A stretch of 36,912 nt of DNA. It comes from Vulcanococcus limneticus LL. Its GTDB lineage: Bacteria > Cyanobacteriota > Cyanobacteriia > PCC-6307 > Cyanobiaceae. Position numbers and translations under genes: made by a program. The stretch spans positions 1 through 36,912 of the forward strand of contig NZ_NQLA01000030.1 of the NCBI RefSeq assembly GCF_002252705.1. The letters are read 5' to 3'. Below are positions 1 to 36,912 of the stretch, piece after piece (the first letter of the stretch is position 1; the number at the start of each line of letters is the position of its first letter). The notes below the pieces were generated by a model. The model was not told the origin of the DNA. It searched no databases and saw only the letters and a list, made by a program, of their open reading frames with translations.

Positions 1-34
1 GTCAGCTGTGGAGCCGATCGCCTGAGGTGCGCGG

Positions 35-59
35 CCCACCCCAGCTACGCCGGGGTGGG
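35..59 (+). terminator. GC-rich hairpin upstream of the BREX genes
   Basis: CCCACCCC (35-42) and GGGGTGGG (52-59) are perfect 8-bp inverted arms around a 9-nt loop. No T-tract follows, so a rho-independent terminator is only a guess. It could end a gene lying left of the window or act as an RNA processing site. The roughly 115 bases from here to the first gene show no clear promoter. Confidence 0.35.
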
Positions 60-174
60 AGTGCCGGGGGAATTACACCACTGAAGGGGACGCCAGCCTG
101 ACCGAAAGCCCCATAGCGAAAGCAATGACCTCACTTTACGACCGTGAAATAGCCCGATCGCTTCAGGGGATTTC

Positions 175-690
175 ATGAGCACCCTGATCGAAAAAGAGCT
201 CAGTTTCACATTCCCAGACGAGTGGAACGCCGAACACTTTGATGCACCAGGGCGGCCATCTATCGATCACTTTCAGCCAGTCGACTTTGTTGTCGAGTTC
301 CCTCGACGGACCCTGTTCATCGAGGTCAAGGATCCATCAGCAAGCAAGGCCCCAGAGAGTGAGCGACAAGCCTTTGTCAAAAAAATGCAGACCAAGGAGC
401 TGACGCATACCCAGCTTGTTCCAAAGGCCCGAACTTCTTGGTCTTTCCTCCGCTTGATGAAGCGAGCCGAAAAGCCAATTACCTACATTGTAGTTGTCGG
501 CGCTGACAGCTTGCGTGTAGATCCACCTCTTTGGTTAAATCTCACAGAAAGGCTCAAGGCGAGGCTGCAGCAGGAGATTGATGTTCCCTGGCCACATCAG
601 TATGTCGATCAGTGCATTGTCATTCCTGCGGCTGACTTATCCAGGCATCTGCCTGGAGTAACCGTCCAGCGTCTTGCCGCTACTCCCTAG
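175..690 (+). CDS. PD-(D/E)XK-like nuclease-fold protein in the BREX operon
   Basis: A 171-aa protein of no named family that I recognise. It has an arrangement typical of PD-(D/E)XK nucleases: glutamates in the first helix (E6, E8), an aspartate in a beta strand (D37 in VDFVVEF), then E50-V-K52 in LFIEVKD. A basic stretch and a hydrophobic strand (ITYIVVVGAD) follow. The start ATG is preceded by AGGGGA at a sensible distance. Its TAG stop abuts the ATG of the SNF2 helicase gene, so it is co-transcribed and probably functionally tied to BREX. In the standard BREX type 3 order (brxF, brxC, pglX, brxHII, pglZ, brxA) nothing is expected here, so this is an accessory or lineage-specific member. 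The nuclease assignment rests on motifs only; it could also be an inactive DNA-binding fold. Confidence 0.6.
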   Translation: MSTLIEKELSFTFPDEWNAEHFDAPGRPSIDHFQPVDFVVEFPRRTLFIEVKDPSASKAPESERQAFVKKMQTKELTHTQLVPKARTSWSFLRLMKRAEKPITYIVVVGADSLRVDPPLWLNLTERLKARLQQEIDVPWPHQYVDQCIVIPAADLSRHLPGVTVQRLAATP

Positions 691-3516
691 ATGAGCTTTA
701 AGGCCGGCGACTGGTGTCACTCGCTGGATCACGGCGAGCCCTGCCGGGTGATCGCTGTGGAAGACCTCTGGGGTATCCCTACCGCCCAGGTCTGGCTGTC
801 CCGCCGGGACGCGGTGGTCCGGCTGCCGGTTGAGAGGCTGCAGACCCTGGAGCAGGCCAGCCCCACCAGCCTTGAGCAGCTCAGCTTTGTGGCCGCGGCA
901 GCTCGCATCCTCGATGCCTTTGAGCACGACGCCCTGGTCGCACCGCTGGAGGGTTCCGTCATCCCCCTGCCGCACCAGCTCCAGGCGCTGCAGCGCGCCA
1001 TGGCAGGAGATCGGGTCCGCTATCTCCTCGCCGATGAGGTTGGCCTGGGCAAAACCATCGAAGCGGGCCTGATCATTCGTGAGCTCAAGGTCCGCGGCCT
1101 GGCCAAGCGGGTTCTTGTGGTGGCTCCAGCGGGCCTGGTCAGCCAGTGGGTCAGCGAGCTCGACACCCACTTCAACGAAACCTTTCATCTTGTTCAGCCC
1201 GGCAACTTCGCCGCCTGGCGCCAGCTGCTCGGGGTCGGCCCCCAAGAGAATCTCTGGAAGCAGCACAACCAGGTGGTCTGCACCCTCGATTCGGTCAAAC
1301 CGATGGAGGCCCGCCGGGGCTGGAGTGCGGAGCAGGTGGCTCGCTACAACCGCGAGCGCTTCGACGACCTGATTAACGCGGGTTGGGATCTCGTAGTGAT
1401 CGACGAGGCCCATCGCCTCGGCGGCTCCACAGAAACCGTGGCCCGCTTCCGTCTTGGTGAAGGGCTCGCCCAGGCCTCTCCCTACCTGCTGCTCCTCTCC
1501 GCCACCCCGCACCAGGGCAAGACCGATGCCTTCCGCCGCCTGCTCGGCTTCCTCGATCCCGACGCTCTCCCCGACGACAGCTCGGTCACCCGGGAGAACG
1601 TCGCCCCCTACGTGATCCGCACCGAAAAGCGCCGGGCCATCAACGACAAGGGAGAGCCCCTGTTTCAGCCGCGCCACACCCAGATCGTTTCCGTCGCCTG
1701 GGACAGCGCCCGACTGGAGCAGCGGGTGCTCTACGACGCCGTCACCGAGTACGTGCGCGAGGGCTACAACCAGGCCCTGCGTGACAAGCAGCCCGCCGTT
1801 GGCTTCCTGATGATCCTGATGCAGCGGCTGGTCACCTCCAGTACCGCTGCCATCCGCACCGCCCTGGAGCGGCGCCTGCAGGTGTTGGAGCTGCCCACCG
1901 GCCAGCTCACACTCTTTGGGGAAGACGTCGGTGAGGACTGGGCGGAGCTGGAGGGCCAGGAGCAGCTCGAAACTCTGCTGAACAGCCGCCTCAAGGAGCT
2001 CAAAAACGAACGGGCCGAGGTGGAGCTGCTGCTCTCCGCTGCCCGCCGCTGTGAGGCCCGGGGGATCGACGTCAAAGCTCAGGCCCTGCTCGACACGATC
2101 CAGCAGCTCCAACGAGACGAAAACGATCCGGCCCTCAAGGTGCTGCTGTTCACCGAGTTCGTGCCCACCCAGCAGATGCTGGCGGAGGTCTTGGAGCAGC
2201 GTGGTTATCCGGTCGTGGTGCTCAACGGCTCCATGAACCTGGAGGAGCGCAAGAGCGCCCAGCGGTCTTTCGCCAACGAGGCCCAGATCCTGATCTCCAC
2301 CGATGCCGGCGGCGAGGGCCTGAACCTGCAGTTCTGCCACGTGATCATCAACTACGACCTGCCCTGGAATCCGATGAAGCTGGAGCAGCGCATCGGTCGG
2401 GTTGATCGCATCGGCCAGTCCCATGTGGTGCGGGCTCTCAATTTCGCCCTGGAAGACACCGTTGAGCTGCGGGTTCGTGAGGTGCTGGAGGAAAAGCTGG
2501 AGCGGATCCTGCAGGAGTTCGGCGTCGACAAGCTCTCCGATGTGCTCGATTCGGAAGAAAACGGCATCGACTTCCAACAGCTCTATGTCAATGCCGTTCT
2601 GACGCCAGAAGAGGCAGAAGCGCGGGCAGCGGCGCTCGCGGAGGCGATCCGCGCCCGGGCCCTATCCGCCCATGAAGGGGCCTCCTTGCTCTCCAGCTCC
2701 GAGGAGCTCGATCCCCAAGCCGCCCAGCGCGTGGCCGGCCACCTGATGCCCTTCTGGACCGAGCGCATGACCCTCTCCTGGCTGCAAACCCAGGCTGAGG
2801 CCGGTGGGCAGGTGCGGCCCAACCCTGCTGGTGGGCTGGATCTGGACTGGCCGGATGGCCACCGCGACCTCAGGGCCACCTTCAGCCGGCAGAACGCCAA
2901 AGAGGCTGGCCTGCTCCACCTAAGCCTTGAGGAGCCGAGGCTGCGCGCCCTCACGGCAGCCTTGCCCCCCAGGGCCCCGGGCATGACCGTGCCGGTTCTG
3001 CACCTTCCAGAACTCGCCGGCAAGGTGTCTGGGATCTGGTCGCTCTGGCGCGTGGCGGTGCAGACCAGCGAGGGCCGCAGCCAGCGCCTGCTCCCGCTGT
3101 TCCTCTCCACCGAAGGCAAGCTGCTGGAGCCCACGGCCCGGCTGATCTGGGAGAGGCTGATCAGCCTTGATGGCGAGCTGCAGCTCCTTGCTGAGACTCA
3201 GCTCTCGCCTGCAGAGGCCGCCCAGGCCTACGACCGCAGTCAGCAGCAGGCCCAGCAGCAGGGCAGGCCCCTCTTCGATGAGCTCCAGGCCAAACACCAG
3301 CAGAGGCTGGAGCGTGAGCGCCGCAAGCAGGAGCTGGCCTTCGCGGCCCGGCAGCGCGCGATCGAGCAGCTCGGCCTGCCCCAGGTTCGTGACTTCCGCC
3401 GCGCCCAGCTGGAGCAAGAGGAGCAGCAGTGGCGGCAGGAGTTTCAGCGGCGCCAGGAGACCCTGCCTTCCCTGACCCTGCTGCAGCTGGTGTCCCTGGC
3501 CCCCACTTCAGCCTGA
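691..3516 (+). CDS. brxHII: BREX type 3 SNF2-family helicase BrxHII
   Basis: A 941-aa superfamily 2 ATPase. Visible motifs are Walker A (ADEVGLGKT, about residues 114-122), the DEAH box (VIDEAHR, about 236-242), motif III (LLSATP), and a C-terminal helicase lobe with LLFTEF near 485, STDAGGEGLNLQ and QRIGRVDRIGQ near 565. The last 200 residues are rich in E, Q and R and are probably coiled coil. The combination of RapA/SNF2-like helicase, then PglZ, then BrxA matches BREX type 3, in which BrxHII is required for phage exclusion together with the methyltransferase PglX. The ATG directly follows the preceding stop, and its own TGA shares a base with the pglZ start (TGATG). DISARM DrmD is an alternative SNF2 helicase, but the neighbouring PglZ and BrxA favour BREX. 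Confidence 0.8.
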   Translation: MSFKAGDWCHSLDHGEPCRVIAVEDLWGIPTAQVWLSRRDAVVRLPVERLQTLEQASPTSLEQLSFVAAAARILDAFEHDALVAPLEGSVIPLPHQLQALQRAMAGDRVRYLLADEVGLGKTIEAGLIIRELKVRGLAKRVLVVAPAGLVSQWVSELDTHFNETFHLVQPGNFAAWRQLLGVGPQENLWKQHNQVVCTLDSVKPMEARRGWSAEQVARYNRERFDDLINAGWDLVVIDEAHRLGGSTETVARFRLGEGLAQASPYLLLLSATPHQGKTDAFRRLLGFLDPDALPDDSSVTRENVAPYVIRTEKRRAINDKGEPLFQPRHTQIVSVAWDSARLEQRVLYDAVTEYVREGYNQALRDKQPAVGFLMILMQRLVTSSTAAIRTALERRLQVLELPTGQLTLFGEDVGEDWAELEGQEQLETLLNSRLKELKNERAEVELLLSAARRCEARGIDVKAQALLDTIQQLQRDENDPALKVLLFTEFVPTQQMLAEVLEQRGYPVVVLNGSMNLEERKSAQRSFANEAQILISTDAGGEGLNLQFCHVIINYDLPWNPMKLEQRIGRVDRIGQSHVVRALNFALEDTVELRVREVLEEKLERILQEFGVDKLSDVLDSEENGIDFQQLYVNAVLTPEEAEARAAALAEAIRARALSAHEGASLLSSSEELDPQAAQRVAGHLMPFWTERMTLSWLQTQAEAGGQVRPNPAGGLDLDWPDGHRDLRATFSRQNAKEAGLLHLSLEEPRLRALTAALPPRAPGMTVPVLHLPELAGKVSGIWSLWRVAVQTSEGRSQRLLPLFLSTEGKLLEPTARLIWERLISLDGELQLLAETQLSPAEAAQAYDRSQQQAQQQGRPLFDELQAKHQQRLERERRKQELAFAARQRAIEQLGLPQVRDFRRAQLEQEEQQWRQEFQRRQETLPSLTLLQLVSLAPTSA

Positions 3517-5546
3517 TGGGACAACTGGGCCCGGTTTCGAGTTGGCGCCAGCCGGTGCTGGAGTGCTTCACCAGCGAGAGCGCCACCGCGAGTCGGCTCA
3601 CGGTGGTCAACGATCCCGACCAGCTGTTCGCCGAACCGGTCCTGCGCACTGTGCTTTCTGAGCGGGGCTATGAGCTGCTGGCCTACGAGGACCCCGTCGC
3701 CTTTCGCTACCTGTTCGAGCATCGCTGCCGGCCGCGCTGGGAGGCAGGAGAGCTGCTGCATGTCGTTGTCGTGAACGGAGGCGAAGCCTCGGCCCGCACC
3801 GTTCTCCCTTACGACCTCCTTTCAGAAGCCCGCGCCACCCAGCGCGAGTTCAGCTTCAGCCTGCCCAGCCTTTTCCCCAGCCTCGACCCCAACGTTCTCT
3901 CCGAGCTCGAGCCCAGCCAGTTCGATGCGCTGAGTGAGGCCCTGCAGCGGGCGAACCCCGGTCAGCTGGGGGCGAACGCCACCCAGGACTTCCTTCTCAA
4001 CCACCTCTACGAGGTGGTGCCTGGCCAGATCCGGCAGCCTGCCGACCTGCTGCGTCTTCTGCTGCGGCGCCATCTTCGTCAGCAACAACTTCCGCCGCTG
4101 CTCGATCAGCGTCTGCTTGAGCAGCTCTGCCTTCAGAAGCAGTGGCGGGAGTGGCCCCTGGAGCGCCTGCTGCCCAACCGGGCGGCCTTCTTCTCCTTCC
4201 TTCAGGAACGCTGGCCCCTGTTTCTGCAGGCCAGGGGGTGTGCAGTGGTGCCCGGGCGTGAGCTGCCTGCTCTGCAGCTCCCCGGGCCCGAGCTCCTGCC
4301 CTTTGACCACGACGACATCAGGGTCTTCATCGACAACCTCTTCGCCGAGGGTCTGCTGGAGCCCACCACAGCGATTGCTACCGACGAGGTGCCGGCGGAC
4401 TGGATGCGTCTCGGTGTGGTGGGCAAACAGGACGAGAACGCAGCCCTCCGGCTGGAGCGTCTTCTGCCGCTGCTGGAGGAGGCGCTACCGGATGCGGCCG
4501 CCAACCACGAGGACTGGGAGCTGTTCGCCCTTCGCTGGGCTGAGGCCCAGGTGCTGCAAACGGAGCTCAGTGGCTCCCTCAGCCCGGAGGTCAGCTCCCA
4601 GCTCGATCGGCTGCAGCTGGCCCTGGAGGAGGGGTTCGGGAGCTGGATGCTTCAGCGCTACAGCGCGTTGTCGACGCTGCCGGCCCTCCCCAGGCCCATC
4701 ACCCTCGACAAGGTCGCCCACTTCCTAGCTCACCAGCAGGTCAGCGGCTTAAAGCGGCTCGCGCTCGTGGTTGTCGATGGTCTCGCCCTCGATCAATGGC
4801 TGTTGCTGCGCGACTCCCTTGACGGGCTCGATCTCAAGGAGAGCGTCTGCTGGGCCTGGGTGCCCACGATTACCTCCGTCTCCCGGCAAACGATCTTCGC
4901 GGCAGAGGCACCGATGTTCTTCCCTCAAAGCATTGGCACCACCAACAAGGAGCCCAAGCACTGGGAGCGCTTCTGGGGGGACCAGGGTCTGCTGGGTCCG
5001 GCTGTGGCCTACGTCAGGCAGGGGTCGCAGGAGGCCGATAGCGAGCTGCTGGAGAAAGTCAAGGAATTCGCCTGCCGCCCCAGCTGCCGGGCGCTGGGCA
5101 TCGTCGTCGGCAAGGTCGATGAAATGCTCCACGGCGTAGTCACCGGCCTGGGTGGGCTACACGCCCAGGTGCGCCAGTGGAGCCAGCAGGGTGCCTTCCG
5201 CGCCTTGATCGATTCGCTGCTGGAGCAGGGCTTCACCGTCTATGTCACCGCAGATCACGGCAACGTTGCTGCCAAGGGGATCGGTCGGCCCAACGTGGGC
5301 ACCGTGCCCGAGGAAAAAGGGGAGCGGGCCTGGGTGTTCCGCGACGACGTTCTGCGGGCGCAGGTGCAGCAGGCTCTGCCAAGCGCTCTCCTGTGGCCTG
5401 GTCCCGGACTGCCAGCTGACTATTCCGTGTTGCTGCCCCGCGGGGTCGATGCCTTTCTCGCCCAGGGCAAGGAAACCCTCGGCCATGGAGGCATCGCACT
5501 GGAAGAGGTCCTGGTTCCCTTCGTGCGCATCCAGGAGCCCGCATGA
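3516..5546 (+). CDS. pglZ: BREX PglZ-domain protein (alkaline phosphatase superfamily)
   Basis: A 676-aa protein from the ATG that overlaps the helicase stop (TGATG). In-frame starts further upstream lie inside the helicase gene and are unlikely. The C-terminal half carries the PglZ/alkaline-phosphatase metal-site motifs: LVVVDGLALDQW (metal-binding Asp), later VYVTADHGNVA (Asp-His), and a late GHGG. PglZ is the signature gene of all BREX systems. It is a metal-dependent phosphohydrolase-fold protein that works with the PglX methyltransferase complex to mark self DNA and block phage replication. The N-terminal 350 residues are helical and not recognised. The stop overlaps the next gene by ATGA, indicating translational coupling. 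Confidence 0.85.
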   Translation: MGQLGPVSSWRQPVLECFTSESATASRLTVVNDPDQLFAEPVLRTVLSERGYELLAYEDPVAFRYLFEHRCRPRWEAGELLHVVVVNGGEASARTVLPYDLLSEARATQREFSFSLPSLFPSLDPNVLSELEPSQFDALSEALQRANPGQLGANATQDFLLNHLYEVVPGQIRQPADLLRLLLRRHLRQQQLPPLLDQRLLEQLCLQKQWREWPLERLLPNRAAFFSFLQERWPLFLQARGCAVVPGRELPALQLPGPELLPFDHDDIRVFIDNLFAEGLLEPTTAIATDEVPADWMRLGVVGKQDENAALRLERLLPLLEEALPDAAANHEDWELFALRWAEAQVLQTELSGSLSPEVSSQLDRLQLALEEGFGSWMLQRYSALSTLPALPRPITLDKVAHFLAHQQVSGLKRLALVVVDGLALDQWLLLRDSLDGLDLKESVCWAWVPTITSVSRQTIFAAEAPMFFPQSIGTTNKEPKHWERFWGDQGLLGPAVAYVRQGSQEADSELLEKVKEFACRPSCRALGIVVGKVDEMLHGVVTGLGGLHAQVRQWSQQGAFRALIDSLLEQGFTVYVTADHGNVAAKGIGRPNVGTVPEEKGERAWVFRDDVLRAQVQQALPSALLWPGPGLPADYSVLLPRGVDAFLAQGKETLGHGGIALEEVLVPFVRIQEPA

Positions 5547-6304
5547 ACAGGCGCAAAACCATTGGCTTTGATCGGCGTCTGGCGCTCGACTGGCTGGAGG
5601 CCACAGCCAGCCGGGTGGCGGCAGGTGACTCCCTGGAAGAACTGAGGGCCGGAATGTGGGAGTACCTCGAAGGCAAGGTGAGCGGGGACAAGTTCAACAG
5701 CGATCGTGGCAAGACCATGACCGTGCTCACCAGGATCTGGGCCAAGGTTCCACCCGCTGTTGATCCCCTGAAGACCCGGGCGGTAGCCGCCTTTCAGACA
5801 TCAAAAGCGCGTGAGCATCTCGCCCTGCATTGGGCCATGGCGATCGCCAGCTATCCCATCTTCTCCGATGTCGCCGCAACGGCAGGGCGCCTGCTCACGC
5901 TGCAGGACTCCTTCTCGCTCGCCCAGCTCACCAACCGGATGGTGGCGCAATGGTCCGAGCGTCCAGTGCTGGTGAAGTCCACGCAGCGGATCATCCGTTC
6001 GCTTGTGGACTGGGGAGCTCTTGCAGACACCGAGACCAGAGGCGTTTATGGACGAGCTCCAAAGGCTCTGCCCATCTCCAAAGAGATTGCACTACTACTC
6101 TGCGAGGCGCTCCTGCTCGATAATGAGCATCATTCCCTGCCTGCCAACCAGCTTCTGGATCATCCAGCCTTATTCCCTTTCACTCACTCACTAACCATGG
6201 CAGGCCTCAGAGAAGAGCCCGTCTTCGACGTTCATCGCCAAGGGGTCGATGGTGACATGATTGAGCTTCGACACCCGCAAGCGAGTAATATCATGCCCGA
6301 GTGA
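5543..6304 (+). CDS. brxA: BrxA-like BREX protein
   Basis: A 253-aa helical, basic protein starting at the ATG that overlaps the pglZ stop by four bases. The segment around LALHWAMAIASYPIFSDV followed by GRLLTLQ resembles BrxA/DUF1819-type proteins, small winged-helix DNA-binding components of BREX. The position as last gene after pglZ is exactly that of brxA in type 3 systems. The final 70 residues are less constrained and end just before an AT-rich gap. The identification leans on gene order and a general resemblance, so a divergent or unrelated terminal gene remains possible. Confidence 0.65.
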   Translation: MNRRKTIGFDRRLALDWLEATASRVAAGDSLEELRAGMWEYLEGKVSGDKFNSDRGKTMTVLTRIWAKVPPAVDPLKTRAVAAFQTSKAREHLALHWAMAIASYPIFSDVAATAGRLLTLQDSFSLAQLTNRMVAQWSERPVLVKSTQRIIRSLVDWGALADTETRGVYGRAPKALPISKEIALLLCEALLLDNEHHSLPANQLLDHPALFPFTHSLTMAGLREEPVFDVHRQGVDGDMIELRHPQASNIMPE

Positions 6305-6401
6305 TAATGCAAGTCACAAAGAATATTAACCGGCTTGCAAGTGTCAATCCGAGAACTGTGCGCCTGTCAAATTTTATTCATATCACATTGAGCTTGATGC
6401 G

Positions 6402-6959
6402 ATGGTCCTAGCCCGCAAGGAGCCAGCCGGCTATCCAGAACTCAGCTTTCTAGAGTTTGACGTGCTGGAACTTCTTGCTGACATCCAGGTCGAGATGGGG
6501 CTGACCAGCGCAGAACCTGCAACACTTAGCCTTCAATCAATAGAAACACTGGCCTGCATTTATCATGGCCCCGGGAAGGCAGGAGGCAATATCTACCTCC
6601 ACTCACTATTCAACCGTTCTGACGTACCACAGCCAGTGATCGAACACGTGCTCCGGCATGAGTTGCTTCACCTCAAGATCCCCGCCCGCGTGATTGATGG
6701 AAAGAGAATAGATCATCCGCCCGAATTCTGGGAAGCCGAAGCGAAGCTTGTGCCATGGAAGTCAGCTTCCTGGGCATGGATGTACACAGCCTTCTGGGAT
6801 GCACTTAAGGTTGATCGCGATAACGAGTGCATCTGGATTAAAAAAAACTGGAAGCGCCTGCAGCGCCATCCCTATCCAAGCTGGCAAGCGATCCTTGATG
6901 ACACCAAGCTCTTTGAAGAAAAAGAGGAAGAGATCAAAGGTCTCATGCAGGGAATTTAA
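6402..6959 (+). CDS. Zinc metallopeptidase with HELLH motif (SprT/YgjP-like)
   Basis: A 185-aa protein with an HEXXH zinc site (RHELLHLKIP, His86, Glu87, His90) and a downstream HPPEFW (His105) that supplies the third ligand. This layout is typical of SprT/WSS1 and YgjP/M48-type minigluzincins, whose HxxxFW motif is characteristic. No signal peptide or membrane segment is seen, so it is cytoplasmic. It lies 97 bases after brxA on the same strand but in more AT-rich DNA with no convincing ribosome site. It may have its own promoter and be a separate cargo gene of the defence island. The substrate is unknown. Its regular length and intact motif argue against a pseudogene. Confidence 0.65.
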   Translation: MVLARKEPAGYPELSFLEFDVLELLADIQVEMGLTSAEPATLSLQSIETLACIYHGPGKAGGNIYLHSLFNRSDVPQPVIEHVLRHELLHLKIPARVIDGKRIDHPPEFWEAEAKLVPWKSASWAWMYTAFWDALKVDRDNECIWIKKNWKRLQRHPYPSWQAILDDTKLFEEKEEEIKGLMQGI

Positions 6960-6985
6960 GTACTACGGCTGATGCTCATTCTCAT

Positions 6986-7159
6986 CTACCCGCTTTTGCT
7001 TGGCGCTTCCAAGAAGACCGAAAACCAGGAACCACCAGGGCCAACAACTGCCTCTCGGCCATAAGGGTGTCGATGCACATGCTCGCAGTTCCAGGCGGAA
7101 TCTTCGTAATCGATCAATTTGATCAAGACCCAGTCGCCCACACCTTCCTTCGTGGCCAT
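6986..7159 (-). CDS. Small 57-aa hypothetical protein downstream of the HNH gene
   Basis: Not a recognised family. The protein starts MATKEGVGDWVLIKLIDY and ends in KSG. It has a compact beta-like core with several Trp and His residues. The ATG lies seven bases after the stop of the HNH nuclease gene on the same strand, suggesting the two are co-transcribed and perhaps act together, for example as a partner or inhibitor. A longer reading of the frame to 7312 would overlap the HNH gene and has a poor N-terminus, so the shorter start is preferred. No clear Shine-Dalgarno sequence is present. Confidence 0.45.
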   Translation of the reverse strand: MATKEGVGDWVLIKLIDYEDSAWNCEHVHRHPYGREAVVGPGGSWFSVFLEAPSKSG

Positions 7160-7166
7160 ATCACAT

Positions 7167-7973
7167 CTATTCGATAGACAGCGGAGCCACTTCTGCAGAC
7201 TGTGCCTGCTCGAGAAGCCTGCACCCTTTCCTCGCATTTTCAGATGCCCCGATAATACGCAGATTGGAAGGATGATGAAGGCCTCCTTTGGCGAGCGGAG
7301 TGATGTGATCAACGTGGTACTTGATGAACCCAGCCGCTTGATTCCGTTGATCCCGATCCCCGTAGATATCCTGGATCTTCGCTTTTTCCTGCTGGTTCAA
7401 ATCTGGCGTTTGCTCAAGGAGTCGCTGCTTTCTTCTCTGCAGGTAAATAGCCGATTTATGCCGGTTGGCTTCGTACACTGCCTCCGGCGGCGGGCAAGCC
7501 AGGCCTTCCAGGCCGAGTGCGGGCCGTTTCAGTGACCAAAGCTCCTGGCGCAGCTGTTTTGAGCACCACTGGTGATACCGAGTATCGCCGTGGAGGTCGA
7601 TTACGTCTCTAAATCTGCTTACGACATAAATAAAGTCATCCCCAAGATGTGCACCTGTCCACTGAGTCCAGCACCTTGCTAGGTAGCGCTCTTTGCTCCT
7701 TACCCAGATGAACAGGGTGGGAAGCTCAAGATCTTCTTCTCCTTTGGCTGGCCCCCGTCTGGCGTATGTGCAGTCGCCTGGCTTTGTAACTAGCCCGCGG
7801 TCGTTCGACTGAATAACGCGGAACTTCAAATCCATGGCGGCTGGAGCACTAACCCGCTGCTGCTGCACCCAGCAGCCTATGGGCGGTGGAGCTGGTAGGC
7901 CAGGCAAGCCGGGATAAGGGGATTTGCTCAAGGTTCTCGGGCCCCGCAGCTGCGGAAGGAATTGGCTTGCCAT
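7167..7973 (-). CDS. HNH endonuclease
   Basis: A protein of about 268 aa with a C-terminal HNH (beta-beta-alpha metal) module: YHVDHITPLAKGG followed by HPSNLRII, the classic DH...P...GG...NL pattern. A preceding basic helical region (QRRKQRLLEQTPDLN) resembles the linker seen before HNH domains. The N-terminal 50 residues are proline-rich, and an internal ATG (MDLKFRV) could be the real start; the chosen ATG is 15 bases inside a possible GTG start. HNH nucleases often accompany phage terminases, but this one is far from the terminase genes and between the BREX island and the sigma factor. It may belong to either region or be an independent homing-type or defence nuclease. Confidence 0.7.
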   Translation of the reverse strand: MASQFLPQLRGPRTLSKSPYPGLPGLPAPPPIGCWVQQQRVSAPAAMDLKFRVIQSNDRGLVTKPGDCTYARRGPAKGEEDLELPTLFIWVRSKERYLARCWTQWTGAHLGDDFIYVVSRFRDVIDLHGDTRYHQWCSKQLRQELWSLKRPALGLEGLACPPPEAVYEANRHKSAIYLQRRKQRLLEQTPDLNQQEKAKIQDIYGDRDQRNQAAGFIKYHVDHITPLAKGGLHHPSNLRIIGASENARKGCRLLEQAQSAEVAPLSIE

Positions 7974-8037
7974 CAGGCCGTCAAACACCCACCTGAATCC
8001 CTCGTCCAGTCCTCGCGCTGCGTCAAGGATCTAGCCA

Positions 8038-8056
8038 GGCGCCCCGTTGGGGCGTC
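8038..8056 (+). promoter_or_regulatory. Hairpin in the leader of the left sigma-factor gene
   Basis: CGCCCC (8040-8045) and GGGGCG (8049-8054) pair across a GTT loop, and the stem extends by one wobble and one GC pair. It is followed on the plus strand by TCCTTGTC, a weak terminator-like tail. It sits between the divergent HNH and sigma-factor genes, 55 bases before the sigma start. It may be an attenuator in the sigma leader or the terminator of a lost gene. Confidence 0.35.
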
Positions 8057-8110
8057 CTTGTCAAAGCGCTGCGGCTGGCCGTTGGGGGTGGGGTTCTCTG
8101 CCGTCCCCAG

Positions 8111-8698
8111 ATGGCTGCCCCGCTTTCCCGCTCTGCTCTCCGTGCCCGCGATGCCCTGGTGCTGGAGCACCTCTCCCTGGCTGATGCCGTTGCCTCAGCT
8201 GTAGCCCGCCGCTTCTTCCCTTTGGTCGAGCGGGAGGATCTGATCCAGGTAGCTAGAGAAGCCCTGCTCCACTCTGTCCTGCGCTGCAAAGCAGGTGAGC
8301 CAGCTGAGCCCTATCTGCGCCGCTGCATCTCAGGTGCCCTGCAGCATCACCTGCGCGATCGGGTGCGGCTGGTGCGCATCCCACGCCGGCTGCATGAGCA
8401 GGGTCAGTGCCCCCTGGGTCACATCAGCCTTGATGGCCACGGCGATGGCGAGCCGTGCCTGCTCGATCAGCTGGCCAGCCCAGAGCAAGAAGCAGCCGGT
8501 CCCGCTGATGATCTGGCGCTGGAGCAGCTAGTAGATCAGCTGCCGGCAGCTCAAGCCACGGCCCTGCGGCTCACCATCCTCGAGGGCCTCTCGCTCCGGC
8601 AGGCGGCAGAGCAGCTGCAAATCAGCGCCATGTCGGTGCAGCGGGCCCAGAAGAAGGCTCTTGAGGCTCTGCGGCTGCAATTGGTGGGGGCGGGCTGA
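8111..8698 (+). CDS. Sigma-70 family RNA polymerase sigma factor (phage-associated)
   Basis: A 195-aa protein. The N-terminal half resembles sigma region 2 (ADAVASAVARRFFPLVERED then LIQVAREALLHSV, followed by PYLRRCISGALQHHLRDR). The C-terminal half is a region 4 helix-turn-helix (LTILEGLSLRQAAEQLQIS then VQRAQKKALEAL). The linker is short, as in group 3/4 factors. It is read rightward at the left edge of the leftward phage structural genes, and its stop is followed 12 bases later by the end of the last leftward gene. A sigma factor in this position could direct host RNA polymerase to element promoters. An ordinary host alternative sigma factor next to the insertion site is the alternative reading. 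Confidence 0.7.
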   Translation: MAAPLSRSALRARDALVLEHLSLADAVASAVARRFFPLVEREDLIQVAREALLHSVLRCKAGEPAEPYLRRCISGALQHHLRDRVRLVRIPRRLHEQGQCPLGHISLDGHGDGEPCLLDQLASPEQEAAGPADDLALEQLVDQLPAAQATALRLTILEGLSLRQAAEQLQISAMSVQRAQKKALEALRLQLVGAG

Positions 8699-8710
8699 GG
8701 CCCCCTTGGC

Positions 8711-8905
8711 TCATGCCTGCTCGAAGACCAGCGTGGAGAGCGGCCACCAACCGCTGCCGCCCTCGTCGTAAGCCAGCTCCACCATCGGATCGGCGTCACT
8801 GCTGTCTCCCCCAAGGCTCAGCACCGTGGCGCCGCTGTCTGGGCTGATCAGATCGCGCCAGCAGCGAGAGCCAATCACTGGCAGGGGTGCCTTGGTGTCA
8901 GTCAT
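8711..8905 (-). CDS. Small 64-aa phage protein, SH3-like
   Basis: Not assigned to a named family. The sequence has a beta-rich pattern (VIGSRCWRDL, ATVLSLGG, MVELAYDEGG, WWPLSTL) reminiscent of small SH3/Tudor-like phage proteins that read like KOW or DUF-type barrels. It is the last gene of the leftward structural run. Its ATG lies three bases after the stop of the propeller gene, so it is co-transcribed with it. It might be a fibre-assembly or tail-chaperone-like factor, but that is only an inference from position. Confidence 0.55.
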   Translation of the reverse strand: MTDTKAPLPVIGSRCWRDLISPDSGATVLSLGGDSSDADPMVELAYDEGGSGWWPLSTLVFEQA

Positions 8906-8908
8906 GGT

Positions 8909-9958
8909 TCAGGGGCTCACCATCACCCGGTTGCCAGCGCCGCTGTTGCTCACAGCCACAAACTGACGCCGCTGGGGTGACCAGCACAGCGAGCGCCAGC
9001 CCAAATCAGCCGGGGAACTGCGCGTGGTCCAGCTGATGCCATCGGCGCTGGTCATGATCCGGTTGCCGGTGCCGCTGCTACTCACCGCCACCAACAGCTC
9101 CCGCTGCGGCGCCCAGCAAAGGGAGGTCCAGGCGTTGTCGGCCGCCGAGCTGCGGCTGCTCCAACTGATCCCATCCGGGGAGGTCATCACCCGGTTGCCC
9201 TTGCCGCTGCTGCTCAGCGCCACCAGCAGGCCCAGCTCTGCTGCCCAGCAGATCGCTGTCCAGTTGTTGGCTGCAGCAGCTATCCGCAGGGTCCAGTTGC
9301 GGCCATCGCTTGAGGTCATCACCCGCTGGTTGCCGCCGGTGCTGCTCACCGACACCACCAGGCCCAGCTGCGTGGCCCAACAGATGGAGCGCCACTCCTG
9401 ATCTGCCGCAGCCGGGCCGGCTGTCCAGGTGATGCCATCGCTGCTGGTCATCACCCGGTTGCCCGTGCCGCTGCTGGCGACCGCCAGCAACAGGCCCAGC
9501 TCTGGTGCCCAGCAGACCCCGGTCCAGTTGTTGTTTGCCGGCGTCTGGCGCAGGGTCCAGCTGCGGCCATCCGGTGAGGTCATCACTCGATTGCCAATGC
9601 CGCTGTCGCTGACGGCGACGAACAGCCCTAGCTCGGCGGCCCAGCAGAGAGCTACCCAGTTCTGGTCCGCCGCTGATGGTTGGGGGCTCCAGCGGATGCC
9701 ATCGCTTGAGGTCATCACCCGGTTGCCCGTGCCGCTACCCGCTACGCAGGCGTAGACCCCAAGCTCCGGCGACCAGCAGATCGACTGCCAGCTGTTGTCC
9801 GCCGCCGAGCGCACGGTTGACCAAACCACGCCGCTGATTCCCAGCACTGGCGGCAGGTTCAGCAGTTCCGCCAGAGCTGCCGCCTGTAGCTGATAGGTGC
9901 CGGCGGCAGGGCCCGTGGGGCGGGTGATCGCCAGCAGGTCGCCTGGTTGGAGGGTCAT
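8909..9958 (-). CDS. Seven-bladed beta-propeller fibre/adhesin protein
   Basis: About 349 aa. The N-terminus (MTLQPGDLLAITRPTG) resembles the start of phage fibre proteins. From about residue 46 come seven consecutive repeats of 43-44 residues, each with the pattern NW..xCW...LGL.VAVS.SG.GNRVMTS.DG..W. Seven such blades predict a closed propeller of the sialidase/photosystem-assembly (YCF48-like) shape. It is probably the receptor-recognising tip of the particle. A TTG start at 9970 is possible; the ATG is preferred. It follows the preceding fibre-like gene by 12 bases. The last blade ends abruptly at NRVMVSP, and the propeller could close by velcro with the first strand. Confidence 0.75.
   Translation of the reverse strand: MTLQPGDLLAITRPTGPAAGTYQLQAAALAELLNLPPVLGISGVVWSTVRSAADNSWQSICWSPELGVYACVAGSGTGNRVMTSSDGIRWSPQPSAADQNWVALCWAAELGLFVAVSDSGIGNRVMTSPDGRSWTLRQTPANNNWTGVCWAPELGLLLAVASSGTGNRVMTSSDGITWTAGPAAADQEWRSICWATQLGLVVSVSSTGGNQRVMTSSDGRNWTLRIAAAANNWTAICWAAELGLLVALSSSGKGNRVMTSPDGISWSSRSSAADNAWTSLCWAPQRELLVAVSSSGTGNRIMTSADGISWTTRSSPADLGWRSLCWSPQRRQFVAVSNSGAGNRVMVSP
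8912..9823 (-). repeat. Seven in-frame tandem repeats of about 130 bp
   Basis: Seven coding repeats of 43-44 codons inside the propeller gene. They share near-identical protein cores (GNRVMTSSDG or GNRVMTSPDG) and high nucleotide similarity; for example GGTCATCACCCGGTTGCC recurs on the plus strand. The similarity implies recent amplification of one blade or ongoing homogenisation by recombination. Confidence 0.8.
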
Positions 9959-9970
9959 CAGCTGCGGCAA

Positions 9971-10651
9971 TCAGGGCAGGGCCGGCAAGGTGCTCAGATC
10001 CAGGGGCATGTAGTCGCCGGCCGGCTGGGCAGTGGCCATTGCTTCCTTGAGGGCTGCTGCATCGACGGCGGCGCCTTCGGTGCCGGCGGTGAGGTCCTCG
10101 GCAGCCGCTAGGCGCAGCACGCCTGCAGCGGCGGTGGATGCAGGCTCAACGCTGAGCAGCGGTTGGGCGGGATCGCTCTCATCAATGGCCAGCGGTGCGG
10201 CTACCTGGATGCGGATCACGCCGGCGCCATCGGGGCCCAACGCGGCGTTGGCACTCCAGCTGCTGCCGTCAAACAGCAGCAGATCCCCCTGGGCGATCTC
10301 CGCTCCGTCGATGCCGGTCCAGCTCGCCAGGGCAATGCCGGAGCTGCTGGCCAGGTACACATCCCCGACTGCAGCGCCTGCCGGGGCCTCACTTGTGGTG
10401 GGGTCGATCGCACCTCGGTAGGTGAGGGCACCGGAGATGGCGGCATGGAGGGTGCCGTCGCTGTCCACGCTGAGGTTGGTGCCCGGTTTGATCGCACCGA
10501 TTGCCACTGCCGTGGCGGGGCTGAGCATGAACGCCTTGACCTCATCAGCTGTGGCCCGGTAGGGCGTGCTGCCGCGCTGCACCAGCAGCAGGTCGCTGGG
10601 CTGGGGCAGGGAGCGGCCGGCGGTGGTGTGGCTCTCGGTTGTGGTGGCCAT
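9971..10651 (-). CDS. Phage fibre-like structural protein
   Basis: A 226-aa protein starting MATTTESHTTAGRSLPQPSD. The N-terminal motif DLLLVQRGSTPYRATADEV is typical of the anchoring segment of fibre and minor structural proteins in cyanobacterial phages. A central region (ALTYRGAIDP, GDVYLASSSG, GDLLLFDGSSW) looks like the beta-rich carbohydrate-module-like fold of fibre shafts. The C-terminus contains ATTAAGVLRLA-type fibre repeats (STAAAGVLRLAAAEDLTAG). It lies directly upstream of the propeller gene in transcription order. The two may form shaft and tip of the same appendage. An alternative TTG start lies four codons upstream. Confidence 0.65.
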   Translation of the reverse strand: MATTTESHTTAGRSLPQPSDLLLVQRGSTPYRATADEVKAFMLSPATAVAIGAIKPGTNLSVDSDGTLHAAISGALTYRGAIDPTTSEAPAGAAVGDVYLASSSGIALASWTGIDGAEIAQGDLLLFDGSSWSANAALGPDGAGVIRIQVAAPLAIDESDPAQPLLSVEPASTAAAGVLRLAAAEDLTAGTEGAAVDAAALKEAMATAQPAGDYMPLDLSTLPALP

Positions 10652-10694
10652 GGCGATCAGCAATGAAAAAGGGTTGGGAGATCAGAGCTCGGGG

Positions 10695-10937
10695 TCAAGG
10701 CGGCAGGGGGCTGAGCAGGCGCAGGTCCAGAGCAAGCACCACCACCCCGTCGCTTGAGGCAGCACTCACCAACGGCGCCAGAGCTTGCACCGAACTGACA
10801 CCGCCGGCTGGGGGCGGTTCAGGGTTGCCGCCGTCCTGCAGCTGGGCCTGGCCCAGGAAGATCACTCCCTGGGGCCGACTGCTGCTGCGGCACTGGGCCG
10901 TCAGCTCGGCCAGCACAGCCGGATCGGGAGTGGCCAT
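10695..10937 (-). CDS. Small hypothetical phage structural-region protein (80 aa)
   Basis: No family recognised. It begins MATPDPAVLAELTAQCRSSS and contains the hydrophobic strand GVIFLGQAQL and a Pro/Gly-rich linker. The reading frame stays open and protein-like upstream (into the end of the previous gene) without any ATG, GTG or TTG. The true start may therefore be a rare codon, or there may be a frameshifted connection to the 11018-11704 gene. It sits between that gene and the fibre-like gene on the same strand. Confidence 0.45.
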   Translation of the reverse strand: MATPDPAVLAELTAQCRSSSRPQGVIFLGQAQLQDGGNPEPPPAGGVSSVQALAPLVSAASSDGVVVLALDLRLLSPLPP

Positions 10938-11017
10938 CGGCGCCAGGGCAGTGCTGCTGAGCTGTTGCCAGCCCCCAGCCAGGAATGCGCTGGCCGGGGC
11001 AGCACTGGCTGCTGTGA

Positions 11018-11704
11018 TCAGAGCAGGGCATCCCCCAGCTCCAGGGCAGCGAGATCTGCCGCATCGTTAGTGCCCTCGTTGCTGCCGCTGGCCTGGGCTT
11101 CCAGCGCCATCGCGTGCTCCACCAGCTCGGCCTTGGTCTGGCTGCCATCGAGCTCCACGCCGTAGACGGTGGAGCAGAACTCGACGATCTGGGCCTTGGT
11201 CATGGCCTGGAAGTCGGTGGGCTCAGAAGCCAACAGGGCCTCGCCACCATCGGTGGTGGTCTCCAGCGGGTTGTCGGTAGGAGTGGGCTCATCGGGTGTC
11301 GGGGCGGGATCCGGCGCTTCCGGTTGCTCGGGCTCGAGGTCCAGCGCATCCGCCAGCTCCGGTTCCGGCGCGTTGTCCCCGGAGTCCACCGGGACCGGCT
11401 CATCGCCGCCGCTGGCGGGGTTGAGCAGCTGCCAGCCCAGGGCCTGCCAGCCGGCCAGGTGCACCGGCCAGATCGAGCGGGTGACGCCATCCTTGCCGAT
11501 CAGCAGCTGGCTGGGTGGTAGCCAGGAACTGTCGTCGTCTCCGCCCATCACTCCGGGGTCGGGGGTGACGAGCGGCCTTTGCTCCGGGCCCGAGAGGCGA
11601 ACAGGCGTGGAGGCGGGGTTGTTGCTGTCGAGAGGCTGCAGCAGCTGCAGCGGCAGGGCTTCTGCTCCCGCCGCCATGTTGAGGGTGTCGAGGGGATTGC
11701 TCAT
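11018..11704 (-). CDS. Hypothetical phage protein with acidic linker and C-terminal LEM/HeH-like motif
   Basis: A 228-aa protein starting at an ATG (MSNPLDTLNMAAG) preceded by AGGTGA. A GTG three codons upstream is the alternative. The middle is a low-complexity acidic Pro/Glu/Asp-rich linker (about 95-155). The C-terminus contains MTKAQIVEFC and a following helix ending KAELVEHAMAL, which resembles the HeH/LEM/SAP-like DNA-binding motif seen in phage head-region proteins. It is located two genes after the capsid gene, a usual place for head-completion or packaged-DNA proteins. Function is not established. Confidence 0.6.
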   Translation of the reverse strand: MSNPLDTLNMAAGAEALPLQLLQPLDSNNPASTPVRLSGPEQRPLVTPDPGVMGGDDDSSWLPPSQLLIGKDGVTRSIWPVHLAGWQALGWQLLNPASGGDEPVPVDSGDNAPEPELADALDLEPEQPEAPDPAPTPDEPTPTDNPLETTTDGGEALLASEPTDFQAMTKAQIVEFCSTVYGVELDGSQTKAELVEHAMALEAQASGSNEGTNDAADLAALELGDALL

Positions 11705-11714
11705 GGCGCTCACC

Positions 11715-12149
11715 TCACAGCCCCTGGTTGGCGGTGAGCGCCACGGTCATCCCGGCAGGCGTGGCGGGAGAGACCATCGCCCGCGCCAGCCGCAGGCAGG
11801 GCGGGGTGATCAGCGCGCTGTCGACCGGGTTGATCAGCAGCGCGGCGCCGCTGATGATCGCCTCCACCTTGCCGCCAGCGGCGGGGATGGCGACGGCGGC
11901 CGCGGTGATCCAGCTGCCGGCGTTGCCATCAGCCAGCAGCGGCGCCAGCTCCAGGGTCACCGTCACCGCCTCGCTGTGGCCGGGGTGGGATGCCACGAGC
12001 ACAAAAGAGCTGGTGGCATCGAGGTCGGTGCCGAGGTTCACCACATCACCGCTGCTGCGGGTGTGTTCGTAGCAGTCAGTGGCCGAATGGTTGATCCAGC
12101 CGACGAGCACCGTCTGGGCGTCGAGCAGCCGAGTGGATTGAGAAGTCAT
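11715..12149 (-). CDS. Head decoration-like protein
   Basis: A 144-aa protein starting MTSQSTRLLDAQTVLVGW with GGAG nine bases before the ATG. The frame is open further upstream but would run through the capsid gene in another frame, so the longer start is rejected. The sequence is beta-rich, with regularly spaced short strands and no charged coiled coil. Its position directly after the major capsid gene on the same strand is typical of capsid decoration or stabilisation proteins. The role is inferred from place and size only. Confidence 0.6.
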   Translation of the reverse strand: MTSQSTRLLDAQTVLVGWINHSATDCYEHTRSSGDVVNLGTDLDATSSFVLVASHPGHSEAVTVTLELAPLLADGNAGSWITAAAVAIPAAGGKVEAIISGAALLINPVDSALITPPCLRLARAMVSPATPAGMTVALTANQGL

Positions 12150-12228
12150 GGAAGGGTCTCCAGAACAAAAAACAGGGGGAAATGATCTGTTGTGCCGCCA
12201 GGGTCTTGCGGAGCTGATCAAACGCCGC

Positions 12229-13143
12229 TCAGGGCAGCACCAGCGGCATCGGGGCGACGTTGAACAGGCGTGCGGCGGCCTTGCGGTTGCACACCGCAAA
12301 GCCCACGTACCAATCCACCCGCGTCCGGAACACCGGCGCGTCGTGCACCTCCCCGAAGTCCCGCACCGAGATGCCGTAGCGCCCCTCGAACGGGCCCTGC
12401 AGGCCGCACACCGCCGCATCACCGAGCACGCAGCAGTAGATCGAGGTGGTGTCTCCCGGTTCGTCGTAGCCGAGCACCGCGTTGCCCTCGGCGTCCTCCT
12501 CCACCAGCAGGATCTCGATCCCCTCGAAATAGTGGCGGCCGTCAATCACCTCGTAGAGGTCGCCGCCGGCCTGACGGGAGGCGGTGCTGATCTGGCGGCG
12601 GGCGGCCTTGCTGGCGATCAGCACCTTGTCGCCGCCGTAGCCGATCACGCTGTCGGTCAGCGCCTCCAGCGCCAGCAGGTTGAGGGTGCTGCCGCCGTTG
12701 TCGATCGTCTGGTCCTCACCCGGCACCAGACGCTTGCTCAACCCGTTGAAGGCCCGCGGGTCAAAGGTGTCGTCGCCGTTGATGATCGCCGCCTCCAGGG
12801 TGAGGCGCATCGAGCGCACCTTCATCTCGGTCTGGGCGGCGCGGGCCTCGGGGCCCTGCAGGTCCACGATCGAGCGGTCCACATCCAGATCACCGCCGAA
12901 CAGGTGCACGAACTCCGAATCGGAGTTGATGACCCCGTAGCTCTGGCGGTAGCCCTCGTTCACAGCCCGGAAGCCCACGCGGGGGAGTTTCGTTTCAGCC
13001 GGAAAGCTCAGCGAGCCGCCCACGAGGTTGCGGAAGGGCAGGCGGCGCAGCAGCTCCCCCTCCGCAAAGGTCTTGAGCACCGCCAGCTGTTCAGCGCGGC
13101 GGGCGTATTTCTGCGCCTCGATCAAGGTCAGGCCCAAGGGCAC
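12229..13143 (-). CDS. Major capsid protein, HK97-fold
   Basis: About 304 aa from a GTG at 13143 (PLGLTLIEAQKYARR). This start was chosen because related capsid proteins begin with a short helix of this kind. An upstream GTG at 13206 would add 21 residues. Characteristic stretches are LLRRLPFRNLVGGSLSF followed by LPRVGFRAVNE, then INGDDTFDPRAFNGL, and a final block EGRYGISVRDFGEVHD ending in a V/A-rich strand. These match the N-arm, E-loop and P-domain pattern of phage major capsid proteins that need a separate scaffold. A scaffold-like gene lies upstream in the same transcription direction. No capsid protease is recognised nearby. Confidence 0.8.
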   Translation of the reverse strand: MPLGLTLIEAQKYARRAEQLAVLKTFAEGELLRRLPFRNLVGGSLSFPAETKLPRVGFRAVNEGYRQSYGVINSDSEFVHLFGGDLDVDRSIVDLQGPEARAAQTEMKVRSMRLTLEAAIINGDDTFDPRAFNGLSKRLVPGEDQTIDNGGSTLNLLALEALTDSVIGYGGDKVLIASKAARRQISTASRQAGGDLYEVIDGRHYFEGIEILLVEEDAEGNAVLGYDEPGDTTSIYCCVLGDAAVCGLQGPFEGRYGISVRDFGEVHDAPVFRTRVDWYVGFAVCNRKAAARLFNVAPMPLVLP

Positions 13144-13397
13144 GCTCCCGGGGCCTCGCCCCAGTGACAACAGCAGCTGTTGCCAGGTGACCCACGCCCC
13201 AACCACCGAGAAGACAGAACCGTGGTGGCCCAGCTCCTGGTGGATCGGCTACGCGCAGCCCTCCTCATGGTCCGGGCGGCCTCAAGGGCTGCGCGAGTCA
13301 GCCGGACTGGTGCGTTGGCTGCGCTGCGCTCCGCATTGCAGAGGGGGCTGCCCCTTGACCCCGCCCGGCCTGCTTCGGGGTCTCCGCTACGCCTGCC

Positions 13398-13598
13398 ATG
13401 GCTTCCGCATCCCGCACCCGCGCCTTCCAGCTCCTGAGCTCCCGCACCCTGGAGCTGCTCTGGGAAGAGGCCTCGGCCCACCGCCCTGCTCCTCTGGAGC
13501 GGCTGGAGCAGCTCTGCGCTGATCTGCTCTTTGAGCGCCAGGTGGCCACGCCAGCTTCGGTGCCGGTCTGGTGCCCCGAGAGCGAGCTGCCCTTCTGA
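13398..13598 (+). CDS. Small 66-aa protein heading the rightward lysis-like block
   Basis: No family recognised. It is a helical protein (MASASRTRAFQLLSS, ERLEQLCADLLFE) with a short tail ending ESELPF. It is read opposite to the capsid gene, across a 254-bp divergent gap. The first two codons, ATG-GCT, and the nearby TCTCCGCT upstream resemble the starts of other genes in this block. It is followed by a strong hairpin. Regular codon use supports a real gene. Confidence 0.5.
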   Translation: MASASRTRAFQLLSSRTLELLWEEASAHRPAPLERLEQLCADLLFERQVATPASVPVWCPESELPF

Positions 13599-13608
13599 GG
13601 GGGCGGCC

Positions 13609-13648
13609 CCGGCTGCGGCTGCGGCGCTCTCTTGTTGCCCGCAGCCGG
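13609..13648 (+). terminator. Hairpin after the 66-aa gene
   Basis: CCGGCTGCG (13609-13617) and CGCAGCCGG (13640-13648) are perfect 9-bp arms with a 22-nt loop containing CTCTCTTGTTG. It lies 11 bases past the stop codon. No T-run follows, so it may be a processing or pausing signal, not a true intrinsic terminator. Confidence 0.45.
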
Positions 13649-13695
13649 CGGCCCCCAAGCGACCACTGGCAACAGGGCTCAGCAGCACCACGCCC

Positions 13696-14439
13696 ATGGC
13701 CAGCCCCATGACCCCCGAGCGGTTCCACGACCGCTTTGAAGCGTTCCGCGGTGAACCCCAGCAGGTCTCCGGCGTCTGGAACCTTCATGCCGCGATCCAG
13801 TCACTGCCCGGCAGCGAGGTCGTCCTCGATGAGCAGGCCCCCTGGGCGCTCACCTTCAGCCAGAAACCCGCTGCGCCCCCGGCACCAGCAGTCCCCAGCG
13901 GCGGCCTCGATCCGCGCGGCTCAGAGGAAGCCGGGATGGCCGGCCCGCAGCTGGCAGCTCCCGTCCAGCCCGGGGATTCCTACCTGCTGGTGAATGACCG
14001 GGACCAGGACATGGAGGCCTACGACCACACCGGGGCCTTCCTCTGGAAGATCCCCTGCCTGGCCCGCGGCCAGGGGAGCGACACCGACTGGGCCCAGAAC
14101 AGCACCGACACTCCGCCCGGCCTCTACAAGCTCGGCCAGCTCTACCCCGACTACGAACAGAACCCCAACCCGCCCTGCTCCGATACCGCCATGGGCTACG
14201 GCTGGTATTCCTTCGACATGGAGGAGCTCGAGGGTCAGGAGGCCGCCCACGGCCGGGCCGGGATCATGCTCCACGGCGGCGGCTCGGCCTGTGGCTGGCC
14301 CGGCGCCTGGGCACCGCAGCAACCCCTGCACCCCACCCTCGGTTGCGTTCGCCTGCACAACGCCGATCTGCGCGACAAGGTGCTGCCCCTCTACCGGCAG
14401 GGCACCGTCTATGTGGGGGTCTTCCAGGAAAAAAAGTGA
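13696..14439 (+). CDS. L,D-transpeptidase (YkuD-fold) protein, candidate cell-wall enzyme of the element
   Basis: A 247-aa protein from ATG 13696 (MASPMTPERFHDRF); a longer reading from 13531 is non-protein-like. The C-terminal domain has the L,D-transpeptidase signature: a His in GIMLHGGG (His193) followed by HPTLGCVRLHNADL with the catalytic Cys217 and the usual Arg/His/Asn. Upstream strands such as YLLVNDRDQDMEAYD and DTPPGLYKLGQL fit the YkuD beta-sandwich. Normally this fold cross-links or releases peptidoglycan peptides in the periplasm. No signal peptide is evident, and the next gene is a two-helix membrane protein. A role in lysis or wall modification, with holin-dependent export, is therefore inferred. 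A Pro/Ala-rich linker (about 55-80) separates the N-terminal segment. Confidence 0.7.
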   Translation: MASPMTPERFHDRFEAFRGEPQQVSGVWNLHAAIQSLPGSEVVLDEQAPWALTFSQKPAAPPAPAVPSGGLDPRGSEEAGMAGPQLAAPVQPGDSYLLVNDRDQDMEAYDHTGAFLWKIPCLARGQGSDTDWAQNSTDTPPGLYKLGQLYPDYEQNPNPPCSDTAMGYGWYSFDMEELEGQEAAHGRAGIMLHGGGSACGWPGAWAPQQPLHPTLGCVRLHNADLRDKVLPLYRQGTVYVGVFQEKK

Positions 14440-14493
14440 CGACCGGACTGGTGCTGCCACCGGCTGGGGCCTGATCGCGAGGGAAGAGCAGCG

Positions 14494-14760
14494 ATGGACT
14501 CAGGCCCACTGGCCCGACCGCCCAAGCCGCCGTTCGACCGCGAGCGGTTCGTCTTCAAGATCCTGGCAGTTGTGATCGGCACTCAGCTGCTGATCTATTC
14601 CCTCGCCGCTGGCGTCTGCGGCCAGCGGGCACTCGATGGCCGCCCTGTCGGCCAGATCTGCCCCGGCACGCTGGAGCAGCTGCAGGGCGGCTTTGATTCC
14701 ACCCTCAAACTGCTGCTGGCTCTGCTGGGTGGAGCAGCGCTGACGCGGATGGACCGGTAA
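14494..14760 (+). CDS. Holin-like small membrane protein
   Basis: An 88-aa protein with a basic, Pro-rich start (RPPKPPFDRERF) and a first hydrophobic helix (FKILAVVIGTQLLIYSL, about residues 22-38). A loop with two Cys residues follows, then a second hydrophobic helix (LKLLLALLGGAAL, about 71-83), ending in RMDR. Size, two helices and charged ends fit class II-type holins. GGGAAGAG precedes the ATG. It directly follows the L,D-transpeptidase gene, so the pair resembles an endolysin-holin cassette. A small inner-membrane structural protein would be the alternative. Confidence 0.6.
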   Translation: MDSGPLARPPKPPFDRERFVFKILAVVIGTQLLIYSLAAGVCGQRALDGRPVGQICPGTLEQLQGGFDSTLKLLLALLGGAALTRMDR

Positions 14761-14789
14761 CGCCTGGGAGCGGAAGGAGTGCTTGCTCC

Positions 14790-14811
14790 GGGCCTCTCCA
14801 GTCTGAGGCCC
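14790..14811 (+). terminator. Hairpin after the holin-like gene
   Basis: GGGCCTC (14790-14796) pairs perfectly with GAGGCCC (14805-14811) across an 8-nt loop, 29 bases past the stop codon. No T-tract follows. A second GGGCCTC occurs just downstream and could form an alternative pairing. Confidence 0.4.
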
Positions 14812-14875
14812 GTCCTGCGGTCGGGCCTCCGCTGGGATCGGTCCCGTCGCTGCGCCGCTCTTGGCGCCGATCGTC

Positions 14876-15214
14876 ATGGCCACGCTCTCATCTGCCGCTT
14901 CTCCGTTCTGCAGGCCTGAGGAAGATCCATTCCTGCTGCTGGAGTCCTGCGGCAAAGCCATCGAATCAATCCTGCGGGGCCATGCCGGCCAGCCGCTGCG
15001 GCGCACCTGGATTGATCGGCCCTATGGAGAAGAGGAGATCTCCCGGCTGGAGGAAGAGGTGCTGCCAGCAATTCAGCTGTGCCTGGCGCGGGTGGATGAG
15101 ATCGATAGCGCCCTAGAGGCAGAAGCCCAGCTGAGCTACCGCCAGCAGGTGGAGGCAGAAGCCGCGTTGCGGCGGGGTGGGCTCCAGTGCAGTAGGTGCA
15201 TGCCGGTCGTCTGA
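14876..15214 (+). CDS. Small hypothetical protein (112 aa)
   Basis: No family recognised. The chosen ATG starts MATLSSAASPFCRPEEDPF; an in-frame ATG or TTG five codons upstream has no better support. The protein is helical and acidic (EEEISRLEEEVLPAIQLCL, RVDEIDSALEAEAQL), probably with a short coiled coil. It ends in GGLQCSRCMPVV with a CxxC pair. It continues the rightward block after the holin-like gene and is followed by a hairpin seven bases after the stop. Confidence 0.55.
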   Translation: MATLSSAASPFCRPEEDPFLLLESCGKAIESILRGHAGQPLRRTWIDRPYGEEEISRLEEEVLPAIQLCLARVDEIDSALEAEAQLSYRQQVEAEAALRRGGLQCSRCMPVV

Positions 15215-15220
15215 TGCTGC

Positions 15221-15237
15221 GGGGGCCCTGGGCCCCC
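15221..15237 (+). terminator. GGGGGCCC palindrome after the 112-aa gene
   Basis: GGGGGCCC and GGGCCCCC flank a single T at 15229, giving a near-perfect palindrome seven bases past the stop codon. The stem is very GC-rich. No U-tract follows, and it is symmetrical, so it could act on transcripts from either strand. Confidence 0.45.
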
Positions 15238-15697
15238 ATTCGGCCTACGCCGTTCCGCCTCTCGCGCCTGCTCGGGCTCCGCGACTCCGGCCAGGGGATG
15301 TGAGGACCGCAGTAAGGGGCCGCCACCAGAGATTGCCCTGCCACCAGCCAGACCGGGACCTGTGCCCAGGCCACAGAGAAACGGCGGCTGGGGTGCTGCA
15401 GAGCGGGCAGCCAGGGCGCCGCTGCGCGGTAGGCCGCATCAGTCGTGACGGGAGCAACTGGGACGGACCTCGATCCCAGGAGAGCCAGCACCTCTGGTCG
15501 CCTGTCGCGGTGAGAAATCAGCACGGCACTTGCACCGTTGCCAATGGAGGCTGGCTGGCTGGGCGGAGCGAAACCCCTCCGCAGCATGCCCCTGCGGCTT
15601 GCGCTGGCCAGGGCTGACGCAAGGCTCGCTGGGCTCGCCCCTGGCCAGCACTGCGCCTGCGGGGCGTCTGGTCGGTGTTCTCCGCTCCACCCCAGCC
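15238..15697. other. GC-rich stretch without a supported gene
   Basis: About 460 bases with no rightward gene. On the minus strand one frame (about 15290-15587) reads with some protein character (VTTDAAYRAAAPWLPAL then a W/V-rich stretch), and another gives CPLC followed by a Trp-rich run. Neither has a convincing start, end or neighbour overlap. Short imperfect repeats of CTCCGC and CGGAGCG occur. It may be the remnant of a decayed minus-strand gene that once linked the two halves of the structural run, or a long leader for the following small gene. Confidence 0.35.
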
Positions 15698-15916
15698 ATG
15701 GCCACTCCCTAAGGCCCCGTCTGCGAAGTCCGCCTGCTTGTGGTTCACCGCTATCCGCCAGGAGTTCAGAAGCTCGGCACCACTCCCTGTGAGGTCGAGT
15801 TCTTTGGCCGCCGCGGCAAGCCCGTCAAGAAGATGCGGCTGATCCCTGCCGAGAAGGCATTCGCCTTTGCCCGCAGGCTGCAGGGCACCCCCGGCTGCAC
15901 CGTCTCGGTCTGCTGA
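15698..15916 (+). pseudogene. Small conserved-looking gene with an in-frame TAA at codon 5
   Basis: From ATG 15698 the frame reads M-A-T-P, then TAA at 15710-15712, then a coherent 67-residue protein (GPVCEVRLLVVHRYPPGV; CEVEFFGRRGKPVKKMRL; ending TVSVC). The ATGGCCAC start is like that of the 14876 gene, suggesting the original start is here and the fifth codon mutated (CAA or GAA to TAA). Translation could restart at GTG 15740, giving a 58-aa product, or the stop could be read through. The downstream protein has an alternating hydrophobic/charged beta pattern and a basic patch, with no sign of further decay. A strong hairpin follows the stop. Function unknown. Confidence 0.5.
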
Positions 15917-15928
15917 GCCAGGGGGCTC

Positions 15929-15958
15929 GGGCCCGGCTGCCGGTTGGTGGCCGGGCCC
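15929..15958 (+). terminator. Nine-bp hairpin closing the rightward block
   Basis: GGGCCCGGC (15929-15937) and GCCGGGCCC (15950-15958) form a perfect 9-bp stem with a 12-nt loop, 12 bases past the stop at 15916. It lies between convergent genes, where a bidirectional terminator is expected. A few A residues follow; there is no T-run on the plus strand. Confidence 0.5.
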
Positions 15959-16031
15959 CAAATCCCCATGCAGGTAAAGCTCATGGAACCCGTGAGCAGG
16001 AGAGTGGAAGAGCAGTCAGCAGCCGCTTGCT

Positions 16032-16226
16032 TCAGCTTTCTTGGCCTGGGTTGTGGTGCATCAGATACCTGGCGGCCACAAACCGCGAACGCTGGCCAGC
16101 TCTGCTGAGGCTGGAATTGGCGCGATGGATTTCCTGCTCCGTCGCGCGGGTTGTGTAGAGCGCTGAGCCGGTATCCCGATGAAGAAGCACGTAGTCGCTG
16201 GCCTCCGGGGCGGCGGACATGGGCAT
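16032..16226 (-). CDS. Small hypothetical protein (64 aa)
   Basis: No family recognised. It starts at the ATG (MPMSAAPEASDYVLLHRD) that overlaps the stop of the preceding frame as TGATG. The frame is also open upstream to 16298, where a GTG start would add 24 residues rich in Cys and Arg. The body (SALYTTRATEQEIHRANSS) and a basic C-terminus (RSRFVAARYLMHHN) look like a small phage accessory protein. It is the last leftward gene before the rightward block, and its 3' end faces that block's final hairpin. Confidence 0.5.
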   Translation of the reverse strand: MPMSAAPEASDYVLLHRDTGSALYTTRATEQEIHRANSSLSRAGQRSRFVAARYLMHHNPGQES

Positions 16227-16324
16227 CACGGGACAGCGGCAGGAAGCGCTGAGCCGCAGCAAAGCGGAGCAGCGCTGCCGGTGCCAGATCCGATCCACGG
16301 ATGTTGCAGATCGGCTTGCTGCAT
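16226..16324 (-). CDS. Possible very short coupled gene (32 aa)
   Basis: From ATG 16324 the frame reads MQQADLQHPWIGSGTGS and ends AAVP, its stop overlapping the next ATG as TGATG. A longer reading from a GTG at 16420 would overlap the preceding gene by 71 bases. The product is small and low in complexity. The only support is the translation-coupling overlap and the position inside a packed operon. Confidence 0.25.
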   Translation of the reverse strand: MQQADLQHPWIGSGTGSAAPLCCGSALPAAVP

Positions 16325-16349
16325 GACGTCCTGCTGATTGATGGCTGGG

Positions 16350-16637
16350 TCAGCCACGGGCACCCAGCCACCGCCGATAACGGCTGCGCTGCCGCCTTGC
16401 CCTGGCTTTGGATCGAGCACTGCCGAACTGGGGGCTGGAGCCGTCGCGCCGCCGCCGCACCCAGGTTCCCTTCCTGATCAAGCCGGCGTCTTGGGGATTG
16501 GCTCGGCGAGCGGCCACGATCGCCCCATAGCCCCGTTTCTGCTGGCGTCTAGCACGGGAACGGGCCTGGCTGGCGCTGGCGGCCGGCACCACCGTGGCGG
16601 TGGAGCGGTTGCGCCAGAACACCAGATACCAGGCCAT
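16350..16637 (-). CDS. Small strongly basic protein (95 aa)
   Basis: Starts MAWYLVFWRNRSTATVVPA with GGGAG nine bases before the ATG. After an aromatic N-terminal strand it is dominated by Arg and Lys (SRARRQQKRGYGAIV, later RRRRDG and KARARRQRSRYRRW), suggesting binding to DNA, RNA or an acidic protein. It lies 21 bases after the scaffold-like gene in the same transcription direction. The scaffold-like protein is acidic, so an assembly partner or a packaged DNA-binding protein is plausible. No family recognised. Confidence 0.6.
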   Translation of the reverse strand: MAWYLVFWRNRSTATVVPAASASQARSRARRQQKRGYGAIVAARRANPQDAGLIRKGTWVRRRRDGSSPQFGSARSKARARRQRSRYRRWLGARG

Positions 16638-16658
16638 CTCGTTCTCCCGGCGGGGTCA

Positions 16659-17615
16659 TCAGCGCCGCGGTGCAGCCGCCCTGGGCGTGGTGCCCTTGAC
16701 GGCCTCCAGGTAGAGCTCGGCGGTGCTCAGTGTCTGGAGGTTCACCGCGCCGCCGTGCTCGTGACCGCTCTCCGGCACTGCGGCGGAATAGAGGCCACTG
16801 CGCTGCTGGAACAGGAAGCTGTACACCGGGTGGCGGCGCAACTCCTCCATGTAGTCGCCATCGCTCAGGGCCACGCCATCGGCGGTGAGGGGCTGGCCCT
16901 TGCCGTCCACTGGCAGCAGCCGCTCGCGACCGTCCACCTCCCCCAGCTGGAAGTGGCCGCCGCACAGCGTCACGAAGGTGTCAAAGAACGTCCCCCGTTC
17001 ATCACCGCCCACCCGGCCTTCCGCCTCGGAGAAGAGGCGCTCCAGCAAGCGTTCCTTGCGCAGGTTCTGCACCTGGGAGCGGGCCTCGTCCCGTTCCTTT
17101 TCAACGCTGCGCACGCGGCGCAGGTTGGCCTCATTGAGCTGGCGTTCGCGCTCGCCCACCTGGCGCTCGAACTCCTCGCGCTTGCGCTCGGCGTCCTGCA
17201 GGCGGGCGTACTCGTCCGGGTTGATCTCCGAGAAGCGCGACAGCTGGGCGCGGGCCTTGCGGAGCTCTTTTTCGAGCTGGTTGCTGCGGCGGCGTTCGGC
17301 GCGCAAGGGATCAGCACTGCTGGGAGCAGCGGCAGGGGGGTCGTCGTTGTCGCCGCTGCCGCTGGCACCTGGGTCCTGGGGCAGGGAAAGGTCGAGGGTG
17401 TCGTCGCCGTCGGCAGCATCCAGGCCCGCGTCAGCAGCGCCGTCGCTGTCGAGCTGGTCGGGGTCGGCGGCAGGTTGGACAGAGCCAGCAGAGCCCTGGT
17501 TGGGCTGTTGCTGGTGCTGGCTGTAGCTCCGCCACGGAGCAGCCGGGGCCAGGGGGGCTGGAGCAGTGCCGCTGTTGGCGCTGCTGGAATCAGAGGAGAA
17601 GAAGGAGGAGGGCAT
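16659..17615 (-). CDS. Capsid scaffolding-like coiled-coil protein
   Basis: A 318-aa protein. The first 100 residues are low-complexity Ser/Pro/Gly/Asp and very acidic. Residues about 105-200 form a long charged coiled coil (QLEKELRKARAQLS, RKREEFERQVGERERQL, EKERDEARSQVQNLRKE). The C-terminal 120 residues are globular, with a final helix LSTAELYLEAVKG. An acidic N-terminus, central coiled coil and compact C-terminus, encoded upstream of an HK97-type capsid gene, are typical of phage scaffolding proteins that direct procapsid assembly and then leave. The capsid gene lies 3.5 kb away because the rightward block intervenes. A GTG one codon upstream is an alternative start. Confidence 0.7.
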   Translation of the reverse strand: MPSSFFSSDSSSANSGTAPAPLAPAAPWRSYSQHQQQPNQGSAGSVQPAADPDQLDSDGAADAGLDAADGDDTLDLSLPQDPGASGSGDNDDPPAAAPSSADPLRAERRRSNQLEKELRKARAQLSRFSEINPDEYARLQDAERKREEFERQVGERERQLNEANLRRVRSVEKERDEARSQVQNLRKERLLERLFSEAEGRVGGDERGTFFDTFVTLCGGHFQLGEVDGRERLLPVDGKGQPLTADGVALSDGDYMEELRRHPVYSFLFQQRSGLYSAAVPESGHEHGGAVNLQTLSTAELYLEAVKGTTPRAAAPRR

Positions 17616-17684
17616 CACCCATCACGGCTGTGGTGCTGCGGGCGCCCCGTCCGGGCTGCGCTCGCTCTTCCTGTTGCCAGCTCC

Positions 17685-18854
17685 TCAAAAGCCCTGCTCA
17701 GGCAGCTCATCCAGCACGGGAGCAGAGCGCCGGGCCGGCAGGTAGATCCACTCCCCCGCTGGTAGCTGGGTTGAGGGCAGATAACCCGGCACCAGCAGTT
17801 GCGTCCCCGCAGGAATAGGGGTTGTGGAGCGATAGACGGGCAGCAGCAGGGTGGTGCCAGCCGGCAGCGGTTCCTCGCTGGGCCAACTGCTCAGCTCCGG
17901 GTTGAACTGGCGCAGCAGAGAGAGGCTGAGGTTCTGCTCGGCTGCCACGCTGCTGAGCGTGTCGCCTTCGGCGCTGATGTAGGTCTCGCTCTGCTGCAGC
18001 ACCGGGTTGAGGCTGCGCAGCTTGGTTTCGGTGGTGCCATGGCGGCCAGCCAGCACGGCCAGCGAATCCCCCTCGACTGCGGTGATCGTCTGGGTGCTCT
18101 CTAGCTGGGGGTTGATTCGCCGCAGCGTGGCCACGGTGGTGCCGTAGCGCTCGGCGATCAGGTTCAAGGTGTCGCCATCCCTGAGCACCAGCACGCTGTG
18201 GGGTCTGAGCACCAGCTGGATCGCTTCCCCCAGCAGCGGCTGCAGAAGCAGGCCGATGCCACCGGGGCCGTAGTCCGCCCCGAAGTGCATCACCTGGCAG
18301 CCGGCGAACTGGGCCCGTCCCCCCGAGGGCAGTCCGCCCTGCGGCTGGAGCAGGGCCAAGTCCCCCAGCCACATCACCCCCTGGCAGGGGGCCTGCACCG
18401 TGCCCAGCAACGACGGATCCCAAGGCAACGGAGCCTCCTCGCGGAAGCCCGGCGTGGCCCAGGCCTGTTCAGCCGCCAGCCAGTCAAAGGTGTTGCTGGT
18501 GCTCACCGGCAGGATCGCCGCGCGGCAGAGGTAACCGCGCAGCAGCACATCCCCCGGGTCGGTGAGGGCGGTGTCGTTGTAGCCGCTGACGATGCCGCTC
18601 TGCTCCAGGAAGCAGTCGATCACGTGGCGGCGGATCGGAATGGGGTTGCGGCTCTCGGGCCGGTCCACCTCGAACAGGCAGAGGCGGGCGTTGGCGTAGG
18701 GCTGCAAGGCCAACCAGAGAGGCGCGACAGCCTGCTGGGCCACCTTGCTGTCGATCGCCGGGGTGGCTGCAGGAAGAGACACCAGCTGGCCCCACAGCGG
18801 AGCACCCCGCAGGGGGTTGAGGCCCTGGTTCAGCGGCGAGAGGGGCTGCTCCAT
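17685..18854 (-). CDS. Structural protein with three C-terminal LysM domains
   Basis: A 389-aa protein. The N-terminal 210 residues are unassigned (FEVDRPESRNPIPIRRH and LLRGYLCRAAILPVS are typical stretches). From about residue 215 three LysM-type repeats follow: DTLNLIAERYGTTVATLRRI, DSLAVLAGRHGTTETKLRSL and DTLSSVAAEQNLSLSLLRQF. Each ends with a Leu/Ile/Phe-Asn-Pro. The last 60 residues contain PAGTTLLLPV, PAGTQLLVPG and PAGEWIYLPA, the beta-turn strands typical after LysM. LysM binds peptidoglycan N-acetylglucosamine and also occurs in phage baseplate or hub proteins. Its place between portal and scaffold genes suggests a virion protein that contacts the wall during entry. The ATG lies four bases past the stop of the gene before it. 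Confidence 0.75.
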   Translation of the reverse strand: MEQPLSPLNQGLNPLRGAPLWGQLVSLPAATPAIDSKVAQQAVAPLWLALQPYANARLCLFEVDRPESRNPIPIRRHVIDCFLEQSGIVSGYNDTALTDPGDVLLRGYLCRAAILPVSTSNTFDWLAAEQAWATPGFREEAPLPWDPSLLGTVQAPCQGVMWLGDLALLQPQGGLPSGGRAQFAGCQVMHFGADYGPGGIGLLLQPLLGEAIQLVLRPHSVLVLRDGDTLNLIAERYGTTVATLRRINPQLESTQTITAVEGDSLAVLAGRHGTTETKLRSLNPVLQQSETYISAEGDTLSSVAAEQNLSLSLLRQFNPELSSWPSEEPLPAGTTLLLPVYRSTTPIPAGTQLLVPGYLPSTQLPAGEWIYLPARRSAPVLDELPEQGF

Positions 18855-18857
18855 CGC

Positions 18858-19355
18858 TCAGCCCCGCACCAGTGATCCACAGAAAGGGTCGGGGTTGCAC
18901 TGGCGCCAGTTCTGCAGCCGCGGCAGCAGCAGTGCCAGCTGGCCGATGTGCTGGCTGCGCTGTTTTCCCAGCACCACCGCCGGCGAGGGGCCCGCAGGGT
19001 TCCACTCGCTCTCGGTTTCCTCCAGCAGCAGCTCGGTGGCGTACTCCACCACCGCCAACTTGCTCAGGGGCAGCGGGTTGGGCACCACGCCACCGGCCAC
19101 GCCCTTGCGCCGGCTGTGCACCGGACTGTTCACCTCCGCCGGCGTCAGCGCCGCCAGCTGCTCATTCAGCGCCGCGATGGAATCGAGGTGGGCCTGGGCG
19201 GTGCACACCCCCGTGGGGTAGTGGGTCTGCAGCTGCGCCATCTCCCGGTTCAACGCCGCCAGGGCAAAACTGGTGACCGGAATCGAGAGAGCGATGCGCA
19301 GGGCCTCGGCATCACCGGGGCGCCAGGTGCAGGTGGGCGGGGAGGGCTGGGTCAT
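18858..19355 (-). CDS. Hypothetical virion-region protein (165 aa)
   Basis: The start is the ATG (MTQPSPPTCTWRPGDAEAL) with GGAGG just upstream; a longer frame to 19433 overlaps the portal gene and lacks a ribosome site. It is mainly helical (FALAALNREMAQLQTHY, IAALNEQLAALTPAEV), with a basic middle (HSRRKGVAGG) and a Trp-containing end. It sits directly after the portal gene, where head-tail adaptor or minor head proteins are often encoded. The sequence does not show a recognisable adaptor motif, so the function is open. Confidence 0.6.
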   Translation of the reverse strand: MTQPSPPTCTWRPGDAEALRIALSIPVTSFALAALNREMAQLQTHYPTGVCTAQAHLDSIAALNEQLAALTPAEVNSPVHSRRKGVAGGVVPNPLPLSKLAVVEYATELLLEETESEWNPAGPSPAVVLGKQRSQHIGQLALLLPRLQNWRQCNPDPFCGSLVRG

Positions 19356-19371
19356 GCCCTCCGTTGCCAGC

Positions 19372-20961
19372 TCAGCCGCCACTACCCCCGTTGGGCTCGC
19401 CCAGCCCCAGCTGCTGGCGCAGCTCGGCCCCATCGATCACCCCCCGCTCATGCAGCACCAGCCACTCCTGCACCGAGGGCTGGGGTTTGCGCGGTGGTTG
19501 GGGCGGCACCAGCGGGCAGATCTCCACACTGCAGGCCGGCGCGTCCGCCAGCTTTTCGCCGGTGAGGCGGGTCCACTGGCGCAGCAGGGTGCTGAGCATC
19601 GAGCTCTTCTGGCCCGCCAGCGACTGCAGCACCGCAAAGCTCTGGCCGGCAGTCAGGGAAATCTCCAGCTCGGTGCGGGCGGGACCGTGGCCGCCGGCGG
19701 GGATCAGGGCATCGCGGCGCATCGCCTCCTCCAGCTGCTGCAGATAGGCCCGGTGCTCCGCTAGCGATCGGGCTTCTATTTCCACCCACTGGAACGTGGC
19801 GCCCTCGGGCAGGTCCATGAAGGAGGAGGTGGAGAGCACCAGGCGCTGGGGGCGCTGGCCTTCTGCCCCACCGGTGCCTGCTCCCGAACCCAGGGCGCCA
19901 TCACTGCGGCGGAAGCCGTAGGCATCGACCAGCCCCGTGCGTACCCCTACCGGCAGGGCGGTGCGGGAAAGGAGATCTTCGTATTCGCTGCGGCAGCGGT
20001 AGTGGTTGAGGTACTGGTGGGCCAGGCCCAGGTGGGGCAGATCGCCCTCGCCGAAGGCAGTGCCATCCACCGAGTACCAGAGGGCCGGCAGGTCAAAGCG
20101 CTGGGGCATCCGTTCCGGCTCACCCACCGGCACCACGTCGTAACCATCGACGGTGCCGGGGTTGGGGTTGGCCTGCCAGCTGCGCAGCACCAGTCCGTCA
20201 TCGGTGACCGAGAGGCTGCGGTACAGCCAGGCCGCCGGATCCGGTACCAGCCCGCCGTGGGCATCGATCACCACCGTGGGCACGGCGGCATTGCCGCTGG
20301 CAAACCGGGGCGGCAGGGCCTGCCGACGTGGCTCCCGCCAGACGATCTCCACCGGCCCCGACGCTGGGGCGCCTGTGGCGCCATCGGTGGGCAGGCGCCA
20401 GTTGAGCAGGTCTCCCCGGGGTACTAGCTGCAGCCGCGGCAGGGAGAGCCGGTCACCCTTGGCGAGGGCCTCCAGCCGGTCGCCTTCTGAGGGCCAGCGG
20501 TGTTGGGGCGGCAGCTGCAGGATCAGGCAGCCGCCATCCCGCAGGGTGAGCAGGTCGGCCAGGAACAGGAACACCCCCAGGTCTGTGCCCTGGCCATCCA
20601 CATCGGTGGCCACCCGGCTCAGGGAGTCGGGCAGCTCCTGCCAGGCCAGCCGCGACAGCATCCCGGCGTAGGTGCGCAGGGCGTCGCGGTAGAAGCCCGT
20701 CGGCCGGGCTGCCTCCAGCCGCTTGAGGTGGCAGGTCTCGGGCTCCTCGATGCCCCTGGGCAGATAGACAGGCCGACGGCTGGTGCCGTCAGGCAGCTCC
20801 AGCAGGGTCCAGCAGTCGTAGACCAGCTGCAGGCGGTCCCGCAGGCCGGAGAGGGTGGGGTGTTCCAGCCAGGGGGACTCAGCAGGAGCAATTAGTTGCG
20901 TCTCTGATGGGCAGGCGGGGCTGCTGGAGGTGGCTGTCCTGCGGCGGCGGGTGGTGGGCAC
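19372..20961 (-). CDS. Portal protein, DUF4055 type
   Basis: A 529-aa protein with a GTG start at the far end and no clear ribosome site. The order of segments fits DUF4055 portals: an N-terminal helix (LVYDCWTLLELPDG), LPRGIEEPETCHLKRLEAA, FYRDALRTYAGMLSRLAW, a central beta domain (DGYDVVPVGEP), then the stem segment LAHQYLNHYRCRSEYEDLL and ALPVGVRTGLVDAYGFRRS. Helical SLAEHRAYLQQLEEAMRRD and LLRQWTRLTGEKLAD form the crown. The portal is the dodecameric ring through which terminase packs DNA into the head. Length is normal and no frame break is seen. It follows the terminase genes in transcription order, with the Lit-like cargo gene inserted between. Confidence 0.75.
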   Translation of the reverse strand: MPTTRRRRTATSSSPACPSETQLIAPAESPWLEHPTLSGLRDRLQLVYDCWTLLELPDGTSRRPVYLPRGIEEPETCHLKRLEAARPTGFYRDALRTYAGMLSRLAWQELPDSLSRVATDVDGQGTDLGVFLFLADLLTLRDGGCLILQLPPQHRWPSEGDRLEALAKGDRLSLPRLQLVPRGDLLNWRLPTDGATGAPASGPVEIVWREPRRQALPPRFASGNAAVPTVVIDAHGGLVPDPAAWLYRSLSVTDDGLVLRSWQANPNPGTVDGYDVVPVGEPERMPQRFDLPALWYSVDGTAFGEGDLPHLGLAHQYLNHYRCRSEYEDLLSRTALPVGVRTGLVDAYGFRRSDGALGSGAGTGGAEGQRPQRLVLSTSSFMDLPEGATFQWVEIEARSLAEHRAYLQQLEEAMRRDALIPAGGHGPARTELEISLTAGQSFAVLQSLAGQKSSMLSTLLRQWTRLTGEKLADAPACSVEICPLVPPQPPRKPQPSVQEWLVLHERGVIDGAELRQQLGLGEPNGGSGG

Positions 20962-21314
20962 TGGCTACTGGTGGGGTCAGAGCCATTGCCAGAGGCCGTG
21001 ATTGGCAGCGGGAAGGCTATGCAGGATCTGCATGGTTCCAGTCAGATCATCCAGGCAAGCTGGTCACATGCCGTGGGAGTTCTGAGCTCTTATCAGGGTT
21101 CCCAGAAGATCCAGGCGGGATGGGCTCCCTGCTTAGCATTGACAGCAGCACAGCGGGTTTAGACTTCAACTCGCAATGGCTTCGGGTTCTTATTCGGGTC
21201 ACAAATTGTCTGACTATATTTTAGCAAGGATCAGCCTACTTAGCATCAGGCAGGCCAATGCAAGCGTTCATCCCGCTGCTTTCATTTCCAATTTGCGTTT
21301 CATGGGAAGAGATC
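20962..21314. other. Gap between the portal and Lit-like genes (divergent)
   Basis: 353 bases with no supported gene. The left part is GC-rich like the phage and the right part is AT-rich like the Lit-like gene, so the composition boundary falls roughly at 21150-21200. TATATT (21215-21220) could be a -10 element for the rightward gene, but no matching -35 is clear. GGAAGAGATC directly before ATG 21315 is a good ribosome site. The portal start has none. Confidence 0.4.
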
Positions 21315-22244
21315 ATGACAACGTCTAGATTCACTGCCAAAGAAGGGAGGGACTACTGGCTTAATATCATGATTTCATGTGCACCTGAGCGGGAGGATGA
21401 AATACGGGGTTTATGGCATAAATACAGTCCAGCAGTCGAAATCGAAAATAGCAACGCAAGCAGGCTCACTGCTTCGCCAAAGGGATTAAGAATTGACATT
21501 AAGACGCCAGAGGTCTACTGGCTTATTGTATTTACAGGCTGGAAGGCGCTTGAAATATACGGCCCCTTAGTTGCCTATTCATCAATAAGTGGGATGCCCA
21601 TCGCTGAAGTTCTAGCACGTGATTCGGAGCTGCAATGCATGGAGCATGACTACAGAGCCTGCATGCGCACTGCCCATGAATACAAAAATTCTCGGGATGT
21701 AAATTCGATCCCTTGGCCGCCAGATATACCAAAGCCGTCAGAGAACAGATTTATGATTGACGACGCCCAATACAGATTTACATTTGATCTTGCCTGCTCT
21801 GCTTTGGGCTTCACGCTGTTCCATGAGTTTTATCATATTGTCTTGCTAAGTGAGGGTCGCTGTCCAAATGACATCCGAGAGGAAGAGATGCTGTGCGATG
21901 TTTGGGCTCGCAATTTCCTTACGGCTAAAGTTTCGGAGTACGCTGCGCCAAGGCAGCTTGATTTCAATCAAGTACTAGAGCGACGGTCAATGGGAGCCGT
22001 ACTTTCTGCCCTGATCATCTTTGAGATGACTCCGAGCTGGGCTCATGGTGGCACGAAAGAGTATTTTTCAGTTCGTGATCGCATTACCGCACTCTTTTCC
22101 AATACTTCATTGCCAACTGGCTGTCATTTTTGGAACTTTGCATCTGCCGTTCTAATCGGAATGTGCAGGAGCAAGAGTATTCAGTTTGCGCCTCCCCCCA
22201 TGACCGCTAAAGCACTTGCAGAGCACTTGTTACAGCTTATTTAA
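21315..22244 (+). CDS. Lit-like phage-exclusion metallopeptidase (peptidase U49 type)
   Basis: A 309-aa protein from the ATG preceded by GGAAGAGATC; an upstream ATG at 21258 has no ribosome site. It has a zinc-peptidase motif FHEFYHIVLL (His170, Glu171, His174) followed by REEEMLCDVWARNFL, in which the Glu/Asp would complete the site. This pattern and length resemble peptidase U49, whose founding member Lit of E. coli cleaves elongation factor Tu during T4 infection and aborts phage production. The gene is markedly more AT-rich than its surroundings and on the opposite strand. It is inserted between portal and terminase genes, the hallmarks of a moron or defence cargo. The family assignment is from the motif and general layout; a different gluzincin family is possible. 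Confidence 0.65.
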   Translation: MTTSRFTAKEGRDYWLNIMISCAPEREDEIRGLWHKYSPAVEIENSNASRLTASPKGLRIDIKTPEVYWLIVFTGWKALEIYGPLVAYSSISGMPIAEVLARDSELQCMEHDYRACMRTAHEYKNSRDVNSIPWPPDIPKPSENRFMIDDAQYRFTFDLACSALGFTLFHEFYHIVLLSEGRCPNDIREEEMLCDVWARNFLTAKVSEYAAPRQLDFNQVLERRSMGAVLSALIIFEMTPSWAHGGTKEYFSVRDRITALFSNTSLPTGCHFWNFASAVLIGMCRSKSIQFAPPPMTAKALAEHLLQLI

Positions 22245-22355
22245 CTTTTGGTTCTGGCAGTCATTACAAAGCGGCATGTCTAGCATCAAGATGCAGAAGA
22301 CGTGAGCACAAGTTGCTGTCTTGGCTGAGACCTCGTTCGCTTTTGATCTTGGCGT

Positions 22356-23051
22356 TCAATCAATAGGAAAAGCAACTACCCGAACTGAGCATGCATCGAC
22401 GATCCCAATCCACTGCTCGCGGCTGATCCCTATTCGCTTCAGCATCACGTCTACAGCCACTCCTGAGGTGAGTAGACGCTGCCCCCGCGCATGGATCTCC
22501 CGCCAGGTAGGCGGCACCTTCAGCAGGAAGCCGTTGTCGCGCAGAAAGTGCGTGATCTCCCCATTGGCGTAGGTGCGCCCATAGGGGCGGAATGGCCCCC
22601 GTGAGGGGTCATACCGGCGCGCCGCTTTGATCAGCCCGATCATCGCCAGCTGCAGCAGATCCTCCTTGGGATGGACAGTGCGCCGAGCGAAGTTGCCGGC
22701 GATCTTCTCCGCCAGGTCCATGTGCTGTAGCGCCAGGGCATCGGCCGCGGCATAGGGCCGCACCGGGCGCTGCCGCCGCGGCCTGCAACGCACGGGTTGC
22801 TGACCCTGGATTCGGGGCAGGTGGTTTGCCGACACCAGCAGGTTGATCTCCAGCTGCTGCGCCCGGGCATGGCATGCCGGCCGGCGGTAACGCCGTTGCC
22901 GCAGCATCCGCTCCACGCCGGCGGCATCGCCCACCAGCACCACGGAGATCGGCAGGACCAGCTGCACCACAACTGCTGCCGGCTCAGCAGCCCCTGAGTT
23001 CGCCAGCGGGGAGGGACTGGGACATTCCCGCACCGCGGAGACCATCGGCAT
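22356..23051 (-). CDS. Sigma factor-like protein with regions 2 and 3 but no region 4
   Basis: A 231-aa protein from the ATG two bases after the terminase stop (TGA-GC-ATG). The first 100 residues are unassigned and basic (RMLRQRRYRRPACHA, RCRPRRQRPVRPY). A clear sigma region 2 follows: ALQHMDLAEKIAGNFARR, EDLLQLAMIGLIKAARRYDP, then FRPYGRTYANGEITHFLRD with the aromatic DNA-melting residues. A region 3-like helix (VPPTWREIHARGQRLL, ending DVMLKRIGISREQW) is next, and then the protein stops. Region 4, which reads the -35 element, is missing. Related full-length factors are the SigB/F/G type. It may need a partner or use extended -10 promoters. It is co-transcribed with the terminase genes. Confidence 0.7.
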   Translation of the reverse strand: MPMVSAVRECPSPSPLANSGAAEPAAVVVQLVLPISVVLVGDAAGVERMLRQRRYRRPACHARAQQLEINLLVSANHLPRIQGQQPVRCRPRRQRPVRPYAAADALALQHMDLAEKIAGNFARRTVHPKEDLLQLAMIGLIKAARRYDPSRGPFRPYGRTYANGEITHFLRDNGFLLKVPPTWREIHARGQRLLTSGVAVDVMLKRIGISREQWIGIVDACSVRVVAFPID

Positions 23052-23053
23052 GC

Positions 23054-24697
23054 TCACCGGCTCACCAGCAGTGGCGTCACCACCGGCTGGATTCCCTGGT
23101 CCTTCCAGTAGCGCCCCTCCAGCCACAGGGCGCCGTGGCAGAAAGCATCCACCAGGTCCTTGCTGCCCTTGGGGAAGCGGATCGCCTCTTCCACCAGTGG
23201 CTGGGCGCGGTGATGGAAACGGATCTGGCCCGCCTCCACCAGTGGGGCCACGGCATGGGCGCGGGTTTCCTTGCTGCCTCGGGCGGTGATCGGCAGCATC
23301 CCCGGCACCCGCCGCCGCAGCGTCTGCAGCACCGCCGGGCCGTTGGCGGCGTCCTCGATCAGCACGGCATTGGGCCGCAGGCCCTGCTGCTCCAGCGCTT
23401 CCAGGCAGCCCAGCAGGAAGCGGATCACCTCCGGCAGGCCAAAGCGGTGCCGGGCCGCCCAGAGCACCTCGATCTCCAGCTCCTTCGGGACCATCGGCCC
23501 CTGAGATTCACCCGATCGGGGGATGGCAGAGCGGGCCGGTGGTGCCAGCAGGCCCACCAGGCAGAAGCCGCAGTAGTCGCTCTCTGCCTCCCCCTTGAAG
23601 CTCAGGTCACAGGAGAGAGCGAGCAGGGCGTAGTGGCGCAGGCTGCCGTCATCGCGGGGGAAGGGCGGCCGGATCCACTGCCGCAGGAAGATTGAGCCCG
23701 ATGCCGGGCTTGGCCGCTGCTGGTACAGCGCCGCCCACCAGTAGGCCCCCAGGCGGGCGCGGATCTTGAGCAGTTCCGGCAGGGGGAACCGCTCAGGGCA
23801 CAGGGCTTCTCCTGGCTGGCGCCAGTCGGGGATCAGGGTGCAGGTGGGCGGCAGCTGGGGCCGTTCGCCTGGCTCTTCCGCGATAGCCGGCAGGTCCAGC
23901 ACGGTCCAGTTCTGGGGGGCCTCGCCCAGCTCCTGCTCCAGCAGCCAGCCGATCACGTCCTGGTGGTCCCAGCGGGTGAGTACCACCACCTGAGCCGAGA
24001 GGTTCGGCTGGGCGTTGCCGTCCGGCCCCAGCACCGACGCGGGCTCAGCGCGGGTGAGCCAGACCGAACGCAGCCAGTCGATCAGCTTCTGCCGCAGCGC
24101 CGGGCTGGCGGCATCACCGGGGCCCTTGTAGGGGTCGTCGATGATTCCCAGGCTGTAGCCCTTGCCCGTGAACGGGCCATCCACACCGGCAGCGATACAC
24201 CCGCCCCGCTGGCGGGTCAGCCAGTTGCCCACAGCCGCCGAATCGCGCGCCAGCAGATGGCCGGTCACCCGGTAGAAGTGGCGGGCTTCTCGGGAGTGGG
24301 CATAGGCCAGCTCCGCCGAATAGGAAGCGATCGCCGCGAAGAGATGCGGGTAGCGCTGCAGGAAGTAGGCCGGGAACAGCTTGGACACCAGGAGGCTCTT
24401 CCCCAGCCGGGGAGGACAGGTCACGATCAGCCGGCTCAGTTGGCCATCGGCCACCTGCTGGAGCAGGTCGATCAGCACCTCAGCCCAGCGGTGGAAGCCG
24501 TAGCGGGGGTAGGCCTCGGCAATGAAGCTGCGCAGGCTCTGGGGTTCTGCCTGGATTGGGGTGCTGCTGGCCGGCAGGTGCAGCAGGCCGCTGTCTCCCC
24601 AGGGGTCGAGCTCGCTCAGCAGCAGGCCTCCTTCTGCAGGGGCCTGTGGAGTGAGCCCCGGTGCCGGCAGCGTGGTGGCAGGGGTGGACACCCTCAT
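23054..24697 (-). CDS. terL: Terminase large subunit
   Basis: A 547-aa DNA-packaging motor. The ATPase domain has Walker A IVTCPPRLGKSLLVS (Lys100), adenine-side LFAAIASYSAELA, Walker B SLGIIDDPYKG, and the coupling motif VVVLTRWDHQDVIG. The C-terminal RNase H-like nuclease shows its acidic residues in LALSCDLSFKG, VLIEDAANGP and KDLVDAFCHG. Length and motif order are complete, so it is probably active. It cuts concatemeric DNA and drives it through the portal. Its ATG overlaps the small-subunit stop by four bases, and the sigma-like gene begins right after its stop. Confidence 0.9.
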   Translation of the reverse strand: MRVSTPATTLPAPGLTPQAPAEGGLLLSELDPWGDSGLLHLPASSTPIQAEPQSLRSFIAEAYPRYGFHRWAEVLIDLLQQVADGQLSRLIVTCPPRLGKSLLVSKLFPAYFLQRYPHLFAAIASYSAELAYAHSREARHFYRVTGHLLARDSAAVGNWLTRQRGGCIAAGVDGPFTGKGYSLGIIDDPYKGPGDAASPALRQKLIDWLRSVWLTRAEPASVLGPDGNAQPNLSAQVVVLTRWDHQDVIGWLLEQELGEAPQNWTVLDLPAIAEEPGERPQLPPTCTLIPDWRQPGEALCPERFPLPELLKIRARLGAYWWAALYQQRPSPASGSIFLRQWIRPPFPRDDGSLRHYALLALSCDLSFKGEAESDYCGFCLVGLLAPPARSAIPRSGESQGPMVPKELEIEVLWAARHRFGLPEVIRFLLGCLEALEQQGLRPNAVLIEDAANGPAVLQTLRRRVPGMLPITARGSKETRAHAVAPLVEAGQIRFHHRAQPLVEEAIRFPKGSKDLVDAFCHGALWLEGRYWKDQGIQPVVTPLLVSR

Positions 24698-25215
24698 GTC
24701 CGTGGCTCCGGCGGCTTGATCGGTGCCCGCAGCAGGCCACCGATCTCGGCGATCACTCGGAAGGCGCCGACGGCCGCCGAAAACTGCTCGGCGTCCATCG
24801 CCCGGCGGGCGCAGTCATTCAGCGCAAAAATCTGCTCGGCCTGGTGGCGGCGGCGGTCGGAGATCAGCTCCTCCACCATTCGCATCCGTGCCAGGTCGAG
24901 ATAGCGATTGACCGTCTTGACGTTGCTCACCCCCCAGCTTTCGCCCGCTTTTGCCCTGATCTCCAGCAGCGGCAACCGTTGTGCAATCCACAGCTGGGCT
25001 TCTGCAATCCGCCGTTCCACCTCACCAGCCGTGGCCCTGGGGGTCTGGGCGTGATGGGGTGCCCGCCGCGGCGGGTTGGTCTGGCTGATCGGCCGGCTGG
25101 GATCCACCGCCACCGGTGCCCACACCGACTCACCATCGGCGTCCTGCTGATCGGGCGCTGATCGCAGCTCCTCCACCGGATCAGCTGCGGACTGGTTGGC
25201 AGCACGCAAAGGCAT
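24694..25215 (-). CDS. terS: Terminase small subunit-like protein
   Basis: A 173-aa protein starting MPLRAANQSAADPVEEL; an upstream start to 25290 overlaps the preceding gene and has a non-protein-like N-terminus. After a disordered Pro/Arg-rich segment come helices with a helix-turn-helix-like pattern (RRIAEAQLWIAQRLPL; SWGVSNVKTVNRYLDLARMR). Then two long helices (EQIFALNDCARRAMD, AVGAFRVIAEIGGLL) of the kind that form the oligomer ring in small terminases. Its stop overlaps the large-terminase ATG (ATGA), the usual terS-terL arrangement. It would recognise the packaging start site on phage DNA. Confidence 0.75.
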   Translation of the reverse strand: MPLRAANQSAADPVEELRSAPDQQDADGESVWAPVAVDPSRPISQTNPPRRAPHHAQTPRATAGEVERRIAEAQLWIAQRLPLLEIRAKAGESWGVSNVKTVNRYLDLARMRMVEELISDRRRHQAEQIFALNDCARRAMDAEQFSAAVGAFRVIAEIGGLLRAPIKPPEPRT

Positions 25216-25219
25216 CAAC

Positions 25220-25600
25220 TCAGAACGGCAGGGGCTGGGTCTTCGGGGGGCGGATGGTCCAGAAGGCGTTGCCGCGCTTCTCGGTGGCACTGCCCTGCTG
25301 AATCGCTGCTTCCTTGGCGGCCTTGAGCTGTTTCTCGATCTGCTGCACCGCCGCCGGGAAGTCGTAGGTCAACCGGCCCGGGCTGTGGGAGAAAGCCCAG
25401 TCGTTGTGGGAGAAGGAGGGATCCAGCTGGCCGCTGGCCATCGCCGTGTTGAGGGCCTCCAACAGCGGCTCGAGCTGCTGCTCCAGCTCCTTCTGCTGCG
25501 CCTTGAGCGCGGTGACCGCGTCCAGCAGGGCGTCGAGATCAGCGTCAGCAACCGCATCAGCGGCTGGCGCTGGGGAAGCAGCAAGCAGGAGGTCCGCCAT
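25220..25600 (-). CDS. Coiled-coil hypothetical protein (126 aa), Gp157-like position
   Basis: Starts MADLLLAASPAPAADAVAD; a longer frame reaches 25636. Residues about 25-55 form a heptad-like coiled coil (ALLDAVTALKAQQKELEQQL). It continues with PSFSHNDWAFSHSPGRLTY and a second helix (AVQQIEKQLKAAKEAAIQQ), and ends in FWTIRPPK. It is encoded four bases before the small terminase gene and after the exonuclease gene. Proteins of this size and layout near phage nucleases (Gp157-like) are thought to aid recombination or replication, but no motif here settles that. Confidence 0.55.
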   Translation of the reverse strand: MADLLLAASPAPAADAVADADLDALLDAVTALKAQQKELEQQLEPLLEALNTAMASGQLDPSFSHNDWAFSHSPGRLTYDFPAAVQQIEKQLKAAKEAAIQQGSATEKRGNAFWTIRPPKTQPLPF

Positions 25601-25704
25601 CGAGGAGCACCAGAACAGTTGCTCGGATGATTCCAAGCCTGCTCAATCTAGCGGCCAGCACCTGCTAGCCAACCCATCGATTCAGCTCGCGGCTGCCCTG
25701 GCTC

Positions 25705-26397
25705 TCAGAACGGCCTGCGGGCTGAGCAGTAGCCGCTCCAGGCCGCAGCCCAGGCCGCCAGGCACTGCTCACGGCTGTAGAAGGTGCTGCAGGACGCTGC
25801 GCCGGGCTTGCTCCAGATCGTCTGGCCCAGCTCGTAGTGGTTCCCCTGAGCCGCCTCCAGCACCATGTAGCCACCGAGCTGGGCGGCAGTGGAATAAGGG
25901 CGGCCGTGGGCCGACAGGGTCTTGAGGTCGTAGAGCACTCGCACCTCACGGCCACGCCGCTCGCTCAGCGCCGGCGAGACGTAGGCGCCATCAAAAGCCC
26001 CGGCCACGTTGCGGGCCAGGCAGCAGGTGAGCCGTTCGCTGGCGATCACCTGCACCTCCTCCCAGAGCGGCAGTTGCAGCAGCGGCAGGATCCAGTCCCG
26101 GTACTGGTGATGGCCGCTCAAGGTCTCGGCTTCCAGCAGGGCCTCGCTGGCGCTCTTGCCCACCAGGAAACGGGCCTGGCTGTAGTGCTCCAGGGCCGCG
26201 TGCACCGTGGTGCCGCGCGGCTCCCAGATCGCCCGCTTGGCTTCGATTGAGCGCTTGGCGGTGTCGCTAAGGCCATGGGCCAGCACGCCGGTGATCGACA
26301 CCGGGAACAGGTGATCGCCCAGCCAGTACCGGTGGGCTGTCTCATCCCGCCAAAGGCCGGGGATGGGCTCAAGCCAGGTGGATGTGGTGGTGGTCAT
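25705..26397 (-). CDS. PD-(D/E)XK exonuclease (RecB/lambda Exo-like)
   Basis: A 230-aa protein. The nuclease motifs are visible: TTVHAALEHY (His66) in the first helix, GAFDGAYV with Asp136, VLYDLKTL with Asp157 and Lys159, and the QLGGYM helix with Gln173. This is the RecB-family order H...D...DxK...Q. Phage members resect double-stranded DNA ends for recombination and replication, usually with a single-strand annealing or SSB partner; an SSB-like gene is at 34003. The next 104 bases to the coiled-coil gene hold nothing clear. Its start faces the repeat-rich gap next to the primase-helicase. Confidence 0.75.
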   Translation of the reverse strand: MTTTTSTWLEPIPGLWRDETAHRYWLGDHLFPVSITGVLAHGLSDTAKRSIEAKRAIWEPRGTTVHAALEHYSQARFLVGKSASEALLEAETLSGHHQYRDWILPLLQLPLWEEVQVIASERLTCCLARNVAGAFDGAYVSPALSERRGREVRVLYDLKTLSAHGRPYSTAAQLGGYMVLEAAQGNHYELGQTIWSKPGAASCSTFYSREQCLAAWAAAWSGYCSARRPF

Positions 26398-26410
26398 GGC
26401 CGTTTCAGTT

Positions 26411-26688
26411 GTGACGCGGTGTGACGGTGGGCGTAACAGCCGAGATGGCCGGCCGGCAGTGGTTTCTGGGGGTGCCTGTAACGATGTAACCCTTTTTCAG
26501 ATATAGAGGCATTAGCAAGCAGCAGTACCAAACCAAGAGGGTGTGCATTCGTCTTTGAATTCATAGGGGGCTCTATGTGCTCCCTGGAGCGTTACATCGT
26601 TACAGAGGCCTAGATCGCTTGCGGGGCAGTCGATCTGGGCGTTACCGCTGCTGTTATATCTGGCCGCTTTGTAACGGCTTTCGGTTAC
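26411..26688. repeat. Cluster of GTAAC/GTTAC motifs with a 15-bp inverted repeat; candidate replication origin
   Basis: The 287-bp gap between the exonuclease and primase-helicase genes contains eight GTAAC/GTTAC pentamers (26433, 26478, 26486, 26591, 26599, 26641, 26671, 26684). Two related GTGACG units lie at 26411 and 26421. CTGTAACGATGTAAC (26476-26490) recurs as its exact reverse complement at 26591-26605, about 100 bases apart. Pairs within each copy are eight bases apart. The last motif overlaps the primase stop codon. Clustered short sites beside a primase-helicase gene resemble iterons at which a replication initiator assembles. Binding by a phage repressor is the alternative. Confidence 0.55.
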
Positions 26689-29315
26689 AGCACGCCCAGG
26701 GGAAGCGCAACGGCGCGGCTGACCATGCCGGCGCCACAGAAGCGCACCGGTCCAGCCCGTTGCGCACCGCCTAGGCGCAGCAGCACCACCGGCCAACTGT
26801 TCTGCCAGGCGGTATCAGCAAGAAACTGCTCGATCGCCTTGGCGGTGTTGCTCACCAGCAGACGCTCCTGATCCACCCGCAGGCCATGGCGGCCCAGGGT
26901 CTGGGCCGCCAGGCCCGGGGTCACGTCGATGCAGCTGCTGTGGCAGGCCGCCAGCTCTACCAGTTCGCCAATGGTGCGGGTGACGGGCTTGTCATCGGTC
27001 TCCACCCGCACCTGCCGCTGCAGGATCGTCTGGATGCAGCGGGCCTCGTCGGGCACTTCGGTGCTCTGGCTGTAGCTGTCCCAGTTGTGGCAGTCGATGC
27101 ACTCCTCGGCCTCCTGCTGGCTGGGCACCGCATCGCTGAGCAGCGACCAAGCGCCGGCCATCAAGGTGCCGTACTGATCCCCCAGGCGCTGGGAGTCGAA
27201 GTGGCGGGCGGCAGCCGCGGAGAAGACCACGACTGACTGGCGGATCACCGGGATCAGCGACACGGTCCGGGCGATCAAGCGCCGCGCCAGCTGCGGGGTG
27301 ATGTAGCGCTCAAGATCCCGATCGAGGCTCTGCCAGTGGGCCTCACGCTCCTCCTGGCCCATCTCGGTGGGGCTGCGGAGCGTCAGCTGCGCGAAGCGGC
27401 TCTTGTCGGCCCCCTGCTTGAGGGCGGTGGCGATCGAGGACATCAGGAACATCGAGCGCACCCGGTAGCGGCTCACATCGCCGCTGGGGGAACCCTTGAG
27501 CATCTCGGCGCTGCTCTCGCTGCTGGCCACTCGCGCCAACGAGAGGATCGCCTGCATCCGCTGCTGGTCGCCCTTCTCGTTGCTCTCCGCCTCATCGAAG
27601 ACCACCGGCACGGCGTCTGAGCAGATGGTCTGGCGCAGGCCGGCCTCTGTCGTGGCGCCCGACACCGCCAGGCGCAGGTCGCCGAGCAGGGGCACCACAA
27701 AGCGATCGAGGATCTGGCTCTTGCCCGAGCCGGCACCGGCGGTGAGCCAGAGGTGGGGCCGCCAGCGCAGGGCTCCGCAGATGGGGGCCAGCACCACCCA
27801 GCCGAGCAGCAGGGTGCCGGAGGCGGGCACCTCCCAGCGGAAGCGGTTGGCAATGCCCACGATCACCGCTGCTTCGTCCACGGTCAGGGGCTGAACGCCG
27901 CAGGGCCCCTCCAGACGTTTGAGGCGCTGGTAGATGTGCCGTGAGCGGAACGGTGCTGTGATCGGCTGCTCCCCCTCGGGGGTGATCAGGCGATCGCCGA
28001 GGTGCAGCACGGTGCGGCCCTCATCCCACCAGGCCCCGCGGCCGCGGATGCGCTCCACCGCAAAGATCCCCATGGCGGCGGAGCTCTTGTGCAGATCGCT
28101 GGCCGCCGCCGGCCAGTTCACACCGGTGCGGCTGGGATACAGGGTCTCCCAGTACTCCAGCGGAGCCAACGCCACCAGGTGAGTAGCGGTGTGGCAGCCG
28201 CGGGGCAGGCGGATCACCTGACCGGTGCTGCCGGGTTGGTAGAAGTTCGCGTCGGCGTCGTACCCCAGGCAAAGAAAGGGTGCTGCCGGCATGGGGACTG
28301 CAGCCGCTGCAGGGGCAGGCGGTGGCGCAGCTCCATCACCGCTGCCATCGGCACCCGTCTCTGAGGGTGTCCATGGCTGGGCTGCTTTCGCCAGCTGCCG
28401 GGCGGCCTGCCGGGGCGTCCAGTCGGCATCCGCCAGGTCCCAGCCCTGCGGCAGGTCTGCTGGCAGCTCCACCAGCTGCAGCTGGCAATCGAGAGGGTGG
28501 AGCAGATCGGCCAGGCTCTGCATTGCAGCCTGGCCGGCCTCATCGCCATCGGGCCAGAGCGTCACCGAACGGCCAGCCAACGGCGTCCAGTCCGCCTTGG
28601 CGATCGCCTTGGCGCCATTGGCCCAGCTCAGCACCGCATGGCCTGGGAACAGGTGGGCAGCGGCATCAGCGGTGCCCTCCCCTTCCACCACCAGCACCGG
28701 GGCCTCGGGGCGCTGGAGCAGATCCGGCAGCCCATAGAGCGGCCTGGGTGTGGGCCAGTCGCAGGTGAAGGCGTCGCGGCGGCTGGGGCGATGCCAGTCC
28801 CCATCCAGCCAGACCCGATGCAGGAAGGCCTTGCCGCCGCTGCGCAGCCGGATCCGCTGGATCCAGAACAGCACCTCACCGGCGGCGTTCCGGTAGGACC
28901 ACTGGGCGGTGGCCCCCCGGTTCAACGGCGGCGGCGGTGCATCGGCAGGAGGCTTCTCGGGCATCCGCCAGGGCTTGCCCTTGCGGCTGGAGCCCGCGCT
29001 GGAACTGGTGTCCTGCCCATCGGGCACCAGGCCAAGGAAGGCCTCCACCTGCCGGGCCGCCTCCACAAAACTCCAGCCCTGCCGGCGCATCAACAGGTCC
29101 ATGCCGGAGCCGGCACCTCCGCGCTGGTCCTTGCCCCCGCATTGGTTGCAGAACCAGGAGCCGCTGCCGTCCTTGTCGTCAAAGCGGTAGCGATCCGTCC
29201 CGCCGCAGAGCGGGCAGGGCTGATGGCGATCGCTCAGCTCCGCGTCGCTCAGCCCTGCCAGGGCAGGAAGGATCTCCGGCCAGCGGCCCCTGGCCGCAGC
29301 AATGGCATCGGCCAT
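26685..29315 (-). CDS. Primase-helicase (zinc ribbon, Toprim, DUF927-like ATPase)
   Basis: An 876-aa protein from ATG 29315 (MADAIAAARGRWPEI). The N-terminus has a primase zinc ribbon: CPLCGGTDRYRF and WFCNQCGG (Cys34, 37, 56, 59). A Toprim-like domain follows near residues 203-260 (VLVVEGEGTADAAAHLF; VTLWPDGDEAG). A large C-terminal ATPase has Walker A WLTAGAGSGKSQIL (about 522-535), Walker B VPVVFDEAESNEKG and arginine-rich later segments. It resembles the DUF927 helicases of cyanobacterial and other phage or satellite elements. It would prime and unwind element DNA, starting perhaps from the repeat cluster directly downstream. A 27-residue longer start is possible but overlaps the preceding RHH gene. 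Confidence 0.8.
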   Translation of the reverse strand: MADAIAAARGRWPEILPALAGLSDAELSDRHQPCPLCGGTDRYRFDDKDGSGSWFCNQCGGKDQRGGAGSGMDLLMRRQGWSFVEAARQVEAFLGLVPDGQDTSSSAGSSRKGKPWRMPEKPPADAPPPPLNRGATAQWSYRNAAGEVLFWIQRIRLRSGGKAFLHRVWLDGDWHRPSRRDAFTCDWPTPRPLYGLPDLLQRPEAPVLVVEGEGTADAAAHLFPGHAVLSWANGAKAIAKADWTPLAGRSVTLWPDGDEAGQAAMQSLADLLHPLDCQLQLVELPADLPQGWDLADADWTPRQAARQLAKAAQPWTPSETGADGSGDGAAPPPAPAAAAVPMPAAPFLCLGYDADANFYQPGSTGQVIRLPRGCHTATHLVALAPLEYWETLYPSRTGVNWPAAASDLHKSSAAMGIFAVERIRGRGAWWDEGRTVLHLGDRLITPEGEQPITAPFRSRHIYQRLKRLEGPCGVQPLTVDEAAVIVGIANRFRWEVPASGTLLLGWVVLAPICGALRWRPHLWLTAGAGSGKSQILDRFVVPLLGDLRLAVSGATTEAGLRQTICSDAVPVVFDEAESNEKGDQQRMQAILSLARVASSESSAEMLKGSPSGDVSRYRVRSMFLMSSIATALKQGADKSRFAQLTLRSPTEMGQEEREAHWQSLDRDLERYITPQLARRLIARTVSLIPVIRQSVVVFSAAAARHFDSQRLGDQYGTLMAGAWSLLSDAVPSQQEAEECIDCHNWDSYSQSTEVPDEARCIQTILQRQVRVETDDKPVTRTIGELVELAACHSSCIDVTPGLAAQTLGRHGLRVDQERLLVSNTAKAIEQFLADTAWQNSWPVVLLRLGGAQRAGPVRFCGAGMVSRAVALPLGVL

Positions 29316-29325
29316 GGGATGTCGC

Positions 29326-29529
29326 TCACCATCCCTGGCTGGCGACCGTCTGGTTGCCCGTAGACCCGCGATCAGGTGCGGGCACCAGGGACTCACGGTG
29401 GATCACCGCGTCGAGCACCTGGCGCAGGGCGGCTGAGCGACTCAGGGACCCGTGCCGACGGCGTGCATCCAGCCAGGCCAGTTGCTCTTGGGTGATCGAG
29501 ACACTCACCGGCAGGGCGTAGTCAGACAT
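29326..29529 (-). CDS. Small ribbon-helix-helix protein
   Basis: A 67-aa protein. LPVSVSITQEQLAWLDARR gives the beta strand and first helix of an RHH/CopG DNA-binding fold. GSLSRSAALRQVLDAVIHR is the second helix with the typical SRSxAxRxxL pattern. It is the first gene of the leftward replication operon, 10 bases before the primase-helicase start, and starts opposite the rightward SF2 helicase across a 106-bp divergent gap. It probably binds that gap and controls both operons. A short basic tail follows the fold. Confidence 0.75.
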   Translation of the reverse strand: MSDYALPVSVSITQEQLAWLDARRRHGSLSRSAALRQVLDAVIHRESLVPAPDRGSTGNQTVASQGW

Positions 29530-29635
29530 GGGAACTCTGCTCGTGAACTACAGCCTAATGCCCTGGGCCAGCTCTCGCTAGGCTGAGCCATAGAAGGCCA
29601 GTGGCTAGCTCCTGTCCTGATCCCCTGTGATCCTG
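29530..29635. promoter_or_regulatory. Divergent control gap between replication operons
   Basis: 106 bases between the leftward RHH gene and the rightward helicase gene must hold promoters for both. Candidate short symmetrical motifs are GGCTGAGCC near 29581 and GGCTAGCTCC near 29603, possible RHH operator halves. No strong -10/-35 pair can be assigned, and neither gene has a clear ribosome site. Phage-specific sigma factors may read non-consensus promoters here. Confidence 0.35.
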
Positions 29636-31066
29636 ATGGCCCCGATCGCCCTGCGCGACTACCAGCAGCAGCTGCTGGCCGATCTCCGCGCCGCCCTCAA
29701 GATCCACCGCCGGGTCTGTGCCGTCATGCCCACCGGTGCGGGCAAGGGCCAAACCATCGGCGCCATCGTCCAGGGCGCGGCCGGCAAGGGCCGGCGGATG
29801 CTGTTGCTGGCCCACCGGGCTGAGCTGATCGAGCAGCTCAGCGGCACCGTGCGGGCGTGGGGACTGGAGCCGGATGTGATCGCCCCCGGCCTCCGGCTGC
29901 AGGGCCGGCAGGTGGCGGTTGGCTCGGTGCAGACCGTGGCCCGGCGGCTGGGGCAGCTGTCAGCGCCGGATCTGATCATTCAGGACGAGGCCCACCACCT
30001 GGTGGCCGGGAATGCCTGGGGCCGGATCATCGAGGCCTGGCCTGATGCCCTCTTGATCGGCAAGACCGCCACCCCGGAACGCCTCGACGGCAAGGGGTTG
30101 GGCGTGGAGGCCGGCGGCTATTTCGAGGCCCTGGTGCTCGGCCCCTCGGCCGCCTGGCTGGTGGAGCAGGGCTGGCTCGCCAGGCCCAAGGTCTTCTCCT
30201 GGCCTGGAGCCAGGAACAGCAAGCTGCGCCGCCGCATGGGCGAGTTCGACCTGGAGCAGGCGGCACGCGCCTACGGGGGCCGAGCCGCCATCGGCGATGC
30301 GGTATCTCACTACCAGCGGCGCCTGCACCCGGGCACCGCCATCTGCTTTTGCTGCACCATCGAGCACGCCGAGCAGATGGCCGCGGCCTTCCGCGCTGCG
30401 GGAATCCGGGCCGCCTCCGTTAGCGGCGGCACCCCAGCCGAGGAGCGCAAACGCCTGATCGCCGGGCTTGGCACCGGCGAGGTAGAGGTGCTCACCAGCT
30501 GCATGATCATTTCCGAGGGCACCGACATCCCCTCGGTGGGCGGCGCGATCCTGATGCGCCCCACCGCTTCCCTGAGCCTCTACCTGCAGATGGTCGGCCG
30601 GGCCCTGCGTCCCGCATTTGGGAAGCAGGAGGCGGTGATTCTTGATCACGTCGGCAACGCCCATCGCCATGGCCTGCCTACCGACGAGCGGGAGTGGAAC
30701 CTGGCCGGCCGGCGCCGGCGGGAGGGCGTCTCGATCCCGATCAAGGACTGCCCGGTCTGCTTCTGCAGCTGTCCCAGTGCGGCGCAGGTCTGCCCCGACT
30801 GCGGCCACCTGTTCCTGGCCGACGAGCGCGATGAGCAGCGCCACGGGCTGCAGCAGCTCGATGGAGAGTTGGTTGAAGTCACGGGCTCAGCCCGCCACAG
30901 GCCACAGGCCCAGCAGCAGCGGCCCCAGCGCAGGCACCCGGCAGCTGGCTGCCGCACCTTTGAGCAGCTGCTGCAGCGGGAGCAGGAGCGCGGCTACAAA
31001 CCCGGCTGGGCCAGGCATGTCTGGGCCGCTCGGCACCACAACAAGGCAAACAGCAGTACGCTTTGA
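29636..31066 (+). CDS. Superfamily 2 DEAD/DEAH helicase
   Basis: About 476 aa from ATG 29636 (MAPIALRDYQQQLLADL); a GTG three codons upstream is possible. Q-motif-like RDYQ, Walker A VMPTGAGKGQTIG, Walker B LIIQDEAHHLVAG, motif III GKTATPERLDG, and C-terminal motifs SCMIISEGTDIPSVGG and QMVGRALRP are all present. Lysine precedes glycine in the usual GKT box (GKGQT), a slight variation. A zinc-finger-like CPVCFCSC and CPDCGHLFL follow the helicase core, as in RecQ/Rad25-like phage helicases. It would unwind DNA for replication or recombination. The TGA stop lies inside the inverted repeat upstream of the toxin-antitoxin pair. Confidence 0.8.
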   Translation: MAPIALRDYQQQLLADLRAALKIHRRVCAVMPTGAGKGQTIGAIVQGAAGKGRRMLLLAHRAELIEQLSGTVRAWGLEPDVIAPGLRLQGRQVAVGSVQTVARRLGQLSAPDLIIQDEAHHLVAGNAWGRIIEAWPDALLIGKTATPERLDGKGLGVEAGGYFEALVLGPSAAWLVEQGWLARPKVFSWPGARNSKLRRRMGEFDLEQAARAYGGRAAIGDAVSHYQRRLHPGTAICFCCTIEHAEQMAAAFRAAGIRAASVSGGTPAEERKRLIAGLGTGEVEVLTSCMIISEGTDIPSVGGAILMRPTASLSLYLQMVGRALRPAFGKQEAVILDHVGNAHRHGLPTDEREWNLAGRRRREGVSIPIKDCPVCFCSCPSAAQVCPDCGHLFLADERDEQRHGLQQLDGELVEVTGSARHRPQAQQQRPQRRHPAAGCRTFEQLLQREQERGYKPGWARHVWAARHHNKANSSTL

Positions 31067-31071
31067 CGTAC
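31056..31071. promoter_or_regulatory. Putative YefM operator
   Basis: GTACG (31056-31060) and CGTAC (31067-31071) are perfect inverted arms around CTTTGA, and the two GTAC cores are 12 bases apart centre to centre. The YefM/YoeB operators of E. coli, as I recall, use two TGTACA-type cores with the same 12-bp spacing. It lies 17 bases before the antitoxin start and overlaps the helicase stop. Confidence 0.6.
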
Positions 31072-31087
31072 GGGTAAGAGCCATGCC

Positions 31088-31330
31088 ATGACCACCGTGT
31101 CAGCCACAGAAGCCCGCAAACGGCTCTATGCCCTGATCGATGAGGTGGGGCAGTCCCACGAGCCGGTGCAGATCACCGGCAAGCGCAGCAACGCCGTGCT
31201 GCTGTCCCAGGACGACTGGCGCGCCATCCAGGAGACCCTGCATCTGGTCTCGATCCCTGGCATGCGTGAGTCGATCCTCGAAGGCATGGCCACTGAGGTG
31301 AGCGAACTGAGCAGCGAACCGGGCTGGTGA
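31088..31330 (+). CDS. yefM: YefM/Phd-family antitoxin
   Basis: An 80-aa protein of typical length. The N-terminal half MTTVSATEARKRLYALIDEV and the next strands (PVQITGKRSNAVLLSQDDW) match the Phd/YefM DNA-binding fold. The C-terminal acidic tail (SILEGMATEVSELSSEPGW) would wrap the toxin. It binds its own promoter and neutralises the toxin encoded directly downstream, with which it overlaps by four bases (GTGA). Such pairs on mobile elements stabilise the element or counter other phages. Confidence 0.85.
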   Translation: MTTVSATEARKRLYALIDEVGQSHEPVQITGKRSNAVLLSQDDWRAIQETLHLVSIPGMRESILEGMATEVSELSSEPGW

Positions 31331-31596
31331 GCTGGACGGTCCTCTTCACCAAGCAGGCCCAGAAGGACGCTCGCAAACTCGCTTCCGCATCCCCTGCTCT
31401 CAAGCAGAAAGCTCAGGTCCTGCTGGACATCCTGGCCGTCGACCCCTATCAGCAACCACCTCCCTACGAGGCCCTGGTCGGCGATCTGCGAGGAGCCTGC
31501 TCACGCCGCATCAACATCCAGCACCGCCTCGTCTACCAGGTGCTGGAGGAGGAGCGGATCGTGAAGGTGCTGCGCCTCTGGAGCCACTACGAGTAG
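31327..31596 (+). CDS. yoeB: YoeB/Txe-family mRNA interferase toxin
   Basis: An 89-aa protein starting at GTG within the antitoxin stop (GTGA), which fits coupled, lower expression. WTVLFTKQAQKDARKLASA, PYQQPPPYEALVGDLRGAC and SRRINIQHRLVYQV are diagnostic of the YoeB fold; the Glu, Arg, His and final Tyr residues (WSHYE) form the active site. Free YoeB binds the ribosome and cleaves mRNA at the A site, arresting growth. All motifs are intact. Confidence 0.88.
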   Translation: MSWTVLFTKQAQKDARKLASASPALKQKAQVLLDILAVDPYQQPPPYEALVGDLRGACSRRINIQHRLVYQVLEEERIVKVLRLWSHYE

Positions 31597-31617
31597 CCCC
31601 ACCCGGCAACAGGAGGC

Positions 31618-31995
31618 ATGGCCTCCTCCCCCAGCGAACACGAGATCCAGCAGCTCATCCGCCTGGCCTGCGGCCGCGGCGCGGTGCGGCTCTGGCGCAA
31701 CAACACCGGCGCCCTGGTCGACCAGCAAGGGCGCTTCGTGCGCTTCGGGCTCTGCAAGGGCAGCAGCGACCTGATCGGGCTACGGGCCCTGGAGATCACG
31801 CCAGAGCTGGTCGGCCAGCGGCTCGCCCAGTTCGTCGCCCTGGAGATAAAGACGAGCTCCGGAACCGTCAGCCAGGAGCAGCAGGCGTTTCTGCGCCTCG
31901 TGCAGGAGCTTGGCGGAGTGGCGGCCGTGTGTCGCTCGATCGAGCAGGCCCGGGCGGTCCTGGACATCGGGCCTGCGGGAGGGCCAAGCGAATGA
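31618..31995 (+). CDS. VRR-NUC domain nuclease
   Basis: A 125-aa stand-alone VRR-NUC (PD-(D/E)XK) protein. Motif residues are visible in LCKGSSDLIGLRAL (Asp), FVALEIKTSSGTVSQEQQAFL (Glu-Ile-Lys and Gln) and LRLVQELGGVAAVCRSIEQA. Small phage versions resolve branched DNA such as Holliday junctions, which suits the recombination genes around it. GGAGG lies one base before the ATG, unusually close, so initiation efficiency may be low. Its stop overlaps the next start as ATGA. Confidence 0.8.
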   Translation: MASSPSEHEIQQLIRLACGRGAVRLWRNNTGALVDQQGRFVRFGLCKGSSDLIGLRALEITPELVGQRLAQFVALEIKTSSGTVSQEQQAFLRLVQELGGVAAVCRSIEQARAVLDIGPAGGPSE

Positions 31996-32171
31996 ACAGG
32001 CCCGAACTCCGCAGGCAGCTGCAGGCCTTGGCCCGTCGTCATCCCGGCATCCACCCCTACACGCTGGCTCTGCGCTTCCAGGCCCAGACGGGCCGGGTTC
32101 TCACCGGCCAACAGGTCAAGCAGCTCTTGGCCGAGCCAGGAAACCACCGAAGGCAGGCTGCCAAGCTGTAA
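31992..32171 (+). CDS. Small basic protein (59 aa), coupled to the nuclease gene
   Basis: Starts MNRPELRRQLQALARRHPG at an ATG that overlaps the VRR-NUC stop. Helical and basic, with a later RFQAQTGRVLTGQQVKQLL that looks like a small DNA-binding helix-turn-helix. No family recognised. Its end overlaps the first CAAGC repeat that precedes the regulator gene. A nuclease accessory role is suggested by the overlap only. Confidence 0.55.
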   Translation: MNRPELRRQLQALARRHPGIHPYTLALRFQAQTGRVLTGQQVKQLLAEPGNHRRQAAKL

Positions 32172-32196
32172 CAAGCTCTGGCTTGCATTGCCAAGC
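32162..32196. promoter_or_regulatory. CAAGC repeat array before the regulator gene
   Basis: CAAGC occurs at 32162, 32172 and 32192, with its reverse complement GCTTG at 32181, so units are spaced about 10 bases, one helical turn. Two perfect inverted repeats result: CAAGC-TCTG-GCTTG and GCTTG-CATTGC-CAAGC. It ends 18 bases before the start of the putative HTH protein. This suggests a binding site for that protein or another dimeric repressor. Confidence 0.5.
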
Positions 32197-32214
32197 AGCA
32201 CTTAGGATTGGGCT

Positions 32215-32910
32215 ATGGCACAAGCAAAAAAGCCCGTCAAGCGCACCTACCAGGCGGTCCTGGACTGGCAGGACGAGTCCCGCAGAGCCTTCGGGAAGAT
32301 GCTGCTCAACTGGCGGCGCCGTAACGGCTGGACCCAGTACACCGCCTGCGAATGGGGCACGGAAGCCGAGTTTGAGGTGATCTCCTACGGCAACCTCTCG
32401 GTGATCGAGCAGGGCAAGGCCGGTGAGCTGCGCCAGAAGGCCTTCTTCCAGCTGGAGGAGCTCAACCGTCGCCTGGCGGAGAAGGACTGGGGACCGGTCA
32501 AGTCCCAGCGGTTGAAGGACCAGCTGAAGGACGCGGAGCCCCTGCGCGGCGATGACGACAAGCTCTGGGATGCCGTGGACTTCTGGAGCTGCTACATCGG
32601 CTATGTGCCGGTGCCCAGGGCCTTTCAAGCAGCGCCAGCGCCGACCCTGACGTCGAAGCGCGCCGAGGAGATCTGTCAGAAATGGCGCCAGCACGTGCGC
32701 CGCGTGATCAAGGATGGCGGCCTCGACGTCACCCAGGCCCTGGAGCAGCTGGTCAAGAGTGCCCCGAAGGAGCACCAGAAGCGTTTCTCGGAAGTGCTGG
32801 CCATCGACGACTACAGCTCGGTTGAGCTGGCTCAGCTCTGGGTGGATGGCGAGGACTTCCTGCCCGAGCAGTGGATCGGCGCCTGGGAGCAGAAAGCGCT
32901 GGGCGCCTGA
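32215..32910 (+). CDS. Putative HTH-type regulator (231 aa)
   Basis: The N-terminal 80 residues, including FGKMLLNWRRRNGWTQYTA, then a helix ending YGNLSVIEQGKAGELRQ, resemble a divergent XRE/Cro-like helix-turn-helix: a GWTQ entry helix and a later recognition-type segment, with a longer than usual turn. The remaining 150 residues are helical (VKSQRLKDQLKD, EEICQKWRQHVRRVI, SVELAQLWVDGEDFL) and unassigned. It stands alone behind a repeat array that looks like an operator and before a second set of CAAGC repeats. It is therefore a candidate phage repressor or activator. A replication protein is the alternative. Confidence 0.5.
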   Translation: MAQAKKPVKRTYQAVLDWQDESRRAFGKMLLNWRRRNGWTQYTACEWGTEAEFEVISYGNLSVIEQGKAGELRQKAFFQLEELNRRLAEKDWGPVKSQRLKDQLKDAEPLRGDDDKLWDAVDFWSCYIGYVPVPRAFQAAPAPTLTSKRAEEICQKWRQHVRRVIKDGGLDVTQALEQLVKSAPKEHQKRFSEVLAIDDYSSVELAQLWVDGEDFLPEQWIGAWEQKALGA

Positions 32911-32987
32911 TCGGTCCGCTCCTGCGGACGCAGCCAGGAGCAGTCCGGACGATTGCGAGCAGAGCCTGGGGTTGCGCCTAGCGTTAG

Positions 32988-33020
32988 CAAGCCGCTAAGC
33001 TCAAGCCAGCGGGCACAAGC
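32988..33020. promoter_or_regulatory. CAAGCC direct repeats before the 243-aa gene
   Basis: CAAGCC starts at 32988, 33002 and 33016, with exact 14-bp spacing. An overlapping inverted repeat TTAGC-AAGCC-GCTAA lies at 32984-32998. The array ends 16 bases before the start at 33037. The core is the same CAAGC that precedes 32215, suggesting a shared regulator. Confidence 0.5.
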
Positions 33021-33036
33021 CCGGCTTTCAGTTGCC

Positions 33037-33768
33037 ATGACGCAATCCCCCGCACGCGCAGGCGTGTCAACCGACGCCCTCGCGTTGCTCGACGAAAAGG
33101 GCAGCGCCGAGCGCGCCCTTACGGCCGCCCTGGCCTCGTTCCAGGAACAGGTGCAGGCCGTCCCTTCCCTTGATCTAGCTGCTGTGGTCGAAGCAGCCAG
33201 GCCAGCCTTTGCCTCAGGCATTGCCTTCAGCGCCCAGCTGGTTGAAATCCGCGGCCGCAACAAGTTGCGGGTCACCGTGATGCACGCTGGCGGTGCCGAG
33301 GTCACCAGCGAGGAGTGGGCCGACGAGGTCGACGACTTGCTGCGGGCCGCCGGCTGGATGCTGGCCATGCTGCTGGGCATCCCTTTGGCCAAGCAGGCTC
33401 GGCCTGTAGAGGCTGAGAAGGACGGACCAGCCGAACTCGTAGATGTGGTTGCCGTTGACGATTCGGCTCAGGCCTCTCCTTCTCAGCCGTCGGAGCAGGA
33501 TCCCGCTCCGGCGGCTGACCTCGAGGTCGCCCTGGGGCCCCTGACACCCAAGGAGATCGAGGTCACCCACCAGCGGATCCTCGCCCTGCCGCAGGCAGCG
33601 CGTCAGGAGCTGACCAAGGCGTTCCGTGAACACTTTCAGGTGCCGCGCAATGCCCGCTCCATCGGTGATCGCATCACCCAGCACCAGCACGCCGCCTTCA
33701 TCGATTGCTTCCTGGAGGAGTGCGAGGGGCACGGGCCTGATGGCGAGAACGAGCCGGACGAGCCATGA
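33037..33768 (+). CDS. Hypothetical early phage protein (243 aa)
   Basis: Starts MTQSPARAGVSTDALALLD; an in-frame start at 32953 would run through the repeat array and is rejected. It has two folded parts joined by a Pro/Ala/Ser-rich acidic linker (about 155-180). The N-terminal part includes KLRVTVMHAGGAEVTSEEW, then AAGWMLAMLLGIPLA. The C-terminal helices are PKEIEVTHQRILALPQAA, RQELTKAFREHF and HAAFIDCFLEECEG. The latter resembles small DNA-interacting modules of phage early proteins, but I cannot name it. It heads an operon in which every gene overlaps the next. Confidence 0.55.
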   Translation: MTQSPARAGVSTDALALLDEKGSAERALTAALASFQEQVQAVPSLDLAAVVEAARPAFASGIAFSAQLVEIRGRNKLRVTVMHAGGAEVTSEEWADEVDDLLRAAGWMLAMLLGIPLAKQARPVEAEKDGPAELVDVVAVDDSAQASPSQPSEQDPAPAADLEVALGPLTPKEIEVTHQRILALPQAARQELTKAFREHFQVPRNARSIGDRITQHQHAAFIDCFLEECEGHGPDGENEPDEP

Positions 33769-34010
33769 GCACAAGCCATCGCCCCCGGCTGCCCCGTCGC
33801 TACGGCGAGCAGCCCCGCTCGGTGGCCGGCCGCTATTTCATCCAGACACAGGTGCGCACCGACGTCTACCTGCGGGTCCGCGAGGTGATGGAGCGCCACA
33901 ACCTCTCGGCCAGCGGAGCAGTGCATCACCTGCTGCGTGAGCGCTTTGGTTTGCCGCCCCTTCCCCCGTTCGATCAACAGCCCATTTCCACCGATTCAAC
34001 CCATGGCTAA
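33765..34010 (+). CDS. Ribbon-helix-helix-like protein (81 aa)
   Basis: The start ATG overlaps the preceding stop (ATGA). FIQTQVRTDVYLRVREVMER followed by NLSASGAVHHLLRERFG has the strand-helix-helix layout of an RHH DNA-binding domain (residues about 24-62). It is flanked by a basic N-terminus and Pro-rich tail. It overlaps the SSB-like gene by eight bases. A transcriptional role within this operon is likely. It is similar in type, not in sequence, to the RHH protein at 29326. Confidence 0.6.
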   Translation: MSTSHRPRLPRRYGEQPRSVAGRYFIQTQVRTDVYLRVREVMERHNLSASGAVHHLLRERFGLPPLPPFDQQPISTDSTHG

Positions 34011-34596
34011 GGACATCTTTCGTACCCCCCTCGCCGAAGTGCGCTGGGCCCACCTGATCACTCCCCGGCACCAGCTCGACAAGAGCAAGCCCAAGGCCTG
34101 GACCGCCGATCTGCTGCTGCCCAACAGCGACGAGAAAGCCCAATCCTTCCTGCTGGCGATGGAGGACCAGTTCATCGCCCTGCATGGCAGCCGTAAACGG
34201 CGTGCCGAAAAGGGCTTCCCCTGGAAGGCGGACAAGGAGAAGTCCAGCGAGATCACCGTGGTGCGCTTCAAGGTGCCGCAGTTCCAGCGGCGCGATGGCT
34301 CCCTTTCCGAGGGGCCGCGCATCGTCGATGCCAAGAAGCAGCCCTGGGATGGGGCCGCCATCGGCAATGGCTCCAAGGTGATCGTCGCCTTCGACATCTA
34401 CGACTGGGACGGCGAGAACGGCTGCGGCATGACCTTCCAGCCGCGTGCCGTTCAGGTCGTGGAGTTCGTGCCCTACGAGCAGGTCGACCCCACTGATGGT
34501 TTCGAAGAGCTCGATGGCTACACCACCGGTAGTGCCACGGAGACCGGAAGCACTACAGGTTGGGCCGTTGATGACGACGACGAGGCCCCCTTCTGA
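34003..34596 (+). CDS. Single-stranded DNA-binding protein-like (DUF2815 type)
   Basis: A 197-aa protein starting MAKDIFRTPLAEVRWAHLI, overlapping the previous stop. The OB-like body includes KPKAWTADLLLPNSDE, KRRAEKGFPWKADKE, SEGPRIVDAKKQPWDG, IGNGSKVIVAFDIYDW and CGMTFQPRAVQVVEF, which match DUF2815 phage proteins. The tail is acidic and ends WAVDDDDEAPF, the short acidic C-terminus by which SSBs recruit partners. It probably coats single-stranded element DNA and works with the RecB-like exonuclease and SF2 helicase. Confidence 0.75.
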   Translation: MAKDIFRTPLAEVRWAHLITPRHQLDKSKPKAWTADLLLPNSDEKAQSFLLAMEDQFIALHGSRKRRAEKGFPWKADKEKSSEITVVRFKVPQFQRRDGSLSEGPRIVDAKKQPWDGAAIGNGSKVIVAFDIYDWDGENGCGMTFQPRAVQVVEFVPYEQVDPTDGFEELDGYTTGSATETGSTTGWAVDDDDEAPF

Positions 34597-34883
34597 TGGC
34601 CTCGCCGTACTTCACCAGCAGCCGGGGCGGTGGGCGCCGCCCCCAGCTGCCGGCCTTCTGCCGCACACGCCGGCCCACCACCGTCGCGGTTACGGCCAGC
34701 AGCCTCGTCGGGCTGCGTGGCCTGGTGCTGCTGGGGCTGGCGTTTCAGCTCAGCACCCTGCTGCTCGTACTCGCCGGGCCCGTGCCACCGCGGCCGATGG
34801 CCAGCACAAAGAGCGTCTTCCGCCCCGATGCCGGCAGTGATGCCGCTGAGCTCCCACCCGTCACACCGCTTTCAGACCGATGA
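34596..34883 (+). CDS. Small single-pass membrane protein (95 aa)
   Basis: The ATG overlaps the SSB stop (TGATG). A basic N-terminus (RGGGRRPQLPAFCRTRR) precedes one hydrophobic helix, LVLLGLAFQLSTLLLVLAG (about 43-61). A polar tail follows, with its stop overlapping the KilA-N start. No family recognised. A membrane protein inside an early operon might serve in superinfection exclusion or anchoring, which is an inference. Confidence 0.5.
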   Translation: MASPYFTSSRGGGRRPQLPAFCRTRRPTTVAVTASSLVGLRGLVLLGLAFQLSTLLLVLAGPVPPRPMASTKSVFRPDAGSDAAELPPVTPLSDR

Positions 34884-35689
34884 ACACCACGACGTCGTCG
34901 TCCCATTCCGCTGCATCTGTCGCCTCGATGAATCACCCCGCTCTGATCTCCCGCTCCTGGAACGGCACGCCGATTTCTCGGCGCACCACCGATGGCTACG
35001 TCAATGCCACCGCCATGTGCAAAGCCAATGGCAAGCGGTGGAAGGACTATCGCGAGTCCGACCGGTGCCAGCTGTATCTGGATGCCCTGGAAAGCGTGGC
35101 CGGAATTTCCGTCCACGCCCTCGTTGAGTCCCGATCAGGCGGCGCCGGCGGCGGCGGCACCTGGGTTCATCCCCAGGTCGCGGTCGATCTGGCCCGCTGG
35201 ATCAGCGCGCCGTTTGCGGTGTGGATGGACGGCTGGTTCCTAGAGAGCGTTCAGCAGAAGCAGCTGACACCGGTGGAGACGACTGCCGTGCCCGGGCTCC
35301 GGGAAGCCGAGGTGATCACCCTGGTGGAGCGCAGCATTGGCTTGTTCGAGCGGCTGGGCGGGCTGGATCAGCGCGATCAGCTCCTGTTCAAGGACATCGT
35401 GCGCAGCAACGTGCTCACCGCGAGCTCGGGACTGCTGCCCGGCACCCAGACCGACGAGGAGCTCACCTTGGGGGATGCCTGGCTGGAGGTGTTCCAGCAA
35501 GCGCTGCCGCGCGGCCAGTTCTGCGCAGCCGGCAAGCTCATAGCCAGGGCCTACCGCGAGGAGTTCGGAGAAGAACCTCCTTGCCGCCAACAGTTTGTTG
35601 ACGGGGCCCCGCGCCAGGTCAAGAGCTATCGCCGCTCCTGGTTGATCGAGACCCTCCAGCGCTTCCGCGCTCAGCTGGCAGGAGGCTGA
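34880..35689 (+). CDS. KilA-N domain protein
   Basis: A 269-aa protein starting at ATG overlapping the preceding stop; an internal ATG (MNHPALISRSW) is an alternative start. Residues about 22-120 carry the KilA-N DNA-binding domain: RSWNGTPISRRTTDGYVNA, AMCKANGKRWKDYRES, GTWVHPQVAVDLARWIS and FAVWMDGWFLE. The C-terminal half is helical, with a final basic segment (QVKSYRRSWLIETLQRFRA). KilA-N proteins are common in phages and act as DNA-binding regulators or antirepressors. Ordinary length, no defect. Confidence 0.8.
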   Translation: MNTTTSSSHSAASVASMNHPALISRSWNGTPISRRTTDGYVNATAMCKANGKRWKDYRESDRCQLYLDALESVAGISVHALVESRSGGAGGGGTWVHPQVAVDLARWISAPFAVWMDGWFLESVQQKQLTPVETTAVPGLREAEVITLVERSIGLFERLGGLDQRDQLLFKDIVRSNVLTASSGLLPGTQTDEELTLGDAWLEVFQQALPRGQFCAAGKLIARAYREEFGEEPPCRQQFVDGAPRQVKSYRRSWLIETLQRFRAQLAGG

Positions 35690-35925
35690 TGGACACCGCC
35701 ACAACGCCAAACCGCCAGCGGGTCTGGGTCACGACGGCAGAAGCCTGCACTGCCCTGGGGATGAGCCGCGAAACCCTCCGCCAGCTGCGGCTGCGGGGGG
35801 TGCTCCAGCCAGGCAAGCACTACCGCCGCTGGGGCTGCACCCAGGGCCGGGGGCCGCTGCAGTGGCACCTGGAGAACGTGGAGGCCACGATCACCGGCTG
35901 GAGTCGGCGAAACCTGCGGGGTTAG
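35689..35925 (+). CDS. Excisionase-like helix-turn-helix protein
   Basis: A 78-aa protein with TGATG overlap from KilA-N. WVTTAEACTALGMSRETLRQ and LRLRGVLQPGKHYRRWG form a winged HTH of the MerR/excisionase kind, and GPLQWHLENVEATITGWSR is the usual ending of phage versions (a wing and last helix). Such proteins direct excision or activate an integrase operon. It is the last element gene visible. No integrase follows, which is odd for an excisionase. Confidence 0.7.
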   Translation: MDTATTPNRQRVWVTTAEACTALGMSRETLRQLRLRGVLQPGKHYRRWGCTQGRGPLQWHLENVEATITGWSRRNLRG

Positions 35926-36120
35926 CAGCGAAGCACCGCCCATCCCACAGACTCGGTCCATGCCCGTATTACAGCCAAGAGGCTAGAAGTCGCGCCATAA
36001 GCATGGGTGGTCATGCAGGGATCGGCCGCACTACGGCCAGCCTTGCCAGGCAACAATTCATTCCGATGACACTGCTGATAGGGGATAAACAGCTAGAAGT
36101 GGAGTGAGACACATCAGCCG
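35926..36120. other. Junction gap between the element and the flanking gene
   Basis: 195 bases with no supported gene. A 9-bp direct repeat GCTAGAAGT occurs at 35983 and 36093. There is no tRNA, no clear att core and no promoter. The base composition shifts from the GC-rich element to the more AT-rich flanking gene around here, so a right attachment end is plausible. Confidence 0.3.
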
Positions 36121-36912
36121 ATGAGTAGCAAAAGACACCTGTTGGCGGCGCTCATTTGCGTCCATGTGATGCTGCCGACCACGGTGGTCGCCAACGCTCC
36201 TGCCAGGGATGGCGAGGTAATTGACTATGTTGATCTGAATATCAGAGACTTTAAGGCAAAAACGTTGCCTTTCTCGAAGGTTCTGCCCTCAACAGCTGAG
36301 ATCGGGCAAAAGGTTCTTTTTGATCAGGCTTATAGAGGCAGGCTTTGCTTTATTTCCTGTCATTTTTATGACGGTTGCACCTCGAAGTGGAGCCAGTACT
36401 ACCTAGATCTGCAGCCGTACGAGAGCACGTGCTTTGCGCTGGCAGGTGGTTGCAACACCATTACGTTTCCAAGGCCTGACCCCCGAATAAGGGTCAGCGT
36501 TGGTGGCCAAGAGTTTGAGGTTTCGATGATTGACGAAGGTCGCTATCGCTATTACTTGCCACTAGCGCTAAGGCAGGCAATAGCTGCTAGCGAGAGCACT
36601 CCCGTCATCATCAAGACGACATGGGACAAATACCAAGACTACAGGGTTGGGGATAGGTCGAGGAGGCTGTTGGGAGCGGTTCTCAACCGAAATGATGAGA
36701 TTGAAGTTCCGCGCTCAGCGGGGCCGTCAGCTACAAGCATTGAAGAAAAGTTGAACGAGCTCAAGGTTCTTAGAGATAAAGGCCTAATTGATGAGGGCGA
36801 ATACAATCGCCTTAGGGAGACCCTGGAAAACCCAGGCCATCCGCGCGACAATGGCTCAGTGATCACAGGCAAGGACTGGGTTGATGGGCGGCAAGCAGCT
36901 CGGTTTCTCGGA
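36121..36912 (+). CDS. Secreted protein with a C-terminal SHOCT-like domain, partial
   Basis: 264 codons from the ATG, still open at the window end. The N-terminus is a signal peptide (KRHLLAALICVHVMLP, cleavage likely after TTVVANA). A Cys-rich middle (RLCFISCHFYDGCTSKW, STCFALAGGCNTITF) suggests disulfides in the periplasm. Residues about 207-235 (IEEKLNELKVLRDKGLIDEG, EYNRLRETL) match the short SHOCT oligomerisation motif. It is more AT-rich than the prophage and appears to be a host gene beyond the right edge. No catalytic motif is seen. Confidence 0.65.
   Translation, partial: MSSKRHLLAALICVHVMLPTTVVANAPARDGEVIDYVDLNIRDFKAKTLPFSKVLPSTAEIGQKVLFDQAYRGRLCFISCHFYDGCTSKWSQYYLDLQPYESTCFALAGGCNTITFPRPDPRIRVSVGGQEFEVSMIDEGRYRYYLPLALRQAIAASESTPVIIKTTWDKYQDYRVGDRSRRLLGAVLNRNDEIEVPRSAGPSATSIEEKLNELKVLRDKGLIDEGEYNRLRETLENPGHPRDNGSVITGKDWVDGRQAARFLG

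Follow-up and report, generated by a model that had tools for sequence, protein, structure and literature searches.

What does a peptidase gene do among the structural genes of a cyanobacterial prophage, and what kind of site does it occupy? The question arises at 21315-22244 of a 36,912-nt stretch of DNA from Vulcanococcus limneticus LL (hereafter, the window), where an earlier note had proposed a Lit-like exclusion peptidase inserted between terminase and portal genes and next to a BREX island. Our preferred reading, to which we give a probability of roughly 60%, is that this is a lysogenic-conversion defence gene of an integrated temperate cyanophage, whose product would cut EF-Tu on a phage trigger.

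A divergent U49 peptidase gene

The local claims of the earlier note were borne out. The frame is open from the ATG at 21315 to its stop at 22244 on the forward strand, encoding 309 aa (an earlier ATG at 21258 gives 328 aa), and runs opposite to the terminase and portal genes, both on the reverse strand. It is AT-rich, with 46.9% GC compared to 70.6% for portal and 69.5% for terminase, and has a ribosome site of its own, GGAAGAG, 3 bases 5' of ATG 21315. The product contains HEFYH at residues 170-174 and EEEMLCD at 189-195, and the numbering of Glu171 is correct. Its position between terminase and portal is likewise right, with one gene, for a sigma-70 region-2 protein (22356-23126), between the lit-like gene and the terminase (Table 1). 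A promoter and terminator scan of the window returned 3 promoter matches against 1.7 expected, none positioned to drive the lit-like gene. Other phage genes in the window encode proteins of LysM, scaffold-like and exonuclease-like type, and a VRR-nuclease is encoded on the forward strand. The contig end (36884-36912) reads as the start of a transposase-like gene that is also the cargo ORF L146_1, and a second AT-rich dip (6402-7988, GC 0.50-0.57), located between BrxA and the phage genes, has weak YgjP-like and weak HNH matches.

Table 1. Features of the window and cargo found in the same slot of related prophage copies.
Feature	Position or locus	Strand	Evidence or remark
HEC-02B protein, left contig end beside BREX genes	175-690	+	PADLOC E 8e-49
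BREX helicase (PADLOC BrxHI model)	691-3516	+	1330 bits
BREX-3 PglZ phosphatase	3429-5546	+	NF033449 635.8 bits, cut-off 250
BrxA	5543-6304	+	PADLOC E 1.8e-59
Major head protein of resident prophage, phrog_212 type	12229-13206	-	phrog_212
Portal protein	19372-20961	-	phrog_145 E 6.5e-17; PF13264
Upstream-of-portal shared region, right slot border	20962-21251		full in 6/30 related copies, partial in 14 more
Cargo of variable slot, borders approximate	21252-22341		GC 0.472; only the lit-like gene inside
U49/Lit-family metallopeptidase, 309 aa, alternative ATG 21258	21315-22244	+	HEXXH 170-174, EExxxD 190-195
Sigma-70 region-2 domain protein ('Sig'), left slot border	22356-23126	-	PF04542 45.5 bits; phrog_351
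Terminase large subunit	23054-24697	-	phrog_38 E 2.6e-76; PF17289
Phage DNA primase	26685-29396	-	phrog_35358 E 8e-136
Phage DNA helicase	29627-31066	+	phrog_16 E 2e-90
KilA-N protein	34880-35689	+	G007 counterpart ~2 kb from integrase-like gene, 3 kb from att repeat
GmrSD	L070		slot cargo, single scan
IetA + IetS (IetAS)	L147		slot cargo, single scan
OLD/AriA-like ATPase	L148		slot cargo, single scan
dGTPase	L160		slot cargo, single scan
Lamassu LmuB	L161, L072		slot cargo, single scan
HEC-04	L165		slot cargo, single scan
DO-GTPase	L150		slot cargo, single scan
DUF3368	L164		slot cargo, single scan
RiboL-PSP-HEPN, weak	L068		slot cargo, single scan
DUF3800	L069		slot cargo, single scan
DUF4365	L158		slot cargo, single scan
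Bro-N, just below cut-off	L067		slot cargo, single scan
Esterase-like	L075		slot cargo, single scan
AAA/NACHT, weak	L163		slot cargo, single scan
AAA, weak	L153		slot cargo, single scan

Profile searches upheld the assignment to the U49/Lit family. Pfam Peptidase U49 (PF10463) matched residues 120-209 of the window protein at 27.2 bits, above the gathering cut-off of 23.9 (27.8 bits on the same gene in the genome searches), and the PADLOC Lit model matched at E 5.5e-7; placement in an unrelated metallopeptidase family, which the earlier note had named as the refuting outcome, was not found. The NCBIfam Lit equivalog model (PRK09672.1) aligned with residues 19-294 at 127.7 bits (E 5e-37), below its 274-bit cut-off. 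Using a query profile of 14 members from the window protein's side of the U49 family, HHalign matched residues 49-307 to E. coli Lit and its phage relative L011 over 232 columns (96.9%, E 2e-10). The window protein is 16% identical to E. coli Lit (BLASTP: 24% over 151 aa, E 6e-5). Among 27 aligned homologues, E. coli Lit included, 14 columns are invariant: P24, E25, W69, P135, P139, P141, H170, E171, H174, E190, E191, D195, R224, and R256. The motifs of E. coli Lit are HEISH at 160 and EEREAD at 180, and we take its active site to be H160/E161/H164. Judged by sequence, the window protein is a Lit-like U49 peptidase, a distant relative and not a Lit equivalog; its gene extends the known family by a divergent member, found in a type of phage new to that family.

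In the tree, the window protein pairs with L013 from an Acetobacteraceae MAG, the nearest relative found (46% identity), with support of 100/99, and the branch dividing E. coli Lit from the window protein's clade amounts to 5.74 changes per column; the bootstrap had not settled and branches are long, so the placement of E. coli Lit, L008, L009, L012, and the window protein is unsure. Alignment and tree omitted 14 of the 33 genome loci, namely L022, L027, and L031 (like others), L030 (full-length, without HEXXH), L044 (partial), L045 (a 476-aa frame), and the cut-short frames L032 and L037-L043. In L037-L043, from seven proteobacterial genomes, the Lit-family gene is shortened to the same length (224 aa) with HEXXH kept, possibly representing a recent shared element with a truncated form. 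On an Agrobacterium plasmid (L003:7995-8918), an in-frame stop lies just ahead of EExxxD, and the gene is annotated as two.

A structure model built with 25 sequences (pLDDT 90.4, pTM 0.89) places HEXXH within helix 151-179 and EExxxD within the next helix, 187-203. In thermolysin-type gluzincins, the third zinc ligand comes from a downstream glutamate, and the modelled arrangement looks gluzincin-like; in it, E191 would probably be the third zinc ligand, supported by D195. Foldseek gave no match for the model at E 0.001 in the PDB and BFVD, and phmmer found no relative of the protein among PDB chains. With VIA-align the best Z was 4.4; rows for ACE2, which we take to be a gluzincin, were weak (Z 2.1-2.7).

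PF10463 matched one of 386 sampled genomes of the host's phylum and one of 400 of its family, in both cases the window's own, and the window protein used as query matched one of 197 genomes, again its own. No other U49 member was found in the sampled phylum or in the 399 other genomes of the family; since PF10463 also missed all 14 control genomes, an Escherichia coli among them, this is absence at the sensitivity of the search. An alignment- and pattern-based scan of one genome per species (84,980 species) yielded 33 relatives, all Proteobacteria by record titles. A further 51 plasmid records, mostly from Klebsiella, carry relatives. Single-protein scans of viral contigs and genome contigs found no relative, whereas alignments A1 and A3 did, and tblastn against 50,697 phage records found none for either the window protein or E. 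coli Lit. Since the relatives are all proteobacterial or on plasmids, with none elsewhere in the cyanobacterial sample, the AT-rich gene looks like a lateral gain, and its source was probably proteobacteria or their phages, if the direction of transfer is read correctly from the sequences.

Among these relatives, L012 belongs to a P2-like prophage, where it lies with one further ORF between genes for tail-fibre assembly and the sheath; we take the P2 site between genes G and FI to be the Z/fun moron site. L011 lies between a CI-type repressor and endolysin, terminase, and portal genes, and on one plasmid copy (L003) the Lit-family gene is three genes downstream of a Hachiman HamA gene. A recurrent gene family occurs upstream in 19 of 36 loci, ending ~1.5 kb from the Lit-family gene in L007 (7564-8493) and L026 (7498-8484); it is a possible functional partner of the Lit-family gene in proteobacteria.

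An AT-rich gene that differs from its surroundings and occurs in one of 400 family genomes might also be a passenger without present function, brought in by foreign DNA and now being lost, and several relatives are indeed shortened by stops (L032, L037-L043, and L003) or have no HEXXH (L030). We consider this very unlikely, as the frame in the window is intact, every invariant residue is kept at 46% identity to the nearest relative, and the slot that holds the gene is filled in every copy examined.

A variable slot between the sigma-like and portal genes

Of 296 genomes searched, 39 (the window's own among them) had relatives of the terminase, many of these >90% identical, and terminase and portal occur together in 10 viral contigs. 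The slot was compared in 31 copies, all with terminase and portal: the window, the 10 viral contigs, and 20 genome stretches drawn from ~74 terminase places, mostly the most similar ones with room on the contig. L076 (portal match 23%, no terminase found) was dropped from 11 portal loci; L077-L086, which are second stretches of contigs already represented by L066-L075, were also kept out of the counts.

Results showed that the gap between the sigma and portal genes exceeds 500 bp in all 31 copies (range 1060-8236 bp; GC 0.43-0.63), and no empty slot was seen among them. The neighbouring junctions exceed this length in 0/31 (terminase/sigma), 5/30 (portal/next gene), and 1/29 (next gene/LysM). 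There are 29 distinct sets of contents, shared only by L072 with L146 and by L150 with L151. Sequence shared with the window stops 1-15 nt past the sigma stop codon in 17 of the 30 other copies, falls short of that codon in 11, and continues to +79 and +85 in the remaining two; towards portal, it ends 33-296 nt upstream of the gene in 20 copies (283-296 nt in six of the 30) and within the gene in 10. After removal of L146 and L151, which repeat the cargo of L072 and L150, 24 of the 29 distinct copies had their longest cargo ORF oriented against the structural genes (binomial p 5e-4, a value that ignores relatedness). The slot is a fixed site whose cargo differs between close relatives, as P2/P4 hotspots are.

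Insertions were also seen nearby. The portal/next-gene junction is a less often filled second insertion point (~0.8-1.4 kb in L154, L155, L161, L068, and L146), and in L156 an insertion splits the sigma gene. Behind the major head gene, a ~10-kb cassette of RND metal-efflux-like and two-component genes (by eye) recurs in two genera with identical ORF starts (L147/L192, G085:C1:376400-386800; L153/L197, G046).

The cargo is rich in predicted defence genes, which again agrees with P2/P4 hotspots. From 122 slot ORFs called, 65 were scanned by PADLOC (mostly the longer ones, with repeats and the window's own gene omitted), and 175 models matched at 1e-5, compared to 18 for 65 control ORFs, taken from the 87 that ORF calling gave in five arbitrarily chosen 20-kb segments from two relatives; the contrast is a rough one, since the PADLOC alignment mode counts models and not unique proteins, and related models overlap. 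When ten cargo proteins were chosen for likely defence domains, eight matched PADLOC at E 1e-15 or better. Twenty cargo ORFs were scanned singly against Pfam, and the assignments from single scans appear in Table 1; L066_1, L073_1, L152_1, and L154_1 had no match in single scans. By eye, L146_1, L156_1, L156_9, and L156_10 are transposase-like.

No relative of the lit-like gene was found at this slot in any of the 30 other copies, which argues against a role in core phage control and bears on a further explanation, namely that the protein is a regulatory prophage protease of the ImmA/IrrE kind that cuts a phage repressor and has no defence role. Such a protease would account for a HEXXH gene in a prophage and for a weak match to phrog_2439, a 'transcriptional regulator' (E 0.06), but Peptidase M78 (ImmA/IrrE) is absent from the protein's Pfam matches up to E 1 and the neighbouring genes are sigma-like and portal, with no repressor. 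We give this explanation hardly any credence.

A prophage-carried defence gene fits the site better as we read it, and the sigma/portal site reads as a hotspot of phage-borne defence whose kind is known but whose location is new. The earlier note was right about the site of its exclusion gene and missed the cargo slot, the content of which differs in nearly every related prophage. The slot is more interesting than the gene and serves as a map for defence genes on temperate cyanophages.

Probable integration site and BREX-3 genes

That the gene belongs to a prophage in a cyanobacterium, as had been proposed, is supported by the phage genes around it, an att repeat at tRNA-Gly(CCC), and 16 phycobilisome matches in the genome. 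In a related genome, G007, two 100% identical prophage copies form a tandem with a spacing of 56,093 bp (G007:C18:84274-196505, L184-L189), owing to recent activity or to an assembly effect. They share a 46-bp att repeat that overlaps a tRNA-Gly(CCC) gene and adjoins a gene that probably encodes a tyrosine integrase (PDB match weak, E 0.004). The att core (44 bases) occurs exactly twice in the window's genome, on contigs C142 and C52. On C142, it is inside tRNA-Gly(CCC), next to a fragment of an integrase that matches the G007 integrase at 90% identity over 100 aa; on C52, it is next to genes matching G007's left end, followed by BrxF of BREX-3 (NF033453 148.7 bits, cut-off 50). The lit-bearing prophage most likely sits in tRNA-Gly(CCC). 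Another prophage copy in the same genome (C2) lies by tRNA-Ser and has different cargo.

The gene after BrxF encodes DUF6079, which we take to be BrxC of BREX-3, and is split: profile positions 1-143 end C52 (187.7 bits) and 140-1238 begin C62 (1340.6 bits). C62 (7 kb) continues with a pglX-like frame (by eye), and it starts with the same 97 bases as C158, the window's contig. Since the att core on C52 is followed by BrxF, the DUF6079 gene extends over C52 and C62, and the remaining BREX genes are on C158, contig logic makes it most likely that BREX-3 and lit share one prophage, with BREX-3 placed between attL and the tail genes, and the joining of C52 and C62 by the two parts of the DUF6079 gene makes this linkage firmer. 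The split gene and the identical 97 bases also suggest that repeated elements interrupt the BREX-3 operon, which looks broken; BREX may be inactive in this strain. The generic BrxC model (NF033441) matched best on C73 (G000:C73:117-3548, L205), at 1004 bits, and reached 41.6 bits, below cut-off, on C62. Considering that DUF6079 matches C62 and C52 strongly, C73 is probably a second, separate BREX-like system.

The BREX genes that the earlier note placed next to the lit-like gene are thus on the same contig but ~15 kb away, with the brxC-type gene split between contig ends; its idea of stacked defence holds, in that BREX-3 falls by contig logic in the same prophage, though with an operon that looks broken. 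Where the window prophage has BREX, G007 has a large left-end cassette (C18 ~91188-101570; L184, L185) with, by eye, ATPase, methyltransferase-like, and helicase-like genes, the last 34% identical in part to the BREX helicase. This cassette looks like a second defence slot.

Proposed mechanism and comparison with known systems

We infer that a U49-type zinc metallopeptidase related to Lit, carried in the exchangeable slot between the sigma-like and portal genes, would be made from its own promoter in the lysogen and stay latent until a trigger protein from an invading phage activated it. For T4-like cyanophages, a plausible trigger would be gp23, the major head protein, acting through its Gol-like segment when this is bound to EF-Tu. 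EF-Tu would then be cut in switch I at RG^ITI, translation would halt, and the infected cell would die, aborting the burst. EF-Tu is put forward as the substrate from the distant relationship to Lit, at a score under the equivalog cut-off.

In E. coli, translation of the Gol region of gp23 leads to cleavage of EF-Tu by Lit at Gly59-Ile60; T4-related phages are reported to share a conserved Gol, which Lit-type proteases of other prophages might also use (PMC3014915). The EF-Tu of the host keeps the RGITI site and reads EEKERGITINTAHVEYE. A search with T4 gp23 matched 2493 phage records, 388 with names starting Synechococcus, and residues 100-122 of T4 gp23 are identical at 15-17 of 23 positions in five cyanophage gp23 proteins. 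We take the borders of Gol to be gp23 residues 93-121. In six sequences, the mean identity of this segment was 0.56 compared to 0.36 for the whole protein (rank 63 of 493 gp23 windows), and that of the window starting at 100 was 0.66 (rank 25 of 493); Gol was above average in these sequences, though not reproduced as the most conserved part of gp23. The prophage's own head protein is of a different family (phrog_212) and might therefore not trip its own lit-like gene. A Gol-like segment was also looked for within the 36,912 nt, and the candidates were rejected, as every match in a loose scan carried 7-8 substitutions and many lay in odd frames.

The low identity to E. coli Lit, the other clade, and the missed equivalog cut-off count against Lit-type action and, along with the long branch between the two proteins, favour a U49 defence peptidase that aborts infection via a substrate other than EF-Tu, or on another trigger, its clade having diverged from E. 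coli Lit. The recurrent upstream genes of the proteobacterial relatives, missing from the window, point the same way and suggest that that clade may be a multi-gene system with another substrate. We regard this alternative as rather unlikely, given that the two proteins share catalytic and flanking invariant residues along their length, that the EF-Tu target site is present in the host, and that hosts of the Synechococcus type are infected by T4-like phages whose gp23 has a Gol-like segment.

EF-Tu cleavage in the lysogen is retained as our preferred reading. A broader picture, which we offer tentatively and would not call probable, is of a widespread picocyanobacterial temperate phage family with an exchangeable immunity slot that is dedicated and always filled, and with at least one more near attL (occupied by BREX-3 here and by the large cassette in G007); among the cargoes would be a cyanobacterial Lit that cuts EF-Tu on synthesis of the capsid protein and so kills cells under attack by T4-like cyanophages. 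If this is true, the circuit of Gol, EF-Tu, and Lit would be a general capsid-sensing device that extends beyond E. coli, and slot cargoes without assignment would be candidate new anti-phage systems. With a relative of Lit now seen in a cyanobacterium, and T4-like cyanophages infecting hosts of this kind, the idea on Gol raised in PMC3014915 becomes directly testable. No published account of a cyanobacterial Lit or of a sigma/portal prophage slot was found among the top-ranked matches in mostly open-access literature.

The window gene resembles lit of the E. coli K-12 prophage e14 (PF10463) in that both are prophage-borne and that their products are homologous over most of their length, with HEXXH and EExxxD at matching places. 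It differs in the 16% identity of its product, which falls in a separate long-branched clade and under the equivalog cut-off, in its cyanobacterial host, and in its location in an exchangeable slot among structural genes. The proteobacterial Lit-family genes are the closest relatives found, the nearest being L013 at 46%; the recurrent upstream family accompanies them in 19 of 36 loci, whereas the window gene is alone in its slot. As in BREX type 3, BrxF, PglZ-3, BrxA, the BREX helicase, and the DUF6079 gene are present, here over three contigs; unlike BREX type 3, the genes are most likely prophage-borne and the DUF6079 gene lies in two pieces, each at the end of a contig.

For the slot itself, the nearest precedent is the set of antiviral hotspots of P2 and P4 (Rousset et al., 2022; PMC9122126), a paper in whose main text the words 'Lit' and 'cyanobacteria' do not occur. 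The sigma/portal slot belongs to another phage family, in another phylum and at another site, and has no empty form in 31 copies. What it shares with the P2/P4 hotspots is a fixed site in a temperate phage at which the cargo changes from copy to copy, much of it antiviral or, in our case, predicted from sequence matches to be so.
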